From Opitutia bacterium (GTDB lineage Bacteria; Verrucomicrobiota; Verrucomicrobiia; Opitutales; T3Sed10-336): a stretch of DNA of 52,504 nucleotides. Shown here piece after piece: positions 1 to 52,504 of the stretch. The notes under the pieces are model-generated. The model saw only the letters and a list, made by a program, of their open reading frames with translations. It made no database searches and was not told the DNA's origin. The stretch covers positions 1 to 52,504 of the forward strand of contig PWMU01000075.1 of the NCBI GenBank assembly GCA_003558065.1. The letters run 5' to 3'. The translations under genes and the position numbers were made by a program. Position 1 is the stretch's first letter. The number at the start of each line of letters is the position of its first letter.

Positions 1-1
1 C

Positions 2-2272
2 TCCCATCTGGCGGGGCTCACCTGGGCGGGCGCCCGCCGGCGTTACGACAGGATCACTCCGGCCGTTCAGCGGCAGTTGGAAAAGGAACTGGGCATCATC
101 GCCCGCCTCGGGTTCAGCGGCTATTTCCTGGTGGTCCGGGACATCATCGAGTTCTGCCGGGAATCCGGGATCATGGTCCAGGGACGGGGCAGCGCCGCGA
201 ACAGCGCGGTGTGTTACGTACTCGGCATCACCGCGGTCGATCCCGTCGGCGGGGGACTTCTTTTCGAGCGCTTTCTTTCCGAGGGCCGCCAGGGATGGCC
301 CGATATTGACCTCGACCTGCCCAGCGGGGAGCGCCGGGAAAAAGTGATCCAGGAGATCTACCGGCGCTACTCCCGCCGGGGCGCCGCCATGACCGCGAAC
401 GTGATTACCTATCGGGGGCGCAGCGCCATGCGGGAGATCGGCAAGGTCCTGGATTTTCCGCCGGAGGTGCTGAAACGTTTTTCCGGACTCTTTGCCGGCG
501 GGGACTACCCCCATACGCTCGCCCTGCGCCGGCAGTTGCGCCAGGCGGGGATCGATCCGGCGCATCCGCGAACCGATGCCCTGGTCGCCCTTTACCGGCA
601 GATCCGCGGACTGCCCCGTCACCTCGGTCAGCATTCGGGCGGCATGATCATCGCCCAGGGAGCGCTCGACCGCATCGTTCCCCTGGAGAACGCCTCCATG
701 CCGGGGCGCAGTGTGGCGCAGTGGGACAAGGATGATTGCGAGGACCTGGGCATCGTCAAAGTCGACCTGCTCGGGCTGGGCATGATGGCGGTACTGCAGG
801 ACGCGCTGGCCTTGACCCGGGCGCGGGGGCGTCCGGTCGACCTGGCCCGGATTCCGAAGGACGATCCCGCTACTTACGTCATGCTGTGCAGGGCCGACAC
901 CATCGGTGTTTTCCAGGTCGAGAGCCGGGCGCAGATGGCGACGCTTCCCCGCCTGCAGCCGAAATGTTTTTACGATCTGGTCATCGAGGTCGCCATTGTG
1001 CGTCCGGGGCCGGTCCAGGGCCGCATGGTGCATCCCTATCTCGAGCGCCGGGCGGGGCGGGCGCCGGTTGATTACATTGACGAGCGGCTCCGGCCGGTGC
1101 TCGAACGCACGCTCGGAGTGCCCCTGTTCCAGGAGCAGATGCTTCACATCGCCATGATTATGGCCGATATTTCGGGGTCCGAGGCCGAGGAATTGCGCCG
1201 GGCGCTCAACTTCAGCCGTTCCCCGGAACGTCTCGAACGCGCCAGCCGGAATCTTCGCGCAGCCATGGAAGCCAAAGGGATTGAGGCCGGCAAGATCGAG
1301 CGGATTGTCGAGGCGCTCGGGTCGTTCGCGCTGTACGGCTTTCCTGAATCCCACGCGGTCAGCTTTGCCCTCCTGGCCTACGCCAGCGCCTACCTCAAGG
1401 CCCATTATCCCGCGGCATTCTATTGCGGCCTGCTCAACAACCAGCCCATGGGCTTCTATCAACCCTCGACCCTCATCCAGGACGCCCGCCGTCACGGCCT
1501 GCGGGTCAAGCCGGTGTGCATCGAGCGATCGGAATGGGACTGTGCCCTCCTGAATGACTCCGTGATCCGCCTGGGGTTCCGGGTGGTGAAGGGGCTCTCG
1601 GCAGCGGATATCCGGCGGATGCTGGCGGCGCGGCGTCGGCAACCCTTCAGCTCCATGGCGGACTTTGTGCGCCGAAGCGGTCTGGCGGCCGGGGACCGGC
1701 GGCGGCTGGCGGCAATCGGCGCGCTCAACGCCCTCGCCGGCGACCGGCGTTCCGCCCTCTGGCGGGTCGAGCGGAGCTACGAGCAGGGCGAGCTGTTTGC
1801 CGGGACCGATTCCCGGGCCGAGGAATTGTCGCCGCTTGAGATGATGACCCATCTCGAACGGCTGCGCGAGGATTACACCCACCTTGAATTAACGACCGGT
1901 AAACACCCGTTCGCTTATTACCGAAGCCGCCTAGAGCGCCTGCGGATCCTGCGCGCCGCCGATCTTGCGGGGGTTCCGCATAACAGCCTGGTGCGCATCG
2001 GCGGATCGGTCATATGCCGGCAGCGCCCCGGGACGGCAAAGGGGTTTGTTTTTATTTCGCTCGAGGATGAAACCGGCATCGCCAACGCGATCGTGCGTCC
2101 TCCGCTTTTCGAAGCCAAGCGCCTGGTCGTCACCCACGAGCCCTGCCTCCTGATCACGGGCCGGCTGCAGAACATCGACGGGGTCATTGCGGTCAAGGCT
2201 TCCCGAATCGCCCCGCTGAAGCCGGAGGACGAACCCCTGCCATCATGGAGCGAGTCCCATGATTTCCACTAG
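2..2272 (+). CDS. dnaE2: Error-prone DNA polymerase DnaE2, C-terminal part (5' end outside window)
   Basis: Translesion C-family DNA polymerase, normally working with ImuA/ImuB in the SOS mutagenesis cassette. The reading frame is open from base 2, so the gene begins upstream; the in-frame TTG at 77 is internal. About 757 of the roughly 1050 residues usual for the family are present: end of the PHP/palm boundary, palm with the catalytic acidic motif PDIDLDLP (near 296-320), fingers, helix-hairpin-helix and a C-terminal OB fold. Family-diagnostic DnaE2 motifs are GFPESHAVSFALLAYASAYL, LLNNQPMGFYQPSTLIQDAR and the terminal SHDFH. DnaE1 would continue further and lacks this ending. SOS/LexA control is typical of the family, but the promoter lies outside the window. 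No imuB or imuA is visible downstream, so they would be upstream if present. Confidence 0.95.
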   Translation, partial: SHLAGLTWAGARRRYDRITPAVQRQLEKELGIIARLGFSGYFLVVRDIIEFCRESGIMVQGRGSAANSAVCYVLGITAVDPVGGGLLFERFLSEGRQGWPDIDLDLPSGERREKVIQEIYRRYSRRGAAMTANVITYRGRSAMREIGKVLDFPPEVLKRFSGLFAGGDYPHTLALRRQLRQAGIDPAHPRTDALVALYRQIRGLPRHLGQHSGGMIIAQGALDRIVPLENASMPGRSVAQWDKDDCEDLGIVKVDLLGLGMMAVLQDALALTRARGRPVDLARIPKDDPATYVMLCRADTIGVFQVESRAQMATLPRLQPKCFYDLVIEVAIVRPGPVQGRMVHPYLERRAGRAPVDYIDERLRPVLERTLGVPLFQEQMLHIAMIMADISGSEAEELRRALNFSRSPERLERASRNLRAAMEAKGIEAGKIERIVEALGSFALYGFPESHAVSFALLAYASAYLKAHYPAAFYCGLLNNQPMGFYQPSTLIQDARRHGLRVKPVCIERSEWDCALLNDSVIRLGFRVVKGLSAADIRRMLAARRRQPFSSMADFVRRSGLAAGDRRRLAAIGALNALAGDRRSALWRVERSYEQGELFAGTDSRAEELSPLEMMTHLERLREDYTHLELTTGKHPFAYYRSRLERLRILRAADLAGVPHNSLVRIGGSVICRQRPGTAKGFVFISLEDETGIANAIVRPPLFEAKRLVVTHEPCLLITGRLQNIDGVIAVKASRIAPLKPEDEPLPSWSESHDFH

Positions 2273-2530
2273 GAATCTGTCGGGCTTCGCCGACAGGCTG
2301 CTGGGCGCCGGCTTTCAAGGACCCAGCGGGCGCACCGGTCTTTCTCCCGGCCGGTATGAATCGGGTCCGTGTCATGAGCGCCCGCCCGTGGCCGTCCCCG
2401 GACGCGCGCGGCGTCCGGGGAACGGCTTGCTGCCGAAAGCTTCGCGGCCATTGCAGCGGGGCTCACATCATGCTTGATTAAAGAGACTCCCGCCTCATCG
2501 TTGAATCATAAATCAAGATCGTCGACTTTC

Positions 2531-3487
2531 ATGAATCTGGCCGAGCTTCAACGGAAGACACCCGCAATACCCCCGGTCGAGAACTATTATGGCGGCGTGG
2601 CGCATTCCAACCTGAGCATTCCGGATTACATCCTTGTATTCGCCCGGCGCACGCCGCAGCTCCTTGGAACCCTCCAGAAGAACTTCGACCACCACCACCG
2701 TTTTGTCCTGATCGTCAACCTTGAGACGGGTGGGGCGGTCGGCATCGACCGCCAGGTCGTGCGCTTTGGTGAGGGTCAGTCGGTTCTCATTTTCCCCCAT
2801 CAGTTCCATCATTATCTCAATCTCGAACGGGACAGGCTGAACTGGCTTTTCATCACGTTTGAGTTAAAGACCCCGGACTCGCTGATGGCGCTCAAGAACC
2901 AGCGTTGCGATCTCAGTCCGCGCGCCCTCGAGTTACTGGGCAACCTGTTGGACTGTACCCTGGAGCCCGGCTTCAGGCAGCAGGGCGTGAACAATGTGCT
3001 GGCACTGTGGCTCGCCCTGTTTTTGAACGAACTGTTGAGGGCCGAGCGGGTACCTCAGCCGGGGCGGGGCCGGGGCGGCGGTGGGACACAGGCGGAGATC
3101 TTCGTGGAGCGCGTCCACCAGTTTCTGGTTGGGCATATGAAGGAGAATTTTACTCTGGGCGAACTCGCTCGACATTTACGGATGTCGGAGAGCTACCTCC
3201 GAAGTCTTTTCCGGCGTCATTTTGGCGTGAGTATCGGCCACTACGTGCGGGAAAGCCGTTTGGCGAAAGCGGCCGGGCTGATTCATAATTCCGACCTGAA
3301 CTTTTCGCAGATCGCCGAAGAGTGCGGGTTCGACTCGGTGTATTCGTTCAGCCGCGCGTTCAAGCGTACCAATGGTATTTCTCCGAGCGAGTATCGTCGG
3401 TTTGTGCGGAGCAGCTCTGCGGATCGTGCCACCAGCAAGGTTGCCGACGAGAAACCTCTGCCGGGTTCACCTGCCCCGCCTGAGTAG
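2531..3487 (+). CDS. AraC family transcriptional regulator
   Basis: One-component DNA-binding regulator of about 318 residues. The N-terminal part (about 40-170) looks like a cupin-type sugar sensor (GEGQSVLIFPHQFHHYLNLE resembles the effector barrel of AraC proteins). The C-terminal 100 residues hold two helix-turn-helix motifs, the first around TLGELARHLRMSESYLRSLF and the second around NFSQIAEECGFDSVYSFSRA, followed by the signature FKRTNGISPSEYRR. I chose the ATG at 2531 over an in-frame TTG at 2474 because the extra residues are low-complexity; neither start has a clear Shine-Dalgarno. A Gly/Arg-rich linker (GRGRGGGG) separates sensor and DNA-binding halves. The target is unknown; the secreted sugar-processing genes downstream make a carbohydrate signal plausible, which is inference. 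Confidence 0.85.
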   Translation: MNLAELQRKTPAIPPVENYYGGVAHSNLSIPDYILVFARRTPQLLGTLQKNFDHHHRFVLIVNLETGGAVGIDRQVVRFGEGQSVLIFPHQFHHYLNLERDRLNWLFITFELKTPDSLMALKNQRCDLSPRALELLGNLLDCTLEPGFRQQGVNNVLALWLALFLNELLRAERVPQPGRGRGGGGTQAEIFVERVHQFLVGHMKENFTLGELARHLRMSESYLRSLFRRHFGVSIGHYVRESRLAKAAGLIHNSDLNFSQIAEECGFDSVYSFSRAFKRTNGISPSEYRRFVRSSSADRATSKVADEKPLPGSPAPPE

Positions 3488-3738
3488 TCGGGATCGGTTT
3501 GGGCAAAAATGATCCCTGAAAAGCCATTTCTTCCCCTGCATGCGAACGACCAGATCCCGCTGGCGAGTTAGTTGGGCTTTCATTCGGGGGAATGAAAATC
3601 GAGAACTCAACTGCCCGCACAGCGGCAAAGCCGTGGCGATTCCGGCCGGCGGCAGCATTCGGATTTTCAGAGAAGGCGAGGAAGACGACCCCGCCCCTGG
3701 AAAGCTGGCAGCCGGAATGAATGAGGACAGGGAGTCCT

Positions 3739-4158
3739 TCAGATCGGATAAATACCGGCGGATTCCGGTTGGTGCTCGATTTTCTCGATTCGAAAACGTG
3801 CTTTCCCGCCCGGCGTTTCCCACTCGACCGTGGAGCCCGCCCGACGTCCCGCCAAGGCCATTCCCAGCGGGGCCAGCACCGAGAGCTTGTTACTCTCTAT
3901 ATCGGCGTCCTGTGGAAAAACCAGGGTGTACACGGATTGCTCGCCGTCTTCCATGTCCGTTATCCGGACGCGTGAGTTCATCGTGACCACGTCGGCAGGG
4001 ACCTCACGGGAAGGAACAACGATGGCACGGTCGATCTCCGTACTCAGCTTCTTGAGAAGAGGCCCGTCATGTTCGCGATCGTTGGCGTCGGAACCCAACA
4101 ACTGTTTCAATCGTTCGACATCGTAATCCGGAAGCACCAACTTTTCCTGTTCCATCAT
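3739..4158 (-). CDS. rnk: Rnk-like regulator of nucleoside diphosphate kinase (GreA/GreB C-terminal fold)
   Basis: Small cytoplasmic protein of about 139 residues resembling E. coli Rnk, a GreA/GreB relative that binds RNA polymerase through its FKBP-like C-terminal domain. Visible family motifs are VVTMNSRVRI, LVFPQDAD, LSVLAPLGMALAGRRAGS, VEWETPGG and the near-terminal HQPESAGIYP. The N-terminal coiled coil is short, as in Rnk and unlike GreA. The ATG at 4158 is preceded by a good Shine-Dalgarno (AAGGA, about 8 bases upstream); another ATG follows at 4155. It is monocistronic, lying between two minus-strand genes. Rnk is best known from Proteobacteria, so occurrence here may reflect transfer or simply a broad GreA-like family. 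Confidence 0.85.
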   Translation of the reverse strand: MMEQEKLVLPDYDVERLKQLLGSDANDREHDGPLLKKLSTEIDRAIVVPSREVPADVVTMNSRVRITDMEDGEQSVYTLVFPQDADIESNKLSVLAPLGMALAGRRAGSTVEWETPGGKARFRIEKIEHQPESAGIYPI

Positions 4159-4262
4159 CAATCGGAATCCTTTCTGTTACGGGGCAAAGCCAAAGCTACC
4201 ATTGGGATTCCGGAAAATCAATCCCCAAGCCCCGCTTATTCCGATCGACGGCATTTTTTATT

Positions 4263-4291
4263 CCGGCACACCTCACGGCGAGGTGTGCCGG
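4263..4291. repeat. Perfect 12-bp inverted repeat with 5-nt loop
   Basis: Arms 4263-4274 and 4280-4291 are perfectly complementary (CCGGCACACCTC / GAGGTGTGCCGG) around ACGGC. The flanks extend the pairing with a T-run on the left and an A-run on the right. It lies just downstream of the minus-strand gene ending at 4323. Neither strand has a T-run on the downstream side, so it is not a classical intrinsic terminator. It could be a processing hairpin or a REP-like dispersed palindrome. Confidence 0.7.
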
Positions 4292-4322
4292 TGAAAAAGG
4301 CAGGGGGCCGTGCGTTTTTGTG

Positions 4323-6167
4323 TCAGTCGTTCCCGGAAGTCAGGACCCTGAAGACCCGGGGTTCCTCGTCGCGGGTTGAAAATATCATGGAGACGGGTTC
4401 TCCGTCACCCGATAGAGGCGCTGCAACCGGCGTCCATTCTTCCCTGTCCTCGGAGGATTCGACTAGGTAACGGACTCCTTCGATGGTATCAAACTCCACC
4501 TCCACCGCGGTATGAATGCGGACCGGCGGGAGTTCGGGGAATTCAAATTCCGCCGGTTCGGTAATAGCGGCGCCGATGGTGACGCCGATGTTGTCGAAAT
4601 CAAAGGATCTCAGGGGGGCATCGGAATCGATCTGGAACCGCAACAGATCGATCAGATTTCCCGCAGGCGCGTCGCTGTTCCTTTGATATTCACTAATCAG
4701 GTGCTGCCATTGCTGTCTGGCGTAATGGAACACCCAAAGCGAGGCGTACTCGGAGGAGAGGTCGTGGTCCTCGCCGTCGGGGCCCGTGTAAGTGATTGTG
4801 TCGGTTGAGTTATTGACGATCAGGTTCATCCGCACAGGCAGTTCGGGATCCGCGTAGAGCGGATCCCCGATTTCCTCGTCGCCGCGAACCCGTCTGGTGT
4901 TGTTTCTGAGACTCAGGATGTGCGCATCCTGGTTACCGGAGCGCATCCGGGCGTTCAGCCAGCGACCGCTGTCGTCGTCATGGAACCGGGTGATCACATC
5001 GAAGCTGAGCGTGGCCACTTCGAGGCCGGGGAACCTCGCGTCCATCGTGAAACCATTCATGCTTTCGTAGCGAACAAACTGGTTGTCCGTTCCGAACCCG
5101 AACACGTTGTCTTCGTCCTGCATGACCGTGACGATTCCGGCTCCGGGTTCGCTGGAAACATTCGCCCAAACGCCTCCGTCGCTGATTTGCCGTGGCAGGC
5201 CGCCGACCTCGTCGCCCTCGAAGTCGGCGAAAAATATAAAGTCGCCCTCGTCGGGCGGGGGCGGGCCGGCCGGCAGATCAGCAGGGTCGGCCGTGACCGC
5301 GACACCGAAGTGGGCATCGGGGGCGTCGGCGAGCAGTTCGTAACCGGAATTATCGAGCTGATAAGCGGACACGCCCTTGCCGCGCTCGGCGATCAACAGG
5401 TGGGTGCGCGAGGGACTGAACTTGAGCCCCAAAGGGCCGCCGATCCCCACCCTGAGCAGCGTGGACTCTCCGGTGTCAAAGTCGAACCGGTACAGGAACC
5501 CCTCTCCGAAGTTCGTGAAATACAAGTGACCGTCATCCGGGTTGTACGCCACTCCGTAGGTTTCACCGGCACCGGAAACGTCCAGAATCACATCGCCCTG
5601 CGACGTGCTGCCCGAAGGGAGCTGGGTCCGGTAGATGGTTGGGGATGCCGCGGTCATCCAAACCAACTCCTCGTCGTTGTCACCGCGAAGCGCCAGACCG
5701 GTGAACGCGCTTGCGAAATCGTCAAAAAGCACCTCCAGATTATCACCGGTTTCCAGGTCCGCCTGGAACAGCCCGTTGGAGTAGCAGGAAAAGTAGATTT
5801 TGTCATGGACCCCGGAGATCACCAGGTAGTGGGGCGCCGAAAACGAGCCGTCGTTCTCGACAAACAATTCCGCGTTGTTGCCGTCGCGGTCGGCGCGCCA
5901 GATGCCGCCGTGCTCGGAACTGCCGGCATGCTCGGTCCAATAGAGGTGGTCGTTGGTGACGACGATATCCACCGGGAGGCCTTCCATCACGGAGCCGTCA
6001 AACACTTCGGTGACATTGCCGCCGTCGATATCGGAGGCCATGATGTTGTAGGTCTCTTCGCCGTCCTGTTCGATTTCTTCCGTCCAGTAAAGGTCGTGGG
6101 CGGCAAGCGGCAGCACCGCCACACACCAGGCGGCTGCGAGAACGAGGGGGAAGTTTTTCGTTTTCAT
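4323..6167 (-). CDS. Secreted YWTD/SMP-30-like beta-propeller protein with jelly-roll and C-terminal ESS-D-W module
   Basis: Predicted exported protein of 614 residues. Residues 1-23 form a signal peptide (charged MKTK, hydrophobic stretch, cleavage near LPLAA). Residues 25-290 carry LYWTE-type repeats and GLALRGDN/GVAYNPDDGHLYFT blades, as in LDL-receptor YWTD or SMP-30/NHL six-bladed propellers. A beta-sandwich region follows (about 305-530: FFADFEGDEVGGLP ... VWANVSSEPG), resembling jelly-roll domains of Verrucomicrobia. The last 60 residues contain the module HTAVEVEFDT ... YLVESSEDREEWT ... FRVL, shared with the next upstream protein on this strand. No catalytic residues are recognisable; a binding or surface role is the safest reading. 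Same strand as the 281-residue protein that starts at 7077, 64 bases away, so the two may be cotranscribed. Confidence 0.75.
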   Translation of the reverse strand: MKTKNFPLVLAAAWCVAVLPLAAHDLYWTEEIEQDGEETYNIMASDIDGGNVTEVFDGSVMEGLPVDIVVTNDHLYWTEHAGSSEHGGIWRADRDGNNAELFVENDGSFSAPHYLVISGVHDKIYFSCYSNGLFQADLETGDNLEVLFDDFASAFTGLALRGDNDEELVWMTAASPTIYRTQLPSGSTSQGDVILDVSGAGETYGVAYNPDDGHLYFTNFGEGFLYRFDFDTGESTLLRVGIGGPLGLKFSPSRTHLLIAERGKGVSAYQLDNSGYELLADAPDAHFGVAVTADPADLPAGPPPPDEGDFIFFADFEGDEVGGLPRQISDGGVWANVSSEPGAGIVTVMQDEDNVFGFGTDNQFVRYESMNGFTMDARFPGLEVATLSFDVITRFHDDDSGRWLNARMRSGNQDAHILSLRNNTRRVRGDEEIGDPLYADPELPVRMNLIVNNSTDTITYTGPDGEDHDLSSEYASLWVFHYARQQWQHLISEYQRNSDAPAGNLIDLLRFQIDSDAPLRSFDFDNIGVTIGAAITEPAEFEFPELPPVRIHTAVEVEFDTIEGVRYLVESSEDREEWTPVAAPLSGDGEPVSMIFSTRDEEPRVFRVLTSGND

Positions 6168-6231
6168 GAGTCTATCGATTGTTGGAAAGCGGCTTTTTAT
6201 ATAAAGAGTGTGAAGGTTCCAAGCGGAGCGC

Positions 6232-7077
6232 CTAGTCGGCGGCAGTCGGGTTCAGTACACGGAAGAAGTGGCGATCCTGGCCGCGGGTTGAAAACATGAG
6301 CGACACATTGTCGCCGTCACCCGTGATGGGGTCTCCAGCCACGGTCCAGTCTTCCAGGTCCCGGGAGGATTCGATGAGATAATGAATTCCGGGGCGTGTA
6401 TCGAACTCTACCTCCACTGCGGTGTGAACCTGCATGTCGGGCGCTTCAGTCTCCAGGTCAAAGGTTTCAATCCGGAACGAATCCACCTCGATGGTATCGT
6501 GCACACTGTAAAATCCGGCCGATCCGTTTTCGAAGGGGTCTTCATCGAAGAACGAACCGTTGGCGAGGGTCTCTTCGCCGTCGCTGATCGACCACCAGAA
6601 GGTTCCGCGACCGTCGCTTTTAACGGTGAGCCGGTAAAACACGCTGTCGTCCAGAACCGGCAGGTCGCTCCGGTTCGTGTACAACGGGTCGAACGCCCCG
6701 TCGGCCCGTTTCATTGCCTGAAGCGAGCCGTTGTCGGCCCGGGCGCGAAAGAGGTAATAATTGTCCTCGTCCTGGACCTGAAAGGCGACGCCGTTCCAGT
6801 GATTCCTGCTCGACCAGCGGATTTCGCCGTCGAATTCGAAGGCACGGTCAATCGTTACCCCATCGTACGAAACGAGTCTCTCAAGGGGGGCCCCGGTCTG
6901 CACGGGACGCAGCAGATTGTTATTGATTTCCCAGTCGCCCACCCTTTCGGTCCAACCTTCCCCCAGATCGGTTCCGTCCGGGCGGTCGAAGTCGTCGGAA
7001 AAACCGTCTTGGGCGTGGGCGGCAACCGCCAGAAGCGAGGCCATCCCCGCGAGTACAAGTGAGTGAGGCGTGATCAT
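6232..7077 (-). CDS. Secreted jelly-roll (DUF1080/LamG-like) protein with C-terminal ESS-D-W module
   Basis: Predicted exported protein of 281 residues. I use the ATG at 7077 because it gives a good signal peptide (MITPHSLVLAGMASLLAVAAHA, then QDGFSDDF); the frame stays open to a GTG at 7197 but that extension hides the signal. Residues 25-205 look like a concanavalin/3-keto-disaccharide-hydrolase-type jelly roll (DDFDRPDGTDLGEGW, WEINNNLLRP, NGVAFQVQDEDNYYLFRA, GSAGFYSVHDTIEVDSFRIE). The last 60 residues repeat the module of the neighbouring downstream gene (HTAVEVEFDT, YLIESSRDLEDWT, FFRVL). Function is probably carbohydrate binding at the cell surface; no active site can be assigned. Confidence 0.75.
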   Translation of the reverse strand: MITPHSLVLAGMASLLAVAAHAQDGFSDDFDRPDGTDLGEGWTERVGDWEINNNLLRPVQTGAPLERLVSYDGVTIDRAFEFDGEIRWSSRNHWNGVAFQVQDEDNYYLFRARADNGSLQAMKRADGAFDPLYTNRSDLPVLDDSVFYRLTVKSDGRGTFWWSISDGEETLANGSFFDEDPFENGSAGFYSVHDTIEVDSFRIETFDLETEAPDMQVHTAVEVEFDTRPGIHYLIESSRDLEDWTVAGDPITGDGDNVSLMFSTRGQDRHFFRVLNPTAAD

Positions 7078-7522
7078 GGTTTTTTTGTGGGTTGATCCGG
7101 TTGTTGATAGGAATAAGAAGGCCGTTTCCCGGCCGTACCAGCGGGGTCCGGCCGGAGTCGCTTCTTGGGAAACAAGGAGCGAGCCGGAAGGCTCCACTGC
7201 TGCGTGCCAGGATACATATTATAGGAGGAGATAGGGAGGGGATAGAGTCTGGTTTGGGTTGTAACACCCGCCGAGACTCAAAAGTCAAAGCCAAGGGCTT
7301 AGATTGAATTTTCCAAAATAGCCACCAATTAATTGCGGAAATCTTTTATGTTTTTACGACGGTCGGGCGATTCAGAATTCCTCTACCTGGCCGTTGCTTT
7401 CCCCCGCTGCGTCGCGATTGCAGTGCGGGCACCTTCGATGTGCAGGAAGGTCTCGGGCCGTTGGGGGGAGGACGAATTTCATGCTGGAACCCAGAGGTGC
7501 GGGCGATAACCTGTTGAGAACA
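7078..7522. other. Divergent intergenic region, 445 bp
   Basis: Lies between the minus-strand jelly-roll gene and the plus-strand oxidoreductase fusion. A perfect minus-strand TATAAT occurs at 7218-7223, about 140 bases before the minus-strand ATG, but the sequence 17 bases upstream of it is a poor -35 box, so it is only a weak promoter candidate. The region around 7300-7355 is AT-rich and could hold plus-strand promoter elements. No RNA gene or additional protein-coding region was recognised. Confidence 0.4.
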
Positions 7523-9529
7523 ATGAAGACTGTTCGCTGGGGAATTCTTGCCACGGGGCGTATTGCGGGGGTTTTCGCCGAGGGGGTTCGCGCGTCGCGT
7601 ACCGGTGAACTTGCGGCCGTTGCCAGCCGCGATCCGTCGCCGGCCCGGAAGTTCGCAGAAAGATTCGGCATCGAGCGGGCGTACGGGAACTATGCGGACT
7701 TGCTGGGGGATGACCGGGTGAACGCCGTCTACATTGCGACGCCTCACCCGATGCATGCGGAGTTGGCGATTCGCGCCGCGGAATCCGGCAAGCACGTCCT
7801 TTGCGAAAAACCCGCGGGTCTCAATCACGCCGAGGCGATGGCCATGGTCGAGGCGGCCCGCGCGCGGGGTGTTTTCTTCATGGAGGCGTTCATGTACCGC
7901 TGCCATCCGCAGACCCGGCTATTGGCGGAACTGGTTTCGGGCGGACGGATTGGCGAGCCGAGGATGATCCAGGCTTCGTTCGGTTTTGACGCCCCGTTCG
8001 AGCCGGGCAGCCGTGTGTTCGCGCAGTCTCTGGGGGGAGGGGGGATTCTCGATGTCGGTTGCTATCCGGTATCGCTGGCGCGGCTGCTCGCGGGAGCGGC
8101 CGCCGGCAAGGCGTTTCTCGATCCAGTCGACGTTTCGGGTGCGGCGCACCTTGGGCCGGAGAGCCGCGTCGACGAATGGGCCGCGGCGACGCTGCGTTTT
8201 CCCGGCGGTATTCTGGCGCAGATTTCGACCGGGGTCCGGTTGCGGCAGGAGAATGCGGTGCGGGTGTTCGGGAGCGAGGGTTCGCTCCTGGTTCCCGATC
8301 CCTGGATGCCGGGCCGCGACGGGAGTCCGTGCCGGGTCGTTGTCTATTCGAAAGGCGATGACCCTCCGGAGGAGATTCCCGTTCCGACGGATCGCCCGTT
8401 GTATGCGCTGGAGGCCGATGCGTTTGCGGCCGGCGTGGCTGCGGGGAGTGCGCCCTGGCCGGCGATGAGTGTGGACGATACCCTGGGCAACATGCGAACG
8501 CTCGACTCCTGGCGCACGGCGGTCGGGTTGGAGTACGACAGCGAACGGCCGGAGGGCGCCGGCAGGAATACGGTGGCCGGCCGGCCGCTGGCGCGGGCCG
8601 GCGGAACGAGCATGCCGTACGGGCGGATAGCCGGCATGGACAAACCGGTTTCCCGGTTGGTTTTCGGTGTCGACAACCAGACCACGTTCCCGCATGCGGC
8701 CGTGATGTTCGACGATTTCTTCGAGCGGGGCGGCACCTGCTTCGATACCGCCCGTATTTACCGGGCCGGCCTGTGTGAAAAGATGATGGGATCCTGGTTG
8801 AGGGAGCGGGGGGTACGCGAGGAAATCGTTTTACTGGGAAAGGGAGCCCACACTCCGAACTGTTTTCCCGGGGCCATCGAGAGGGAGTTGGAGGAAAGCC
8901 TGGAGAGGTTGCAGACCGATTACCTCGATCTGTATCTCCTGCACCGCGACAATCCGGAGGTGCCCGTCGGGGAGTTTGTGGAGGCGCTCGACGAACTCCG
9001 GAAGGCCGGCCGGTTTCGTGCGTACGGCGTATCCAACTGGACGATGGCTCGGATCGATGAAGCCGAACGTTACGCTGCCGCCAGGGGGCTTCCCGGATTG
9101 TGTTGCGTCAGTAACCACTTCAGCCTCGCCCGCATGGTGGAGCCCCCCTGGCCCGGGTGTGTGGCGGCGACGGATCCCGGGTTCCGCAACTGGTTTCAAA
9201 AGAATCGATTGCCGCTTTTCGCCTGGTCGAGTCAGGCCCAGGGGTTTTTTGCGGGAAGGGCGTCCCGGGCCGGCGGTTCCGACGAGATGATCCTGCGGTG
9301 CTGGGGGATAGAGGAAAATTTCCGCCGACTGGACCGAGTCAACACGCTTGCGGACAGGCGCGGTCTGTCGCCGGCCTCCATTGGGTTGGCCTGGGTGTTG
9401 CATCAGCCGTTTCCCGTTTATCCGCTTATCGGCTGCCGCACGCTTGCCGAGACACGAACCTCGACCGAAGCGTTGACGGTGGAGCTTTCCCCGGACGAAG
9501 TAACCTGGCTTGATACCGGGGAGGAATAG
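7523..9529 (+). CDS. Gfo/Idh/MocA oxidoreductase fused to aldo/keto reductase
   Basis: A 668-residue two-enzyme fusion. Residues 1-345 are a Gfo/Idh/MocA dehydrogenase: Rossmann start VRWGILATGRIAGVF, the EKP motif at 95-97 (CEKPAG), and the substrate-domain segment GGGILDVGCYPVS. Residues from about 364 (MPYGRIAGMDKPVSRLVFG) form an aldo/keto reductase TIM barrel with the tetrad Asp408 and Tyr413 (FDTARIY), Lys440 (LGKGA) and His474 (LLHRDNP). Both parts use nicotinamide cofactors and act on sugars or polyols, so coupled oxidation/reduction of one sugar-derived substrate is plausible. The ATG at 7523 fits the Gfo/Idh/MocA N-terminus; a TTG at 7394 would add an unsupported 43 residues. No frameshift or stop separates the two domains. 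Confidence 0.9.
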   Translation: MKTVRWGILATGRIAGVFAEGVRASRTGELAAVASRDPSPARKFAERFGIERAYGNYADLLGDDRVNAVYIATPHPMHAELAIRAAESGKHVLCEKPAGLNHAEAMAMVEAARARGVFFMEAFMYRCHPQTRLLAELVSGGRIGEPRMIQASFGFDAPFEPGSRVFAQSLGGGGILDVGCYPVSLARLLAGAAAGKAFLDPVDVSGAAHLGPESRVDEWAAATLRFPGGILAQISTGVRLRQENAVRVFGSEGSLLVPDPWMPGRDGSPCRVVVYSKGDDPPEEIPVPTDRPLYALEADAFAAGVAAGSAPWPAMSVDDTLGNMRTLDSWRTAVGLEYDSERPEGAGRNTVAGRPLARAGGTSMPYGRIAGMDKPVSRLVFGVDNQTTFPHAAVMFDDFFERGGTCFDTARIYRAGLCEKMMGSWLRERGVREEIVLLGKGAHTPNCFPGAIERELEESLERLQTDYLDLYLLHRDNPEVPVGEFVEALDELRKAGRFRAYGVSNWTMARIDEAERYAAARGLPGLCCVSNHFSLARMVEPPWPGCVAATDPGFRNWFQKNRLPLFAWSSQAQGFFAGRASRAGGSDEMILRCWGIEENFRRLDRVNTLADRRGLSPASIGLAWVLHQPFPVYPLIGCRTLAETRTSTEALTVELSPDEVTWLDTGEE

Positions 9530-9712
9530 TTCGTCGGGCCGGAGACCTTATTAGGAAATCCGCAATTCAAAATTCAAAATTCCGGTTGCCGGAATTATTC
9601 GGCATGCCTGAATGCAGCCACAGTCTTCTTGGTACCGGGGTCGACGGGCGGAGGATTGGCGATTCATCGCTTGCAATGAATCCGTGAAATGGCTTTCTTG
9701 TAGTACCTGTTT

Positions 9713-10768
9713 ATGAACATTTGGAAATCCCCGTTTTCAGTCTCCGGTTGCTGGCTCATCGCGGCGGTGGCCGTGGGTCACGGCCAATCTCCGGAGGCGT
9801 GGTTCGACCAGGATCTGGAGCAATGGGAGAAACCGGGTCCGCAGCTGACCGGTTCCAGCGTAGTTCGCACCTTCGAGGACCCGGAGGCCGCGGAGACGGA
9901 ACATCGTTTTATCCGGGCGCGGGAGGAGCCTGGCCGCGCGGAGCATCCGTTTCCGGGGGTTCAATTCGTGGCGAAGGAGCTTTCTTCACCGCGGAACCAG
10001 GTGCATGTTGCCTACATCGCCCTGGATGAGCCGGGGATTCGCGTCGATGCCACCGCGCCGGACACCTCGATCAGCTCCACGGATGCGTGGGGCGAGCAGA
10101 CCGGGGCGCTGCTGGCTGTGAACGGTGATTTTTTCGCCTGGCGTGACGGAACGACCTTTGTTTACGGCGACGCGGTGGGGGGAGGCGAGCGCTGGCCGTA
10201 TCGGCGTTCCGCCCGGATCGGCAATACGGATCACTCGGGCGCCTGGTACTACGGGAATTACGGGTGGATTGCTTTTGGGGATTACGGCGTCGAGTTCAGC
10301 AACACACAGCATGTGAAGAACAACCGCGACGAGTATGGGGCTCACTCCGGCTGGCGGCCGGAGGAAGTAACCGGCGAGATTCCGGAGGGTACCCACGCGC
10401 TCGTGAGCGGCTTTTCCCAGCTTGTTATTGAAGGGGAGCCGGTGGTCTGCGCCGACCCCACCAGTGATTGCTTTTCCGACCGGGGCGATATGCACGATCG
10501 TCATCCGAGGACGGCGATGGGCCTGACCGAGGACAAAGAGACGCTTATACTGGTCGTCGTTGACGGGCGCAGCAGTAACTCCGCCGGCATGTATGGGACC
10601 GAATTGGCCGAGTTGATGCACGACCTGGGCGCCTGGGTGGCATTCAATCTCGATGGAGGGGGTTCCAGTACGATGTGGATTCGCGACCGGGGCATCGTCA
10701 ACCAGCCTTCCGGCGGAGCACCCCGGAGCACCCCGAATCACTGGGGCGTCTTCCCTGCTGAGGATTGA
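9713..10768 (+). CDS. Phosphodiester glycosidase (NAGPA-type) family protein
   Basis: Predicted exported protein of 351 residues with an N-terminal signal (MNIWKSPFSVSGCWLIAAVAVGHGQ). The core matches the phosphodiester glycosidase/exopolysaccharide biosynthesis NAGPA domain (formerly DUF2233): LLAVNGDFFAW, RTAMGLTEDKETLILVVVDG and the hallmark FNLDGGGSSTMW near residue 305-317, ending NHWGVFP. Family members remove N-acetylglucosamine from phosphodiester-linked glycans or act in cell-wall or exopolysaccharide processing. It sits 78 bases upstream of the serine hydrolase that starts at 10847, so they may share a transcript. The start has no evident Shine-Dalgarno. Confidence 0.85.
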   Translation: MNIWKSPFSVSGCWLIAAVAVGHGQSPEAWFDQDLEQWEKPGPQLTGSSVVRTFEDPEAAETEHRFIRAREEPGRAEHPFPGVQFVAKELSSPRNQVHVAYIALDEPGIRVDATAPDTSISSTDAWGEQTGALLAVNGDFFAWRDGTTFVYGDAVGGGERWPYRRSARIGNTDHSGAWYYGNYGWIAFGDYGVEFSNTQHVKNNRDEYGAHSGWRPEEVTGEIPEGTHALVSGFSQLVIEGEPVVCADPTSDCFSDRGDMHDRHPRTAMGLTEDKETLILVVVDGRSSNSAGMYGTELAELMHDLGAWVAFNLDGGGSSTMWIRDRGIVNQPSGGAPRSTPNHWGVFPAED

Positions 10769-10846
10769 AGCCCGAGGTGATCAGGAGTTTCACAATACCG
10801 GGTAAGGAAATGAATGCTTCGGGAGCGGGTGAACCCGAAAGGAACG

Positions 10847-12013
10847 ATGTTGAACAGTAATCAACGGCGGACCGGAGTTTTTCTTTTCTCACTACTGGGT
10901 GCGATGATCCCTGCTGCACACGGAGCCGATTTTCCCCGTGCGACGGAAGTCCTGGAGCGGGCGGTTGCCGACGGGGCTTTCCCGGGATGCACGGTGGTTG
11001 CGGGCAACGACGAAGCGATCCTCTGGAGCGCGGGGTTCGGGCATTTCGATTATGAAGGGACACGGCCGGTCCACCCGGCGACGATTTACGACCTGGCTTC
11101 GCTGACGAAAGTAGCCGGAACCACCGCGGTCCTGATGCGACTGGTCGCAGACGGGAAGCTCGATGTCGGCGAGCCGGTTGTCAGGTACCTTCCTGAATTC
11201 GCCGGCGATCCCGATGGGGAAGACGGTGCTCACCGCAAGGCGGTGACCGTGGCCGACCTGCTGCGGCACAGGGGCGGCCTGACCTCATGGCGGCCGTTTT
11301 TCAGGACGGTCGATGGTTATTCGGAACTTCTCGATGCGGCGATCGCAACACAGCTGGAGGCTTCCCCGGGAGAGCGCTACAGGTACACGGATGTGGGGTT
11401 TATCCTTATGGGGGAGATTGCCGCCCGGGCCGGAGGTAAACCGCTTCCGGAACTCGAACGGGAGCTGGTTTTCGATCCGCTCGGGATGACGGACACGCTG
11501 CGAAATCCCCCCGCGAGCCTGCACGCTCGAATTCCGCCCACCGAGCAATGGGCCGGGCGCGATGGATTTGTCCATGGGGTGGTACATGATGAAAACGCCC
11601 GTGCGGGCGAAGGTCTTACGGGTCATGCCGGCCTGTTCTCCAGCGCGCCCGACCTCGCGTCGCTCGCCGGTGAATTGCTTCGAGCCGGAAACGGGGGCAG
11701 TCGGCTCTTTCCGGAGGCGGTAATGGATCAGTTTACCGGACGTTGCCCGGAGGATTTCAATCGCGGACTCGGCTGGGGGTTGTCCTCCGGAGGGGGATCG
11801 GCGGGCGCCCTGTTGTCGCGGGCTTCATTCGGTCACACCGGTTTTACCGGCACCTCGATTTGGATCGACCCCGAGCAAAACCTGTACGTCATCCTCCTTT
11901 CCAATCGCGTTCATCCCACGCGGGACAATCAGAAGATAGGACGCGTGCGTGCGGAGCTGGCCGACGCGGTCGTCCGGGATCTGGGTGAATCGGGCGGACA
12001 GCCCGTGAGGTAA
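10847..12013 (+). CDS. Secreted serine hydrolase, beta-lactamase (class C)/penicillin-binding fold
   Basis: Predicted exported enzyme of 388 residues. The ATG at 10847 follows AAAGGAACG, a good Shine-Dalgarno; a more upstream in-frame ATG at 10814 lacks one. The signal peptide runs to about AAHG. Catalytic motifs of the beta-lactamase/DD-peptidase superfamily are present: S85-L-T-K88 (SxxK), Y180-T-D (YxN equivalent), and H330-T-G (KTG equivalent), the last in FGHTGFTGTSIWIDPEQNLYVILLSN. Such proteins may be esterases, peptidases or amidohydrolases; the HTG triad argues against a true beta-lactamase. It lies in a run of same-strand secreted proteins with short gaps (72 bases to the next). Confidence 0.88.
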   Translation: MLNSNQRRTGVFLFSLLGAMIPAAHGADFPRATEVLERAVADGAFPGCTVVAGNDEAILWSAGFGHFDYEGTRPVHPATIYDLASLTKVAGTTAVLMRLVADGKLDVGEPVVRYLPEFAGDPDGEDGAHRKAVTVADLLRHRGGLTSWRPFFRTVDGYSELLDAAIATQLEASPGERYRYTDVGFILMGEIAARAGGKPLPELERELVFDPLGMTDTLRNPPASLHARIPPTEQWAGRDGFVHGVVHDENARAGEGLTGHAGLFSSAPDLASLAGELLRAGNGGSRLFPEAVMDQFTGRCPEDFNRGLGWGLSSGGGSAGALLSRASFGHTGFTGTSIWIDPEQNLYVILLSNRVHPTRDNQKIGRVRAELADAVVRDLGESGGQPVR

Positions 12014-12085
12014 TCTTTCGGAGACGTATCCAGCCGCCCATACCGCAATCATTCATCGCTGAAAGTCAAATCCTGCCAGAAATTC

Positions 12086-14749
12086 ATGAAACTCAATCGC
12101 AACCTCTGTTTTTCCGCGGCCTTTCTCATGCTGACCCTGCCGGGATTTCTGGGCGCCCAGCGTCTGGAGCCCGTTCTGTATGAGAAGTGGGAGGACGGGG
12201 ATCGTTCAAATCAGGCACTGCCTGAGTCGGCTGCCTGGTACTCATCGCAGGCCGGGAGCACGCTCCAGGCAGGTCACGGGAAAATGCGGCAGGAGCTTGC
12301 CGATTCAGCCATGACGATTGCCTGCTTCACCGATCCCGGCAAAACGGTGGAACTGGCTGTGGGGCATACCCTGCGGCTGGTCTATACCGTGTCGTTTCAT
12401 GATCGGAAAGATTCCGCCTTTTTCAGGATCGGGCTTTACGATACCTCCGGCCAGGACCGCGTTTCGAGCGACGCCATCGGGTATGGCAATGTGGCTTTCG
12501 AAGGGGGGCGCGGTTATATGGTGAACCTGGGCGGGCTCGACGCCGGAGATAGCGTGGATCTCCGCCGCCGGCGGACGGTAGCGGCCAGGGCCGGTCTCAT
12601 GAATACGACGGAACATTACTGGACCGCCGACGGTTCCGAGACCTCGCTTGGAGAAACGCTTTCCGACGATGTCCCTTATACGGGAACCTTTGAAATCATG
12701 CGGCTGGACCAGGACTCCGTCCGGGTGACGGCCTCGATGAGGGGGCCTGATGGGACCGTTTTTCAGACCCCTCCCTATGTGGACCGTTCGGACACCCTGC
12801 ATTTTGCTTTTGATACCGTTGGCTTCATGTCCGGGGCCGGCAATGGAGATGCCTTTACCCTCCATTCGGTCGCCGTCGGGGCGAGTCCCGAGGCGGCGGC
12901 CGGCATGGCCGTCACGTCCGCCGCCGGCGAAGAAGACTTCCCTGAAGTCGCACCGGTGGATTTGAATGAGATGTCGCCCGATCCGTTTTCGGACAAGGAT
13001 TTCAGGACCGGATGGATGACTCCGCAACCGCTTCCGTATTACCTGTACCACTTCGCGGCAGTGGCCAACAGCGTTGTGACCCATGGCGACCATCGCGGCT
13101 GGATCAACCGGCGCATCTGGCGATCCGCGGGGGAGTTTCGGAATCGGGATCCGCGCGTTATGGAGAGTGTTCTTTCCCTGACGTACTTTTACACCCGGGC
13201 CGAGCCGTGGAATCCCTATCATGGCGATCCCGCGCTGCGGAAACGCCTTGAGGCGGCGCTCCGGTACTACATCGATAGTCTCGGCGAGAACGGCCTGATG
13301 GAGCCGGCGACCCCCGATCAGCACGTGGGGTTCCGGCTCGCGAACACGATGTTTTTCACCAAGTTCATGGGGGAGACCCTGGTTCTGCTCCGTGACGGCC
13401 CGGCTATAGACGAGGAGCTTCATGCCGATCTGCTGGAGGCCCAGCGCCGCGCGCTGAAGTACGTTTTCACCTCGGACCTCGCCTTTATCCAGGGACGACA
13501 ATTCAGCAACCAATACGGCAATGTCTTTGGCGGCGCTTACGCTTACCTGTACCTGCAGGACGATCCCGGGATCGAGCGACTTCTGGAGCGCTCGATCGAT
13601 GAAGTCGTTCCCCATTTTCAAAGTCCGGCGGGTTATCTCTATGAAAACCACTCCGCGGATTTCGGTTATTCCCTGGGAACCCACCACAGTAATCTTCAAG
13701 CTGCCTGGCACTACGCCCAACTGGCCGGGAGAGATACGGCGTGGCTGGAGAAGGAGACCGAACATTGGGCGGATTGGTTGAGCTATAATGCCGTGCCCGA
13801 TCCCGATTTTTCCGAATTCACTCTCAACCGGGCCATCGAGTCCCGCCAGAATCGGTGGGGCTTTACCCGGGCCAACGCCCCGTTCGCCGAGCACGTTCCC
13901 GCCCTCCGCGCTTTCGTCGCTTCCAGGGATGAAGTCCGCGAAGAAGAAGAGCGAAGTCGTGCTGATCTGACGGACTCCTGGCCTCGGGTGGAGGCGCTGG
14001 GCAGCGGCTTTAACAGTTTCAGTCCCTACGCTTTTCTCCACCGGCACCATTTCGAGTGGTACCCGAGCGAGGCTGAACGGGAGTCGGCGCGACAGGAATT
14101 GCCCTATTTTGCCCGGGACCGGTTCGTTCACCAACGGGTGGACGACCGCCTGCCAATGGAAGTGACCTTCGTGAACCGTTCCGGTTACTACGCCGCCTTC
14201 AACGCCGGCGAACAGAGAAGCAGGGTGCAGACTTTCGGTCTGGGCCTGCTGTGGCATCCCGAGGCGGGTGCGGCCCTGCAAAGCCAGACCCGCATGGCGG
14301 AAGCCGCCTGGGGGGTGGTGCTCGAAGGCGGGGATCGGGTGGCCGAAGCCGACGGGGCCCTGAAGGTGCGCTACTACCTCGACGGCGAGGAGATTTCCCC
14401 GAAATCGGGTGCCAACGATCTCCCGGATGGGGATCTGGAGATCCATTACCGGCTCGGCGACAGGGGAGAGAAATTCCTGCGCTTCGAAGACGAACGGATT
14501 CTCGTGGCGGTGAATCCGGGCGGCGAATTCATCGAACAGATCCCGTTTCTCATCGATTCCTCAACCGAGCCGGTGGTGGACGGGGAATCCATCCGGATCC
14601 CGCGCGGCGAGCGGGAACTCGTCATCAGGCCGGAAGGGCAGATCGATCAGTCGATTAGCTTGACCGATAGGAACGTCGGAGACAGCACGGTCGGGGTGGT
14701 CAATCTCAAGGGCTTTCGTCGCTTCACCTACACGCTGCAATTCGAGTAA
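12086..14749 (+). CDS. Large secreted protein: jelly-roll plus alpha/alpha-toroid, putative polysaccharide lyase or hydrolase
   Basis: Predicted exported protein of 887 residues; signal peptide MKLNRNLCFSAAFLMLTLPGFLGA. Residues 25-290 form a beta-sandwich of a type common in Verrucomicrobia (LYEKWEDGDRSNQALPESAA WYSS at its start). Residues about 310-620 are helix-rich with repeating aromatic/acidic patterns, as in the alpha/alpha toroids of polysaccharide lyases and unsaturated glucuronyl hydrolases (YFYTRAEPWNPYHGDPALRK, QYGNVFGGAYAYLYL, YENHSADFGYSLGTHHSNLQ). The C-terminal 270 residues are beta-rich. The conserved His, Tyr and Asn in the middle are compatible with a lyase, but I cannot assign a family. 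The same start motif occurs in the orphan fragment at 25783-25965. Confidence 0.7.
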   Translation: MKLNRNLCFSAAFLMLTLPGFLGAQRLEPVLYEKWEDGDRSNQALPESAAWYSSQAGSTLQAGHGKMRQELADSAMTIACFTDPGKTVELAVGHTLRLVYTVSFHDRKDSAFFRIGLYDTSGQDRVSSDAIGYGNVAFEGGRGYMVNLGGLDAGDSVDLRRRRTVAARAGLMNTTEHYWTADGSETSLGETLSDDVPYTGTFEIMRLDQDSVRVTASMRGPDGTVFQTPPYVDRSDTLHFAFDTVGFMSGAGNGDAFTLHSVAVGASPEAAAGMAVTSAAGEEDFPEVAPVDLNEMSPDPFSDKDFRTGWMTPQPLPYYLYHFAAVANSVVTHGDHRGWINRRIWRSAGEFRNRDPRVMESVLSLTYFYTRAEPWNPYHGDPALRKRLEAALRYYIDSLGENGLMEPATPDQHVGFRLANTMFFTKFMGETLVLLRDGPAIDEELHADLLEAQRRALKYVFTSDLAFIQGRQFSNQYGNVFGGAYAYLYLQDDPGIERLLERSIDEVVPHFQSPAGYLYENHSADFGYSLGTHHSNLQAAWHYAQLAGRDTAWLEKETEHWADWLSYNAVPDPDFSEFTLNRAIESRQNRWGFTRANAPFAEHVPALRAFVASRDEVREEEERSRADLTDSWPRVEALGSGFNSFSPYAFLHRHHFEWYPSEAERESARQELPYFARDRFVHQRVDDRLPMEVTFVNRSGYYAAFNAGEQRSRVQTFGLGLLWHPEAGAALQSQTRMAEAAWGVVLEGGDRVAEADGALKVRYYLDGEEISPKSGANDLPDGDLEIHYRLGDRGEKFLRFEDERILVAVNPGGEFIEQIPFLIDSSTEPVVDGESIRIPRGERELVIRPEGQIDQSISLTDRNVGDSTVGVVNLKGFRRFTYTLQFE

Positions 14750-14803
14750 CCGCGGGCACACGTGTTCACCCATCCGTTCCCGCTTTTCCGCGGGTCGTTT
14801 ACC

Positions 14804-15901
14804 ATGAAATCTTCGAACCTTTACCGAAACCCGGCGGTGGCGTCCGATGCTCCCTCCGAAAAACGAATCCTTGTTATCTCCTGCCTGATGCTTATTGTGC
14901 TCGGAATCATGTGGGGCACCAAGCCGGCCGGTGGGGCTGATGCGTTGAAGGACTGGGAATACGTGGAGCCGAGCAGCGAGTTTTATTTTGAAGTTCAACG
15001 CTTCGAAGCCAATCCCGTCATTCATTCACGGATGCACGGGCTGGTAGGGGACGATGGCAAAAACATCAACGGCCCGTCGCTGATCCGCGTGCCGGAGTGG
15101 ATCGAGGATCCGTTGGGCAGGTATTACCTGTATTTTGCTCACCATCACGGTGATTTCATCCGGCTGGCCTATGCGGACTCGCTTGAAGGACCGTGGAAAA
15201 TTCATCACGGCGGCGTGTTGCCGCTGGAGGAGACTCCGAGTTACGACGGGGTTCGTAGGGATCACGTTGCCAGCCCCGATGTGCATGTCGACCACGAAGA
15301 GAAACGTATCCGCATGTATTACCATGCCGATCCGCGGCCGGGCACGGACACTCAGTATCAGGCAACCTACGTCGCGGTTTCCGGAGATGGACTCGATTTT
15401 GACCCGCTCGAGGAAATTCTCGGGATGTTTTACTTCCGTGTCTTCGAGCGCGACGGATGGCACTACGCGCTGGCGAAGTACATCAACGACGGGGGTGTGA
15501 TCTACCGCTCGCGGGATCCGTTATCCGGCTTTGAGGAAGGGCCGCGGATTCTGCCCCGGGTTCGTCACATGGCATTGTGGGAGCACGACGACGTGCTTTA
15601 CGTGTTCTTTTCACGCGGGGAGGACAAGCCCGAACACCTGATGGTTTCGCGCGTCGAGAACCTCGATGACGACTGGGAGGACTGGACCTTTACGGAGCCG
15701 CAGACAGTTTTGAAGCCGGAGAAGGATTATGAAGGAGTCAACGCGCCGATCGAACGTTCCCGTTTCGGCGCAACCTACGATTTCGTGCACCAATTGAGGG
15801 ATCCGGCGATCTACGAGGAGGACGGCCGGGTGTATCTCCTATATTCGGCGGCGGGGGAATCGTCCATCGCGATCGCCGAACTGTTTTTCAAGGGAGACTG
15901 A
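14804..15901 (+). CDS. Secreted/anchored GH43-like five-bladed propeller protein
   Basis: About 365 residues. A hydrophobic helix at about 24-41 (ILVISCLMLIVLGIMW) acts as a signal anchor or signal peptide. The rest resembles the five-bladed propeller of GH43/GH32/GH130-like glycosidases: NGPSLIRVPEWIEDPLGRYY, YFAHHHGDFIRLAYADSLEG, ASPDVHVDHEEKRIRMYYH and RDPAIYEEDGRVYLLYSAAG each read as one blade. I prefer the ATG at 14804 to a GTG at 14762. The stop lies inside the 3' end of the convergent carboxypeptidase gene (14-bp tail-to-tail overlap). Substrate is unknown; arabinan, xylan or related glycans are usual for the fold. Confidence 0.75.
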   Translation: MKSSNLYRNPAVASDAPSEKRILVISCLMLIVLGIMWGTKPAGGADALKDWEYVEPSSEFYFEVQRFEANPVIHSRMHGLVGDDGKNINGPSLIRVPEWIEDPLGRYYLYFAHHHGDFIRLAYADSLEGPWKIHHGGVLPLEETPSYDGVRRDHVASPDVHVDHEEKRIRMYYHADPRPGTDTQYQATYVAVSGDGLDFDPLEEILGMFYFRVFERDGWHYALAKYINDGGVIYRSRDPLSGFEEGPRILPRVRHMALWEHDDVLYVFFSRGEDKPEHLMVSRVENLDDDWEDWTFTEPQTVLKPEKDYEGVNAPIERSRFGATYDFVHQLRDPAIYEEDGRVYLLYSAAGESSIAIAELFFKGD

Positions 15902-18437
15902 GCATCTCCGCGTTCACGCGGATAAAGAAAGATCGGGCTTCCGGGAGGGGTGTTTCGATTTCGACGCGCTCCATCCATCCGTCGGACTGGAGGACCTCGG
16001 TGGAATCAATTGTCGCCGGGGTCCATTCGGTGAGGTTGGGAGACACCTCGAGATTCAAAACGACGTCCGGGAGGTTGAGGGCCCGCTGATACCGGACATG
16101 GGCGACTTGCCCGTCCGGGTCCGGAGTCAGCAGACGGGGAAGATCCGCGGGAGTGGCGCTCATGGGGTTAAGAGCCATCGCGTAAGCCAGGAGATTGGGC
16201 AGATCGAGCGGCCCGTTCCGGTCTCCGGGTCCCTGCCGGTCCTGGGGAAAGGTTTCCCGCGGCGGCCAGGTATTGAAAGTCAACTCTTGAACCGAAAGGT
16301 CCACCTCCGCTGTCGACGTTGCCCCGCAGGGAGTACTCACGTTCACGGTGTAGAGCCCGGAATCGTCCATGGCGACCCGGTCCAGGGTGAAGGTCGATTC
16401 GTTGGCATCGGGAATAATCTCGCCTTCCCGTTGCCATTCGTAGGTGAAGGGGCCGGGGCCTTCGGCCTCGACGGTAGCGCTCCAGGAACTTCCCGCCGTC
16501 ACGAGGGTTTCCGCAACCAGAGCCACCTCAATATCGCAGGAATCGGGAGCTGTCTCTCCGCCGACTCCGACGCCCAGGAAGGCCCAATCGTTCACCGAAT
16601 TGGACTGGAATCCGGCGAATCCCACCGAGCCGCTCTGGTGGTTGTTGTCCGTCAGAGTGACCTGCCATTCGGAGGGCTCCTCTTGGCCGTCTTGCCAGAT
16701 TTTCGCCATGAGCCCGTTCCCCTCGCGACGAAAGCGCACCCAATACCAGGTATCCTGTTCCGGTTCGAAATTCGTGCTGCCGATGGTGCTGAAGCTGCCG
16801 TCCACGTAGCGGTTGATCCGGATGGAGGATTGATCGACCCGCACGTCCACGTAGTAGGCGTTTTCGTTCCCGGCTTGCCCCGACACGTGCAGCGGGAGTT
16901 GGAAGAGGGTGTTGGAAGATTCGGAACGCACTTTCGTGACCACCTCAACATCGCCCGATACGATGCCGGGCCGGTTCCATACCAGCGAGCGGCGGCCACC
17001 GGTGTTGTCGACGGTGTGGCGGAGGAGGCGCGGGTCGTCCTGGACAGCCCAGTCGCTCTCGGTCCACGGCATCGACCAATCCGCGGGCGCCTCGCCGGGT
17101 TCATCCGTCAGGAAATCGGTAAAGAACCGCGCCGGTGGGGAGGAGGGCGGAGGAGGTTCGGGCGGCTCCAGAGAGCCCGGATCCGAACAGTCCTCAAGTG
17201 CCTTCCCCTCAACGAGCGGGTGGGAAGCACGCGGGTCAAGCAGCAGGGGGATGACCGTCATTTGCGGCTGGGCCATCGCTATCAAAAACGATCCCTCGGC
17301 AACCTCTTCGGCTTCCAGGGAAAAATACTCGACCTGCCGGTCAATGACCTCGAGCTGCCACGGGTTGAGCAGGTAACCGCACGGTGCCGGGTCCAGTACC
17401 TCGTCGGACGAAGGTTCCTCCCAGTCGGCTCCGCCGAGATAGAACGGTCGCGATTGGTTGGCCCCGGCTTCCGTTGCTCGGGTCCGGGATCCTTCAATGG
17501 TCGCGGCCACGTCGGCACCGTATTCGCGGTGAAAGCGAAAAATTTCATGGATCGTCCGCATTTGGAGATCGACCCGTGCGGCGGGAGTGGCGTTGAAAGT
17601 CTCGATCAGGATTCCCAGACTGTGGCGCAGTCCGATTGCGTTGCGGAGTATGCGTTCGTCGCCGCCGCCCGCTCCTCCCGGTGAACCGTAAATCCCGGTG
17701 GAGTACCCGGCTGCTTCGATGGCGGGGAAGACATGGTCCTCCACCAGGGACTGGCTCAGTTCGCGAAGGGCTGTATCCACGTTGAGGTTGCGCGCCCAGG
17801 ACAGTTCCAGGCGCGGGGTCTGGTCGGGATTGTTGGGCGTGCTAGGTCCTTCATGGGCGTCGATGACGATTTCCGGGCGAAAGTCCCGAAAAATACCAGC
17901 CATGACCCGGCCCTCGGGGGTCGCCAGGAGAAGATGGTCCCGGTTGAGGTCGACACCGCCGGCGTTGCCCCGCGTGTCCGCCACCCTCCCGTCGGGGTTG
18001 GAAGTGGGCAGAAAGAGCAGCGTGGTCTCGCTCAATTGGTCGATCAGATCCGGATCGTCGGTGAATGCGAAGTCGCGCAGGAGTTTCAGCGCCGCTTCCC
18101 GCCCTGCCGGCTCGTTCCCGTGCTGGGCACCGATCACGAGGACGGAGCGGCCCGTGGAGGCCTCCTCCGCGGTCGGCGCCGCCGGATAACCCAGCCGCAC
18201 CAGGTGAAGCGGCCGTCCCTGCACGGACTCCCCGACAGGGTCGTAAGCCATCCGGGGCGATCCCGCCGCCACGGCTTCCAGAAAAGACAGTTCCTGTTCG
18301 TGGGTGGTGTGATCCTCGCCGTCGCTCTGTTCGAAGCCCGTTGTCGGCGGATCTTCCGCCAGTGTGCCGATCGTGCGGTTCTCCGGAGACGCCCCCGCAG
18401 GCAGAGCGGACACCAGGAACGCTATCAGGACCGTCAT
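15888..18437 (-). CDS. Secreted M14 zinc carboxypeptidase with jelly-roll, Ig-like and C-terminal module
   Basis: About 849 residues from the ATG at 18437 (MTVLIAFLVSALPAGA, a short signal peptide). Other possible starts lie upstream, e.g. ATG at 18620; the start is uncertain. The M14 domain spans about 45-330: zinc ligands H106 and E109 (QHGNE), H195 (DAHEG), substrate motif NPDGR (148-151), DLNRD, and likely general base E278 (LIETFNA). Then come a Pro-rich linker (PPPPSSPP), a jelly-roll (SDWAVQDDPRLLRHT ... GSVGFAGFQSNS), an Ig-like domain (YEWQREGEIIP ... MDDSGLYTVNVS) and a Verrucomicrobia-type tail (LEVSPNLTEWT ... SFFIRV). It probably trims peptides or peptidoglycan outside the cell. 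Confidence 0.85.
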   Translation of the reverse strand: MTVLIAFLVSALPAGASPENRTIGTLAEDPPTTGFEQSDGEDHTTHEQELSFLEAVAAGSPRMAYDPVGESVQGRPLHLVRLGYPAAPTAEEASTGRSVLVIGAQHGNEPAGREAALKLLRDFAFTDDPDLIDQLSETTLLFLPTSNPDGRVADTRGNAGGVDLNRDHLLLATPEGRVMAGIFRDFRPEIVIDAHEGPSTPNNPDQTPRLELSWARNLNVDTALRELSQSLVEDHVFPAIEAAGYSTGIYGSPGGAGGGDERILRNAIGLRHSLGILIETFNATPAARVDLQMRTIHEIFRFHREYGADVAATIEGSRTRATEAGANQSRPFYLGGADWEEPSSDEVLDPAPCGYLLNPWQLEVIDRQVEYFSLEAEEVAEGSFLIAMAQPQMTVIPLLLDPRASHPLVEGKALEDCSDPGSLEPPEPPPPSSPPARFFTDFLTDEPGEAPADWSMPWTESDWAVQDDPRLLRHTVDNTGGRRSLVWNRPGIVSGDVEVVTKVRSESSNTLFQLPLHVSGQAGNENAYYVDVRVDQSSIRINRYVDGSFSTIGSTNFEPEQDTWYWVRFRREGNGLMAKIWQDGQEEPSEWQVTLTDNNHQSGSVGFAGFQSNSVNDWAFLGVGVGGETAPDSCDIEVALVAETLVTAGSSWSATVEAEGPGPFTYEWQREGEIIPDANESTFTLDRVAMDDSGLYTVNVSTPCGATSTAEVDLSVQELTFNTWPPRETFPQDRQGPGDRNGPLDLPNLLAYAMALNPMSATPADLPRLLTPDPDGQVAHVRYQRALNLPDVVLNLEVSPNLTEWTPATIDSTEVLQSDGWMERVEIETPLPEARSFFIRVNAEMLSLP

Positions 18438-18700
18438 TGTCCGGCACGGCAAGAGAACGAAAGGTTTCCCGAATGGCTCGCCCGGGAAAAAGGCACGCCG
18501 GCCTGTTTGAACTCCCGGCGGGGCGGTGCTCTGGAGACGGAAAGCCTTGAATAGGCCTTTGCGCCTGGTTCTGGTTTTGGGGCGTTCCGGCCGCTTGGGT
18601 GATTCGGGTGCAATAGGCATCGTTTTCGATGCAGTCTGGCCGACTCCTGGATCCGCTGCAAGATCGTTCTTGCCCTGGTGATTCGGCGCGGAGAAGGCGG

Positions 18701-21700
18701 CTATTGCGCGCCTCCCATTCGAATGCGCGGATCGACCCACATCAACAGCAGGTCGCTCACGAGAGTTCCGAAAACAGTGAGCAGGCTGAGCACCATCAGC
18801 ATCGATCCCGCCAGGTACATATCCTGGGTCATCAAGGCACTCAGAAGCAGGGGCCCTACGGTCGGGAGACTCAGGACGATCGCCACGATGGCTCCCCCGG
18901 AAATGAGCTGGGGAAAAATCTGGCCGATGCCCGAAATGAAGGGATTGAGCGCCAGGCGGACCGGATACTTGAACAGGAGTTTCATGGGACGGACCCCTTT
19001 TGCCCGGGCGGTCACTACGTAAGGCTTGCGCAGTTCGTCGAGCAGGTTGCCCCGCATTACGCGGATCATCCAGGCGGTGCCGGCGGTGCCGATCACTACG
19101 ACCGGAACCCAGATGTGTTGGAGCAGGTCGACGAATTTGCCCCAGGTCCACTCGGGCTGGGCGGCGTACTCCGGCGAGAACAGACCGCTGACCTGGGCGT
19201 CGAACAGGGCGGCGCTGATGTACATGAGGATCAGCGCGAGCAGAAAATTCGGGATACACATCCCGATGAAACCGATCAGCGTAAAAACGTAGTCCCCGAT
19301 CGAATACTGGCGTACCGCGGAATAGATGCCAATGGGGATAGCCATGGCCCAGGTGAAAATGACCGTGAAGAGCGAGATCACAAAAGTCAGAAGAATCCTG
19401 TCCCCGACCACGTCGTTCACCGGCCGCGAGTCCTCCATTGACCGTCCCAGACTCCCCTGTAGCAGGCCCCGGTCGCCGGCGTCGAAGGTTGCGAACCACG
19501 GCAATCCCAGCCAGCGCAGGTACCGCAGGCTCATGGGATCCTCCAGGTGGAAAAGTTCTTCCAGCTCCCGGATTTCCTGAATCGCCCCCAGGTCGCCTTC
19601 CATCTCCAGCTCAATGATCCGGGCCTCGATGAAATCTCCCGGAGGGAGCTGGATGATAATGAACGTGACCAGTGAAATCACGAACAGGGTGGGAACCAGG
19701 ATGAGGCACCGGCGGCCGATGAACGGATGGCGTACGGCTACCAGCAGCCCGCCAAGCAGGAGAATGCCGTAGATCAGGTAACGCACCATCGATCCGACCG
19801 CTTCGCCCACTCGCGATTCCTCCTCGTCGACCTGCCGCCCGTTGTCGAGGGTCAGGCTTGGATCGGGCCGGATTTCCACCATGGCCCGCTTCATTTGGGC
19901 GATGGCTCCCGGGGAATCATAGGGTGTCTCGAAGAAGTAGTTCTCGATTCCCGCATTGGAAGGAGTATTGAAAATGTGCCCGACGCTCGCCTTGCGCGGA
20001 ACATTCCGGAACCCCTTCTGCACAATCACCAGATCAGGGGGCGGAGTACTGATATTGATGCTCCAGAGATTGTCGGCCGCGATCTCAAGGGCCTCGTTGA
20101 AGATACTGACCTGTTCCTCGAGGTCCTCGACCCCCCGGGCTTCATCGAGGATTTCCATCGATCGCCGGAACGGGTGGTCCGCGGGCGGTTCGATCGCCAA
20201 CGGCCGCTCGTCGGCTTCGGGATGCCCGTAGAGGCCGCCCAGTTGATACCAGCTCGCAAAGCCCGGAGCAAAGAACGAGTGCAGGGTAACGGGAACGAAA
20301 CTTCGCGGCTCGACCAGCGGATAAAATTCGCTCGCTCCCGACCAGACGGTCAAATCATGCTCCAGGCCGGATTGCAAACGCTGCCACAGGCTGCGCGCCC
20401 GTTCGTGCAGGACCACCCGCACCCCCACTTCCCGCCAGTACGCTGTGAGGAATTCGGAAGGCCCCGTGCCGGTGTAATCCGTGACATTCAGGTTGAAGGC
20501 CATGCGCGTTCCGTCGGGAAACATCCGGTACCCTTCCGCATCGCGCCGGTCCAACCCGATGTCATCCAACAATCCGTTCGCGCGCTCCGGATCGTAGTCG
20601 GTGAAGCTGCCGAACAACCTGGGATTGTGGAATACCGACTCCGGACCGGGATCGATCTGCGCCGGCTCGGTCTGGCCGTCGTATTCGGCCGCGATGATCT
20701 CCTCCCGGTTGATGGCGAGCGAGAGGGCCTGGCGGAATTCCTTCTTGTTCAAATAATCGTGTTTCCACCGTGTTTCCGGGCGGTCGGGATCCACCCGCCG
20801 GTTCAAATTCGGGAAAATGCAGAATATCGATCGGTACGCGGGAAACCAGTGGTAAACGTCGTAATCGTTGCGATCCCGCTGATCCATGTAGAGGGTGTAA
20901 TCATCGTAGTGGATGTGCCGCAGTTGCATCGTGATGTCGCCGGCGGCCGCCGTGACCGAGATCATGTCCTGGGAGCGAAGATCCATCAGAATCCGGTCCA
21001 CGTAAGGCAGCTGGTTCCCCTCCGAATCGACCGCGAAGTAGTAGGGATTGCGCACGAACTCGTACGGCGGCGTTCCCTGGTAGCCGCGCGGAACCCAGGC
21101 CCACATCCGCGGATGCTCCGGATTGCGGTTGCCCTTCAGACGGAAGTAAGCCGCGCGCGGACTCGGCACTCCCTGAACCTCGACCATCGCCTCGATCAAT
21201 CCCGGATCGCCCGCCTCGGGATGAAAAGGTTTCAGGTAATGCTCGGGGGCCCAGAGCGTATGTTTTGCCAGCGCCTCTGCGAACAGCCCGTTGGGATGAG
21301 GGAAGGTGAAACGCACGGTGTATCGGTCGATCTTTTCGATGTCGCCCAGCTCGCCCCGGATGGTCATGTAATGCGGGCGCTGGTCGAAATGCTGAACTTC
21401 CTTTTCCCACCAGTACAGGATGTCGCGCGCGGTAAACGGATGCCCGTCCGACCACTTCACGCCCTCCCGGAGGTAAAGCGTGTACTCCCGGCGGTCGTCG
21501 GAAACTTCCCAATCCTTTGCCAGGTGCGGTCGAATCGGGTAGCCCAGCGGCGACCACCGCAAGAGCTGCCCGCCCGACAGTCGCCACGAAATGATCCCGA
21601 CATCGCCTTCGGAAGTCGCCACACGGTACCAGGTCCCCCCGTACTTTCCGATACCTTCGGGACCTTCCGTCACCGCGGGCTGCGGTCCGACCCGTTCCGC

Positions 21701-22006
21701 CACGGGTGGGAGCCGTCCTTCCTCCACCAACTCCGCCAGGAACGGAGATTCACCTTTTGGATACCACGCCCCGGCTTCCCCTTCGCCGTAGTCCACGTCC
21801 CGGTGCAGTACCGTTACGTCATCCGGGTCGAAGGAGGTGTCGCGGTCCCTTTCCACCGACTCCACCTCTTCAGGATCGTATTCCGGCAGCACGGCGCGAA
21901 TATCGGGCCGCAGGAACGCCCCGAATACATAAAGCAGGGCGACAAGGGACAATCCCGCACCGAGAACCAGCAAAAGATAAATACCAAAACCTTTCAGCCT
22001 GAGCAT
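18701..22006 (-). CDS. ABC transporter fusion: family-5 solute-binding domain plus DppB-like permease
   Basis: A single 1101-residue protein. An N-terminal membrane helix (about 7-32) is followed by a large SBP_bac_5 (peptide/oligosaccharide-binding) domain, roughly 90-700, with family motifs GKYGGTWYR, AKDWEVSDDRREYTLYLREG, GVKWSDGHPFTARDILYWW and a C-terminal INREEIIAAEY-type segment. A second helix at about 735-755 leads into a DppB-type permease (about 760-1101): LILVPTLFVISLVTFIIIQL, PPGDF, LLQGSLGRSMED, and the EAA-like loop region GGAIVAIVLSLPTVGPLLL. Normally these are separate polypeptides. No second permease or ATPase lies in the window, so the rest of the importer must be elsewhere or lost. 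Divergent from the rhamnosidase gene, with about 236 bases between starts. Confidence 0.9.
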   Translation of the reverse strand: MLRLKGFGIYLLLVLGAGLSLVALLYVFGAFLRPDIRAVLPEYDPEEVESVERDRDTSFDPDDVTVLHRDVDYGEGEAGAWYPKGESPFLAELVEEGRLPPVAERVGPQPAVTEGPEGIGKYGGTWYRVATSEGDVGIISWRLSGGQLLRWSPLGYPIRPHLAKDWEVSDDRREYTLYLREGVKWSDGHPFTARDILYWWEKEVQHFDQRPHYMTIRGELGDIEKIDRYTVRFTFPHPNGLFAEALAKHTLWAPEHYLKPFHPEAGDPGLIEAMVEVQGVPSPRAAYFRLKGNRNPEHPRMWAWVPRGYQGTPPYEFVRNPYYFAVDSEGNQLPYVDRILMDLRSQDMISVTAAAGDITMQLRHIHYDDYTLYMDQRDRNDYDVYHWFPAYRSIFCIFPNLNRRVDPDRPETRWKHDYLNKKEFRQALSLAINREEIIAAEYDGQTEPAQIDPGPESVFHNPRLFGSFTDYDPERANGLLDDIGLDRRDAEGYRMFPDGTRMAFNLNVTDYTGTGPSEFLTAYWREVGVRVVLHERARSLWQRLQSGLEHDLTVWSGASEFYPLVEPRSFVPVTLHSFFAPGFASWYQLGGLYGHPEADERPLAIEPPADHPFRRSMEILDEARGVEDLEEQVSIFNEALEIAADNLWSINISTPPPDLVIVQKGFRNVPRKASVGHIFNTPSNAGIENYFFETPYDSPGAIAQMKRAMVEIRPDPSLTLDNGRQVDEEESRVGEAVGSMVRYLIYGILLLGGLLVAVRHPFIGRRCLILVPTLFVISLVTFIIIQLPPGDFIEARIIELEMEGDLGAIQEIRELEELFHLEDPMSLRYLRWLGLPWFATFDAGDRGLLQGSLGRSMEDSRPVNDVVGDRILLTFVISLFTVIFTWAMAIPIGIYSAVRQYSIGDYVFTLIGFIGMCIPNFLLALILMYISAALFDAQVSGLFSPEYAAQPEWTWGKFVDLLQHIWVPVVVIGTAGTAWMIRVMRGNLLDELRKPYVVTARAKGVRPMKLLFKYPVRLALNPFISGIGQIFPQLISGGAIVAIVLSLPTVGPLLLSALMTQDMYLAGSMLMVLSLLTVFGTLVSDLLLMWVDPRIRMGGAQ

Positions 22007-22242
22007 TTCCGGAAATCCCCGTGATGTAATGGCGTGTTCAAGTGGGTGGTTGACAGGTTGATTGATTCAGCCTCGAAAAGTAAAGCCTGACAATGGGTAA
22101 ATTGGAATGTTAAAGTTTCAGCCGGACCGATCCTGGATAGGCCGGGACCCTGTTCCCGGCGAGGCAGGCGCGTTGCACCGGCGGGCCGGGTTGATCCATG
22201 ATCCGAGCGCTTACCCAAACAGTGAAAAAAGGCGAAACCATT

Positions 22243-24879
22243 ATGAGAAGACACGTTATCCGATTGGTGACAGGCGCAGCCATGGCCTTCGGGCTTGTTT
22301 GGGGCAGCGGGGCGAAGGCGGAGGAGGGGACAGCACCGGGGCAACCCGCGGGCTTGCTGCTGGAGCTCCTTTCGGCACCCCTGGGGATCGGGAATTTTTC
22401 GCCGGCGATGAGTTGGGTTGTGGAGCATCCCGAATCCAACCAGTATCAGACCGCGTATCAAATCCGCGTTTCCAGCAGCCGCGACGCCCTGGAAACGAGC
22501 GCGGGCGACGTTTGGGACTCGGGCAGAATCGAGTCCTCCGAGTCCAGTAATGTCCGGTATGATGGGCCCGCGATTGAGCCCGACACGGTCTATTACTGGC
22601 AGGTGCGGGTATGGGATAACGCCGACCGGAGCAGTCCCTTCTCCGAGCCACAGATGTGGGTCACGGCGGTCCGGGATCAGTGGACGGCTGCGCCGATATG
22701 GGACGGTGACGACAGCGATTTTGTTTTCCTGCGAAAGGAGTTCGAATTGCCGGACAGGGAAATCACGAAGGCGATTGTCAACGTGACCGCCGTATCTCCC
22801 GAGACGGCCAGTCAGTATGTCTACCGGTTGTACCTGAATGGAGCATTCGTCGGGTGCGGTCCCGAGCGCGGTTTCGACGGCATCAACCGGTACAATACGT
22901 ACGAGGTGTCGGATTACCTTGAGGGCGGAGGCTTCAATGCCGTCGGCGCCTTGAATTACACGGGTGATGAGCGGAAATTTATTTTTCAGATGACCGTATA
23001 CTTCGCCGACGGAACCAGACAGACCGTCAACTCAGACGGTTCCTGGAAAGCGCTGGACGGGACCGGGATCTACGTGGATGGAGGGAACGCCGGTCATGAC
23101 GCCTATTATCATGCGCCCAGGGAATTTATCAACGGGCCGGAGTATCCTTTCGGTTGGAAGGAGTCCGGATTCGACGATGACAAGTGGTCCCGTGCGGTTG
23201 AAAAGGAGCCGATCAGAAACCTGAACGCCTCCTCACAGCACAACGAACAGCAATTCTCGATTGAACCGGTCCGGGTTATCGAAAAGGGGGATGGCCGTTA
23301 CTTCATTGATTTCGGACGGTCCTTAATCGGCGGGTTCCGGCTCCATGTGGACGGCGACGCCGGCAGGGAGGTGGACATCCGTCTGGGCCAGGAACTGTTG
23401 CGGCCGCAAACGGTCAGGTACGAGAAGCGTACCGGCAACACCTTTCAGGAGGTCTGGACCTTGACGGACGGACCGCAAACCCTCACGAACTGGGGCTACC
23501 GCTCGTTCCGTTACACGGAGTTGCGGAACGCGCCCGAAGGGCTGAGCGGGGAAAATTTCCGGGCGGTGGTGGTGCGTCAGCCTTTTGATTCAACCGAATC
23601 CGGTTTTGAATCCTCGGACTTCGTGTTGAACGACGTCTGGGACATGCTGAAGTACAGCATCAAGGCAACCAGTCTGGATGTCTACGTCGACACCCACGCC
23701 CGGGAACGGCGGAACTATGAAGGCGACGCCTATATCAACCAGCTGTCCCAATATTCGGTGGAGCGCCAGTACGCATTTCCCCGGTATTCCATGGAATACC
23801 TGTACTACCGGCCGACCTGGCCGACGGAGTACAAGCAGCATTCCGTGATGATGGCCTGGAATGACTACATGTACACGGGGAATGCCGACTCCCTGGCCGA
23901 GCACTATGAGATCCTCCAGGAGAAAACCCTGGAGGAGTTCATCAACGAAGATTATCTTGTCGAAAAGGACGAGGCGGTCGGCGGCCGCTACGGCAGGGAT
24001 CTGGTGGACTGGCCCGCGTCGCTTCGCGACGGGTACCGGTTTTCCGATTTCAATACGGTCGTCAACGCGTTCAATTACCGGGCGGTCGCGCTGCTGGCAA
24101 AAATCGCCGCCGTTATTGGCGAGGACGATGACGCCGCGTATTACCGGGATCTGGCCGGGAATTTGCGGGCGGCGATCAACGAGCATTTCTATGACGAGTC
24201 GCAAGGGAGTTTCCGGGATGGCCGGGACATTGACCATTATTCCCTGCACGCGAGTACCTTCCCCCTCGCTTTGGGGGTGGTCGATCCCGAACGCATAGGC
24301 CCGCCGGCGGAGCATATTGAGGAGCGCGGCATGCGGGGCAATGTCTACGCGGCGCAATTCGTGCTGGAGGCGCTCTATAAAGCCGGGCGGGGTGACGCCG
24401 CCCTGGACCTCATGAGTGCCGTGGAAGGCAACAGTTGGGGGCACATGATGTACCGGGTCGGCGCCACCATCGCCGGAGAGTCATGGGATCCGAAGCTGAA
24501 GCCGAACATGTCCTTTTCTCATGGCGGTTGGGGGTCCGCGCCGGCCAACAATATTCCCAGGGGGCTGTTCGGCATCCGGCCGCTGGAACCCGCGTTCAAT
24601 CTGTTCGAGGTCAAACCCCGGCCCGGCGGGTTGAATTGGGCCCGGATTGAAACGCCGACGATAAAAGGCGCCATCCGCGCGGAGTTCATCGATTCCCCCG
24701 GCACCTTCGAAATGACCGTAACCGTCCCTTTCAATACCCGCGCCAACGTGTATGTGCCCGGCGGAGACGGGGCTCCCTCCCGGGTCCTGGTGAATGGCGA
24801 GAAACGGAATGGCATTGTGGAGGGAGGGTTTGTCGTTATCCGGGACGTCGGTTCCGGAACCCATATCTTCGTGAGATGA
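22243..24879 (+). CDS. Secreted alpha-L-rhamnosidase (GH78)
   Basis: Predicted exported enzyme of about 878 residues releasing terminal alpha-L-rhamnose. The ATG at 22243 gives a clean signal peptide (MRRHVIRLVTGAAMAFGLVW, cleavage near AKA); an ATG at 22198 only adds 15 residues. Domain order follows GH78: an N-terminal fibronectin-like beta-sandwich (PAMSWVVEHPESNQYQTAYQ, YYWQVRVWDN), a second beta domain with FLRKEFELPDREITKAIVNV and GPERGFDGINRYNTYEVSDY, the (alpha/alpha)6 catalytic barrel (DVYVDTHARERRNYEGDAYI, AGESWDPKLKPNMSFSHGGW) and a C-terminal beta domain. The acidic residues in RERRNYEGD and IAGESW are candidates for the catalytic acid/base pair, as in other GH78. Divergent from the ABC fusion, which may import its products. 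Confidence 0.9.
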   Translation: MRRHVIRLVTGAAMAFGLVWGSGAKAEEGTAPGQPAGLLLELLSAPLGIGNFSPAMSWVVEHPESNQYQTAYQIRVSSSRDALETSAGDVWDSGRIESSESSNVRYDGPAIEPDTVYYWQVRVWDNADRSSPFSEPQMWVTAVRDQWTAAPIWDGDDSDFVFLRKEFELPDREITKAIVNVTAVSPETASQYVYRLYLNGAFVGCGPERGFDGINRYNTYEVSDYLEGGGFNAVGALNYTGDERKFIFQMTVYFADGTRQTVNSDGSWKALDGTGIYVDGGNAGHDAYYHAPREFINGPEYPFGWKESGFDDDKWSRAVEKEPIRNLNASSQHNEQQFSIEPVRVIEKGDGRYFIDFGRSLIGGFRLHVDGDAGREVDIRLGQELLRPQTVRYEKRTGNTFQEVWTLTDGPQTLTNWGYRSFRYTELRNAPEGLSGENFRAVVVRQPFDSTESGFESSDFVLNDVWDMLKYSIKATSLDVYVDTHARERRNYEGDAYINQLSQYSVERQYAFPRYSMEYLYYRPTWPTEYKQHSVMMAWNDYMYTGNADSLAEHYEILQEKTLEEFINEDYLVEKDEAVGGRYGRDLVDWPASLRDGYRFSDFNTVVNAFNYRAVALLAKIAAVIGEDDDAAYYRDLAGNLRAAINEHFYDESQGSFRDGRDIDHYSLHASTFPLALGVVDPERIGPPAEHIEERGMRGNVYAAQFVLEALYKAGRGDAALDLMSAVEGNSWGHMMYRVGATIAGESWDPKLKPNMSFSHGGWGSAPANNIPRGLFGIRPLEPAFNLFEVKPRPGGLNWARIETPTIKGAIRAEFIDSPGTFEMTVTVPFNTRANVYVPGGDGAPSRVLVNGEKRNGIVEGGFVVIRDVGSGTHIFVR

Positions 24880-25004
24880 GGCATGAGGTCCCCGGCGATC
24901 GTTTCCGGCAGACCGGACTACGGCGCGCGAGGGCTTTCATCGCGAGCCGCCCGTACCCTCTTTACCGTTCCTCGCCATTGTCAGGCGATGGGAGGCGGTG
25001 GCGG

Positions 25005-25710
25005 TTACGGTTTTTGCGCGAGGAGACCGCGTTCAACGTAGATGGGGCGGGCAATGCGGCGAAGGGTGGGCAATCTCCAGGCGAAAACGAGACCTGCGAG
25101 GCCGCAGACAATGGCGCCGAGGAGGAGAGTGATGGGAGCGCCGATGAGGCCGGCCGCTTTGCCGAAGAGGACGGCGCCCAGGGGCAGGGCGCCCATGAAG
25201 GTCATCCCCATCAGGCTCATGAGGCGGCCGCGCGCCGTGAAAAATGGACGAGTTCAGGGCGATTGCGTTGGACAGTCTGGCCCGGTCGTCGACGATATCA
25301 GCGACCAGGGCCTGGCGGGCCGGCATTTCGAAACCTTTGGCCACGCCGAGGAGAGCGCAGGCGAGAAGGAGGTGCCAGATCCGGACGATCCCGAAGAGGG
25401 TCACTCCGGCCAGGATCAGCATGGTGCTCAGGTTGAGGATCCGGGTGTGAACGATGAGGCGTCGCCGGTCGAGCCGGTCGGTCAACGCTCCTCCGAGAGG
25501 AGCGAGGAAAACGGTGGGAGCGTGCATGAAGAAACCGATCAGCCCCAGTTTAAAGGGATCCCCGGTCAGCCGGAATACCAGCCACCCCATGGCGGCCAGG
25601 GACCTCCAGGTTCCGGTTAGGGCGGCGATCTGGCCGAGGAAAAAGAGGCGGTAGTTCCTGTAGGCAAGGGTGCGGAAGAGATGCCTGAGATTTTGCGTGA
25701 TGGCTGCCAT
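25005..25710 (-). pseudogene. MFS transporter (MFS_3/EntS-like) with internal deletion and frameshift
   Basis: The N-terminal half reads well from the ATG at 25710 (NYRLFFLGQIAALTGTW, GALTDRLDRRRLIVHTRI, GFEMPARQALVADIVDD, LSNAIALNSSIFH). Just after this the frame changes. The C-terminal end of the same family (RLMSLMGMTFMGALPLGAV, IGAPITLLLGA, RRIARPIYVERG) continues in another frame to a TAA at 25005. Intact relatives have roughly 180 more residues between these segments, covering about TM helices 6-10. The joint lies at about 25235-25250, in CACGGCGCGCGG, where both gene ends could share a few bases. The product cannot be a working 12-helix transporter. Confidence 0.85.
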
Positions 25711-25782
25711 TAGTGCTCGGTGTTCGCCGGAGAATGTATCTGCCGCGCATAAAGACAGGGTGGGGCGTTCTTTTTCAGTGCG

Positions 25783-25965
25783 AACGAGGACAACGTTTTC
25801 CGCGGCTATTCCGATTCCCCCGTCGTGATCCTGGACGAAGCATTCAATGACGGCGAGCGCCTGGTTCAGGACCTGCCGCATACGTCGGCCTGGTACGGCT
25901 CGTCGGGAGCTCGGACCCCGACCCTGTCGCAGCCGGCCGACGGAATCATAACGCTCGACGCTTCC
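25783..25965 (+). pseudogene. Fragment of a secreted beta-sandwich protein
   Basis: About 60 codons that resemble the domain start of the large secreted protein at 12086. Here the text is VILDEAFNDGERLVQDLPHT followed by SAWYGSSG; there it is LYEKWEDGDRSNQALPESAA followed by WYSS. The similarity ends at about 25965 and no start codon or preceding domain is recognisable; the frame opens at 25753 after a stop. The sequence continues into a dispersed repeat. I read it as a leftover from a deleted gene; there is no sign it is expressed. Confidence 0.55.
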
Positions 25966-25998
25966 ATTATACTGCACGTCATTAAGTTTTCGGAAAAC

Positions 25999-26046
25999 AC
26001 ACCCCACCAGCCTTGCGGCTGGTTCCCCCCTCTCAAGAGGGGAATG
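25999..26046. repeat. Dispersed intergenic repeat with two hairpins
   Basis: Two tandem hairpins: CCAGCC TTGC GGCTGG (26007-26022) and CCCCTC TCAA GAGGGG (26027-26042), preceded by ACACCCCA. Paired-hairpin elements of this look (a GC-rich hairpin next to CCCCTCTCAAGAGGGG) are, from general experience, common dispersed sequences in many bacterial genomes. Only one copy is visible in this window. It directly follows the gene fragment ending at 25965. The 250 bases from here to the gene at 26299 show nothing else. Confidence 0.6.
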
Positions 26047-26298
26047 AATTTTCATTGCCGAACCCGGAATGCTGAAAGAGAAGTTATTACCCAAGGCAAT
26101 CCACGTGATAAGCTGCTGCGGCAGGGATTCCGGAGGCCGGGGAATAACTGTAATGCGGCTGCCTGAATGGTTCCGGCCGGCGATTGCCGAACGCGCTCTC
26201 GCCCGCTTCGTTTTCCGGATTCCGCTTGCCCGAAGCTTCAGGTGCCCTCACACTCCTTGTCGGTAAACCAGTCTGGCCGGCGGAGAAAAGGGGGGAAG

Positions 26299-27327
26299 AT
26301 GACATCAAAAGAAATCGTGCTTCGAACACTGGAATATTCCGGGCCCGATCGGGTGGCACGCTCATTCGGCGAGTCGGATTTCGGCCGGGCAAAGTGTTCG
26401 GCACAGACCCATGCCACCGAGTGGAAGAAGGGCGACGGTGATCGATGGGAACGCACGGACGAATGGGGCAATACCTGGGCGCGAATTGACCCGACATCCA
26501 AGGGTGAGGTTGTCAGGGGGGTCTTGGAGAACATTTCGTCGCTGGACGACTATGAGTTTCCCGACTACTCCCGTCCGGATGACTATGCCGATGTAGTCCG
26601 GACGCGTTCCCGGTATCCCGACAAATGGATCATCGGCGGCATGCCGGGATTCACCTTTAATATCGCGCGCAAGATGCGCAAACTCGAGCAGTACCTGATG
26701 GATCTGCTCTTGGAACCCGACTTTATCCGCGAGTTCCACGATCGTTTGGACGAGGTGCTGGCGGCAATGATCCGGAATTATGCGGCAGCGGGCGTAGACA
26801 GCGTGATGTTTCCCGAGGACTGGGGTACCCAAACGCAGACACTTATCAGTCCGGCCCTGTGGGAACGGGAATTCTTTCCCCGTTTCCAGAAACTTTGCGG
26901 CCTGGCGCATGATCTCGGTATCAAGGTTTTCATGCACTCCTGCGGCAGGATCGGCGCCATAATTCCCGGCTTGATGGAAGCGGGGATCGACGTCCTTCAG
27001 TTTGATCAGCCGGATTTGCACGGGATCGACACGCTGGCCTCGTATCAGAAAAATGGACGGATCACGTTCTGGTGCCCCGTTGACATTCAGAAAACGCTTC
27101 AACAACGCGACGAGGCCGTTATCCGGGCGAAGGCCAGAGAGATGCTGGACAAGTTGTGGCGCGGCCGGGGCGGATTTATTGCGGGTTACTACAGCGACAA
27201 CGTTTCCATAGGACTTGATCCGCGGTGGCAGGATTACGCATGCGACGAATTTGAAACGTACGGAACCCGGTCCCGCTACATACGTGCAGACGATTCGGTA
27301 AACCGGGCACCGGGGGGGACGGCTTGA
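26299..27327 (+). CDS. Uroporphyrinogen decarboxylase (URO-D) family protein, methyltransferase-like
   Basis: Cytoplasmic TIM-barrel protein of about 342 residues. The ATG at 26299 is preceded by a strong purine-rich Shine-Dalgarno (AAGGGGGGAAG); the frame stays open upstream without meaning. The segment FMHSCGRIGAIIPGLMEAG (about 213-231) matches the zinc-binding His-x-Cys region of MtaA/MtbA-type methyltransferases of the family, and GIDVLQFDQPDLHGID follows. True HemE motifs at the N-terminus are absent, so tetrapyrrole decarboxylation is unlikely. Relatives occur in corrinoid-dependent demethylation or with uncharacterised sugar and carboxylate catabolism. No corrinoid protein is adjacent, so the substrate stays unknown. 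Confidence 0.8.
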   Translation: MTSKEIVLRTLEYSGPDRVARSFGESDFGRAKCSAQTHATEWKKGDGDRWERTDEWGNTWARIDPTSKGEVVRGVLENISSLDDYEFPDYSRPDDYADVVRTRSRYPDKWIIGGMPGFTFNIARKMRKLEQYLMDLLLEPDFIREFHDRLDEVLAAMIRNYAAAGVDSVMFPEDWGTQTQTLISPALWEREFFPRFQKLCGLAHDLGIKVFMHSCGRIGAIIPGLMEAGIDVLQFDQPDLHGIDTLASYQKNGRITFWCPVDIQKTLQQRDEAVIRAKAREMLDKLWRGRGGFIAGYYSDNVSIGLDPRWQDYACDEFETYGTRSRYIRADDSVNRAPGGTA

Positions 27328-27405
27328 AGCATGGACTGCTGATTCCGGAACCCGGGGTGAGTTTTTTAGTGAAAGGTAGCTGAAATCTGCTAGTAATACT
27401 TTCCT

Positions 27406-28818
27406 ATGGCCCGAGGAAAGTTCTTTCAAAGCGTCTCCAGGTATTTCGATCGGGCGGCCGCCCAATCCGCAGTCACAGCCGGGATGCTGCGACAGGTGAA
27501 GACGTGCAATGCTGTCTACCGCATGCGTTTTCCGGTACGGGAGGACAATGGGCATATCACTGTCGTTGAGGCTTTCCGGGCGGAACACAGCTTCCACCGG
27601 CTGCCGACAAAGGGCGGCATTCGTTTCAGCCGACGGGTTAGTCTGGATGAGACCATAGCCCTCGCCGCATTGATGTCCTACAAATGCGCCATTGTCGGGG
27701 TGCCGTTTGGCGGCGCCAAGGGAGGTATCGTGCTCGATCCCAGCAAATTATCTTCGGGGTTTCGCGAAAGGGTCACCCGGCGTTACACCGCCGAGTTGAT
27801 CCGCAAGAACTTCATCGGCCCCGATATCGATGTGCCTGCTCCGGATTACGGCACCGGAGAACGTGAAATGGGCTGGATTGCCGACACCTACAAAAACCTG
27901 CGTATGAACGAGCCCCACCCTTATGCCTGCGTGACCGGCAAGCCCCTGGGCATGCAGGGAATACCCGGACGCAAGCAGGCGACCGGACTCGGGGTTTATT
28001 ATGGTATTCGCACATTCATGGAGCAAGCCGACGACATGAAAGCGGTCGGCCTCACACCCGGCATTGCCGGCAAGCGGGTGATTGTTCAGGGGCTCGGCAA
28101 CGTGGGGTACCATGCGGCCCATTACCTCCAGTGCGATGGAAAGGCGGTGATTGCCGGTATTATCGAACGCGAAGGCGCTCTCTACGCACCCGACGGAATG
28201 GATGTGGAGAGCGTGAATCGGCACCGCCTGGATACGGGCTCACTGGAAGGATTCCCCGGGGCGGAGTATATCAAGGAGGGTCATTCCGTTCTGGAAAAGG
28301 ATTGCGATGTTCTGCTGCCTGCGGCTCTTGAAGAGCAGATCACAGCTGAGAATGCCGGCCGTATCCAGGCGCGGATCGTCGCCGAGGCGGCCAATGGGCC
28401 GGTCGGTTTCGATGGCGAAGCCATCCTGTCCCAACGCGGCATTTGCACGTTGCCGGACCTTTACCTGAACGCCGGAGGGGTGACGGTCTCCTATTTTGAG
28501 TGGTTGAAGAACCGTGCCGGTGTCAGCTTCGACCGCATGTTCTCTCGGCATGAGGAACTGACCAAAATCAGTTTGGTGGAAACCATCGAGTCGATGACTG
28601 GCCGAAGTGTTTCTCCGCCCGTCCGCCGACAGCTGGTGCATGGCGTCAGTGAAGAGGATATGGTTGTGGCCGCCCTGGAACAGACCATGATCCAGTCGTT
28701 TCATCAAATCCGTGAACGCTGGAAGAGTCGAAAACTTCATGATCTGCGAACTGCAGCCTTCCTGCTGAGCATCGAACGGATTGCCGAGAGCTATGAACAA
28801 CACGGGATCTTTCCGTGA
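27406..28818 (+). CDS. gdhA: Glu/Leu/Phe/Val dehydrogenase (glutamate dehydrogenase)
   Basis: Cytoplasmic NAD(P)-dependent glutamate dehydrogenase of 470 residues, interconverting glutamate and 2-oxoglutarate plus ammonia. Family motifs: substrate-binding KGGIRF (69-74), K93 in SYKCAIVGVPFGGAKGGI, catalytic Lys105 in that motif, DVPAPDYGTG, Rossmann GLGNVGYHAAHYL, and EAANGPVG followed by LPDLYLNAGGVTVSYFEW. The C-terminal extension (about 380-470, LRTAAFLLSIERIAESYEQH) is typical of the type. The start ATG at 27406 has no clear Shine-Dalgarno. Monocistronic to judge from flanking gaps. Coenzyme preference cannot be read with confidence. Confidence 0.93.
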   Translation: MARGKFFQSVSRYFDRAAAQSAVTAGMLRQVKTCNAVYRMRFPVREDNGHITVVEAFRAEHSFHRLPTKGGIRFSRRVSLDETIALAALMSYKCAIVGVPFGGAKGGIVLDPSKLSSGFRERVTRRYTAELIRKNFIGPDIDVPAPDYGTGEREMGWIADTYKNLRMNEPHPYACVTGKPLGMQGIPGRKQATGLGVYYGIRTFMEQADDMKAVGLTPGIAGKRVIVQGLGNVGYHAAHYLQCDGKAVIAGIIEREGALYAPDGMDVESVNRHRLDTGSLEGFPGAEYIKEGHSVLEKDCDVLLPAALEEQITAENAGRIQARIVAEAANGPVGFDGEAILSQRGICTLPDLYLNAGGVTVSYFEWLKNRAGVSFDRMFSRHEELTKISLVETIESMTGRSVSPPVRRQLVHGVSEEDMVVAALEQTMIQSFHQIRERWKSRKLHDLRTAAFLLSIERIAESYEQHGIFP

Positions 28819-29148
28819 ATCGCTCTCCCTTCCGGCCGGTGGCAGCAAGCGGGCGCCGGGTATTGAGCGGGAAATCGGAGTCTTGAGGAGGGTTCCGGCT
28901 GGATAATCGTTCAAGTATTTTGGAATTTCATTAATGGAAATTCCGCCGGAAAAATGTCAGGATTACCTGATGTTAATCAAAAAGGCCCGCGGAAGGGAGT
29001 CGAGCAAGATCGTGCGCTGTGGTCCGGCACTGCGTTGCGGGAAGTTGACAGGTCTTTTCGGTGAATCATAATGGAACTGGATCCTCGATACGAAGATCCA
29101 TAAATAACCTACCCTGCCCGTACCGGGGCTTTTTTGACTGTTGACGCG
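28819..29148. other. Intergenic region, 330 bp, with an inverted repeat and a weak terminator-like element
   Basis: Between the glutamate dehydrogenase and GNAT genes. An AT-rich inverted repeat GGAATTTC ... GAAATTCC lies at 28922-28944 (7-nt centre) and could be an operator or hairpin. At about 29115-29131 a short imperfect GC hairpin (GCCCG-TAC-CGGGGC) is followed by TTTTTT, giving a weak intrinsic-terminator look on the plus strand just before the GNAT start. No protein-coding signal was recognised. Confidence 0.35.
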
Positions 29149-30015
29149 ATGACAACTTACAAGACTGATGTACTAAACGAAGCAGATCTCGGCGGGGCGC
29201 TGCGGCTTTCCATGGAGGCGGGCTGGAATCAGACCTGCGAGGATTGGCGGAGGTTGCTGGATTTGTCTCCACAGGGATGTCTGGGCGTGCGGGTGGAGGG
29301 AAGTCTGGTCGCCACTGCGAGCGTGATGGTCTATGGAGGAGATTTGGCCTGGGTCGGAATGGTTCTCGTGGATGAAAGCTTTCGGGGAAGGGGACTGGGG
29401 AAGCTTGTTTTCCTCAGTGCCCTGAAGCGAGCGCATGTCATGGGGGCTCGTATCATCGGCCTGGACGCAACTGAGATGGGAAGACCGATGTACCTGAAGG
29501 AGGGGTTTCGCGATGTCGGTCTCATCGAGCGCTGGACGGGCCGGCTGGCGGTGACGGAACCCTTCCCCCGTTGCGAAGGAACGGTTTCCTCCCTGACAGG
29601 CGACGAGCTTGAATCCGTCCTTCTGCTGGACCGTCAGGCTTGCGGCTGCGACCGGTCCCAACTCCTGAGGCGCCTGTTCGCGGAACCGGAGGTTCGGGCG
29701 TGGATCTGGAGGAAAGCGGACGACGAATCTCCTCAGGGGTTTGCGTTCGTCCGTCCCGGGCGCGAGTTTAAGCATCTGGGTCCGGTTGTCGCAACCGGGA
29801 AAGCCGGATTCGACGGACTCCTTCATCACATTGGGCGAACGTTGCCCGGAACACCTGTTCTTGCGGATGTCCTGCACGGCCAGGAGCTCGGATCCTCCCT
29901 GAAACCACTCGGAATGAATGTGCAACGACAATTGATTCGAAAAGCTCAACCCTGGAGACCGGACCTGCTCGCCGGCCCGCAGGTTTGGCTGGGAGCCGGA
30001 TTCGAGTGGGGTTGA
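29149..30015 (+). CDS. GNAT family N-acetyltransferase with C-terminal Acetyltransf_18-like domain
   Basis: About 288 residues, cytoplasmic. The N-terminal half is a GNAT fold: the acetyl-CoA pyrophosphate loop motif is RGRGLGK (FRGRGLGKLVFLSAL, near 75-90), preceded by LAWVGMVLVDESF and followed by YLKEGFRDVG. The second half has LLLDRQACGCDRSQLLRRLF, the diagnostic segment of the Acetyltransf_18 (YitH/HsdE-like) half, which pairs with GNAT in two-domain enzymes. The ATG at 29149 gives MTTYKTDVLNEADL; a TTG at 29134 is possible. Substrate unknown; family members acetylate amino groups of small molecules. Confidence 0.85.
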   Translation: MTTYKTDVLNEADLGGALRLSMEAGWNQTCEDWRRLLDLSPQGCLGVRVEGSLVATASVMVYGGDLAWVGMVLVDESFRGRGLGKLVFLSALKRAHVMGARIIGLDATEMGRPMYLKEGFRDVGLIERWTGRLAVTEPFPRCEGTVSSLTGDELESVLLLDRQACGCDRSQLLRRLFAEPEVRAWIWRKADDESPQGFAFVRPGREFKHLGPVVATGKAGFDGLLHHIGRTLPGTPVLADVLHGQELGSSLKPLGMNVQRQLIRKAQPWRPDLLAGPQVWLGAGFEWG

Positions 30016-30156
30016 TCCGGACCCTCCGCCACGCGTCGCCGGTCCACGGGCCGGCAAAACCCAAGGAGTTTCAATCCGTTTCCTCTCACAGGATCCGTCA
30101 GTCGGTGCCGGAGGCGCCGCCGCATCGATCAAGAACAGCCGTGCGCGTGGGGGTGT

Positions 30157-31021
30157 TCAATCCGGCCCGGATTGCGAAGACTCCGGGGACCCCGTCGAAA
30201 CCAGCCCCGAGATATCGAGGAACCCTTCCCAGCCCCGGGAGGGGGCGTCGTAGCGTTGAAAGGCTCCGTACGCAACCTTGGCGGCGGCGTTTTCAAAGGT
30301 GTTGTCGTAAAGGTGAATCTGGGCGGCGTCGATTCCCGTGCGGTCGAGCAACTCGGCCCGGGCGGCGTCGGTGTCCTCGCCCGTGATGACGGCCACCTCC
30401 TCGGGACTGAGGTGGTGGTCGAAGTCCTGCGGGCTGTGTCCGTAAACTGAAAAGGTGACCGTGTAGGCGCGGTCCCAGCTGCGTTGTTCCCACGCGGCGT
30501 AACGAAAAACATTGTCGGCGATGTGGAAGTGCGTGGGGAATTTCTCCGTTCCCGGAGCTTCGGTGTTGAAGAGGGGAGCGGCGATGAAGGGACGGTTCAA
30601 GTTGACTTCGGTGCTCACGAAGGTGTTGCCGATGATTTCAACGTACCCGGTTTGATTGCGGAAACGGAGATAGTCACCGGGGGTGTCTTCGAAGTAGTTA
30701 TCATGGAAGAAAAGGTTTTCCGGCCCGTGCGAGTTGTAGGCCATGTGGGCGTGGGCACTGTCGCCGATTCGTTTGAAGCTGCTCGAGGCCGTCATGGACG
30801 GTTTGCCAGAAGGCGTCCTGGAGGTAGTCGGCCGCGTTTTCGGGGGAAAGACCGTCGCCCGAGCCACGCTGCTCCGGGGCCGCGTAAAGGTCCGCGTTCC
30901 CGTGAGCCGGTGCTTCATCACCGGGCATACCTTCCGATGCCCGGGGACCGGAGCCCCCGCAGGCGGATAGCAGGACAAAGACCCCGAGAAGGGATGTGAG
31001 GCAGAGAGATGATCGGGACAT
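30157..31021 (-). pseudogene. Lipoprotein with parallel beta-helix, internal deletion and frameshift
   Basis: The N-terminal part from the ATG at 31021 is a lipoprotein signal (SLCLTSLLGVFVLLSAC, lipobox Leu-Ser-Ala-Cys) followed by DLYAAPEQRGSGDGLSPENA ADYLQDAFWQTVHDGL, a common start of secreted right-handed beta-helix proteins. Within a few codons (about 30780) the sequence switches frame to a C-terminal half: HMAYNSHGPENLFFHDNYFE, then DYLRFRNQTGYVEIIGNTFV, DNVFRYAAWEQ and a C-terminal TFENAAAKVAYG. In intact family members a long helix stretch would lie between; it is missing here, and the two parts are in different frames. No functional product is expected. Convergent with the GNAT gene. 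Confidence 0.8.
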
Positions 31022-31240
31022 GCTTGAGAACCGCAAAAGCGTCCGGTCGGGTCAAACCTTTTAAGAGCGGGCCGGCCTCCCGCCCCTGGCTGTTGGCGAC
31101 AGCTGGTACACCGGGGATCCGCGCCAGACCGGTCACGGAGATTACAAAATCCAGTCGTATAACTTCCGTCGACGCACCGAATCGGGATTGAGAAAAATTA
31201 AGGGTGCCGCGATCCCGTATATTCACAGTTTTCAACTGCT

Positions 31241-31636
31241 ATGAATACCCGAAAAGGACTCCTGCTTCCCGCCTACCCCTCGGTGCGCAGCTTCACGGGC
31301 AGGGCGAGTGTCCTTCGTGAACACTGGGTTCCCCTGTTCGAAGAAGCGGGCGTGCGGGTGGCCTTTGAAAATCACGATCACGCCTACGAGCGTACCGTCC
31401 CGATTCGTGCCGTTCGGGAGGATCCCGACGGCATCGTCTATATCGGTGACGGCGCCTGGGGCGTTCCGGTGCGGCCGGTGCACGAGGCACGGGATACCTG
31501 GTACCTGGAGAAGTCCATGCCCGTGCGCCACTTCATCCTGCTGACGATCCACGGCGAGTCTCAGGATATGAAAATGATCGACGAGGAGGGCACCTTGATC
31601 GCCCACCATGTCTCCCGCCCGTGGGTGCCGCCTTGA
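31241..31636 (+). pseudogene. C-terminal remnant of a metallophosphoesterase (purple-acid-phosphatase-like)
   Basis: 131 codons open from the ATG at 31241. The start MNTRKGLLL looks like the first residues of a signal peptide and runs straight into PAYPSVRSFTG, which belongs to the last third of calcineurin-like phosphoesterases. The segments HWVPLFEEAGVRVAFENHDH (with the metal-binding His), YERTVPIR, GIVYIGDGAWGVPVRP and WYLEKS follow in order. The first two-thirds of the fold, carrying the other metal ligands (the GDxxD and GNHE motifs), is absent. The protein would lack most metal ligands. The deletion appears in-frame, so it may still be translated. Confidence 0.75.
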
Positions 31637-31828
31637 AGGCCGCAAGGCTCCCGCCGCACGGGCGGCGGCATTACCGGTTTTGGAGTCGCTTTCGCGGCAG
31701 GAATAGTGGCCGGCAGCCTGTTTCCGCCGCATCAAATCTCAGAAAGCACTCCTTTCCCCCAAAAAGAGGTTGCGCGAGGGGAGGTCATGGGGTAGCCTTC
31801 CCGGGTAGAACCAAAGGGGGACAAGTTT

Positions 31829-32779
31829 ATGCCTACTCGACGCAAATTTCTGAAGACTGTCGTGGTCAGTGCCGCTGGTGCCACGGGTCTCCACCGTCTT
31901 TCAGCAGCTGAAAAGGAGTCGCCGCAGCAGGTTGACCGCCGTCCGCTGGGCCGAATAGAAACACCGGTTTCAATTGTGGGGCTGGGGCTGGGCTCCGCCT
32001 ATACCCGACCCTGGCAGGAGAAACCCGAAGAGAGCCATGCCCTGCTGAATCTCGCTCTCGATCACGGCGTGAATTTTTGGGACACTGCCCGCGGCTACGC
32101 CCAAAGCGAGCGGATGATCGGACCGGTCGTGGAAAAGCGCCGTGAAGAGATTTTCCTCGTCACCAAAAGCCGCAGCCGGGATTACGATGGGTTTATGCGG
32201 GATGTCGAGACGAGCTTGAAAGAACTTCGCACGGACCGGATCGATCTCATGCACATCTGGAATCTGCCCAGCGACGCCGATCTCGACGAAATAGAAAACG
32301 GGGCTCTGAAAGCCGTCGCCAGGCTGAAGGACGAAAAGGTGATCGGTCATTTCGGCATTTCCGGCCACAGCGGGGCGGCGATTCTGATGCAGGCGATCAG
32401 GAGGTTCGATCCCGATGCGGTTCTGACCGTTTTTCCTTGCACCCGAGACGACGAGGGGCGTTACGAGGATGAACTGCTTCCCTTGGCCCGTGAACGGAAC
32501 ATGGGGGTGATCGCCATGAAAATGGTGCGGCGTGCCCGCAATGCGGACCTCAAGGGCAGCGACCTGATCCGCTATGCCCTGGGTCTGAAAGGCATCCAGT
32601 GCGGCGTCGTGGGATTGGACACCGAGGCGCATTTGCGGGAAAACCTGAAGATGGCCACGGGATTCAAGCCCTTGAGTGCCGAAGAAAGCGCCTCCCTGCA
32701 CCGCCGGGCCAACGAGGCCCTCGTGAACATTCCCACGCCCTGGGAGCGTCCGGGGTACCAGGACGGGTCGCCTGCTTAA
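31829..32779 (+). CDS. Tat-exported aldo/keto reductase
   Basis: 316 residues. The N-terminus (PTRRKFLKTVVVSAAGATGL) has a twin-arginine signal, so folded protein with cofactor is probably exported. The catalytic tetrad of aldo/keto reductases is visible: Asp and Tyr in NFWDTARGYAQSE, Lys in LVTKSRS, His in LMHIWN. A good Shine-Dalgarno (AAGGGGGACAAG) precedes the ATG at 31829. Related proteins cluster with sugar degradation in Planctomycetes and Verrucomicrobia, where they carry Tat signals despite needing NADP. Substrate unknown. Separate from the fusion enzyme at 7523, although the C-terminal half of that protein is a distant homologue. Confidence 0.88.
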   Translation: MPTRRKFLKTVVVSAAGATGLHRLSAAEKESPQQVDRRPLGRIETPVSIVGLGLGSAYTRPWQEKPEESHALLNLALDHGVNFWDTARGYAQSERMIGPVVEKRREEIFLVTKSRSRDYDGFMRDVETSLKELRTDRIDLMHIWNLPSDADLDEIENGALKAVARLKDEKVIGHFGISGHSGAAILMQAIRRFDPDAVLTVFPCTRDDEGRYEDELLPLARERNMGVIAMKMVRRARNADLKGSDLIRYALGLKGIQCGVVGLDTEAHLRENLKMATGFKPLSAEESASLHRRANEALVNIPTPWERPGYQDGSPA

Positions 32780-32869
32780 ACAAACGGTTCCGGGCGTTGT
32801 TGCGCCTGGAAGCATTCCTGCTTCAGAAGACTTGAAAATCTCCGGGAAAAACTCGTAACACCTATTCCA

Positions 32870-33082
32870 ATGAAATCGTTCCTTGTCCTCTTCATCACGC
32901 TTGTTTCAGCCTCCTCCCTTTCCGCGCATCCCACGGGGCATGAAGGTGGGGTTCTCGAGACGGCCAGGCATTTTGTGACGCACCCGGACCACCTCCTGAC
33001 ATGGGGTGCGGTTTTGCTGCTCGGGGCAGGGATGGTTTATTGGAAGGTGCTTCGTCTTCGCAAGAACCGGACGGATCGGTGA
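32870..33082 (+). CDS. Small His-containing membrane protein, possibly metal-related
   Basis: 70 residues. A signal peptide ends near SLSA, so the mature protein would begin with a histidine (His20 of the precursor) and reads HPTGHEGGVLETARHFVTHP. Five histidines (20, 24, 34, 38, 41) precede one membrane helix (about 43-60) and an Arg/Lys-rich cytoplasmic end. The His-led N-terminus and HPDHLL segment recall the N-terminal region of HupE/UreJ nickel permeases, but it is far shorter, so homology is not certain. It lies 35 bases from the 3' end of larE (convergent), which makes a nickel-delivery role attractive but unproven. Confidence 0.55.
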   Translation: MKSFLVLFITLVSASSLSAHPTGHEGGVLETARHFVTHPDHLLTWGAVLLLGAGMVYWKVLRLRKNRTDR

Positions 33083-33117
33083 TTTTGCGGAATTTTGGCC
33101 GGATTGACGCGTTCTCC

Positions 33118-33915
33118 TCAGGTTCCGAGAACCCGGTTCAATTTGCCTGAGACGAAACCTTCTTCATCGAATTCAATTTCCTCGAAACCCAGGGATCGAA
33201 TGCGTTGCTCGATCTCTTTCCGTTCTGCTTCCAGTTTTCGGACGGAATCCCTGGCCACCTCGATCTTCGCTTTTGTCCCATAATGGCGTACGCGACTTAC
33301 CGGAAAACCCGCAGCCTTTAACACGGCTTCCGCGTCTTCAATTTGACGGAGTTTTTTTACGGTAATCTCCTCACCGTAGGGCACGCGTGAGGAGAGGCAT
33401 GGGCTTGCGGGCTTATCCCAGCACTCAAGCGTGAAATGCGCGGCCAGTTCGCGAACATCACTCTTGGAAAGGCCGCAATCGGCCAGCGGGGAGCGCACGG
33501 AAAATTCGTCTGCAGCCCGCAGGCCGGGCCGGTAGTCGCCGAAGTCGTCCGCATTGGTTCCGTTCAGTACCCACCAGCCGGGTTTTTCCCGCCGCAACCC
33601 CGCCAGTTCATCATAGAGGGTGTGTTTGCAGTAGTAACAGCGGTTGGAGGGATTCCGGAAATAATCGGGATTGGAAATCTCATCCGTTGTGATGACGCGC
33701 AGGTGCAGGTCATGCCTCCGTGCGAAGGTCTTCGCTTCCTCAAGGTCCGAGAGTTTCAAACTTGCGGATGCCGAGATAACCGCGCAGGCATATTCCTTCC
33801 CGAGGAAGTGCCGGGCGAGAAAAGCGGCAAGAGAACTGTCAACGCCGCCGGAAAAAGCGACCAGGGCACCTGGACAATCAGCAAACCACGCCTTCAGTCG
33901 AGCTAACGAATCCAC
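33118..33915 (-). CDS. larE: LarE sulfur transferase (three-cysteine type), nickel-pincer cofactor synthesis
   Basis: Supplies sulfur to form the thioamide/thiocarboxylate of the nickel-pincer nucleotide. Numbered from the GTG at 33915 (266 residues): PP-loop SGGVDS at 22-27, C93 and C96 in NRCYYCKHTLYDEL, GTNADDFGDYRPG (119-131), and C173 in ASPCLSSRVPYG. In Lactiplantibacillus plantarum LarE only the last cysteine is present and is sacrificed in each turnover. Members with all three cysteines bind a [4Fe-4S] cluster and are proposed to act catalytically, so this one is likely of the cluster type. The start is uncertain: TTG at 34002 or 34038 would extend it and overlap larC. Divergent from larC. 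Confidence 0.92.
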   Translation of the reverse strand: MDSLARLKAWFADCPGALVAFSGGVDSSLAAFLARHFLGKEYACAVISASASLKLSDLEEAKTFARRHDLHLRVITTDEISNPDYFRNPSNRCYYCKHTLYDELAGLRREKPGWWVLNGTNADDFGDYRPGLRAADEFSVRSPLADCGLSKSDVRELAAHFTLECWDKPASPCLSSRVPYGEEITVKKLRQIEDAEAVLKAAGFPVSRVRHYGTKAKIEVARDSVRKLEAERKEIEQRIRSLGFEEIEFDEEGFVSGKLNRVLGT

Positions 33916-34017
33916 ACCGACAGATTTGCCGGAATCGGCACCTCTGTCAACCTGCTCAAGAAAAAGTAATTCGCCTTCTTGCTTGGCATCTCTCTCACTC
34001 AAGATAGAACTCAAACG

Positions 34018-35247
34018 ATGAAAACGCTTCTCTACCAATGTTCCTCCGGAATCAGTGGTGACATGAACCTGGGGGCGATGGTTGCCCTTGGGGTGGATCC
34101 GGCAGCTTTGGAAGCGGAATTGCGCAAATTACCCTACAAGGGGTGGTCCCTTCGCTTCGAAACCGACAGTCGCGCCGGTATCAGCGGAACTCGTTGTGAC
34201 GTTGTCCTGGGAGAGCGGGGCGGCCACGATCACGAACACGACCATGATCACGCACACCGCAGTTTTACGGAGATCAGGGAAGCGATTGAGGGAAGCGCTT
34301 TAGCTGTCCGGGTGAAAGCGGATGCGGTGGCTTGCTTCAGGGTTTTGGCGGAAGCGGAAGGCGCGGTTCATGGCATCGAACCGGAGGCGGTGCAGTTTCA
34401 TGAAGTCGGTGCGATCGATTCAATTGTGGATATCGTGGGAGCGGCGGTCTGCTGGGACCTCCTCGGGATCGAACGGCTCGTTTGTTCAGCTTTGGAGACC
34501 GGTGGCGGGACGGTCGATTGCGCCCATGGACGACTGCCGGTACCGGCTCCCGCAACGGTCCGGTTGCTGAAGGGCGTTCCGTATCGAACAGGCGGATCCC
34601 GTTTCGAAGCGACCACCCCGACCGGCGCGGCGTTGCTGGTTGGAAAGGGGTGCGAATTCCTTGTCCCGACTGAGGGACGCCTGATCCAATCGGGGATTGG
34701 TGTCGGGCGACGTGACACCCCGGATCTGCCGAACGTGCTTTATGTTTCACTGATCGAAGAATCTTCCTCGTTCTCAACCCGCTCTGAGGGCTTGGATGAG
34801 GATGAGGTTTTTGAGCTGGCTGCCAATATCGACGATATGACCGGCGAGGCAATCGGTTATCTGTGCTCACGGTTGCGGGAGGCCGGTGCCCTGGATGTTT
34901 GGCAGACTGCTGCTTATTTTAAGAATGACCGGCCCGGTTGCGTAGTGCATGCACTCGTCGAGAAAGAAGAGTTCGAGTACCTGGAATCGGTATTCCTCCT
35001 GCATAGCCGTACGCTTGGGGTCCGGCGGCAGACCTGGCGACGTGGAAAGTTGAAGCGCGAGATTCAGGAGTTGGATACGGATTGGGGTGTCGTTCGTGTC
35101 AAACTGGCAAGGGGTCCGGGTGGTCTGTTCCGCCATAAATTTGAATATCAGGATTGTGCGCGGATTGCCGCCGAAACGGGCCAATCACTCGCCTCGGTTG
35201 AGGCACGACTGGAGAAGCTTTTTACACGAAAATTGGACTGGAGATGA
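34018..35247 (+). CDS. larC: LarC nickel insertion protein
   Basis: CTP-dependent cyclometallase that inserts nickel into the pincer nucleotide of LarA-type enzymes. 409 residues in one unbroken frame, unlike lactobacilli where LarC1/LarC2 require a programmed frameshift. Seen: the N-terminal motif LLYQCSSGISGDMNLGAMVA, a His/Asp-rich stretch (HDHEHDHDHAH, about 75-85) suited to nickel binding, AVQFHEVGAIDSIVDIVGAA, TPTGAALL and the C-terminal LAANIDDMTGEAIGYL plus RRQTWRRGKLKRE of the LarC2 half. The ATG at 34018 fits the family start; a TTG at 33979 is not needed. It shares an ATGA overlap with larB, indicating translational coupling. Confidence 0.93.
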   Translation: MKTLLYQCSSGISGDMNLGAMVALGVDPAALEAELRKLPYKGWSLRFETDSRAGISGTRCDVVLGERGGHDHEHDHDHAHRSFTEIREAIEGSALAVRVKADAVACFRVLAEAEGAVHGIEPEAVQFHEVGAIDSIVDIVGAAVCWDLLGIERLVCSALETGGGTVDCAHGRLPVPAPATVRLLKGVPYRTGGSRFEATTPTGAALLVGKGCEFLVPTEGRLIQSGIGVGRRDTPDLPNVLYVSLIEESSSFSTRSEGLDEDEVFELAANIDDMTGEAIGYLCSRLREAGALDVWQTAAYFKNDRPGCVVHALVEKEEFEYLESVFLLHSRTLGVRRQTWRRGKLKREIQELDTDWGVVRVKLARGPGGLFRHKFEYQDCARIAAETGQSLASVEARLEKLFTRKLDWR

Positions 35248-35975
35248 ATTTACGTGAAACATTGGAAGCGCTGCAGAAGGGTCGGATCGACCTGGAAACA
35301 GCGATGCAACGGCTTCAGGGCTTCGAGGATCTCGGGCATAGCCGGGTCGACCTGCGCCGGGAGGAGCGGACCGGAGCGGCCGAGGTGGTCTATGGAGCCG
35401 GGAAAACCGCGGGACAGATTGCCGAAATTGTCGGAAGTCTCCGCAGAAGCGGAAATGATGCACTCGTGACACGAATCGACCCGGATGTGGCCGAGGGTGT
35501 ACGCCAGGCCGTTCCCGATGCGGTGTATAACGCTCAGGCACGCCTGCTGCAAGTGGGGACCGGTGAGAGCGAGAAACAGGCTACGAAGATCGCTGTTGTC
35601 TGTGCGGGAACCTCCGACCTCCCGGTGGCCGAGGAGGCGAGGCTGACAGCGGAGTTTTACGGAAACGTGGTGGAACGAGTTTATGATGCCGGCGTCGCCG
35701 GCCTGCACCGTTTGCTTGCCAGTCTTGAAGTGATCCAGGCCTGCCGTGTCGTGATCGTTGTTGCCGGTATGGAAGGCGCATTGCCGAGCGTTGTCGGCGG
35801 ACTGGTAAAGGCGCCGGTTATCGCTGTGCCCACAAGCGTGGGTTACGGCGCCAGCTTCGGAGGTGTGGCCGCGCTGCTGGGCATGCTTAATTCCTGCGCC
35901 AGCGGTGTGAGTGTCGTCAATATCGACAACGGTTTTGCCGCGGGCTTCCTGGCCAGTCGTATCAACCGGCTCTAG
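35244..35975 (+). CDS. larB: LarB, nicotinate-adenine-dinucleotide carboxylase/hydrolase
   Basis: First step of nickel-pincer nucleotide synthesis: carboxylates the pyridinium ring of NaAD and hydrolyses it to the dicarboxylated mononucleotide. 243 residues with the PurE/AIR-carboxylase-like core: KIAVVCAGTSDLPVAEEARL, VYDAGVAGLHRLLA, VVIVVAGMEGALPSVVGGLV and the loop PVIAVPTSVGYGASFGGVAA. Its ATG overlaps the larC stop by four bases (ATGA). A strong intrinsic terminator follows 7 bases after the stop, so larC-larB form a complete two-gene operon. The larA racemase gene is not in this window. Confidence 0.94.
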   Translation: MNLRETLEALQKGRIDLETAMQRLQGFEDLGHSRVDLRREERTGAAEVVYGAGKTAGQIAEIVGSLRRSGNDALVTRIDPDVAEGVRQAVPDAVYNAQARLLQVGTGESEKQATKIAVVCAGTSDLPVAEEARLTAEFYGNVVERVYDAGVAGLHRLLASLEVIQACRVVIVVAGMEGALPSVVGGLVKAPVIAVPTSVGYGASFGGVAALLGMLNSCASGVSVVNIDNGFAAGFLASRINRL

Positions 35976-35981
35976 CAGCCT

Positions 35982-36014
35982 GTCGGGGAAGGCATGGCCT
36001 TCTCCGGCTTTTTT
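35982..36014 (+). terminator. Intrinsic terminator of the larCB operon
   Basis: Stem about 12 bp including G-U pairs (core GGGGAAGGC / GCCTTCTCC), tight loop around ATG, followed directly by TTTTTT. Lies immediately after the larB stop. Confidence 0.85.
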
Positions 36015-36318
36015 GTGCCGGAAGGAATCGATCCCAAACGGGCGGCGATGGCCGGAGTCACCCCTGCCAGAGGGCAATTGCTGTTCGCGGCGATGGCCGC
36101 AAAGGCGATTGGACCACGCCCGGATAGAAAGCGCAACCAGGATATCAAAAATCGCCCGCCAGGCCTTGCGTGAAGGAGAGGCTATCCAGATAGACGAGGA
36201 CGCGATCGCGGACGGAGCGAAGTAACCGGCACAACATCGTGAGTTCGACGGACTGACGGGGTGTTAGCTGTCGTTGGGAGTCGGCGCTGGGAGGGAATGC
36301 CGGCCGGGCTTGTGCGGT
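36015..36318. other. Intergenic region, about 300 bp
   Basis: Between the larB terminator and the 3' end of the convergent symporter gene. A plus-strand frame ending at 36225 gives LDHARIESATRISKIARQAL REGEAIQIDEDA, which looks protein-like but matches nothing I recognise. It may be a remnant or chance. No RNA gene seen. Confidence 0.3.
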
Positions 36319-37800
36319 TCAGTGCCGCGGGCGTTCGGCCGACAGCGAGCGCATCAGCGTTTCGACTTCTGGCCGGACCGGATGTCGCGACTGGAACCAG
36401 GCAAGAGCGATAAATACAATTCCGGCCGACAAAACCGGGGCTCCCACCCGGGCGGCGAGGCCGGCCTGGAGTCCGTAGGTGGTGATGACAAAGGCGGCCA
36501 ATCCTGTCAGGATCGACGCGACGGCCGCGGTGGCGCCGGCATGTTTGAACCAGGGAAGAAGGCCGAAGAGCATCGGGATGGAAACCGGGCCCACGAGCGC
36601 CCCGAACCACCCGATGATTAATTCGATGACGCCCCCGAACCTGTCCGCCTCGATGGCGATGATCATAGTCAGCAAAGTAAACGTGAATGTTGCCGTCCGG
36701 GCTACGCGAAGCGAGCGTTTTCGCGGCATGTTCCTGAAACGGTCGGAGGCCAGAGGAAGAATGTCGCGGGTGATTACCGCGGAGATCGTGTTAGCATCCG
36801 AAGTAGTCATCGACATGGTGTTGGCGAACATAGCCGCCAGGACGAGTCCGACCAGGCCGGCCGGCAGGAACATTTGGGTCAATTCCGCGTAGGATTGGTT
36901 CGGGTCGGCCAGGTCCGGAAGGAGAACAGGCGCCGCCCACATTGGGAAGAACAGGATCAACGGCCAGAATGCGTAGAGTCCTGCGGAGAGCAGCGCCGAC
37001 TTTTTCGCGCTGTGGGCGGACGGCGCGGCGATGTATCGCGCCGCCAGGTTCCAGGTGCCGCCGTTGTAGCTCAGAAAGACGACCGCCAGGAAGGCGATGA
37101 AAAAGCCGGATGTGTAGGGGCCGTTGAATAAGTCCGTGTGCCCTTCGGGAAGGTCGTCCCAGATACCCAGTAGGCTTTCGGTCCCGCCGAGGTGGTTCAT
37201 AACGGCAAAAAACAACACGAACCCGGCCACAATCTGGACCACAAACTGGGCGAGGTCGGTGTAAAGGTCCGCCCATAATCCGCCGATCGTAATGTAAAGC
37301 AGGGATACACCGGCCGAAAGCAGAATACCCGTGGAAATAGGAAGCCCGGTAAACCCGTTAAGCAAGATGCCGATAGAGGCCCATTTGGCTCCGACGTCGA
37401 AGAGTTTCAATACAACACCGCTCCAGGCCATGAGCTGTTGCGTCCCGATATTGTAACGCAGAGCGAGGTATTCGGTCGGTGATTCGATACTGAGCTCCTG
37501 GCGCAGGCGCGCCCAACGGGGTGCGAAGAGGTAGGCCCCGGCGATGCAGGCGAGTGTAATGGAAAACGCCCACCAGACATACAGTGTGAAACCGTACTGG
37601 TAGGCAACACCCGCGTAGGCGACAAACACCACGCCACTGTATCCGGAAATATGGTGGGAGATCCCCGCCAGCCACCAGGGGGCCGTCCCGCCCGCCACAA
37701 AGAAATCACTTGAGGCCTTGATCTTCCGAAACGAGATGATCCCGATGTACACCATCACCAGGAAAAACAACGCCACCACTATATAATCGCCGGTCGTCAT
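36319..37800 (-). CDS. Sodium:solute symporter (SSS family)
   Basis: Inner-membrane sodium-coupled symporter of 493 residues with about 13 hydrophobic helices. Family features: start YIVVALFFLVMVYIGIISFR, then FFVAGGTAPWWLAGISHHIS, YAGVAYQYGFTLYVWWAF, GGLWADLYTDLAQFVVQIVA and TSDANTISAVITRDILP. The substrate is not readable: SSS members carry sugars, inositol, proline, nucleobases or carboxylates. Sugar-type members dominate in Verrucomicrobia. The cytosine deaminase on the other strand hints at a nucleobase, but the two are divergent with a 413-base gap. Confidence 0.9.
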   Translation of the reverse strand: MTTGDYIVVALFFLVMVYIGIISFRKIKASSDFFVAGGTAPWWLAGISHHISGYSGVVFVAYAGVAYQYGFTLYVWWAFSITLACIAGAYLFAPRWARLRQELSIESPTEYLALRYNIGTQQLMAWSGVVLKLFDVGAKWASIGILLNGFTGLPISTGILLSAGVSLLYITIGGLWADLYTDLAQFVVQIVAGFVLFFAVMNHLGGTESLLGIWDDLPEGHTDLFNGPYTSGFFIAFLAVVFLSYNGGTWNLAARYIAAPSAHSAKKSALLSAGLYAFWPLILFFPMWAAPVLLPDLADPNQSYAELTQMFLPAGLVGLVLAAMFANTMSMTTSDANTISAVITRDILPLASDRFRNMPRKRSLRVARTATFTFTLLTMIIAIEADRFGGVIELIIGWFGALVGPVSIPMLFGLLPWFKHAGATAAVASILTGLAAFVITTYGLQAGLAARVGAPVLSAGIVFIALAWFQSRHPVRPEVETLMRSLSAERPRH

Positions 37801-38213
37801 ATGCTGTTGCGTGTGTTGACGCGCATCAAACCGCTGAAATTACGGGCCACCGCTGCTGAAGCAAGCAAATACCGGTTCAGGCACACTCTCTCCCCGATGA
37901 CGACACGAGCGGCTCCTTCCGCCGCAGCTAAATGTGCGGATCGGTTGAGAAAGGGAGCGGAGTGGGGTGCCGTGTCCCGCCCGAGCCCCGGCCCGGCCGG
38001 GAAATTAGCTTGCCCGAAAAGCCGATCCTCGCCAGCCTGCTTTGTTATCGACTGGTTTCGCCGGTTGACCAGGAGCTTTCATTCGGATGCCCGCAGGTGG
38101 CAGTTCTCCAAACGGACAAGTGACGGGGCGAAGCCTTGTCGCGTGGTGCCGGGGCAACACAATCGCCAAATCCGGTAAATCCGTTTCCGCAGCAACAGGA
38201 GTTATTAAGTGCT
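37801..38213. other. Divergent intergenic region, 413 bp
   Basis: Between the symporter start (minus) and the cytosine deaminase start (plus). No RNA gene, terminator or recognisable protein signal. A purine-rich AGGAG at 38197-38201 lies 12 bases before the deaminase ATG and may be its ribosome binding site. Confidence 0.4.
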
Positions 38214-38651
38214 ATGGATAAATTCATGGAAGCAGCCATTGAGGAATCGGAAACGGGGTTTCATGAAGGGGGCATCCCTATTGGGGCCGTCCTGGTTCAC
38301 CACGATCGCATTATAGGCCGAGGGCGTAATCGGCGGGTCCAGAGAGGCAGTGTGGTGTTCCATGGCGAGATGGATGCCCTGGAAAACGCGGGACGCCAAC
38401 CGGCAAGCGTTTACCGGGAGTGCACCTTGTATACAACACAGTCTCCGTGTCCCATGTGCGCCGGGGCGATTTTGCTCTACGGGATACCGAGAGTCGTCGT
38501 TGGGGAAAACCAGACTTTTATGGGAGCGGAAGACCTGCTCAGATCGAAAGGGGTGGCAGTCGAGGTGTTCCAGGATCCCCGATGTGTGGATCTGATGTCC
38601 CGGTTCGTTACGGCTTCTCCCGGGGTTTGGAACGAAGATATCGGACTGTGA
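38214..38651 (+). CDS. Cytosine deaminase, fungal FCY1-like type
   Basis: Zinc hydrolase of 145 residues converting cytosine to uracil (5-fluorocytosine to 5-fluorouracil), cytoplasmic. It resembles the small yeast enzyme rather than the large amidohydrolase CodA: GGIPIGAVLV, RNRRVQRGSVVFHGEMDALE NAGR, TLYTTQSPCPMCAGAILLYG IPRVVVGEN and the C-terminal WNEDIG all have direct counterparts there. Zinc site: H50 with proton-shuttle E52 (HGE), C79 and C82 (PCPMC). The tail WNEDIG contributes to substrate binding in the yeast structure. Convergent with the URO-D-like gene, 11 bases apart. Distinct from tRNA-adenosine or CMP deaminases by the YGIPRVVVGEN segment. Confidence 0.9.
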   Translation: MDKFMEAAIEESETGFHEGGIPIGAVLVHHDRIIGRGRNRRVQRGSVVFHGEMDALENAGRQPASVYRECTLYTTQSPCPMCAGAILLYGIPRVVVGENQTFMGAEDLLRSKGVAVEVFQDPRCVDLMSRFVTASPGVWNEDIGL

Positions 38652-38662
38652 TCAATGACCGG

Positions 38663-39775
38663 TCAGGAGTTTCGGGCGATTGTTGTTTCGAGTTCCTTTG
38701 CCGCGGTGATCGTGGTCACATTTTCCGGCAAAATCGCAAGGCCCCGGGGATCGAGCGAGCGTGCGATCTCGACAGCCTCATCGCAGGGGCACAGAACAAG
38801 GATCGGTTTCTCTGCGTCCTGAAGCATGCGGAACATCGGAAGATGAGCCAGCGCCGACGGAGTTCCGGCGCCGGGGGTGAATTGTACGGCGGTTATTTCG
38901 GGGGATTGCGCGAGTGCCGTCGCGTGACGCGCAGCATCAGGCCCGTCGAGATGGAACAGGCAGCGGCCGGCGATTACCGCCTGGCGGCGCAGTGAGGGCA
39001 GACAGAACTCGTTGAATTGTTCCGGACCGATCAAGGCGTTGAAATCGCAGGTGGGCAGGGTATACGGGGTGTTGGACCACGCGTGCAGCCACTGCACCGG
39101 AGCCGACCCCTCGCGAAGTACGAGGTCGTAGAAGTCGAAGAACACCGACTCCCAGCTCGAAACCAGCCTTTCGGCCGCAGACTTGACGGTTTCCGGCCGC
39201 TCGAACAGGTCGAAAATCAATTTTTCAGTCCCCCGAAGATTCGCGAGGGTATCCATAGCCCCGCTCAGATCGGGGAGGCATACCAGATACCTTCCGGCCC
39301 CGTCCCGGGCTGTGGCCTGAAGAAGTTCACGCACACGAGCAAACCAATGGCCGGCCAACGACAATTCTTTGGATTCAAAAGTCTCCCAGTCGTCGATGAC
39401 GGGCGTTTGCCAGGAGGTTTGCGTCTCCTGATCGAACTTGAGTTCCGCCCCGAGATAGGCGCCGATCGTGACCGGTCCGATATCAACCCGGATACTCGGC
39501 GGCGTGGCGTCGATCCAGTAGGTGTTCTCGCATTGGGCGCGGCGGACGGCAAGCCAGGCCTGTGTGTCGTGCAAAAGGTCGAAGGCTTTATCCTGCCGAA
39601 TGGAACCGCTTCTTCGAACGCTTCCCAGGAGGAGTGGGCTCTCGTTCTGGCGATGCCACCAGGCCTCCCATCGCGAGGCGATTCGAGGGAAGCCGGGCGA
39701 AAGGCTTAGCGCCTTCGAGCCGAGTTCTCGCAGCGCCTCCAGCCTCCAGGTCGCGGTGGACTCTTCGTGTTTCAT
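38663..39775 (-). CDS. URO-D-like family protein
   Basis: 370-residue cytoplasmic protein of the uroporphyrinogen-decarboxylase/cobalamin-independent methionine synthase superfamily. Recognisable parts: HDTQAWLAVRRAQCENTYW, GPEQFNEFCLPSLRRQAVIA GRCLFHLDGPDAARHA and VQFTPGAGTPSA near 300, LVLCPCDEAVE near the end. FHLDGPDAARH is typical of uncharacterised URO-D-like proteins in Verrucomicrobia and Lentisphaerae that lie with carbohydrate catabolism genes. It differs from the URO-D-like protein at 26299, which carries the HSCG motif. Substrate unknown. Confidence 0.75.
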   Translation of the reverse strand: MKHEESTATWRLEALRELGSKALSLSPGFPRIASRWEAWWHRQNESPLLLGSVRRSGSIRQDKAFDLLHDTQAWLAVRRAQCENTYWIDATPPSIRVDIGPVTIGAYLGAELKFDQETQTSWQTPVIDDWETFESKELSLAGHWFARVRELLQATARDGAGRYLVCLPDLSGAMDTLANLRGTEKLIFDLFERPETVKSAAERLVSSWESVFFDFYDLVLREGSAPVQWLHAWSNTPYTLPTCDFNALIGPEQFNEFCLPSLRRQAVIAGRCLFHLDGPDAARHATALAQSPEITAVQFTPGAGTPSALAHLPMFRMLQDAEKPILVLCPCDEAVEIARSLDPRGLAILPENVTTITAAKELETTIARNS

Positions 39776-40010
39776 TTAGGTTGTAATTGCGATTCCGTCC
39801 GCTTGGTAAGGCGCTGAACGCCGGGAAACGGTGACGATGAACAGCCATCCGGGAGGGCAAGCTACGCGAACGGACGGGATGAGGCAATCAAAGTCGAAAT
39901 TTGCTTGTCCCTGAATCCTCCGGTCGGCAGGATCGGGCTGCGTCGTTTGGGGCGTCGCAAGGGCCGCTGGTTATCGCTGAATCCGGATGTTCCTTCTAAT
40001 TGCCCGAATA

Positions 40011-40985
40011 ATGAAAAAACTAACAGCAGGTGTCGTCCCGCCGATCCTGGCGTCGGCTCTTGCCCTGGCCGCATCGAGCGTTCATGGGGAGGAAGCGCAA
40101 TCGGTCGGGGCAGCGGTGGAGCACGACCGCATCGTAGTGTACGTGGATGGCGAAGAATTCACGGCCTACAACTTTGGTGAAGAGCATAAGTATCCGTTCT
40201 TTTATCCGGTGAATGGCCCAGTCACAGGAGAGAGCGTCACCACCTGGGATCAGGACCCCTATCCTCATCACAGCTCCCTCTACATCAGCCTCGACTGGGT
40301 GCGTTCGGAAGGCGTGGAACGGGGAAACTACTGGCAGCCCCGTCACGACCTGGAAACGGGACAGGTATTTTCGACGGCGCCGCGCCTTGTGGAGGCCACC
40401 GGAAACAAGGTGGTCCTGCAGGATCGATGTGATTGGATCGTGCCGGGTTTCGACGCTCATCAGATGCGGGACACGCGGACAATAACCATCCGGGCTCCTT
40501 CAGCCGCAATCCGCGTGCTCGATTTCGAGTTCAAGTTTGAGGTCTTGCAGGATCTCGACGCGGGGCCGACGGGCCACTCTTTTTTCAGTGCCCGCCTGCG
40601 GCCAGAACTCGCTGTAGGCGATTCCGGGCGCGGGCCCGACATTGCCCATCTGGGGACGGGTACGATCGTTGACGCCCGCGGGAACCGCGACGAGACAGAG
40701 ACTTTCAGCAAGAACGCCCCCTGGGCTGCTTACTACGGAGAACACTTCGGCGAAACGGAAGGCCTCGCCATCGTCCAGCATCCGGAGAATCCAGGCTATC
40801 CGGCACCGTGGTTTACCCGCAATTACGGTTTTCTTTCGCCGACACGTTTCGCCTTTATCGAAGAACCGATGCCGTTGCCGGCCGGTACGAAGTTCACCGA
40901 ACGTTATCGCGTTCTTGTTTTCGCCGGTGATCACCAGGAAGCCGGTATTGCCGAATGGGCGGCGGATTTCCAGGCGAGCCGTTGA
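40011..40985 (+). CDS. Secreted DUF6807 (PmoA-annotated) family protein
   Basis: Exported protein of about 324 residues; signal peptide MKKLTAGVVPPILASALALA ASSVHG. The ATG at 40011 gives this signal; the frame opens earlier at 39987. The domain carries VYVDGEEFTAYNFGEEHKYPFFYPV, the characteristic start of the DUF6807 family, then DQDPYPHHSSLYISLDW, GDSGRGPDIAHLGTG (about 205-219) and TETFSKNAPWAAYYGEHFGE. Many are named methane oxygenase PmoA in databases, but this has no link to methane oxidation; they occur with glycan degradation. Function unknown. A TonB-receptor tail remnant abuts its stop codon. Confidence 0.8.
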   Translation: MKKLTAGVVPPILASALALAASSVHGEEAQSVGAAVEHDRIVVYVDGEEFTAYNFGEEHKYPFFYPVNGPVTGESVTTWDQDPYPHHSSLYISLDWVRSEGVERGNYWQPRHDLETGQVFSTAPRLVEATGNKVVLQDRCDWIVPGFDAHQMRDTRTITIRAPSAAIRVLDFEFKFEVLQDLDAGPTGHSFFSARLRPELAVGDSGRGPDIAHLGTGTIVDARGNRDETETFSKNAPWAAYYGEHFGETEGLAIVQHPENPGYPAPWFTRNYGFLSPTRFAFIEEPMPLPAGTKFTERYRVLVFAGDHQEAGIAEWAADFQASR

Positions 40986-41088
40986 AAACGTGTTTGATAC
41001 CGACTATTCCCAATACCTCGCGTATCAGAAATGGAATTGCGAGCGGGGAAAGTTCTCCTTTCAGGTCGGGTACATGTTTGCCAAGTAA
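40981..41088 (+). pseudogene. C-terminal remnant of a TonB-dependent receptor
   Basis: 35 codons in another frame that starts inside the stop of the DUF6807 gene: VENVFDTDYSQYLAYQKWNC, then RGKFSFQVGYMFAK and TAA. The pattern xNVFDxDYxxY ... FxxxVGYxF and final aromatic is the last two barrel strands of outer-membrane TonB receptors. The rest of the receptor (about 700-900 residues) is missing. It is squeezed between the DUF6807 gene and the convergent propeller gene, 9 bases from the latter's stop. Confidence 0.6.
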
Positions 41089-41097
41089 AACCCACGT

Positions 41098-43023
41098 TCA
41101 CTGCAATTCCGGGATGCCGTAACTCCAGACTTCGGAGCCATTGGCAAAGTAAATACGGCCGTTGTGCAGGGCAACGCCCACGCGGGCCTCCACAGGCGTA
41201 TCGGCCAGCTTTTGATGTTCGAACGTTCCCGGCTCAATCCGGACAATCGCGTCCCTGAAGAGCGAATAAATGGCATCGTTCGGCCCCATTGCCCACACCC
41301 GCGGCGCCTGGCCGCCCGTGATATTGCCGTAATGATCGCTGAGCGACTCCTGGTGAACCACTTCACGCGCCTCCCAGTCGAATACGAAGAATGTCCCCTC
41401 GCCGTCGAGGCCGTAAACCAGGCCGTCCGGCCCGACTTTCAGTTCCCGGATCTCCTGCACGCCGGGCAGAATCACCTGCTTGTAAACCACCTCCATAGAC
41501 GGCCATTCGGCGATGTAGAGCACGCATTCCTCCGCGATACGCTCGCCGCCGGTACCCGGTCCCGTGGTGGTGCCGCCAATGATGCTGCCGTCAGGGAGCT
41601 CCGCCAGCGCTTTGGTGCTGTGATATTCGATCAGGTCCGTGTGTTCGTACATCGTCTTCCCGTCGGTTTCGACGTCGTAAACCATCATGCCGCCGCCGGT
41701 CAAACCGTAGCCGGGAGTTCCGGTCTGTATCACATGACGCCCGTCCGACAGTGCGAGGATGTCGTGCGGGCGATCGATAATACTGCCGCTTGATGCGAGC
41801 GCTCCGGGGTTCACGTTGTATTCGGGCTCCCTGTCCGGATTGTAGCGTATCAGGATCCCCTGGGTATAAATCGCCCCGTAGAGTTCATTCGCCTGTACCG
41901 TCATGGCGTTGATGTGCCCGCCGCGTACGGGCGTGTCCCGGAATGTGTCTTCGACGGGATCATAAGCGAACAGGTGAAGCGGGTGGCCTGTGGAACCGTA
42001 AATCCGTTCATCCGGCCCGACCACCAATGAGTAAATCCATGCTCCGGCCGAAGGATAGTCAAAGGACACGCGTTGCTCTTGACCCTCCCCATCGGTCACA
42101 CGCATCCAGCCCTCCGGCAGGTTCAGGCGGGTGATTTCCCTCCCGTCCGGCAGTTTTCCGAACAGCCCCTCCTGCCGGTCGCTGATCTCTTCGACCTTCG
42201 CAACTTCCGGTTCGCTCTCCAGTTCCGTGGCCCGCCCTTCGTACATCCGGATCCAGGGAGCGTCGTCGGCGGGCATCCTGCCGTACACTTTCCCATCCTC
42301 GCCGCGCCACATCACCACATTGCCCCCCGCGCGATCCTTTTCATCAACCATTGGCCGGACCTCGCCGCTCTCCGGGTTCAGTGCGAACATGTGGTTGTTG
42401 GTCATTCCGATATGGGTATAAACCCAGCCGGTGTCGTCGGTTGCAACTCTACGCGGGTATTGCGGCCAGTTTTCTTCGTTGACCGGACCGTAGTCCCGGT
42501 ACTCGCGGGTTTGCGGGTTGAAGGAAACCATGTGCGCATTGGGATACATGCCCATCCAGATCACACCGTCGTCATCCTCGGTCGTCCACATTGCCAGGTG
42601 GTCTTCAGTTTCCTCAACGTGCGTGTATTCCCCGGTTCGAGGATCAAATTCAACAAAGTTATACTCAAAATGGGTGTACAGGTAGCCTTCGCGGGAATAG
42701 AGGAACGTAAACGGGGAGATCCATCCCGAGGACGACGTGAAGGGCATCTCGTGAAAGGTGGTATCCCCTGTATCCGGGTCAATCATCAACAACCCGTAGC
42801 CTCCCGTGTGATCCTGTAGCCAGACGGCAAGCTTGGGTTCCTGGTTTGCCGCTTCGACCACTGCCGCGCCGCGCGAACGTGACACTTCCGCTCCAACACC
42901 GTGAAGCACAAACCCATCCCCTCTGTCTTCACTCTGGGCCCGAACTTCCGGCTCCGCGGCAATGAGTGCCAAACCGGCAACACCACCGGCGATCAGTTTC
43001 CAAATGCTTTCTCCCGTCATCAT
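41098..43023 (-). CDS. Secreted beta-propeller protein (SMP-30/streptogramin-lyase-like)
   Basis: 641 residues. A signal peptide runs through about residue 29 (IWKLIAGGVAGLALIAAEPEVRA). The body is a series of blades with the pattern Y-x-F-D-P-x-T-G (NFVEFDPRTGEYTHVEE, VSFNPQTREYRDYGP, FALNPESGEVRP, LFAYDPVEDTFRDTP), seen in 7-bladed streptogramin-lyase/SMP-30-like propellers. There are two adjacent ATGs (43023 and 43020) after a good Shine-Dalgarno (AAGGA). The C-terminus is an ordinary blade, not the ESS-D-W module of 4323 and 6232. Extracellular; ligand unknown. Confidence 0.78.
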   Translation of the reverse strand: MMTGESIWKLIAGGVAGLALIAAEPEVRAQSEDRGDGFVLHGVGAEVSRSRGAAVVEAANQEPKLAVWLQDHTGGYGLLMIDPDTGDTTFHEMPFTSSSGWISPFTFLYSREGYLYTHFEYNFVEFDPRTGEYTHVEETEDHLAMWTTEDDDGVIWMGMYPNAHMVSFNPQTREYRDYGPVNEENWPQYPRRVATDDTGWVYTHIGMTNNHMFALNPESGEVRPMVDEKDRAGGNVVMWRGEDGKVYGRMPADDAPWIRMYEGRATELESEPEVAKVEEISDRQEGLFGKLPDGREITRLNLPEGWMRVTDGEGQEQRVSFDYPSAGAWIYSLVVGPDERIYGSTGHPLHLFAYDPVEDTFRDTPVRGGHINAMTVQANELYGAIYTQGILIRYNPDREPEYNVNPGALASSGSIIDRPHDILALSDGRHVIQTGTPGYGLTGGGMMVYDVETDGKTMYEHTDLIEYHSTKALAELPDGSIIGGTTTGPGTGGERIAEECVLYIAEWPSMEVVYKQVILPGVQEIRELKVGPDGLVYGLDGEGTFFVFDWEAREVVHQESLSDHYGNITGGQAPRVWAMGPNDAIYSLFRDAIVRIEPGTFEHQKLADTPVEARVGVALHNGRIYFANGSEVWSYGIPELQ

Positions 43024-43405
43024 GCCATTCCTTGTTCAATCGGTTATTGAAAATACCCGCGCCAGCCTGTTTTCGAATTCCTGGAACATTCCGTGTTGAA
43101 CCGGAACCTGTCCTGTTGCGGGCCATCTCCCGGGGATAACCGAAGGGTGCGGGTTCTGTTTATGTTATTCGATAAGATGACTGCAGGCGATGGCCGCCAT
43201 TCGGTCAAGTGTTTTGCGTCCGGCCCGTCAGTGGCGGTCCTTGAAATGTTTGAAGAGTCCGAACCTTTCGGAAATCTCGCTCGTGTGTCATCACTTGACT
43301 CCGCGGTTGTCCGGTATTCCGCCCGGGGTCGGAATCGGGCTCCTTTTGCCTGAAAGGCCGATTTCAGAGTGTGAAAAAACGGGTTCCTCAGCCCGGCCGG
43401 CAATG
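43024..43405. other. Divergent intergenic region, about 380 bp
   Basis: Between the minus-strand propeller gene and the promoter described next. No gene or RNA recognised; short open frames look like chance. Confidence 0.35.
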
Positions 43406-43434
43406 TTGACAACAGCCTGATATAAATGCCTAAT
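43406..43434 (+). promoter_or_regulatory. Sigma-70-type promoter before the ThuA-alginate lyase gene
   Basis: A perfect -35 TTGACA at 43406-43411, a 17-base spacer, and CCTAAT (4 of 6 consensus) at 43429-43434, overlapping TAATAAT. Transcription would start about 15 bases before the ATG at 43457. No Shine-Dalgarno is visible in that short leader. Confidence 0.5.
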
Positions 43435-43456
43435 AATCCCCATTATTGCTTTTTCC

Positions 43457-45304
43457 ATGTCTACAATCATCCGTTTTGCCTGCACTTGTATTCTCTGTTT
43501 GATTCTGCCCGGTTTCGCAATCGGCGACGAGTTGCGTATTCATCTGATTTCCGGATCCGCCGAGTATGAATCGGAACCTTCCCTTCGTGATCTTCAGCGC
43601 GAGCTTGAAGAGAACTATGCGGGAATTACCGTTACTGCCTCGTGGGGCAGGGATGCCGGCGATCACCTGCCGGGAATTGGTGATCTGGCAGATGCCGATC
43701 TGCTGATGGTATTCACCCGCCGGATGGAGTTGCCTGAAGAGCAGCTCGACATCATAAGGGGACACGTCGAGGCGGAAAAACCGGTTATCGGCATAAGAAC
43801 CGCGAGTCACGCGTTCCAGGATTTTCTGGAAATGGACTCCGAAGTATTCGGCGGCGATTATTCGGGCCACGGCGACGATGAGTCGGTGAAGGTCACGATC
43901 ACAGAAGGCGCCGAAGACCATCCCGTTTTGAAGAATGTCGAGCCCTGGAGTCGTCCCGGAAAGATCTACCACAACCCGGACCTCGGCCCGCGCACGACGC
44001 GGCTTTTGGACGGAACGGGACTGGACAGCGAGATCAGCGAGCCTCTGGCCTGGACGAACCGGTACGGAGAGCGCGGGCGTGCCTTTTATACTTCGATGGG
44101 CATGCCCGGGGATTTTGAAAACGCGAATTTTCGAAAACTGCTTTTCAATGCCATCGAATGGACTGCCGGCCGCGAACTCATTTATTCGAACCAGGCCATG
44201 TCAACGACACCGAACCTGATCGACCTCGAGAAACCTCATGTGCTCGCGGCTGCCGATTTATATCTTCTCGAGCCGCCGGTTACGATAACCGCATTTCCCG
44301 CGGAACGCAGTGCCGGCGGCAAACACGATTATTATTCCGAGGGCGACTACTGGTGGCCGGATCCGGACAGTGAGGACGGCTTGCCCTATATCAATCGTGA
44401 CGGGCAGACCAATCCGGCCAATTTCGTTGATCACCGCCTGGTCATGCGGAGACTCAGCCTGCACGTCCCGGCCCTGGCCGCCGCCTACGTCATTACGGGC
44501 AATGAACGGTACGCCGGGCACGCGGCCGCTCACCTGGAAGCCTGGTTTGTGGAGGAGAGCACCCGCATGAATCCCAGCCTGAAATACTCCCAGGCGATAC
44601 CGGGGAGAGTCGAGGGGCGGGGTATCGGAATTATAGATACACTCCACTTGGCGGAGGTCGCCCGCGCGGCAAAGGTTCTTATTGAGAAAGATGCCCTTCC
44701 GGAAGCCGTCCGGGAGGGCGTCAAAAAGTGGTTCGAAAGCTATCATAACTGGCTGAACACCCACGAATATGGACTCGACGAGCGGGATCATCCGAACAAC
44801 CACAGCACCGCCTGGCTCCTCCAGGCGGCGGCGTTTGCCGACCTGGTTGGAGACGCGCAGAAACTCGAAGAGTACCGAAAGCGTTTTAGGGAAATCATTA
44901 TTCCCGGGCAAATGGCTGAAGATGGAAGCTTCCCGCGCGAGCTCGGTCGTACAAAGCCCTACGGGTATTCGCTTTTCAACTGGGACCTGCTCGGTGCCCT
45001 GGCCCAACTTCTTTCCACCCCGGAAGAGGACCTGTGGGAATTCACCACCGAAGACGGTCGCGGCATGAAACCGGCGATGGATTTCATTCATCCGTTTATC
45101 GAAGACAAGTCCAAGTGGCCCTACGACCCCGATGTGATGTATCACGACGAATGGCCCGTGCGTCACCCGACTTTGCTTTTTGCCGGGCTGGCGTATGAGA
45201 ATGAGGCTTACATAGACACCTGGAGCGGACTTCCCGCCAGCTCGAACGTTCACGAGGTCATTCGCAACTTTCCGGTTCGGCAGCCGCTCCTGTGGGTCGA
45301 GTAG
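43457..45304 (+). CDS. Secreted ThuA-domain / alginate-lyase-family fusion
   Basis: 615 residues. Signal peptide MSTIIRFACTCILCLILPGFAIG. Residues 25-245 form a ThuA-like domain (glutamine-amidotransferase fold: LRIHLISGSAEYESEPSLRD, ADLLMVFTRRMELPEEQLDI, KPVIGIRTASHAFQDFLEMD, HPVLKNVEPW, MGMPGDFENANFRKLLFNAI). Residues about 255-615 are an alginate_lyase (PF05426, PL5/PL38-like) alpha/alpha toroid: HDYYSEGDYWWPDPDSEDGL PYINRDGQTNP, RMNPSLKYSQAIPG, RGIGIIDTLHLAEV, ERDHPNNHSTAWLLQAAAFA. The Asn-His pairs in MNPSLKY and NNHSTAW are candidate catalytic residues. The family cleaves polyuronates (alginate or glucuronan). ThuA plus lyase in one chain is unusual; the combined role is unknown. Confidence 0.85.
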   Translation: MSTIIRFACTCILCLILPGFAIGDELRIHLISGSAEYESEPSLRDLQRELEENYAGITVTASWGRDAGDHLPGIGDLADADLLMVFTRRMELPEEQLDIIRGHVEAEKPVIGIRTASHAFQDFLEMDSEVFGGDYSGHGDDESVKVTITEGAEDHPVLKNVEPWSRPGKIYHNPDLGPRTTRLLDGTGLDSEISEPLAWTNRYGERGRAFYTSMGMPGDFENANFRKLLFNAIEWTAGRELIYSNQAMSTTPNLIDLEKPHVLAAADLYLLEPPVTITAFPAERSAGGKHDYYSEGDYWWPDPDSEDGLPYINRDGQTNPANFVDHRLVMRRLSLHVPALAAAYVITGNERYAGHAAAHLEAWFVEESTRMNPSLKYSQAIPGRVEGRGIGIIDTLHLAEVARAAKVLIEKDALPEAVREGVKKWFESYHNWLNTHEYGLDERDHPNNHSTAWLLQAAAFADLVGDAQKLEEYRKRFREIIIPGQMAEDGSFPRELGRTKPYGYSLFNWDLLGALAQLLSTPEEDLWEFTTEDGRGMKPAMDFIHPFIEDKSKWPYDPDVMYHDEWPVRHPTLLFAGLAYENEAYIDTWSGLPASSNVHEVIRNFPVRQPLLWVE

Positions 45305-45500
45305 GGCCCTGCGAGGGAGGGAGACGGCTGTGTCCGAAGAAAGCGCCACAGCGAAAAGAACACCTTTTCGAACAACCTCTAGCTTTTCCGTGTCGATGGC
45401 CAGGCTTATTCAACGGATTCAGGGGGCTGTCGGCGAAGCTCGACAGCTCCCGGGAGAGAGGGCTTGCGTTCCTGGATCCGGAGACGTTAGACCATGGGGC

Positions 45501-46436
45501 ATGAGCAACCTGAGTCCCGACAACCTTCGCTACACCTGGCAGGATAACTGGGGCGGCTTTGCGCCCGCTGAATCTTTCGCCCATCACGGAATTGCGGTCA
45601 TGGCCGACGGCAGAGTCCTTACCGGCCTGGCCGACGAGCCCACTTGTGTTGTTCTCACCTCGGAAGGCGAGACCGTAAGGCGGTTTCCGGTTCCCGTGGC
45701 GAACACCCATAGCCTGGAGAGTAGTGTCGAAGGCGGGAAAGAGGTGATCTGGATTACGGACAACGTGGATTGTCAGGTGGTTAAAGTCGATTCGGAGGGT
45801 GCTTTGCTGGCGCGTTTGACGCGGGATGATTTTCCGATTCCCGGCGATGTAAGGTTCTGTCCGACGGGTACCAGCGTTAATCCGGTAACCGGAGAGATAT
45901 GGATTGCCGACGGCTACGGCTCCAGCACCGTTCACTGCTTCAGTTCGCAACTGGAACATCGGCTGACTTTGACGGGTGAATACGGGTTGGGACATTTTCG
46001 TCAGCCGCATTCAGTGTTTGTGGATACGCGTCGCGAAACCCCTCGCATCTATGTCGCGGATCGGGCGAACGATCGTGTCCAGGTGTTTGATTCCGACGGG
46101 ACGTATCTTTCAGGAATCGCCGAGAATCTGCGGAAACCGTCGATTTTTGCGACTTTTGAGCGTTACCTGGTTATAGGAGAGCTTGCCGCCCGGGTTGTCG
46201 TCTGCGATGAGGAGGACAAAATTATTCAAACTCTCGGCTCAGGGGAGGCGCATCTGGAGAAGGAGGGCTGGCCCAACCGGATCGGGCCGGGCGGTGAGAA
46301 GGTCAGTCCACTCGATGACATTCCCACCGGCGAGTTCAACAGCCCGCACGGAGTCTGCGCCGATGGTGACGGAAACATCTACGTCAGTGAATGGCTGATC
46401 GGCGACCGTTTCACAAAACTGGTCCGCGAATCCTGA
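45501..46436 (+). CDS. NHL-repeat beta-propeller protein
   Basis: About 311 residues from the ATG at 45501 (MSNLSPDNLRYTWQDNWGGF); a GTG at 45330 keeps the frame open but adds a stretch without recognisable features. Six NHL-type blades, for example HHGIAVMADGRVLTGLADEP, EIWIADGYGSSTVHCFSS, RQPHSVFVDTRRETPRIYVA DRANDRVQVFD and PHGVCADGDGNIYVSEWLIG. No signal peptide at this start, so cytoplasmic unless the start is elsewhere. Related proteins occur near glycan and peptide processing genes; some NHL domains are lyases (peptidyl-hydroxyglycine amidating lyase), but no metal site can be claimed. Follows the alginate lyase fusion after 196 bases. Confidence 0.75.
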   Translation: MSNLSPDNLRYTWQDNWGGFAPAESFAHHGIAVMADGRVLTGLADEPTCVVLTSEGETVRRFPVPVANTHSLESSVEGGKEVIWITDNVDCQVVKVDSEGALLARLTRDDFPIPGDVRFCPTGTSVNPVTGEIWIADGYGSSTVHCFSSQLEHRLTLTGEYGLGHFRQPHSVFVDTRRETPRIYVADRANDRVQVFDSDGTYLSGIAENLRKPSIFATFERYLVIGELAARVVVCDEEDKIIQTLGSGEAHLEKEGWPNRIGPGGEKVSPLDDIPTGEFNSPHGVCADGDGNIYVSEWLIGDRFTKLVRES

Positions 46437-46478
46437 ACAACCTCCACAGTGAGGGTTCAGGGGAGGAGCAGACCGGAG

Positions 46479-47843
46479 TCACGGCTGCAGCGCACGTATT
46501 TCCGTGAGCCCGTCTTTTAACTCATTCTCGGAAAAGCTGTGATCGGAAAGCTTGCCTGAGAAATAGTCCTCGTACGCCTGCATATCGACGAACCCATGTC
46601 CGCACATATTGAAGAGGATGGTCTTCTCCTTGCCCTCCTTTTTCGCCTGCCGGGCTTCCCGCAGGACCTGGGCGACCGCATGCGTGGCCTCGGGAGCGGG
46701 AATAATACCTTCCAGACGGGCGAAGGTGATTCCCGCCTGAAAGCACTCAAGTTGTTGCAGAGCGACCGCTTCCATCAGGCCGTCTTTGAGCAGCTGGCTG
46801 CACAGGACGCTGGCTCCGTGATAACGCAGGCCGCCGGCATGGATGGCTGCGGGCCGGAAATTGTGGCCGAGCGTGTACATGGGGAGCAGGGGAGTGTATC
46901 CCGCCGTATCACCGTGATCGTACAGGAATTCTCCCTGGGTCAGCTTGGGGCATGATGCCGGCTCGACGGCGATGCAGCGGGTCTTTTTTCCCTGGGTTAA
47001 ATTCTCGCCGATGAATGGGAAGGAGATTCCGGCAAAGTTGGAGCCCCCTCCCATCGGAGCGATGATGAGGTCGGGATAATCCCCGGCCATTTCGAGCTGC
47101 TTCAGGGCTTCCTGGCCGATAATGGTCTGATGCAAAAGAACATGGTTAAGGACCGACCCGAGTGCGTATTTATTGGACTCGTCCTGGACGGCTTTTTCTA
47201 TCGCCTCGGAAATGGCGATACCGAGGCTCCCGGAGGAGTCGGGGTCGGCGGCCAGAATATCGCGTCCCGCCTGGGTGCGGTCGCTCGGTGAGGGATAGAC
47301 GTCCGCACCGAACATGTTCATCATGATTTTGCGATACGGCTTCTGGTCGTAGCTGATGCGAACCATGTAGACTTCGCATTCGATGCCGAACTGGGCGCAG
47401 GCAAAGGAAAGCGCGGTGCCCCACTGTCCGGCACCGGTTTCAGTGGTAATCTTTTTAACGGATTCCTGTTTGTTGTAGTAGGCTTGGGGCACCGCCGTAT
47501 TTGGCTTGTGGGACCCGCTCGGGCTGCCGCCTTCGTACTTGTAATAGATTTTTACCGGGGCGTCGAGGGCTTTCTCGAGGCCACGGGCCCGGTAGAGCGG
47601 GGAGGGGCGCCAGATGTTGTAGATCTCCTGAACTTGGTCGGGAATCTCGATATACTTTTCGGCGGAAGCCTCCTGCTCGATCAATCCCATTGGAAAAATC
47701 GGCGCGAGATCATCCGGTCCGGCCGGTTGCTTGGTCTTGGGATTCAGCGGCGGCTGCGGTTTGTTCGGCATATCCGCGGCGATGTTATACCAGTGTGTCG
47801 GCTTTTCCGATTCGTTGAGCAGGATTTTTCGGCTGTTGTTCAT
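46479..47843 (-). CDS. trpB: TrpB2-type tryptophan synthase beta chain (PLP enzyme)
   Basis: 454 residues, cytoplasmic, making tryptophan from indole and serine. It belongs to the longer TrpB2 group with an extended N-terminus. PLP lysine K113 in SGSHKPN; ETGAGQWGTALSFACAQFG; phosphate-binding loop GGGSNFAG near 270. The segment RCIAVEPASCPKLTQGEFLYDHGDTAGYTPLL is typical of TrpB2. ATG at 47843 after an AAGGGA Shine-Dalgarno. Immediately upstream on the same strand is speA, but a strong terminator separates them, so it is probably transcribed separately. TrpB2 often lacks TrpA partnership and acts on free indole. Confidence 0.92.
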   Translation of the reverse strand: MNNSRKILLNESEKPTHWYNIAADMPNKPQPPLNPKTKQPAGPDDLAPIFPMGLIEQEASAEKYIEIPDQVQEIYNIWRPSPLYRARGLEKALDAPVKIYYKYEGGSPSGSHKPNTAVPQAYYNKQESVKKITTETGAGQWGTALSFACAQFGIECEVYMVRISYDQKPYRKIMMNMFGADVYPSPSDRTQAGRDILAADPDSSGSLGIAISEAIEKAVQDESNKYALGSVLNHVLLHQTIIGQEALKQLEMAGDYPDLIIAPMGGGSNFAGISFPFIGENLTQGKKTRCIAVEPASCPKLTQGEFLYDHGDTAGYTPLLPMYTLGHNFRPAAIHAGGLRYHGASVLCSQLLKDGLMEAVALQQLECFQAGITFARLEGIIPAPEATHAVAQVLREARQAKKEGKEKTILFNMCGHGFVDMQAYEDYFSGKLSDHSFSENELKDGLTEIRALQP

Positions 47844-47933
47844 GCGATTCCCTTGTCTATACAGAAGTTTTCATTCTCCGCAATCGTGTACCGGCTCTCC
47901 CTTCGGGTTGCGATCAACAGGGGTTTCCGTAGG

Positions 47934-47962
47934 GGAAAAAAGAACGGAGGGTTCCCTCCGTT
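47934..47962 (-). terminator. Intrinsic terminator of speA
   Basis: On the minus strand, AACGGAGGG AA CCCTCCGTT (perfect palindrome, 47943-47962) is followed by CTTTTTTCCCC. Lies 9 bases after the speA stop. Confidence 0.92.
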
Positions 47963-47971
47963 TCAGCAGTA

Positions 47972-49978
<2,007 letters not shown>

Positions 49979-50406
49979 GCTCCGGCGATTGCGATCGTTT
50001 CTTTTTATGTGTTGTCATGGCAATTCAGGGACTCTCCCGCTTCAGCTTGGCGGAATCCGGGATTGTTGGGGATTTGAAAGTGGCAATGCGAGTCCAAAAA
50101 TCCACGGATGGCCGGCCCATCCCGGGTGAGGTTCGCGCCCAGGTGTTTTCCGCGGTTCGACACATCCCCGGCTATGTCTCAACGGCCGGATGGAAGCGCG
50201 TCATGAAAGGTGATTCTCCGTACAGGCCGGCAGTCCGCAGGCAACCCGGGTAACCCGATCCCGCCGACACAAGGTTCCGGAAATACCCGACGGGTTCGAA
50301 AGGGCATGAACCCGGCGGACTGCCGGCAGGTTAATTCCGAAGCCGGCAAATTTTTTTATGGCCAAACGGCGAAATCTCAAGCTAGTATCCTTGTCTTTAG
50401 CTGGCA
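49979..50406. other. Intergenic region, 428 bp, upstream of tRNA-Arg
   Basis: Contains no convincing gene. A poly-T stretch at 50351-50357 and a TAGTAT at 50383-50388 just before the tRNA could be part of its promoter; the -35 match is poor. Short plus-strand frames look like chance. Confidence 0.35.
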
Positions 50407-50478
50407 GCACCCATAGTTCAATGGATAGAACACCGGCCTCCGGAGCCGAAGATTTGGGTTCGACTCCCGATGGGTGCA
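50407..50478 (+). tRNA. tRNA-Arg (anticodon CCG)
   Basis: 72-nt cloverleaf. Acceptor stem GCACCCA/TGGGTGC is perfect; D stem GTTC/GAAC; anticodon loop CTCCGGA gives CCG, with a 27-43 mismatch; T stem TTGGG/CCCGA (one G-U) with loop TTCGACT. Discriminator A. The 3' CCA is not encoded (CC then G), so CCA-adding enzyme is required. It reads codon CGG (arginine). A short AT-rich hairpin follows at 50484-50501. Confidence 0.92.
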
Positions 50479-50693
50479 CCGATTGCTTAATCTTTTAAGC
50501 ATCAGTTGGATAAGTGCCTTCAGTTTATCGGCTCCAATCCCGGGGCCCGGTGAAGCGGGCCGGATCTGTCGTTGACACCGGGCTCGCAACGAAAGATCGC
50601 CGGATCGGCGTTGGCGTGCCGAGCGGTCGAGGACACCGCCCCGGTCCAGCTCCAGCCGGTCATTTCTGGTTCAACCCGGCCTTCCGGTGATCC

Positions 50694-51185
50694 TCAGGCC
50701 AGCAGGCTTGGAGATGCGGCGGATGGTGTCCGAAAGTCGAACTCGATCATGAGGGAATCGCTTTGTGAAAAAACAGCATTCGATTCCTGGGCGGCGGCCC
50801 GGATCGAACCGGTGATTCCGGCGAATGTTCGGGCTTCCAGGTTGATCGGAAAAACCTGAGAGGCGTAGCCTCGACCCGGTGACACGCGAACTTCAAGTTG
50901 GTTTTCAAGCCACCGCCGCAACCGATAGAACGCCAGGTAGTAGCGTTTTTCCAGTCGCCCCCGGAGCTGGCAGAATACCCGGAGAATCTCCTCCACATCG
51001 TTCCGGTGAGTCAGCGCGAATTTCAGGTCCAACAAGGCGTCGATCACCGCCGGATCTTTATCCGCCTGCTCATGCAACAAAACGTCCACGATCTCGTGCC
51101 CGCAACGTTCGCGACAGGTGGTCGACGTGCAGTGACATGAGTAAAAGGTTTCGGGATCGGTGTTGGTGTCGGACCAAATCATCAT
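50694..51185 (-). CDS. Cysteine-rich protein of unknown function
   Basis: 163 residues, no signal peptide. N-terminal half has the cluster CHCTSTTCRERCGHE (Cys at about 17, 19, 24, 28; His at 18 and 30), which could bind zinc or an iron-sulfur centre. The middle is helical and charged (KDPAVIDALLDLKFALTHRN, ILRVFCQLRGRLEKRYYLAF). I do not recognise the family. ATGs at 51185 and 51182; no clear Shine-Dalgarno. Confidence 0.5.
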   Translation of the reverse strand: MMIWSDTNTDPETFYSCHCTSTTCRERCGHEIVDVLLHEQADKDPAVIDALLDLKFALTHRNDVEEILRVFCQLRGRLEKRYYLAFYRLRRWLENQLEVRVSPGRGYASQVFPINLEARTFAGITGSIRAAAQESNAVFSQSDSLMIEFDFRTPSAASPSLLA

Positions 51186-51396
51186 GTGTCGCGTTCAGTG
51201 GGAATACGTTAACGTTGCGGGAAATGAAGTCAATCAAAAACCTGATACTGTGTCTCAATTGGTGTTGTTAAGCGACAGTCGTCCCCATGAAGGCGGTTTC
51301 GAGCGAAGGCCGCTCCGCGGAGCCGGCCGGAGCCTTTTGCTGAACGAGGATCACACAGAATTCTCCTCTCGGCCGACCCCGCGTTTCGGAAGTCGC

Positions 51397-51867
51397 CTAC
51401 TTCAGGTAACTCTTGAGCATCCAGAGGGTTTTCTCGTGGTATTGGAGGCGGGCGACAAGCATGTCTTCGGTTTCCGTGTCCCCCTCCTTTGATGCCAGCT
51501 CCTTAACCTTCCGGATGTTCGCCGCCACTTTCTCATTGGCCTCGACCAGCGCGGCGACATAGTCCTTCTGCGGCACAGGCGCCTCGAGCTCCGCCATATC
51601 AGCCAGTTTGGCGAGCGTCTTGAGCCCTCCCGAAGCGTAGGCCCCGAGAGTCCGAACCCGTTCCGCGATCTCATCGGAGGCTTGAAACAGGTTGGTGTAC
51701 TGTTCTTCGAAGGCGGCGTGCAAGGCGAAGAAGCCGTCGCCCTCCACATTCCAGTGTGCGTGGTGGGTCAGGGCCATCACGGCGTAGGTATCGGCGAGGA
51801 CTTGATTCAGGCCCTCGGCGATTCTTGAGTGAGTTTGAGTCTTCCCCTTGGAGTCGGTCATAGTCAT
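51397..51867 (-). CDS. dps: Dps family DNA-protection/ferritin-like protein
   Basis: About 156 residues from the ATG at 51867; the frame is open further upstream without meaning. The ferroxidase/dimer motif HHAHWNVEGDGFFALHAAFE EQY is diagnostic, followed by ASDEIAERVRTLGAYASGG. Dps forms 12-mers that oxidise Fe(II) with peroxide and shield DNA. It is divergent from the ferredoxin-like gene with about 36 bases between the two starts, so control regions must overlap; no OxyR/PerR site can be assigned by eye. Confidence 0.93.
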   Translation of the reverse strand: MTMTDSKGKTQTHSRIAEGLNQVLADTYAVMALTHHAHWNVEGDGFFALHAAFEEQYTNLFQASDEIAERVRTLGAYASGGLKTLAKLADMAELEAPVPQKDYVAALVEANEKVAANIRKVKELASKEGDTETEDMLVARLQYHEKTLWMLKSYLK

Positions 51868-51903
51868 ATAAACAATTGTACCAAAGATTCCCGGTCTGCG
51901 CAA

Positions 51904-52311
51904 ATGCGATTTGATGTCGTCGTGGAATTTGCGGATAGTCCGGTTATGGGGAAGTCCATTGACAGGGGAATCGGCAAGGCCGGCGTACACGGGGCGCGGA
52001 AGCATCTGTTTTTTTGTATTGGCCCGGACTGTTGTGCGAGTGAGGACGGACAGGGTCTTTGGGAATATGCCAAGAAACGGGTTAAAGGGCTCGAAGTGCC
52101 GGTCATGCGGACCAAGGCCGCCTGTTTTCGGATCTGCACGGGTGGGCCGTGGCTGGTGGTCTATCCGGAAGGAATTTGGTATGGGGCGATGACTCGGGAG
52201 CGTCTGGAACGGATTCTTATCCAGCACATCGAGGGCGGAAGACCGGTGCGGGAGTGGGTGGTAGCGGAGAATCCGCTGGCACGGGACACGCGTGCCGCTG
52301 TGGAGGAGTAA
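51904..52311 (+). CDS. Thioredoxin-like (2Fe-2S) ferredoxin
   Basis: About 135 residues from the ATG at 51904; an ATG at 51946 is also possible. Four cluster cysteines are visible in FFCIGPDCC (one or two of the last pair) and AACFRIC, giving the spacing of thioredoxin-like [2Fe-2S] ferredoxins, then GGPWLVVYPEGIWYGAMTRE and IQHIEGGRPVREWV, typical of the stand-alone family. Partner unknown. Its pairing with dps suggests an oxidative-stress or iron-related control region. No membrane segment. Confidence 0.85.
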   Translation: MRFDVVVEFADSPVMGKSIDRGIGKAGVHGARKHLFFCIGPDCCASEDGQGLWEYAKKRVKGLEVPVMRTKAACFRICTGGPWLVVYPEGIWYGAMTRERLERILIQHIEGGRPVREWVVAENPLARDTRAAVEE

Positions 52312-52341
52312 AGGAGAACCCGGCCCGGCTGATCCGTTGAT

Positions 52342-52504
52342 TCACGGCCGCGATCCGCTGCGCCTTCGCCGGATCCAGGTCAGAAGCAAGGCGGCCCCGC
52401 CACCGGCGAACGCGAAAAAGGAGGGTTCCGGAATGACGCTGACCGTTCCTTCAATTTCGTAACCGGCCGTTCGCCAGTCGCCTCCTCCCGTGGTGGAGCG
52501 GGAG
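52342..52504 (-). CDS. C-terminus of a PEP-CTERM exported protein (5' end outside window)
   Basis: About 53 codons open to the right edge. The end reads VSVIPEPSFFAFAGGGAALL LTWIRRRRSGSRP: a Pro-Glu-Pro motif, a hydrophobic helix and an Arg-rich tail, i.e. the PEP-CTERM signal for exosortase-mediated export in bacteria with EPS-type surfaces. The body of the protein lies beyond the window. Confidence 0.8.
   Translation of the reverse strand, partial: SRSTTGGGDWRTAGYEIEGTVSVIPEPSFFAFAGGGAALLLTWIRRRRSGSRP

Follow-up and report, generated by a model that had tools for sequence, protein, structure and literature searches.

A fused Gfo/Idh/MocA-aldo/keto reductase protein of an Opitutia bacterium, a candidate bifunctional oxidoreductase for carbohydrate catabolism

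We analysed a window of 52,504 nucleotides from an Opitutia bacterium of the Verrucomicrobiota (contig PWMU01000075.1 of assembly GCA_003558065.1, positions 1 to 52,504), in which one gene encodes a Gfo/Idh/MocA oxidoreductase joined to an aldo/keto reductase (AKR) in a single chain (Table 1). The reading frame is also open upstream of the ATG, to a TTG at 7394, but the start sites of aligned homologues agree with the ATG. Pfam placed the first half in the Gfo/Idh/MocA family (PF01408, 87.8 bits against a cut-off of 24; PF22725, 78.2 bits against 27) and the second in the aldo/keto reductase superfamily (PF00248, 170.1 bits against 24), and the latter also matched solved AKR structures with Z scores of ~34. 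The fusion protein scored under the curated cut-off of all 16 NCBIfam equivalog models listed, and therefore neither half is a known equivalog; for myo-inositol 2-dehydrogenase IolG (TIGR04380) it reached 105 bits against a cut-off of 355. AlphaFold2 modelled the whole chain from 46 aligned sequences with a mean pLDDT of 95.8 and a pTM of 0.93, and the pLDDT stayed at ~87-89 across linker residues 341-370. The high pTM of this two-domain chain suggests that the two halves have a defined mutual orientation. A promoter scan gave no promoter-like site, and the terminator-like sites found did not clearly exceed those of shuffled sequences. The initial annotation had described two complete oxidoreductase domains in the one 668-aa chain, while allowing that catalytic residues might be lost in one half or that the fusion might be a local sequencing error. 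The Pfam domains are full, the window protein keeps K96, D177 and Y181 in the Gfo half and D408, Y413, K440 and H474 in the AKR half, and the same fusion is present in other genomes at 44-56% identity. The fusion protein is confirmed as real and conserved.

Table 1. Features of the fusion gene; positions are those of the window.
Feature	Positions	Strand	Basis
Gfo/Idh/MocA-AKR fusion gene, 668 aa (start ATG 7523, stop 9529)	7523..9529	+	ORF, translation, Pfam, AlphaFold2
Gfo/Idh/MocA NAD(P)-binding Rossmann domain, residues 5-122	7535..7888	+	PF01408, E 1.1e-24
Arg36, end of beta-strand 2, NADP-type position	7628..7630	+	Census and alignment
E95-K96-P97 motif, catalytic-type Lys96 (KijD10 Lys102)	7805..7813	+	Census and alignment
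Gfo/Idh/MocA C-terminal domain (GFO_IDH_MocA_C3), residues 132-255	7916..8287	+	PF22725, E 7e-22
D177-Y181 active-site motif (Tyr181 is KijD10 Tyr186)	8051..8065	+	Census and alignment
Interdomain linker, ~residues 341-366	8543..8620	+	Between Pfam domains; little regular secondary structure
Aldo/keto reductase domain, residues 384-664	8672..9514	+	PF00248 (Aldo_ket_red), E 7.2e-50
AKR tetrad Asp408 and Tyr413	8744..8761	+	D408 in 44/44, Y413 in 42/44 fused rows
AKR tetrad Lys440	8840..8842	+	43/44 fused rows
AKR tetrad His474	8942..8944	+	43/44 fused rows
Glu643, aligned with DepB Gln294	9449..9451	+	Glu in 42/44 fused and 11/14 split rows

The Gfo/Idh/MocA family is defined by the lysine of an EKP motif together with a D...Y/H active-site motif, and the fusion carries both, as E95-K96-P97 and as D177 with Y181. 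Residues were counted in 44 fused proteins and 14 split pairs, some fused rows being unscorable at Gfo positions; one of the loci, L038, runs off its contig and is missing the N-terminal portion of its Gfo half. E95, K96, P97, D177, Y181 and H78 were each found in all 43 scorable fused rows (of 44). Mutants of KijD10 at K102, the counterpart of K96, are named in PDB titles. NADP-type Gfo enzymes typically carry an Arg where beta-strand 2 ends, and we take position 36 of the fusion to be this cofactor position. R36 was present in 42/42 scorable fused rows (of 44) and in 14/14 split pairs, and it aligns with the Arg of dihydrodiol dehydrogenase and of KijD10.

The hallmark of the aldo/keto reductase superfamily is an Asp-Tyr-Lys-His catalytic tetrad, which the fusion has as D408, Y413, K440 and H474. 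Around this active site R475, N505, W506 and W568 are near-invariant among the fused rows. One fused protein, at L036 (1477-3477, - strand), has the Tyr, Lys and His of the tetrad changed and the Gfo residues retained, and its AKR half is a possible pseudoenzyme; another, at L055, carries Y413H. In DepB, an AKR of deoxynivalenol epimerisation, Lys217, Arg290 and Gln294 touch the 2'-phosphate end of NADPH, and the substitution Q294E abolishes the preference for NADPH, with a Kd ratio (NADPH/NADH) of 0.17 before and 1.07 after the exchange (PMC9427786). The fusion has Glu643 at the position of Gln294. Arg was found at position 639, which aligns with DepB R290, in 33/44 fused rows, and at position 579, aligned by hand with DepB K217, in 28/44. 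On this alignment it is possible that the AKR half uses NADH. The cofactor signatures of the two halves, R36 on one side and E643 on the other, may thus differ; Glu643 would speak against one common NADP(H) pool, and cofactor sharing between the halves appears doubtful.

The distribution of the fusion, a check that the initial annotation had proposed, was surveyed in genomes and plasmids. A full-length fusion was found in 28 of 387 sampled genomes of the window's phylum, its own genome included (E <= 1e-45), leaving out a partial copy (G201), a copy in two frames (G142) and a pair of adjacent genes (G339). In the rhizobial order of Mesorhizobium amorphae the fusion was present in 36 of 297 genomes, leaving out a partial copy (G593) and two genomes with the AKR only (G625 and G465); four of the 36 have one flagged in-frame stop each. 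Among 72,556 plasmid records, 191 matched the fusion at E <= 1e-90, and none of these matches spanned less than 80% of the query (Rhizobium 123, Sinorhizobium 63, Phyllobacterium 3, Pararhizobium 1, Neorhizobium 1). The best 80 loci of a scan of genome contigs comprised 14 fused forms, 13 with adjacent genes, one with a weak adjacent AKR (L085) and 52 with no nearby AKR match above 70 bits; the fused forms included Chloroflexota, Armatimonadota, alphaproteobacteria, SAR86 and Evansella. Within the window's genus the protein occurs in one of two other genomes, split into two pieces on two contigs. Geminisphaera colitermitum TAV2, the genome of L055, holds a second copy as two overlapping pieces, probably frameshifted (G393:C117:5878-7956). 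We considered, and rejected, that the genome of the window might contain another fusion, since the 767-aa open frame on contig C137 translates as two adjacent genes with a stop between them. At this locus (L043:2129-4408) a distant Gfo gene is followed after 18 bases by an AKR gene and preceded by a divergent LacI-like regulator; the two superfamilies are thus paired once more in this genome, here as separate genes.

The protein is already in the databases, mostly as 'aldo/keto reductase' and also as 'oxidoreductase protein' or 'Gfo/Idh/MocA family oxidoreductase'. The rhizobial 667-aa 'aldo/keto reductase' entries WP_011649798.1 (R. johnstonii 3841) and WP_011427608.1 (R. etli CFN 42) are the same fusion, the R. 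etli protein being 49% identical to the window protein across 99% of its length. Its function has no description in the open literature searched, a body outside which most subscription journals lie.

Adjacent Gfo and AKR genes occur in the order Gfo-AKR in Bacillota and in the order AKR-Gfo, with overlapping reading frames, in Chloroflexota. We built maximum-likelihood trees of each half; from trees and census we left out L057 (on the same contig as the G245 locus), L041 (a near-copy of L040) and the longer duplicate copies of loci, L044-L051, L132-L147 and L149-L151. The fused proteins did not form one clade in the tree of either half, and for the Gfo half an AU test rejected a tree that kept the 44 fused rows together, apart from the 14 split ones (p 2.3e-42); fusion or fission therefore happened repeatedly. 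Fused Evansella vedderi was sister to split Gracilibacillus in both trees (support 95 and 83), with 73 and 75% identity between its halves and the operonic split pair of Gracilibacillus. At the junction Evansella reads through and keeps a Met; the two genes of Gracilibacillus are separated there by a stop codon, a stretch resembling a Shine-Dalgarno sequence and a start codon. This comparison of sequences shows an apparently recent fusion by loss of a stop codon within an operonic pair. It is the sole fusion, at the threshold used, among 35 genomes of its family, and it could in principle be a base-calling error in that one genome. The adjacent genes of G339, from the window's order, and of the alphaproteobacterial locus L068 were placed among the fused rows in the trees, which suggests that these split genes arose by fission. 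The distances of the two halves correlate (Mantel r 0.82, with 0 of 1000 shuffles as high), as is expected for any fused or linked pair.

Either half is also found without the other. An AKR was sought in 25 genomes from the phylum whose highly similar match was to the Gfo half only. In 24 of them no AKR reached E <= 1e-30, and in the remaining one the match had just 33% identity. With the Gfo half lacking any close AKR in at least 24 of 25 genomes, its chemistry does not require the AKR half. For the AKR half, G625 and G465 of the rhizobial order carry it by itself (E <= 1e-80). An AKR of 56-57% identity also occurs in four Evansella relatives, where the flanking DNA covered contained no Gfo. 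Both halves are thus probably functional enzymes on their own.

Rhizobial copies mostly form the final gene of a CUT1 sugar-ABC-transporter operon, and such a transporter lay beside the fusion in nine of the ten annotated regions viewed. In the tenth, from S. medicae, the fusion stands by itself next to a divergent HTH regulator, and an SMP-30 gene lies ~6 kb away. R. tumorigenes has a GH42 beta-galactosidase between the transporter and the fusion. In R. johnstonii 3841 the fusion gene is RL_RS27245, and its operon encodes the solute-binding protein WP_011649802.1. Regulators near the fusion are of the AraC (HTH) or ROK type, and ABC permease genes recur in the neighbourhood of the fusion or the gene pair in alphaproteobacteria, in Chloroflexota and in some Bacillota. 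The Verrucomicrobiota loci scanned had no conserved catabolic operon, their neighbours being housekeeping, unrelated or unclassified genes. The window copy has no CUT1-type transporter operon directly around it; it is surrounded by genes for a phosphodiester glycosidase, a beta-lactamase-like protein and two unclassified divergent genes, with an alpha-L-rhamnosidase further off.

A conserved third enzyme beside the pair was considered and rejected, since the neighbours of ~270 aa differ in family (TIM barrel of the AP_endonuc_2 type, esterase, short-chain dehydrogenase, methyltransferase, epimerase); in Phyllobacterium a TIM-barrel gene follows the fusion. In the window's order a gene for an unclassified membrane protein directly follows both fused and Gfo-only forms. 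This protein of ~405 aa (L047:10731-11966) has relatives in eight other loci (a cluster of nine, of which eight were aligned), and the member at L048 had no Pfam or NCBIfam match. GH4 glycosidases work via a 3-keto intermediate, and a gene of this glycosidase family 4 lies immediately upstream of a fused gene at L145:8977-12679 (- strand). Near the fusion in the window are long frames with no Pfam match at E <= 0.001, at 4326-6167 (-), 6235-7197 (-) and 12086-14746 (+); the frame at 4326-6167 gave weak matches only (E ~0.08-0.11), for instance to SMP-30/gluconolactonase-like repeats. Elsewhere in the window, a frame of 1101 aa (18704-22006, -) joins a family-5 solute-binding protein (residues 158-559) to an ABC permease domain (889-1096), and a 615-aa protein (43457-45304, +) combines a ThuA domain with an alginate lyase domain. 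A zinc carboxypeptidase (M14) with weak Ig-like matches in its C-terminal part is encoded at 15891-19499 (-); its frame overlaps that of the binding protein-permease by ~800 bases, so its real start is probably downstream.

We regard two-step redox chemistry on one imported sugar as the likeliest function of the fusion. The protein, which is probably soluble and cytoplasmic, would be a bifunctional oxidoreductase for carbohydrate catabolism that performs redox-neutral chemistry in series on one sugar, a reading we put forward tentatively and somewhat below even chances. The Gfo half, of the dihydrodiol dehydrogenase/KijD10/aldose-aldose oxidoreductase type, would turn one sugar hydroxyl into a carbonyl using Lys96, Asp177 and Tyr181, probably with NADP+ as the oxidant, and the AKR half, with Asp408, Tyr413, Lys440 and His474, would then work on the same molecule. 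The simplest step for the AKR half would be to restore the hydroxyl by reducing the carbonyl, now in the opposite configuration. Overall this would be a redox-neutral inversion of a rare sugar into a metabolisable one, similar to that of DepA and DepB on deoxynivalenol but in one chain. Such an inversion through a keto intermediate is plausible, and strict epimerisation is less likely than redox-neutral series chemistry as such. That both halves share one substrate is quite probable; that they run in opposite directions falls just short of an even chance; and that the outcome is inversion instead of other two-step chemistry is rather doubtful. In favour of series chemistry on one sugar are the intact catalytic sets, the high-confidence one-chain model and the pairing across phyla, together with the recurrent fusion and fission, the CUT1 operons and the presence of DepB among the best AKR matches. 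Against it are the halves found alone, the lack of a transporter operon around the window copy, Glu643 and the tetrad loss at L036. The initial annotation had read the fusion as a strong hint that both domains act on the same substrate. This holds insofar as an intact pair from different superfamilies is adjacent or fused in several phyla and lies in sugar-transport operons, but to conclude from the fusion that the two share an obligate redox cycle is too strong, because Gfo-only (24/25) and AKR-only genomes exist. The cofactor recycling or redox-neutral epimerisation that the annotation proposed as a natural function is a hypothesis.

The same two activities could act in sequence without inverting any centre. 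Here one half would act as an aldose dehydrogenase, which might for instance form a lactone at C1, and the other half would reduce another carbonyl; the outcome would be a dismutation or a two-step conversion like those of glucose-fructose or aldose-aldose oxidoreductases. Aldose-aldose (Z 39.4) and glucose-fructose (Z 38.3) oxidoreductases do rank with the closest fold matches to the Gfo half, and the GH42 enzyme in the R. tumorigenes operon would release an aldose. The Gfo family also includes D-xylose dehydrogenase. An NADP+-specific enzyme with this activity has been reported (PMC2228372). No lactonase is conserved beside the fusion, however, the one SMP-30 gene being that of S. medicae, and we consider this non-inverting chemistry unlikely. 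It is also rather unlikely that two broad reductases, scavenging carbonyls or keto-sugars, were joined for co-expression alone. Such a fusion of convenience would fit the occurrence of either half alone and the lack of a conserved operon in the Verrucomicrobiota loci scanned, but it accounts poorly for a pairing in two gene orders and in distant phyla with repeated fusion or fission, for the sugar-transport operons around the rhizobial fusion and for the near-invariant surroundings of the AKR active site.

An NADP-type Gfo half and an NADH-tolerant AKR half could instead exchange hydride through their substrate and so link the pools of NADP and NAD. This is suggested by R36, which every scorable row has, fused or split, and by Glu643, the residue that abolishes the NADPH preference of DepB when introduced at Gln294 (PMC9427786). 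R639 and the hand-aligned R579 are mostly retained, however, and could still hold NADPH, which leaves this exchange improbable. More of a long shot still is the full combination, a redox epimerase in one polypeptide with NADP+ in the Gfo half and NADH in the AKR half, which would be a sugar-driven transhydrogenase fused more than once. A sequencing or assembly artefact, finally, is refuted for the window gene and has next to no chance of being the explanation. The single Evansella fusion could in principle be one, but nothing suggests it for the window copy, and the counts in 28 genomes of the phylum, 36 of the rhizobial order and 191 plasmid records argue against it.

If the halves do act in series on one sugar, the fusion would be a self-contained converter of rare sugars, common both in Verrucomicrobiota and on the megaplasmids of rhizobia, and hidden in the databases behind the name of one of its halves. 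Because the transporter operon is present in R. johnstonii 3841 and S. meliloti, discovery of the substrate is feasible with laboratory strains. Fused, adjacent, freshly fused and single forms together offer a good case for what fusion adds to a two-step pathway.

We compared the fusion with known systems by fold and by sequence. In a combined fold comparison, where three of the 50 matches listed concern the AKR half and the remainder the Gfo half, the Gfo half (model residues 3-341) matched dimeric dihydrodiol dehydrogenase (2o48, Z 43.0), KijD10 (3rc1, Z 40.4), aldose-aldose oxidoreductase (5a02, Z 39.4) and glucose-fructose oxidoreductase (Z 38.3). The AKR half, among the matches listed, resembled 7utf (Z 33.9), Tas (Z 33.8) and DepB (Z 33.6). 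2o48, 3rc1 and 5a02 share with the fusion the Gfo fold and the active-site Lys and Tyr (K102/Y186 in KijD10, K96/Y181 in the fusion), and 2o48 and KijD10 also share the Arg at the end of beta-strand 2. In contrast to the fusion, all three are stand-alone enzymes without an AKR half, at 24-31% identity to it; KijD10 is a sugar 3-ketoreductase. Rhizobial fusions end a CUT1 ABC transporter operon, whereas the window copy does not. The best PDB sequence match of the AKR half is DepB (8hwn), which is also among its best fold matches but is only 26% identical and has Gln294 where the fusion has Glu643. The partner of DepB is DepA, a separate and unrelated dehydrogenase, and DepA/DepB, with a face-inverting AKR acting after a dehydrogenase, is the closest precedent for such a combination. 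The opening dehydrogenase of the levoglucosan pathway is of the Gfo type. DepB reduces 3-keto-DON to 3-epi-DON (PMC9427786), and the levoglucosan pathway LgdA-LgdB1-LgdB2-LgdC is redox-neutral via a 3-keto sugar, a dehydrogenase opening it and a reductase closing it (PMC7676230). The latter differs from the fusion in having four separate proteins with elimination and hydration steps in between, and its abstract names no AKR, but it provides a precedent for the redox-neutral conversion of a sugar through a keto intermediate (PMC7676230).

Follow-up and report, generated by a model that had tools for sequence, protein, structure and literature searches.

A solute-binding protein fused to a DppB-type permease in an Opitutia bacterium, and a model of its assembly with separate partner subunits

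A receptor and a permease in one reading frame

The window analysed here, a stretch of 52,504 nucleotides, carries on its minus strand (18701–22006) a single uninterrupted frame of 1101 codons that joins a solute-binding protein (SBP) to a DppB-type permease. Pfam searches placed an SBP_bac_5 match at residues 158–559 (E = 1e-48), a BPD_transp_1 match at residues 889–1096 (E = 1e-25) and a weak BPD_transp_1_N match at residues 762–876. The open reading frame and domains confirm the original prediction that one 1101-residue chain holds both an SBP_bac_5 domain and a DppB-type permease. The features of the gene are as follows.

18701–22006, minus strand: SBP–DppB fusion gene, 1101 amino acids (intact open reading frame; Pfam; omega 0.088 against the paralogue on contig C169)
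21911–22003, minus strand: N-terminal transmembrane helix, residues 2–32, N-in by positive charges (hydropathy; AlphaFold2 (AF2) helix at 2–32)
19871–21874, minus strand: cluster-C solute-binding domain, residues about 45–712 (Pfam; AF2 pLDDT mostly 80–97; fold comparison)
19826–19870, minus strand: short flexible linker, residues 713–727 (pLDDT under 50 at 721–735; omega 0.28 over residues 700–762)
19730–19825, minus strand: predicted added transmembrane anchor helix, residues 728–759 (AF2 helix of modest confidence; hydropathy across fusions)
18704–19723, minus strand: DppB-type permease, residues 762–1101 (BPD_transp_1; NCBIfam Opp/Dpp/Nik B models)
18956–19039, minus strand: EAA-type coupling loop, residues 990–1017, DELRKPYVVTARAKGVRPMKLLFKYPVR (mostly invariant across fusion alignments)

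The permease half matches BPD_transp_1 in Pfam and the DppB/OppB/NikB models in NCBIfam, the latter at scores below the curated cut-offs of the named equivalogs, and no specific equivalog was assigned. With its SBP_bac_5 domain and cluster-C fold, the N-terminal half is a cluster-C SBP. The binding protein of Dpp/Opp systems is as a standard a separate chain, whereas here receptor and permease share a single 1101-amino-acid frame. Because the binding protein lies within the same chain, we regard the gene as a variant of Dpp/Opp-type DppB and not as a standard member.

Predicted topology

We modelled the fusion with AF2 from 28 fusion sequences, as a chain without DppC. The model comprises a helix at residues 2–32, a confident binding domain (about 45–712), a linker that is poorly defined around residues 721–735, a helix at 728–759 and a first DppB helix at 761–786; confidence in the permease half is low (pLDDT 30–70 over most of its length). 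Hydropathy analysis detected a hydrophobic N-terminal helix in 44 of 45 fusions and a second hydrophobic helix, located in the linker and followed by positive charge, in 42 of 45. The N-terminal membrane helix of the original prediction was thus recovered by both approaches, and its proposal that the binding domain is held at the membrane is supported by predicted helices on both sides of the receptor. The simplest topology would have the N terminus inside, one helix leading out, a periplasmic receptor, one helix leading back and then an ordinary N-in DppB, so that the added helix after the binding domain (residues 728–759) would restore the DppB topology.

The fusion is genuine and forms a single clade

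Full-length fusions occur in 24 of the 273 genomes of the order, a count in which paralogue numbers are lower bounds. In the genome collection, 27 of the 79 loci retained by a scan were fused; they belong to records of Verrucomicrobiota, Planctomycetota, Lentisphaerota, Spirochaetota and Raymondbacteria, and the fusion is found both in the order and in other phyla. Independent assemblies carrying it include two single-contig genomes (G011 and G041). Separate full-length orthologues in close relatives would have pointed to a stop missed through sequencing error; the relatives instead bear the fusion intact. The lone apparent split orthologue, L108, was rejected as such since it reads as a frameshifted fusion. 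We conclude that the SBP–permease fusion is genuine and not a sequencing error.

In a tree of DppB sequences, all 45 fused rows fell into one clade, with L108 as the sole other row (SH-aLRT 99, branch 0.27). The fused rows also formed one clade in the SBP tree (support 100), whose only non-fused members were L108 and a truncated copy from L078; its sister rows were the separate SBP of contig C167 in the window's genome and two SBPs from Poribacteria and Hydrogenedentota. A single clade in both domain trees suggests that the fusion likely had one origin. These were quick trees, built mostly from metagenome-bin records, in which transfer between phyla is indistinguishable from vertical descent. 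The DppB sequence of one locus (L136) is the same as that in G007, a genome of the window's own family. Genome G021 holds tandem fusions at one locus (L077) and a fusion with the truncated extra copy at another (L078), none with DppC nearby.

An orphan paralogue under constraint

We detected no homologues of DppC, DppD or DppF in the 52-kb window at E ≤ 1e-8. The companion permease and ATPases are thus missing from the 52 kb, as originally noted, yet all three partners of a Dpp/Opp-type importer are encoded elsewhere in the same genome. A second fusion (1114 amino acids, 83% identical overall and 93% identical in the DppB part) lies on contig C169; it overlaps dppC, which is followed by dppD, and contig C114 continues with dppF. 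The overlap between these two contigs (end of L029, start of L084) is 204 bases long and 96% identical, a sign of strain mixture in the assembly. The original prediction overlooked that a complete operon in this genome makes the window gene an orphan paralogue, and that the gene belongs to a broad clade.

Nucleotide homology between the two fusion genes begins about 57 bases into the gene and ends at the stop codon. The C169 fusion ends in an overlapping ATGA for dppC, whereas the window copy ends in TAG and is followed about 90 bases on by an M14 peptidase gene, which has weak Ig-like matches; a search 3′ of the window gene for a dppC remnant found none. An assembly join at the window stop codon, where C169 homology stops, is unlikely. 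The neighbourhood of the window fusion recurs in no relative examined, and scans for promoters and terminators yielded no signal exceeding shuffled background.

Comparison of the two paralogues by the Nei–Gojobori method (dS about 1.2) gave an omega of 0.088 overall, 0.076 for the binding domain, 0.28 for the linker and 0.046 for DppB, with residues 700–762 as the fastest-evolving part tested. An omega of about 0.09 indicates that the window gene is under constraint, and a reading of it as a degenerate copy was rejected on this basis.

Unlinked partner sets point to probable assembly in trans

DppC is encoded downstream of 31 of the 44 assessable fusions, some of which come from one genome via two collections, and the 13 orphans require about five changes on the tree. 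DppC was also present at all 11 further fusion loci. Genome G020, rated 100% complete, has its only detected full-length fusion on one contig (C20) and its only DppC of the class on another (C23), where dppC is followed by dppD and dppF with neither DppB nor SBP. Five further genomes (those of L092, L096, L099, L109 and L116, the last with just 331 bases covered downstream of the fusion) likewise have a lone fusion and, away from it, a single class DppC with DppD and DppF but without DppB or SBP. These unlinked sets suggest that assembly in trans is probably normal for fusions of this kind.

The window's genome encodes two fusions against one DppC of the class, and a reasonable proposal is that the window copy draws on the DppC–DppD–DppF set of C169, although in an assembly of 197 contigs that is 97% complete and shows signs of strain mixture another DppC could be missing. 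Three binding proteins of the same genome are separate chains, each with an N-terminal hydrophobic segment (L030, L032 and L033, on contigs C167, C115 and C43), and only the first of them adjoins DppBCDF, another possible case of sharing. By eye, L033 (G000:C43) also has two tandem LacI-type regulator parts in one frame at positions 1–1644 on the minus strand, a frame that runs off the locus.

Similarity of the binding domain to oligosaccharide binders

The closest sequences to the binding domain are those of 5ipw (named OppA) and the pectin-binding protein SPH1118. A fold comparison covering the binding domain only gave Z scores of 42 for 5ipw, 40 for SPH1118 and 32 for MelB (PDB 6epy; a raffinose/melibiose binder), against about 24 for classical peptide binders (DppA). 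SPH1118 hardly bound peptide mixtures despite its annotation as an oligopeptide binder, and its ligand residues include Arg57, Arg438 and Trp594 (PMC9314435). In a phmmer sequence alignment these residues face W141, Y511 and a His of the window fusion, while the equivalents of SPH1118 Arg466 and Arg496 are retained; a pectin substrate is thus unsupported by the alignment.

In some relatives the neighbours of the fusion are GH2 enzymes, heparinase-like lyases and a sulfatase accompanied by a TonB receptor, and the C169 fusion has a glucuronyl-esterase-like protein next to it; in other relatives the neighbours are housekeeping genes. From the divergent arrangement of the fusion and a GH78 gene, the original prediction proposed import of rhamnosides or peptides, which our analysis does not support. 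No fusion adjoins the GH78 orthologues of G001 and G002 or the M14 orthologues of G001 and G004, so neither gene is a conserved neighbour in these close relatives and nothing singles out rhamnosides; the binding domain, for its part, is more similar to proteins that bind oligosaccharides than to those that bind peptides. Our best guess is an oligosaccharide. Elsewhere in the window, two genes next to the M14 gene (12086–14749, 887 amino acids; 14762–15901, 379 amino acids) have no Pfam match at E 1e-5, and a gene at 25033–26094 looks truncated or frameshifted, with an MFS match spanning only positions 7–146 of a 524-position profile.

Proposed mechanism and alternatives

We propose that the gene product is one subunit of a Dpp/Opp-type ABC importer, with the receptor and half of the channel in a single chain. 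The chain would start in the cytoplasm and cross the membrane once, its solute-binding domain folding in the periplasm, and would then re-enter the membrane via the added anchor helix and continue as DppB. The fused DppB would pair with a separate DppC, with the ATPases DppD and DppF powering transport, and a single tethered receptor would serve each importer with no need to diffuse to it and dock from solution. The window copy, which may have lost its own dppC or never had one, would most likely use the DppC–DppD–DppF set of C169 and C114 and so serve as an alternative module, receptor plus half-channel, for a substrate that is related but not the same and is probably an oligosaccharide. To what we observed, a conserved fusion that forms a single clade and a window copy under purifying selection without adjacent dppC, this account adds a topology, pairing in trans and a substrate class that we infer; we consider the whole, fused half-channel subunit, trans pairing and oligosaccharide-type substrate together, to be likely.

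Since DppB and DppC are different proteins, one tethered receptor per transporter is expected, unlike in homodimeric OpuA, and a separate DppC in the gene content argues for a heterodimer with one receptor. Of the original claim that the fusion fixes a 1:1 receptor–permease stoichiometry, the fusion itself stands, whereas one receptor per transporter would follow if DppB pairs with a separate DppC.

An artefact of sequencing or assembly might be suspected in a source assembly fragmented into 197 contigs, but recurrence of the fusion in dozens of independent assemblies, the two single-contig genomes among them, has already refuted it and we give it practically no weight. A decaying, functionless relic of a duplicated operon would account for a copy that has no dppC, dppD or dppF and whose homology stops at its stop codon; 1101 codons free of stops and frameshifts despite a dS of about 1.2, with the omega values given above, make a relic very improbable.

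It is unlikely, though the flexible and fast-evolving linker (about residues 711–735) could accommodate it, that the fusion is made as one chain and then cleaved after the binding domain into an ordinary anchored SBP and DppB: separate genes would suffice for that outcome, yet fusion and anchor helix are retained across a wide clade. The position of the orphan next to a glycoside hydrolase gene is compatible with a sensor that signals the presence of substrate in place of a transporter subunit. We judge a sensor to be quite improbable, since constraint is strongest in the DppB half, where the coupling loop is intact, and since in relatives lone fusions accompany single lone DppCDF sets.

Relation to known importers and significance

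DppB, DppC, DppD and DppF together form the heterotetrameric Dpp translocator (PMC12136057). The system described here resembles E. coli DppABCDF (PMC12136057) in its DppB/DppC permeases, DppD/DppF ATPases and cluster-C binding protein, but here the binding protein forms the N-terminal portion of DppB and an anchor helix has been added; in addition, the genome has two fused paralogues, and one class-specific DppC was found. Receptors covalently linked to permeases are known from OpuA, reported to be a homodimer bearing two SBDs (PMC8199443, PMC11065425), in which an anchoring helix and a linker of 11 residues connect the receptor (PMC11065425), and from GlnPQ, whose receptor domains (SBDs) are in tandem (PMC8025302); here the SBP and permease families are others and the receptor sits on one of two different permeases. 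SPH1118 (PMC9314435) and MelB share the binding-domain fold but are separate proteins. In Pseudomonas aeruginosa, DppA1–A5 share one DppBCDF (PMC4206461), likewise several receptors for one translocator, whereas in the system described here the exchanged unit would comprise the receptor together with DppB, not the receptor alone. We found no report of a DppA–DppB-type fusion in the literature searched, most subscription journals being outside its coverage; receptor–permease linkage is thus already known, and a DppB-type permease with a fused receptor is unreported within that literature.

As a tentative extension, on which we would not yet wager, fusions may be exchangeable receptor-plus-half-channel cartridges, with several paralogues in the same cell competing for a shared DppC–DppD–DppF core and each supplying its own specificity along with a single tethered receptor. 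Should the topology prove right, the two-part channel of this importer would bear exactly one tethered receptor, and one could test directly whether a single such receptor is enough and what is gained by tethering compared with free diffusion. Opitutaceae-like genomes with unlinked fusion and DppCDF sets would offer a natural experiment in the assembly of half-channels in trans.
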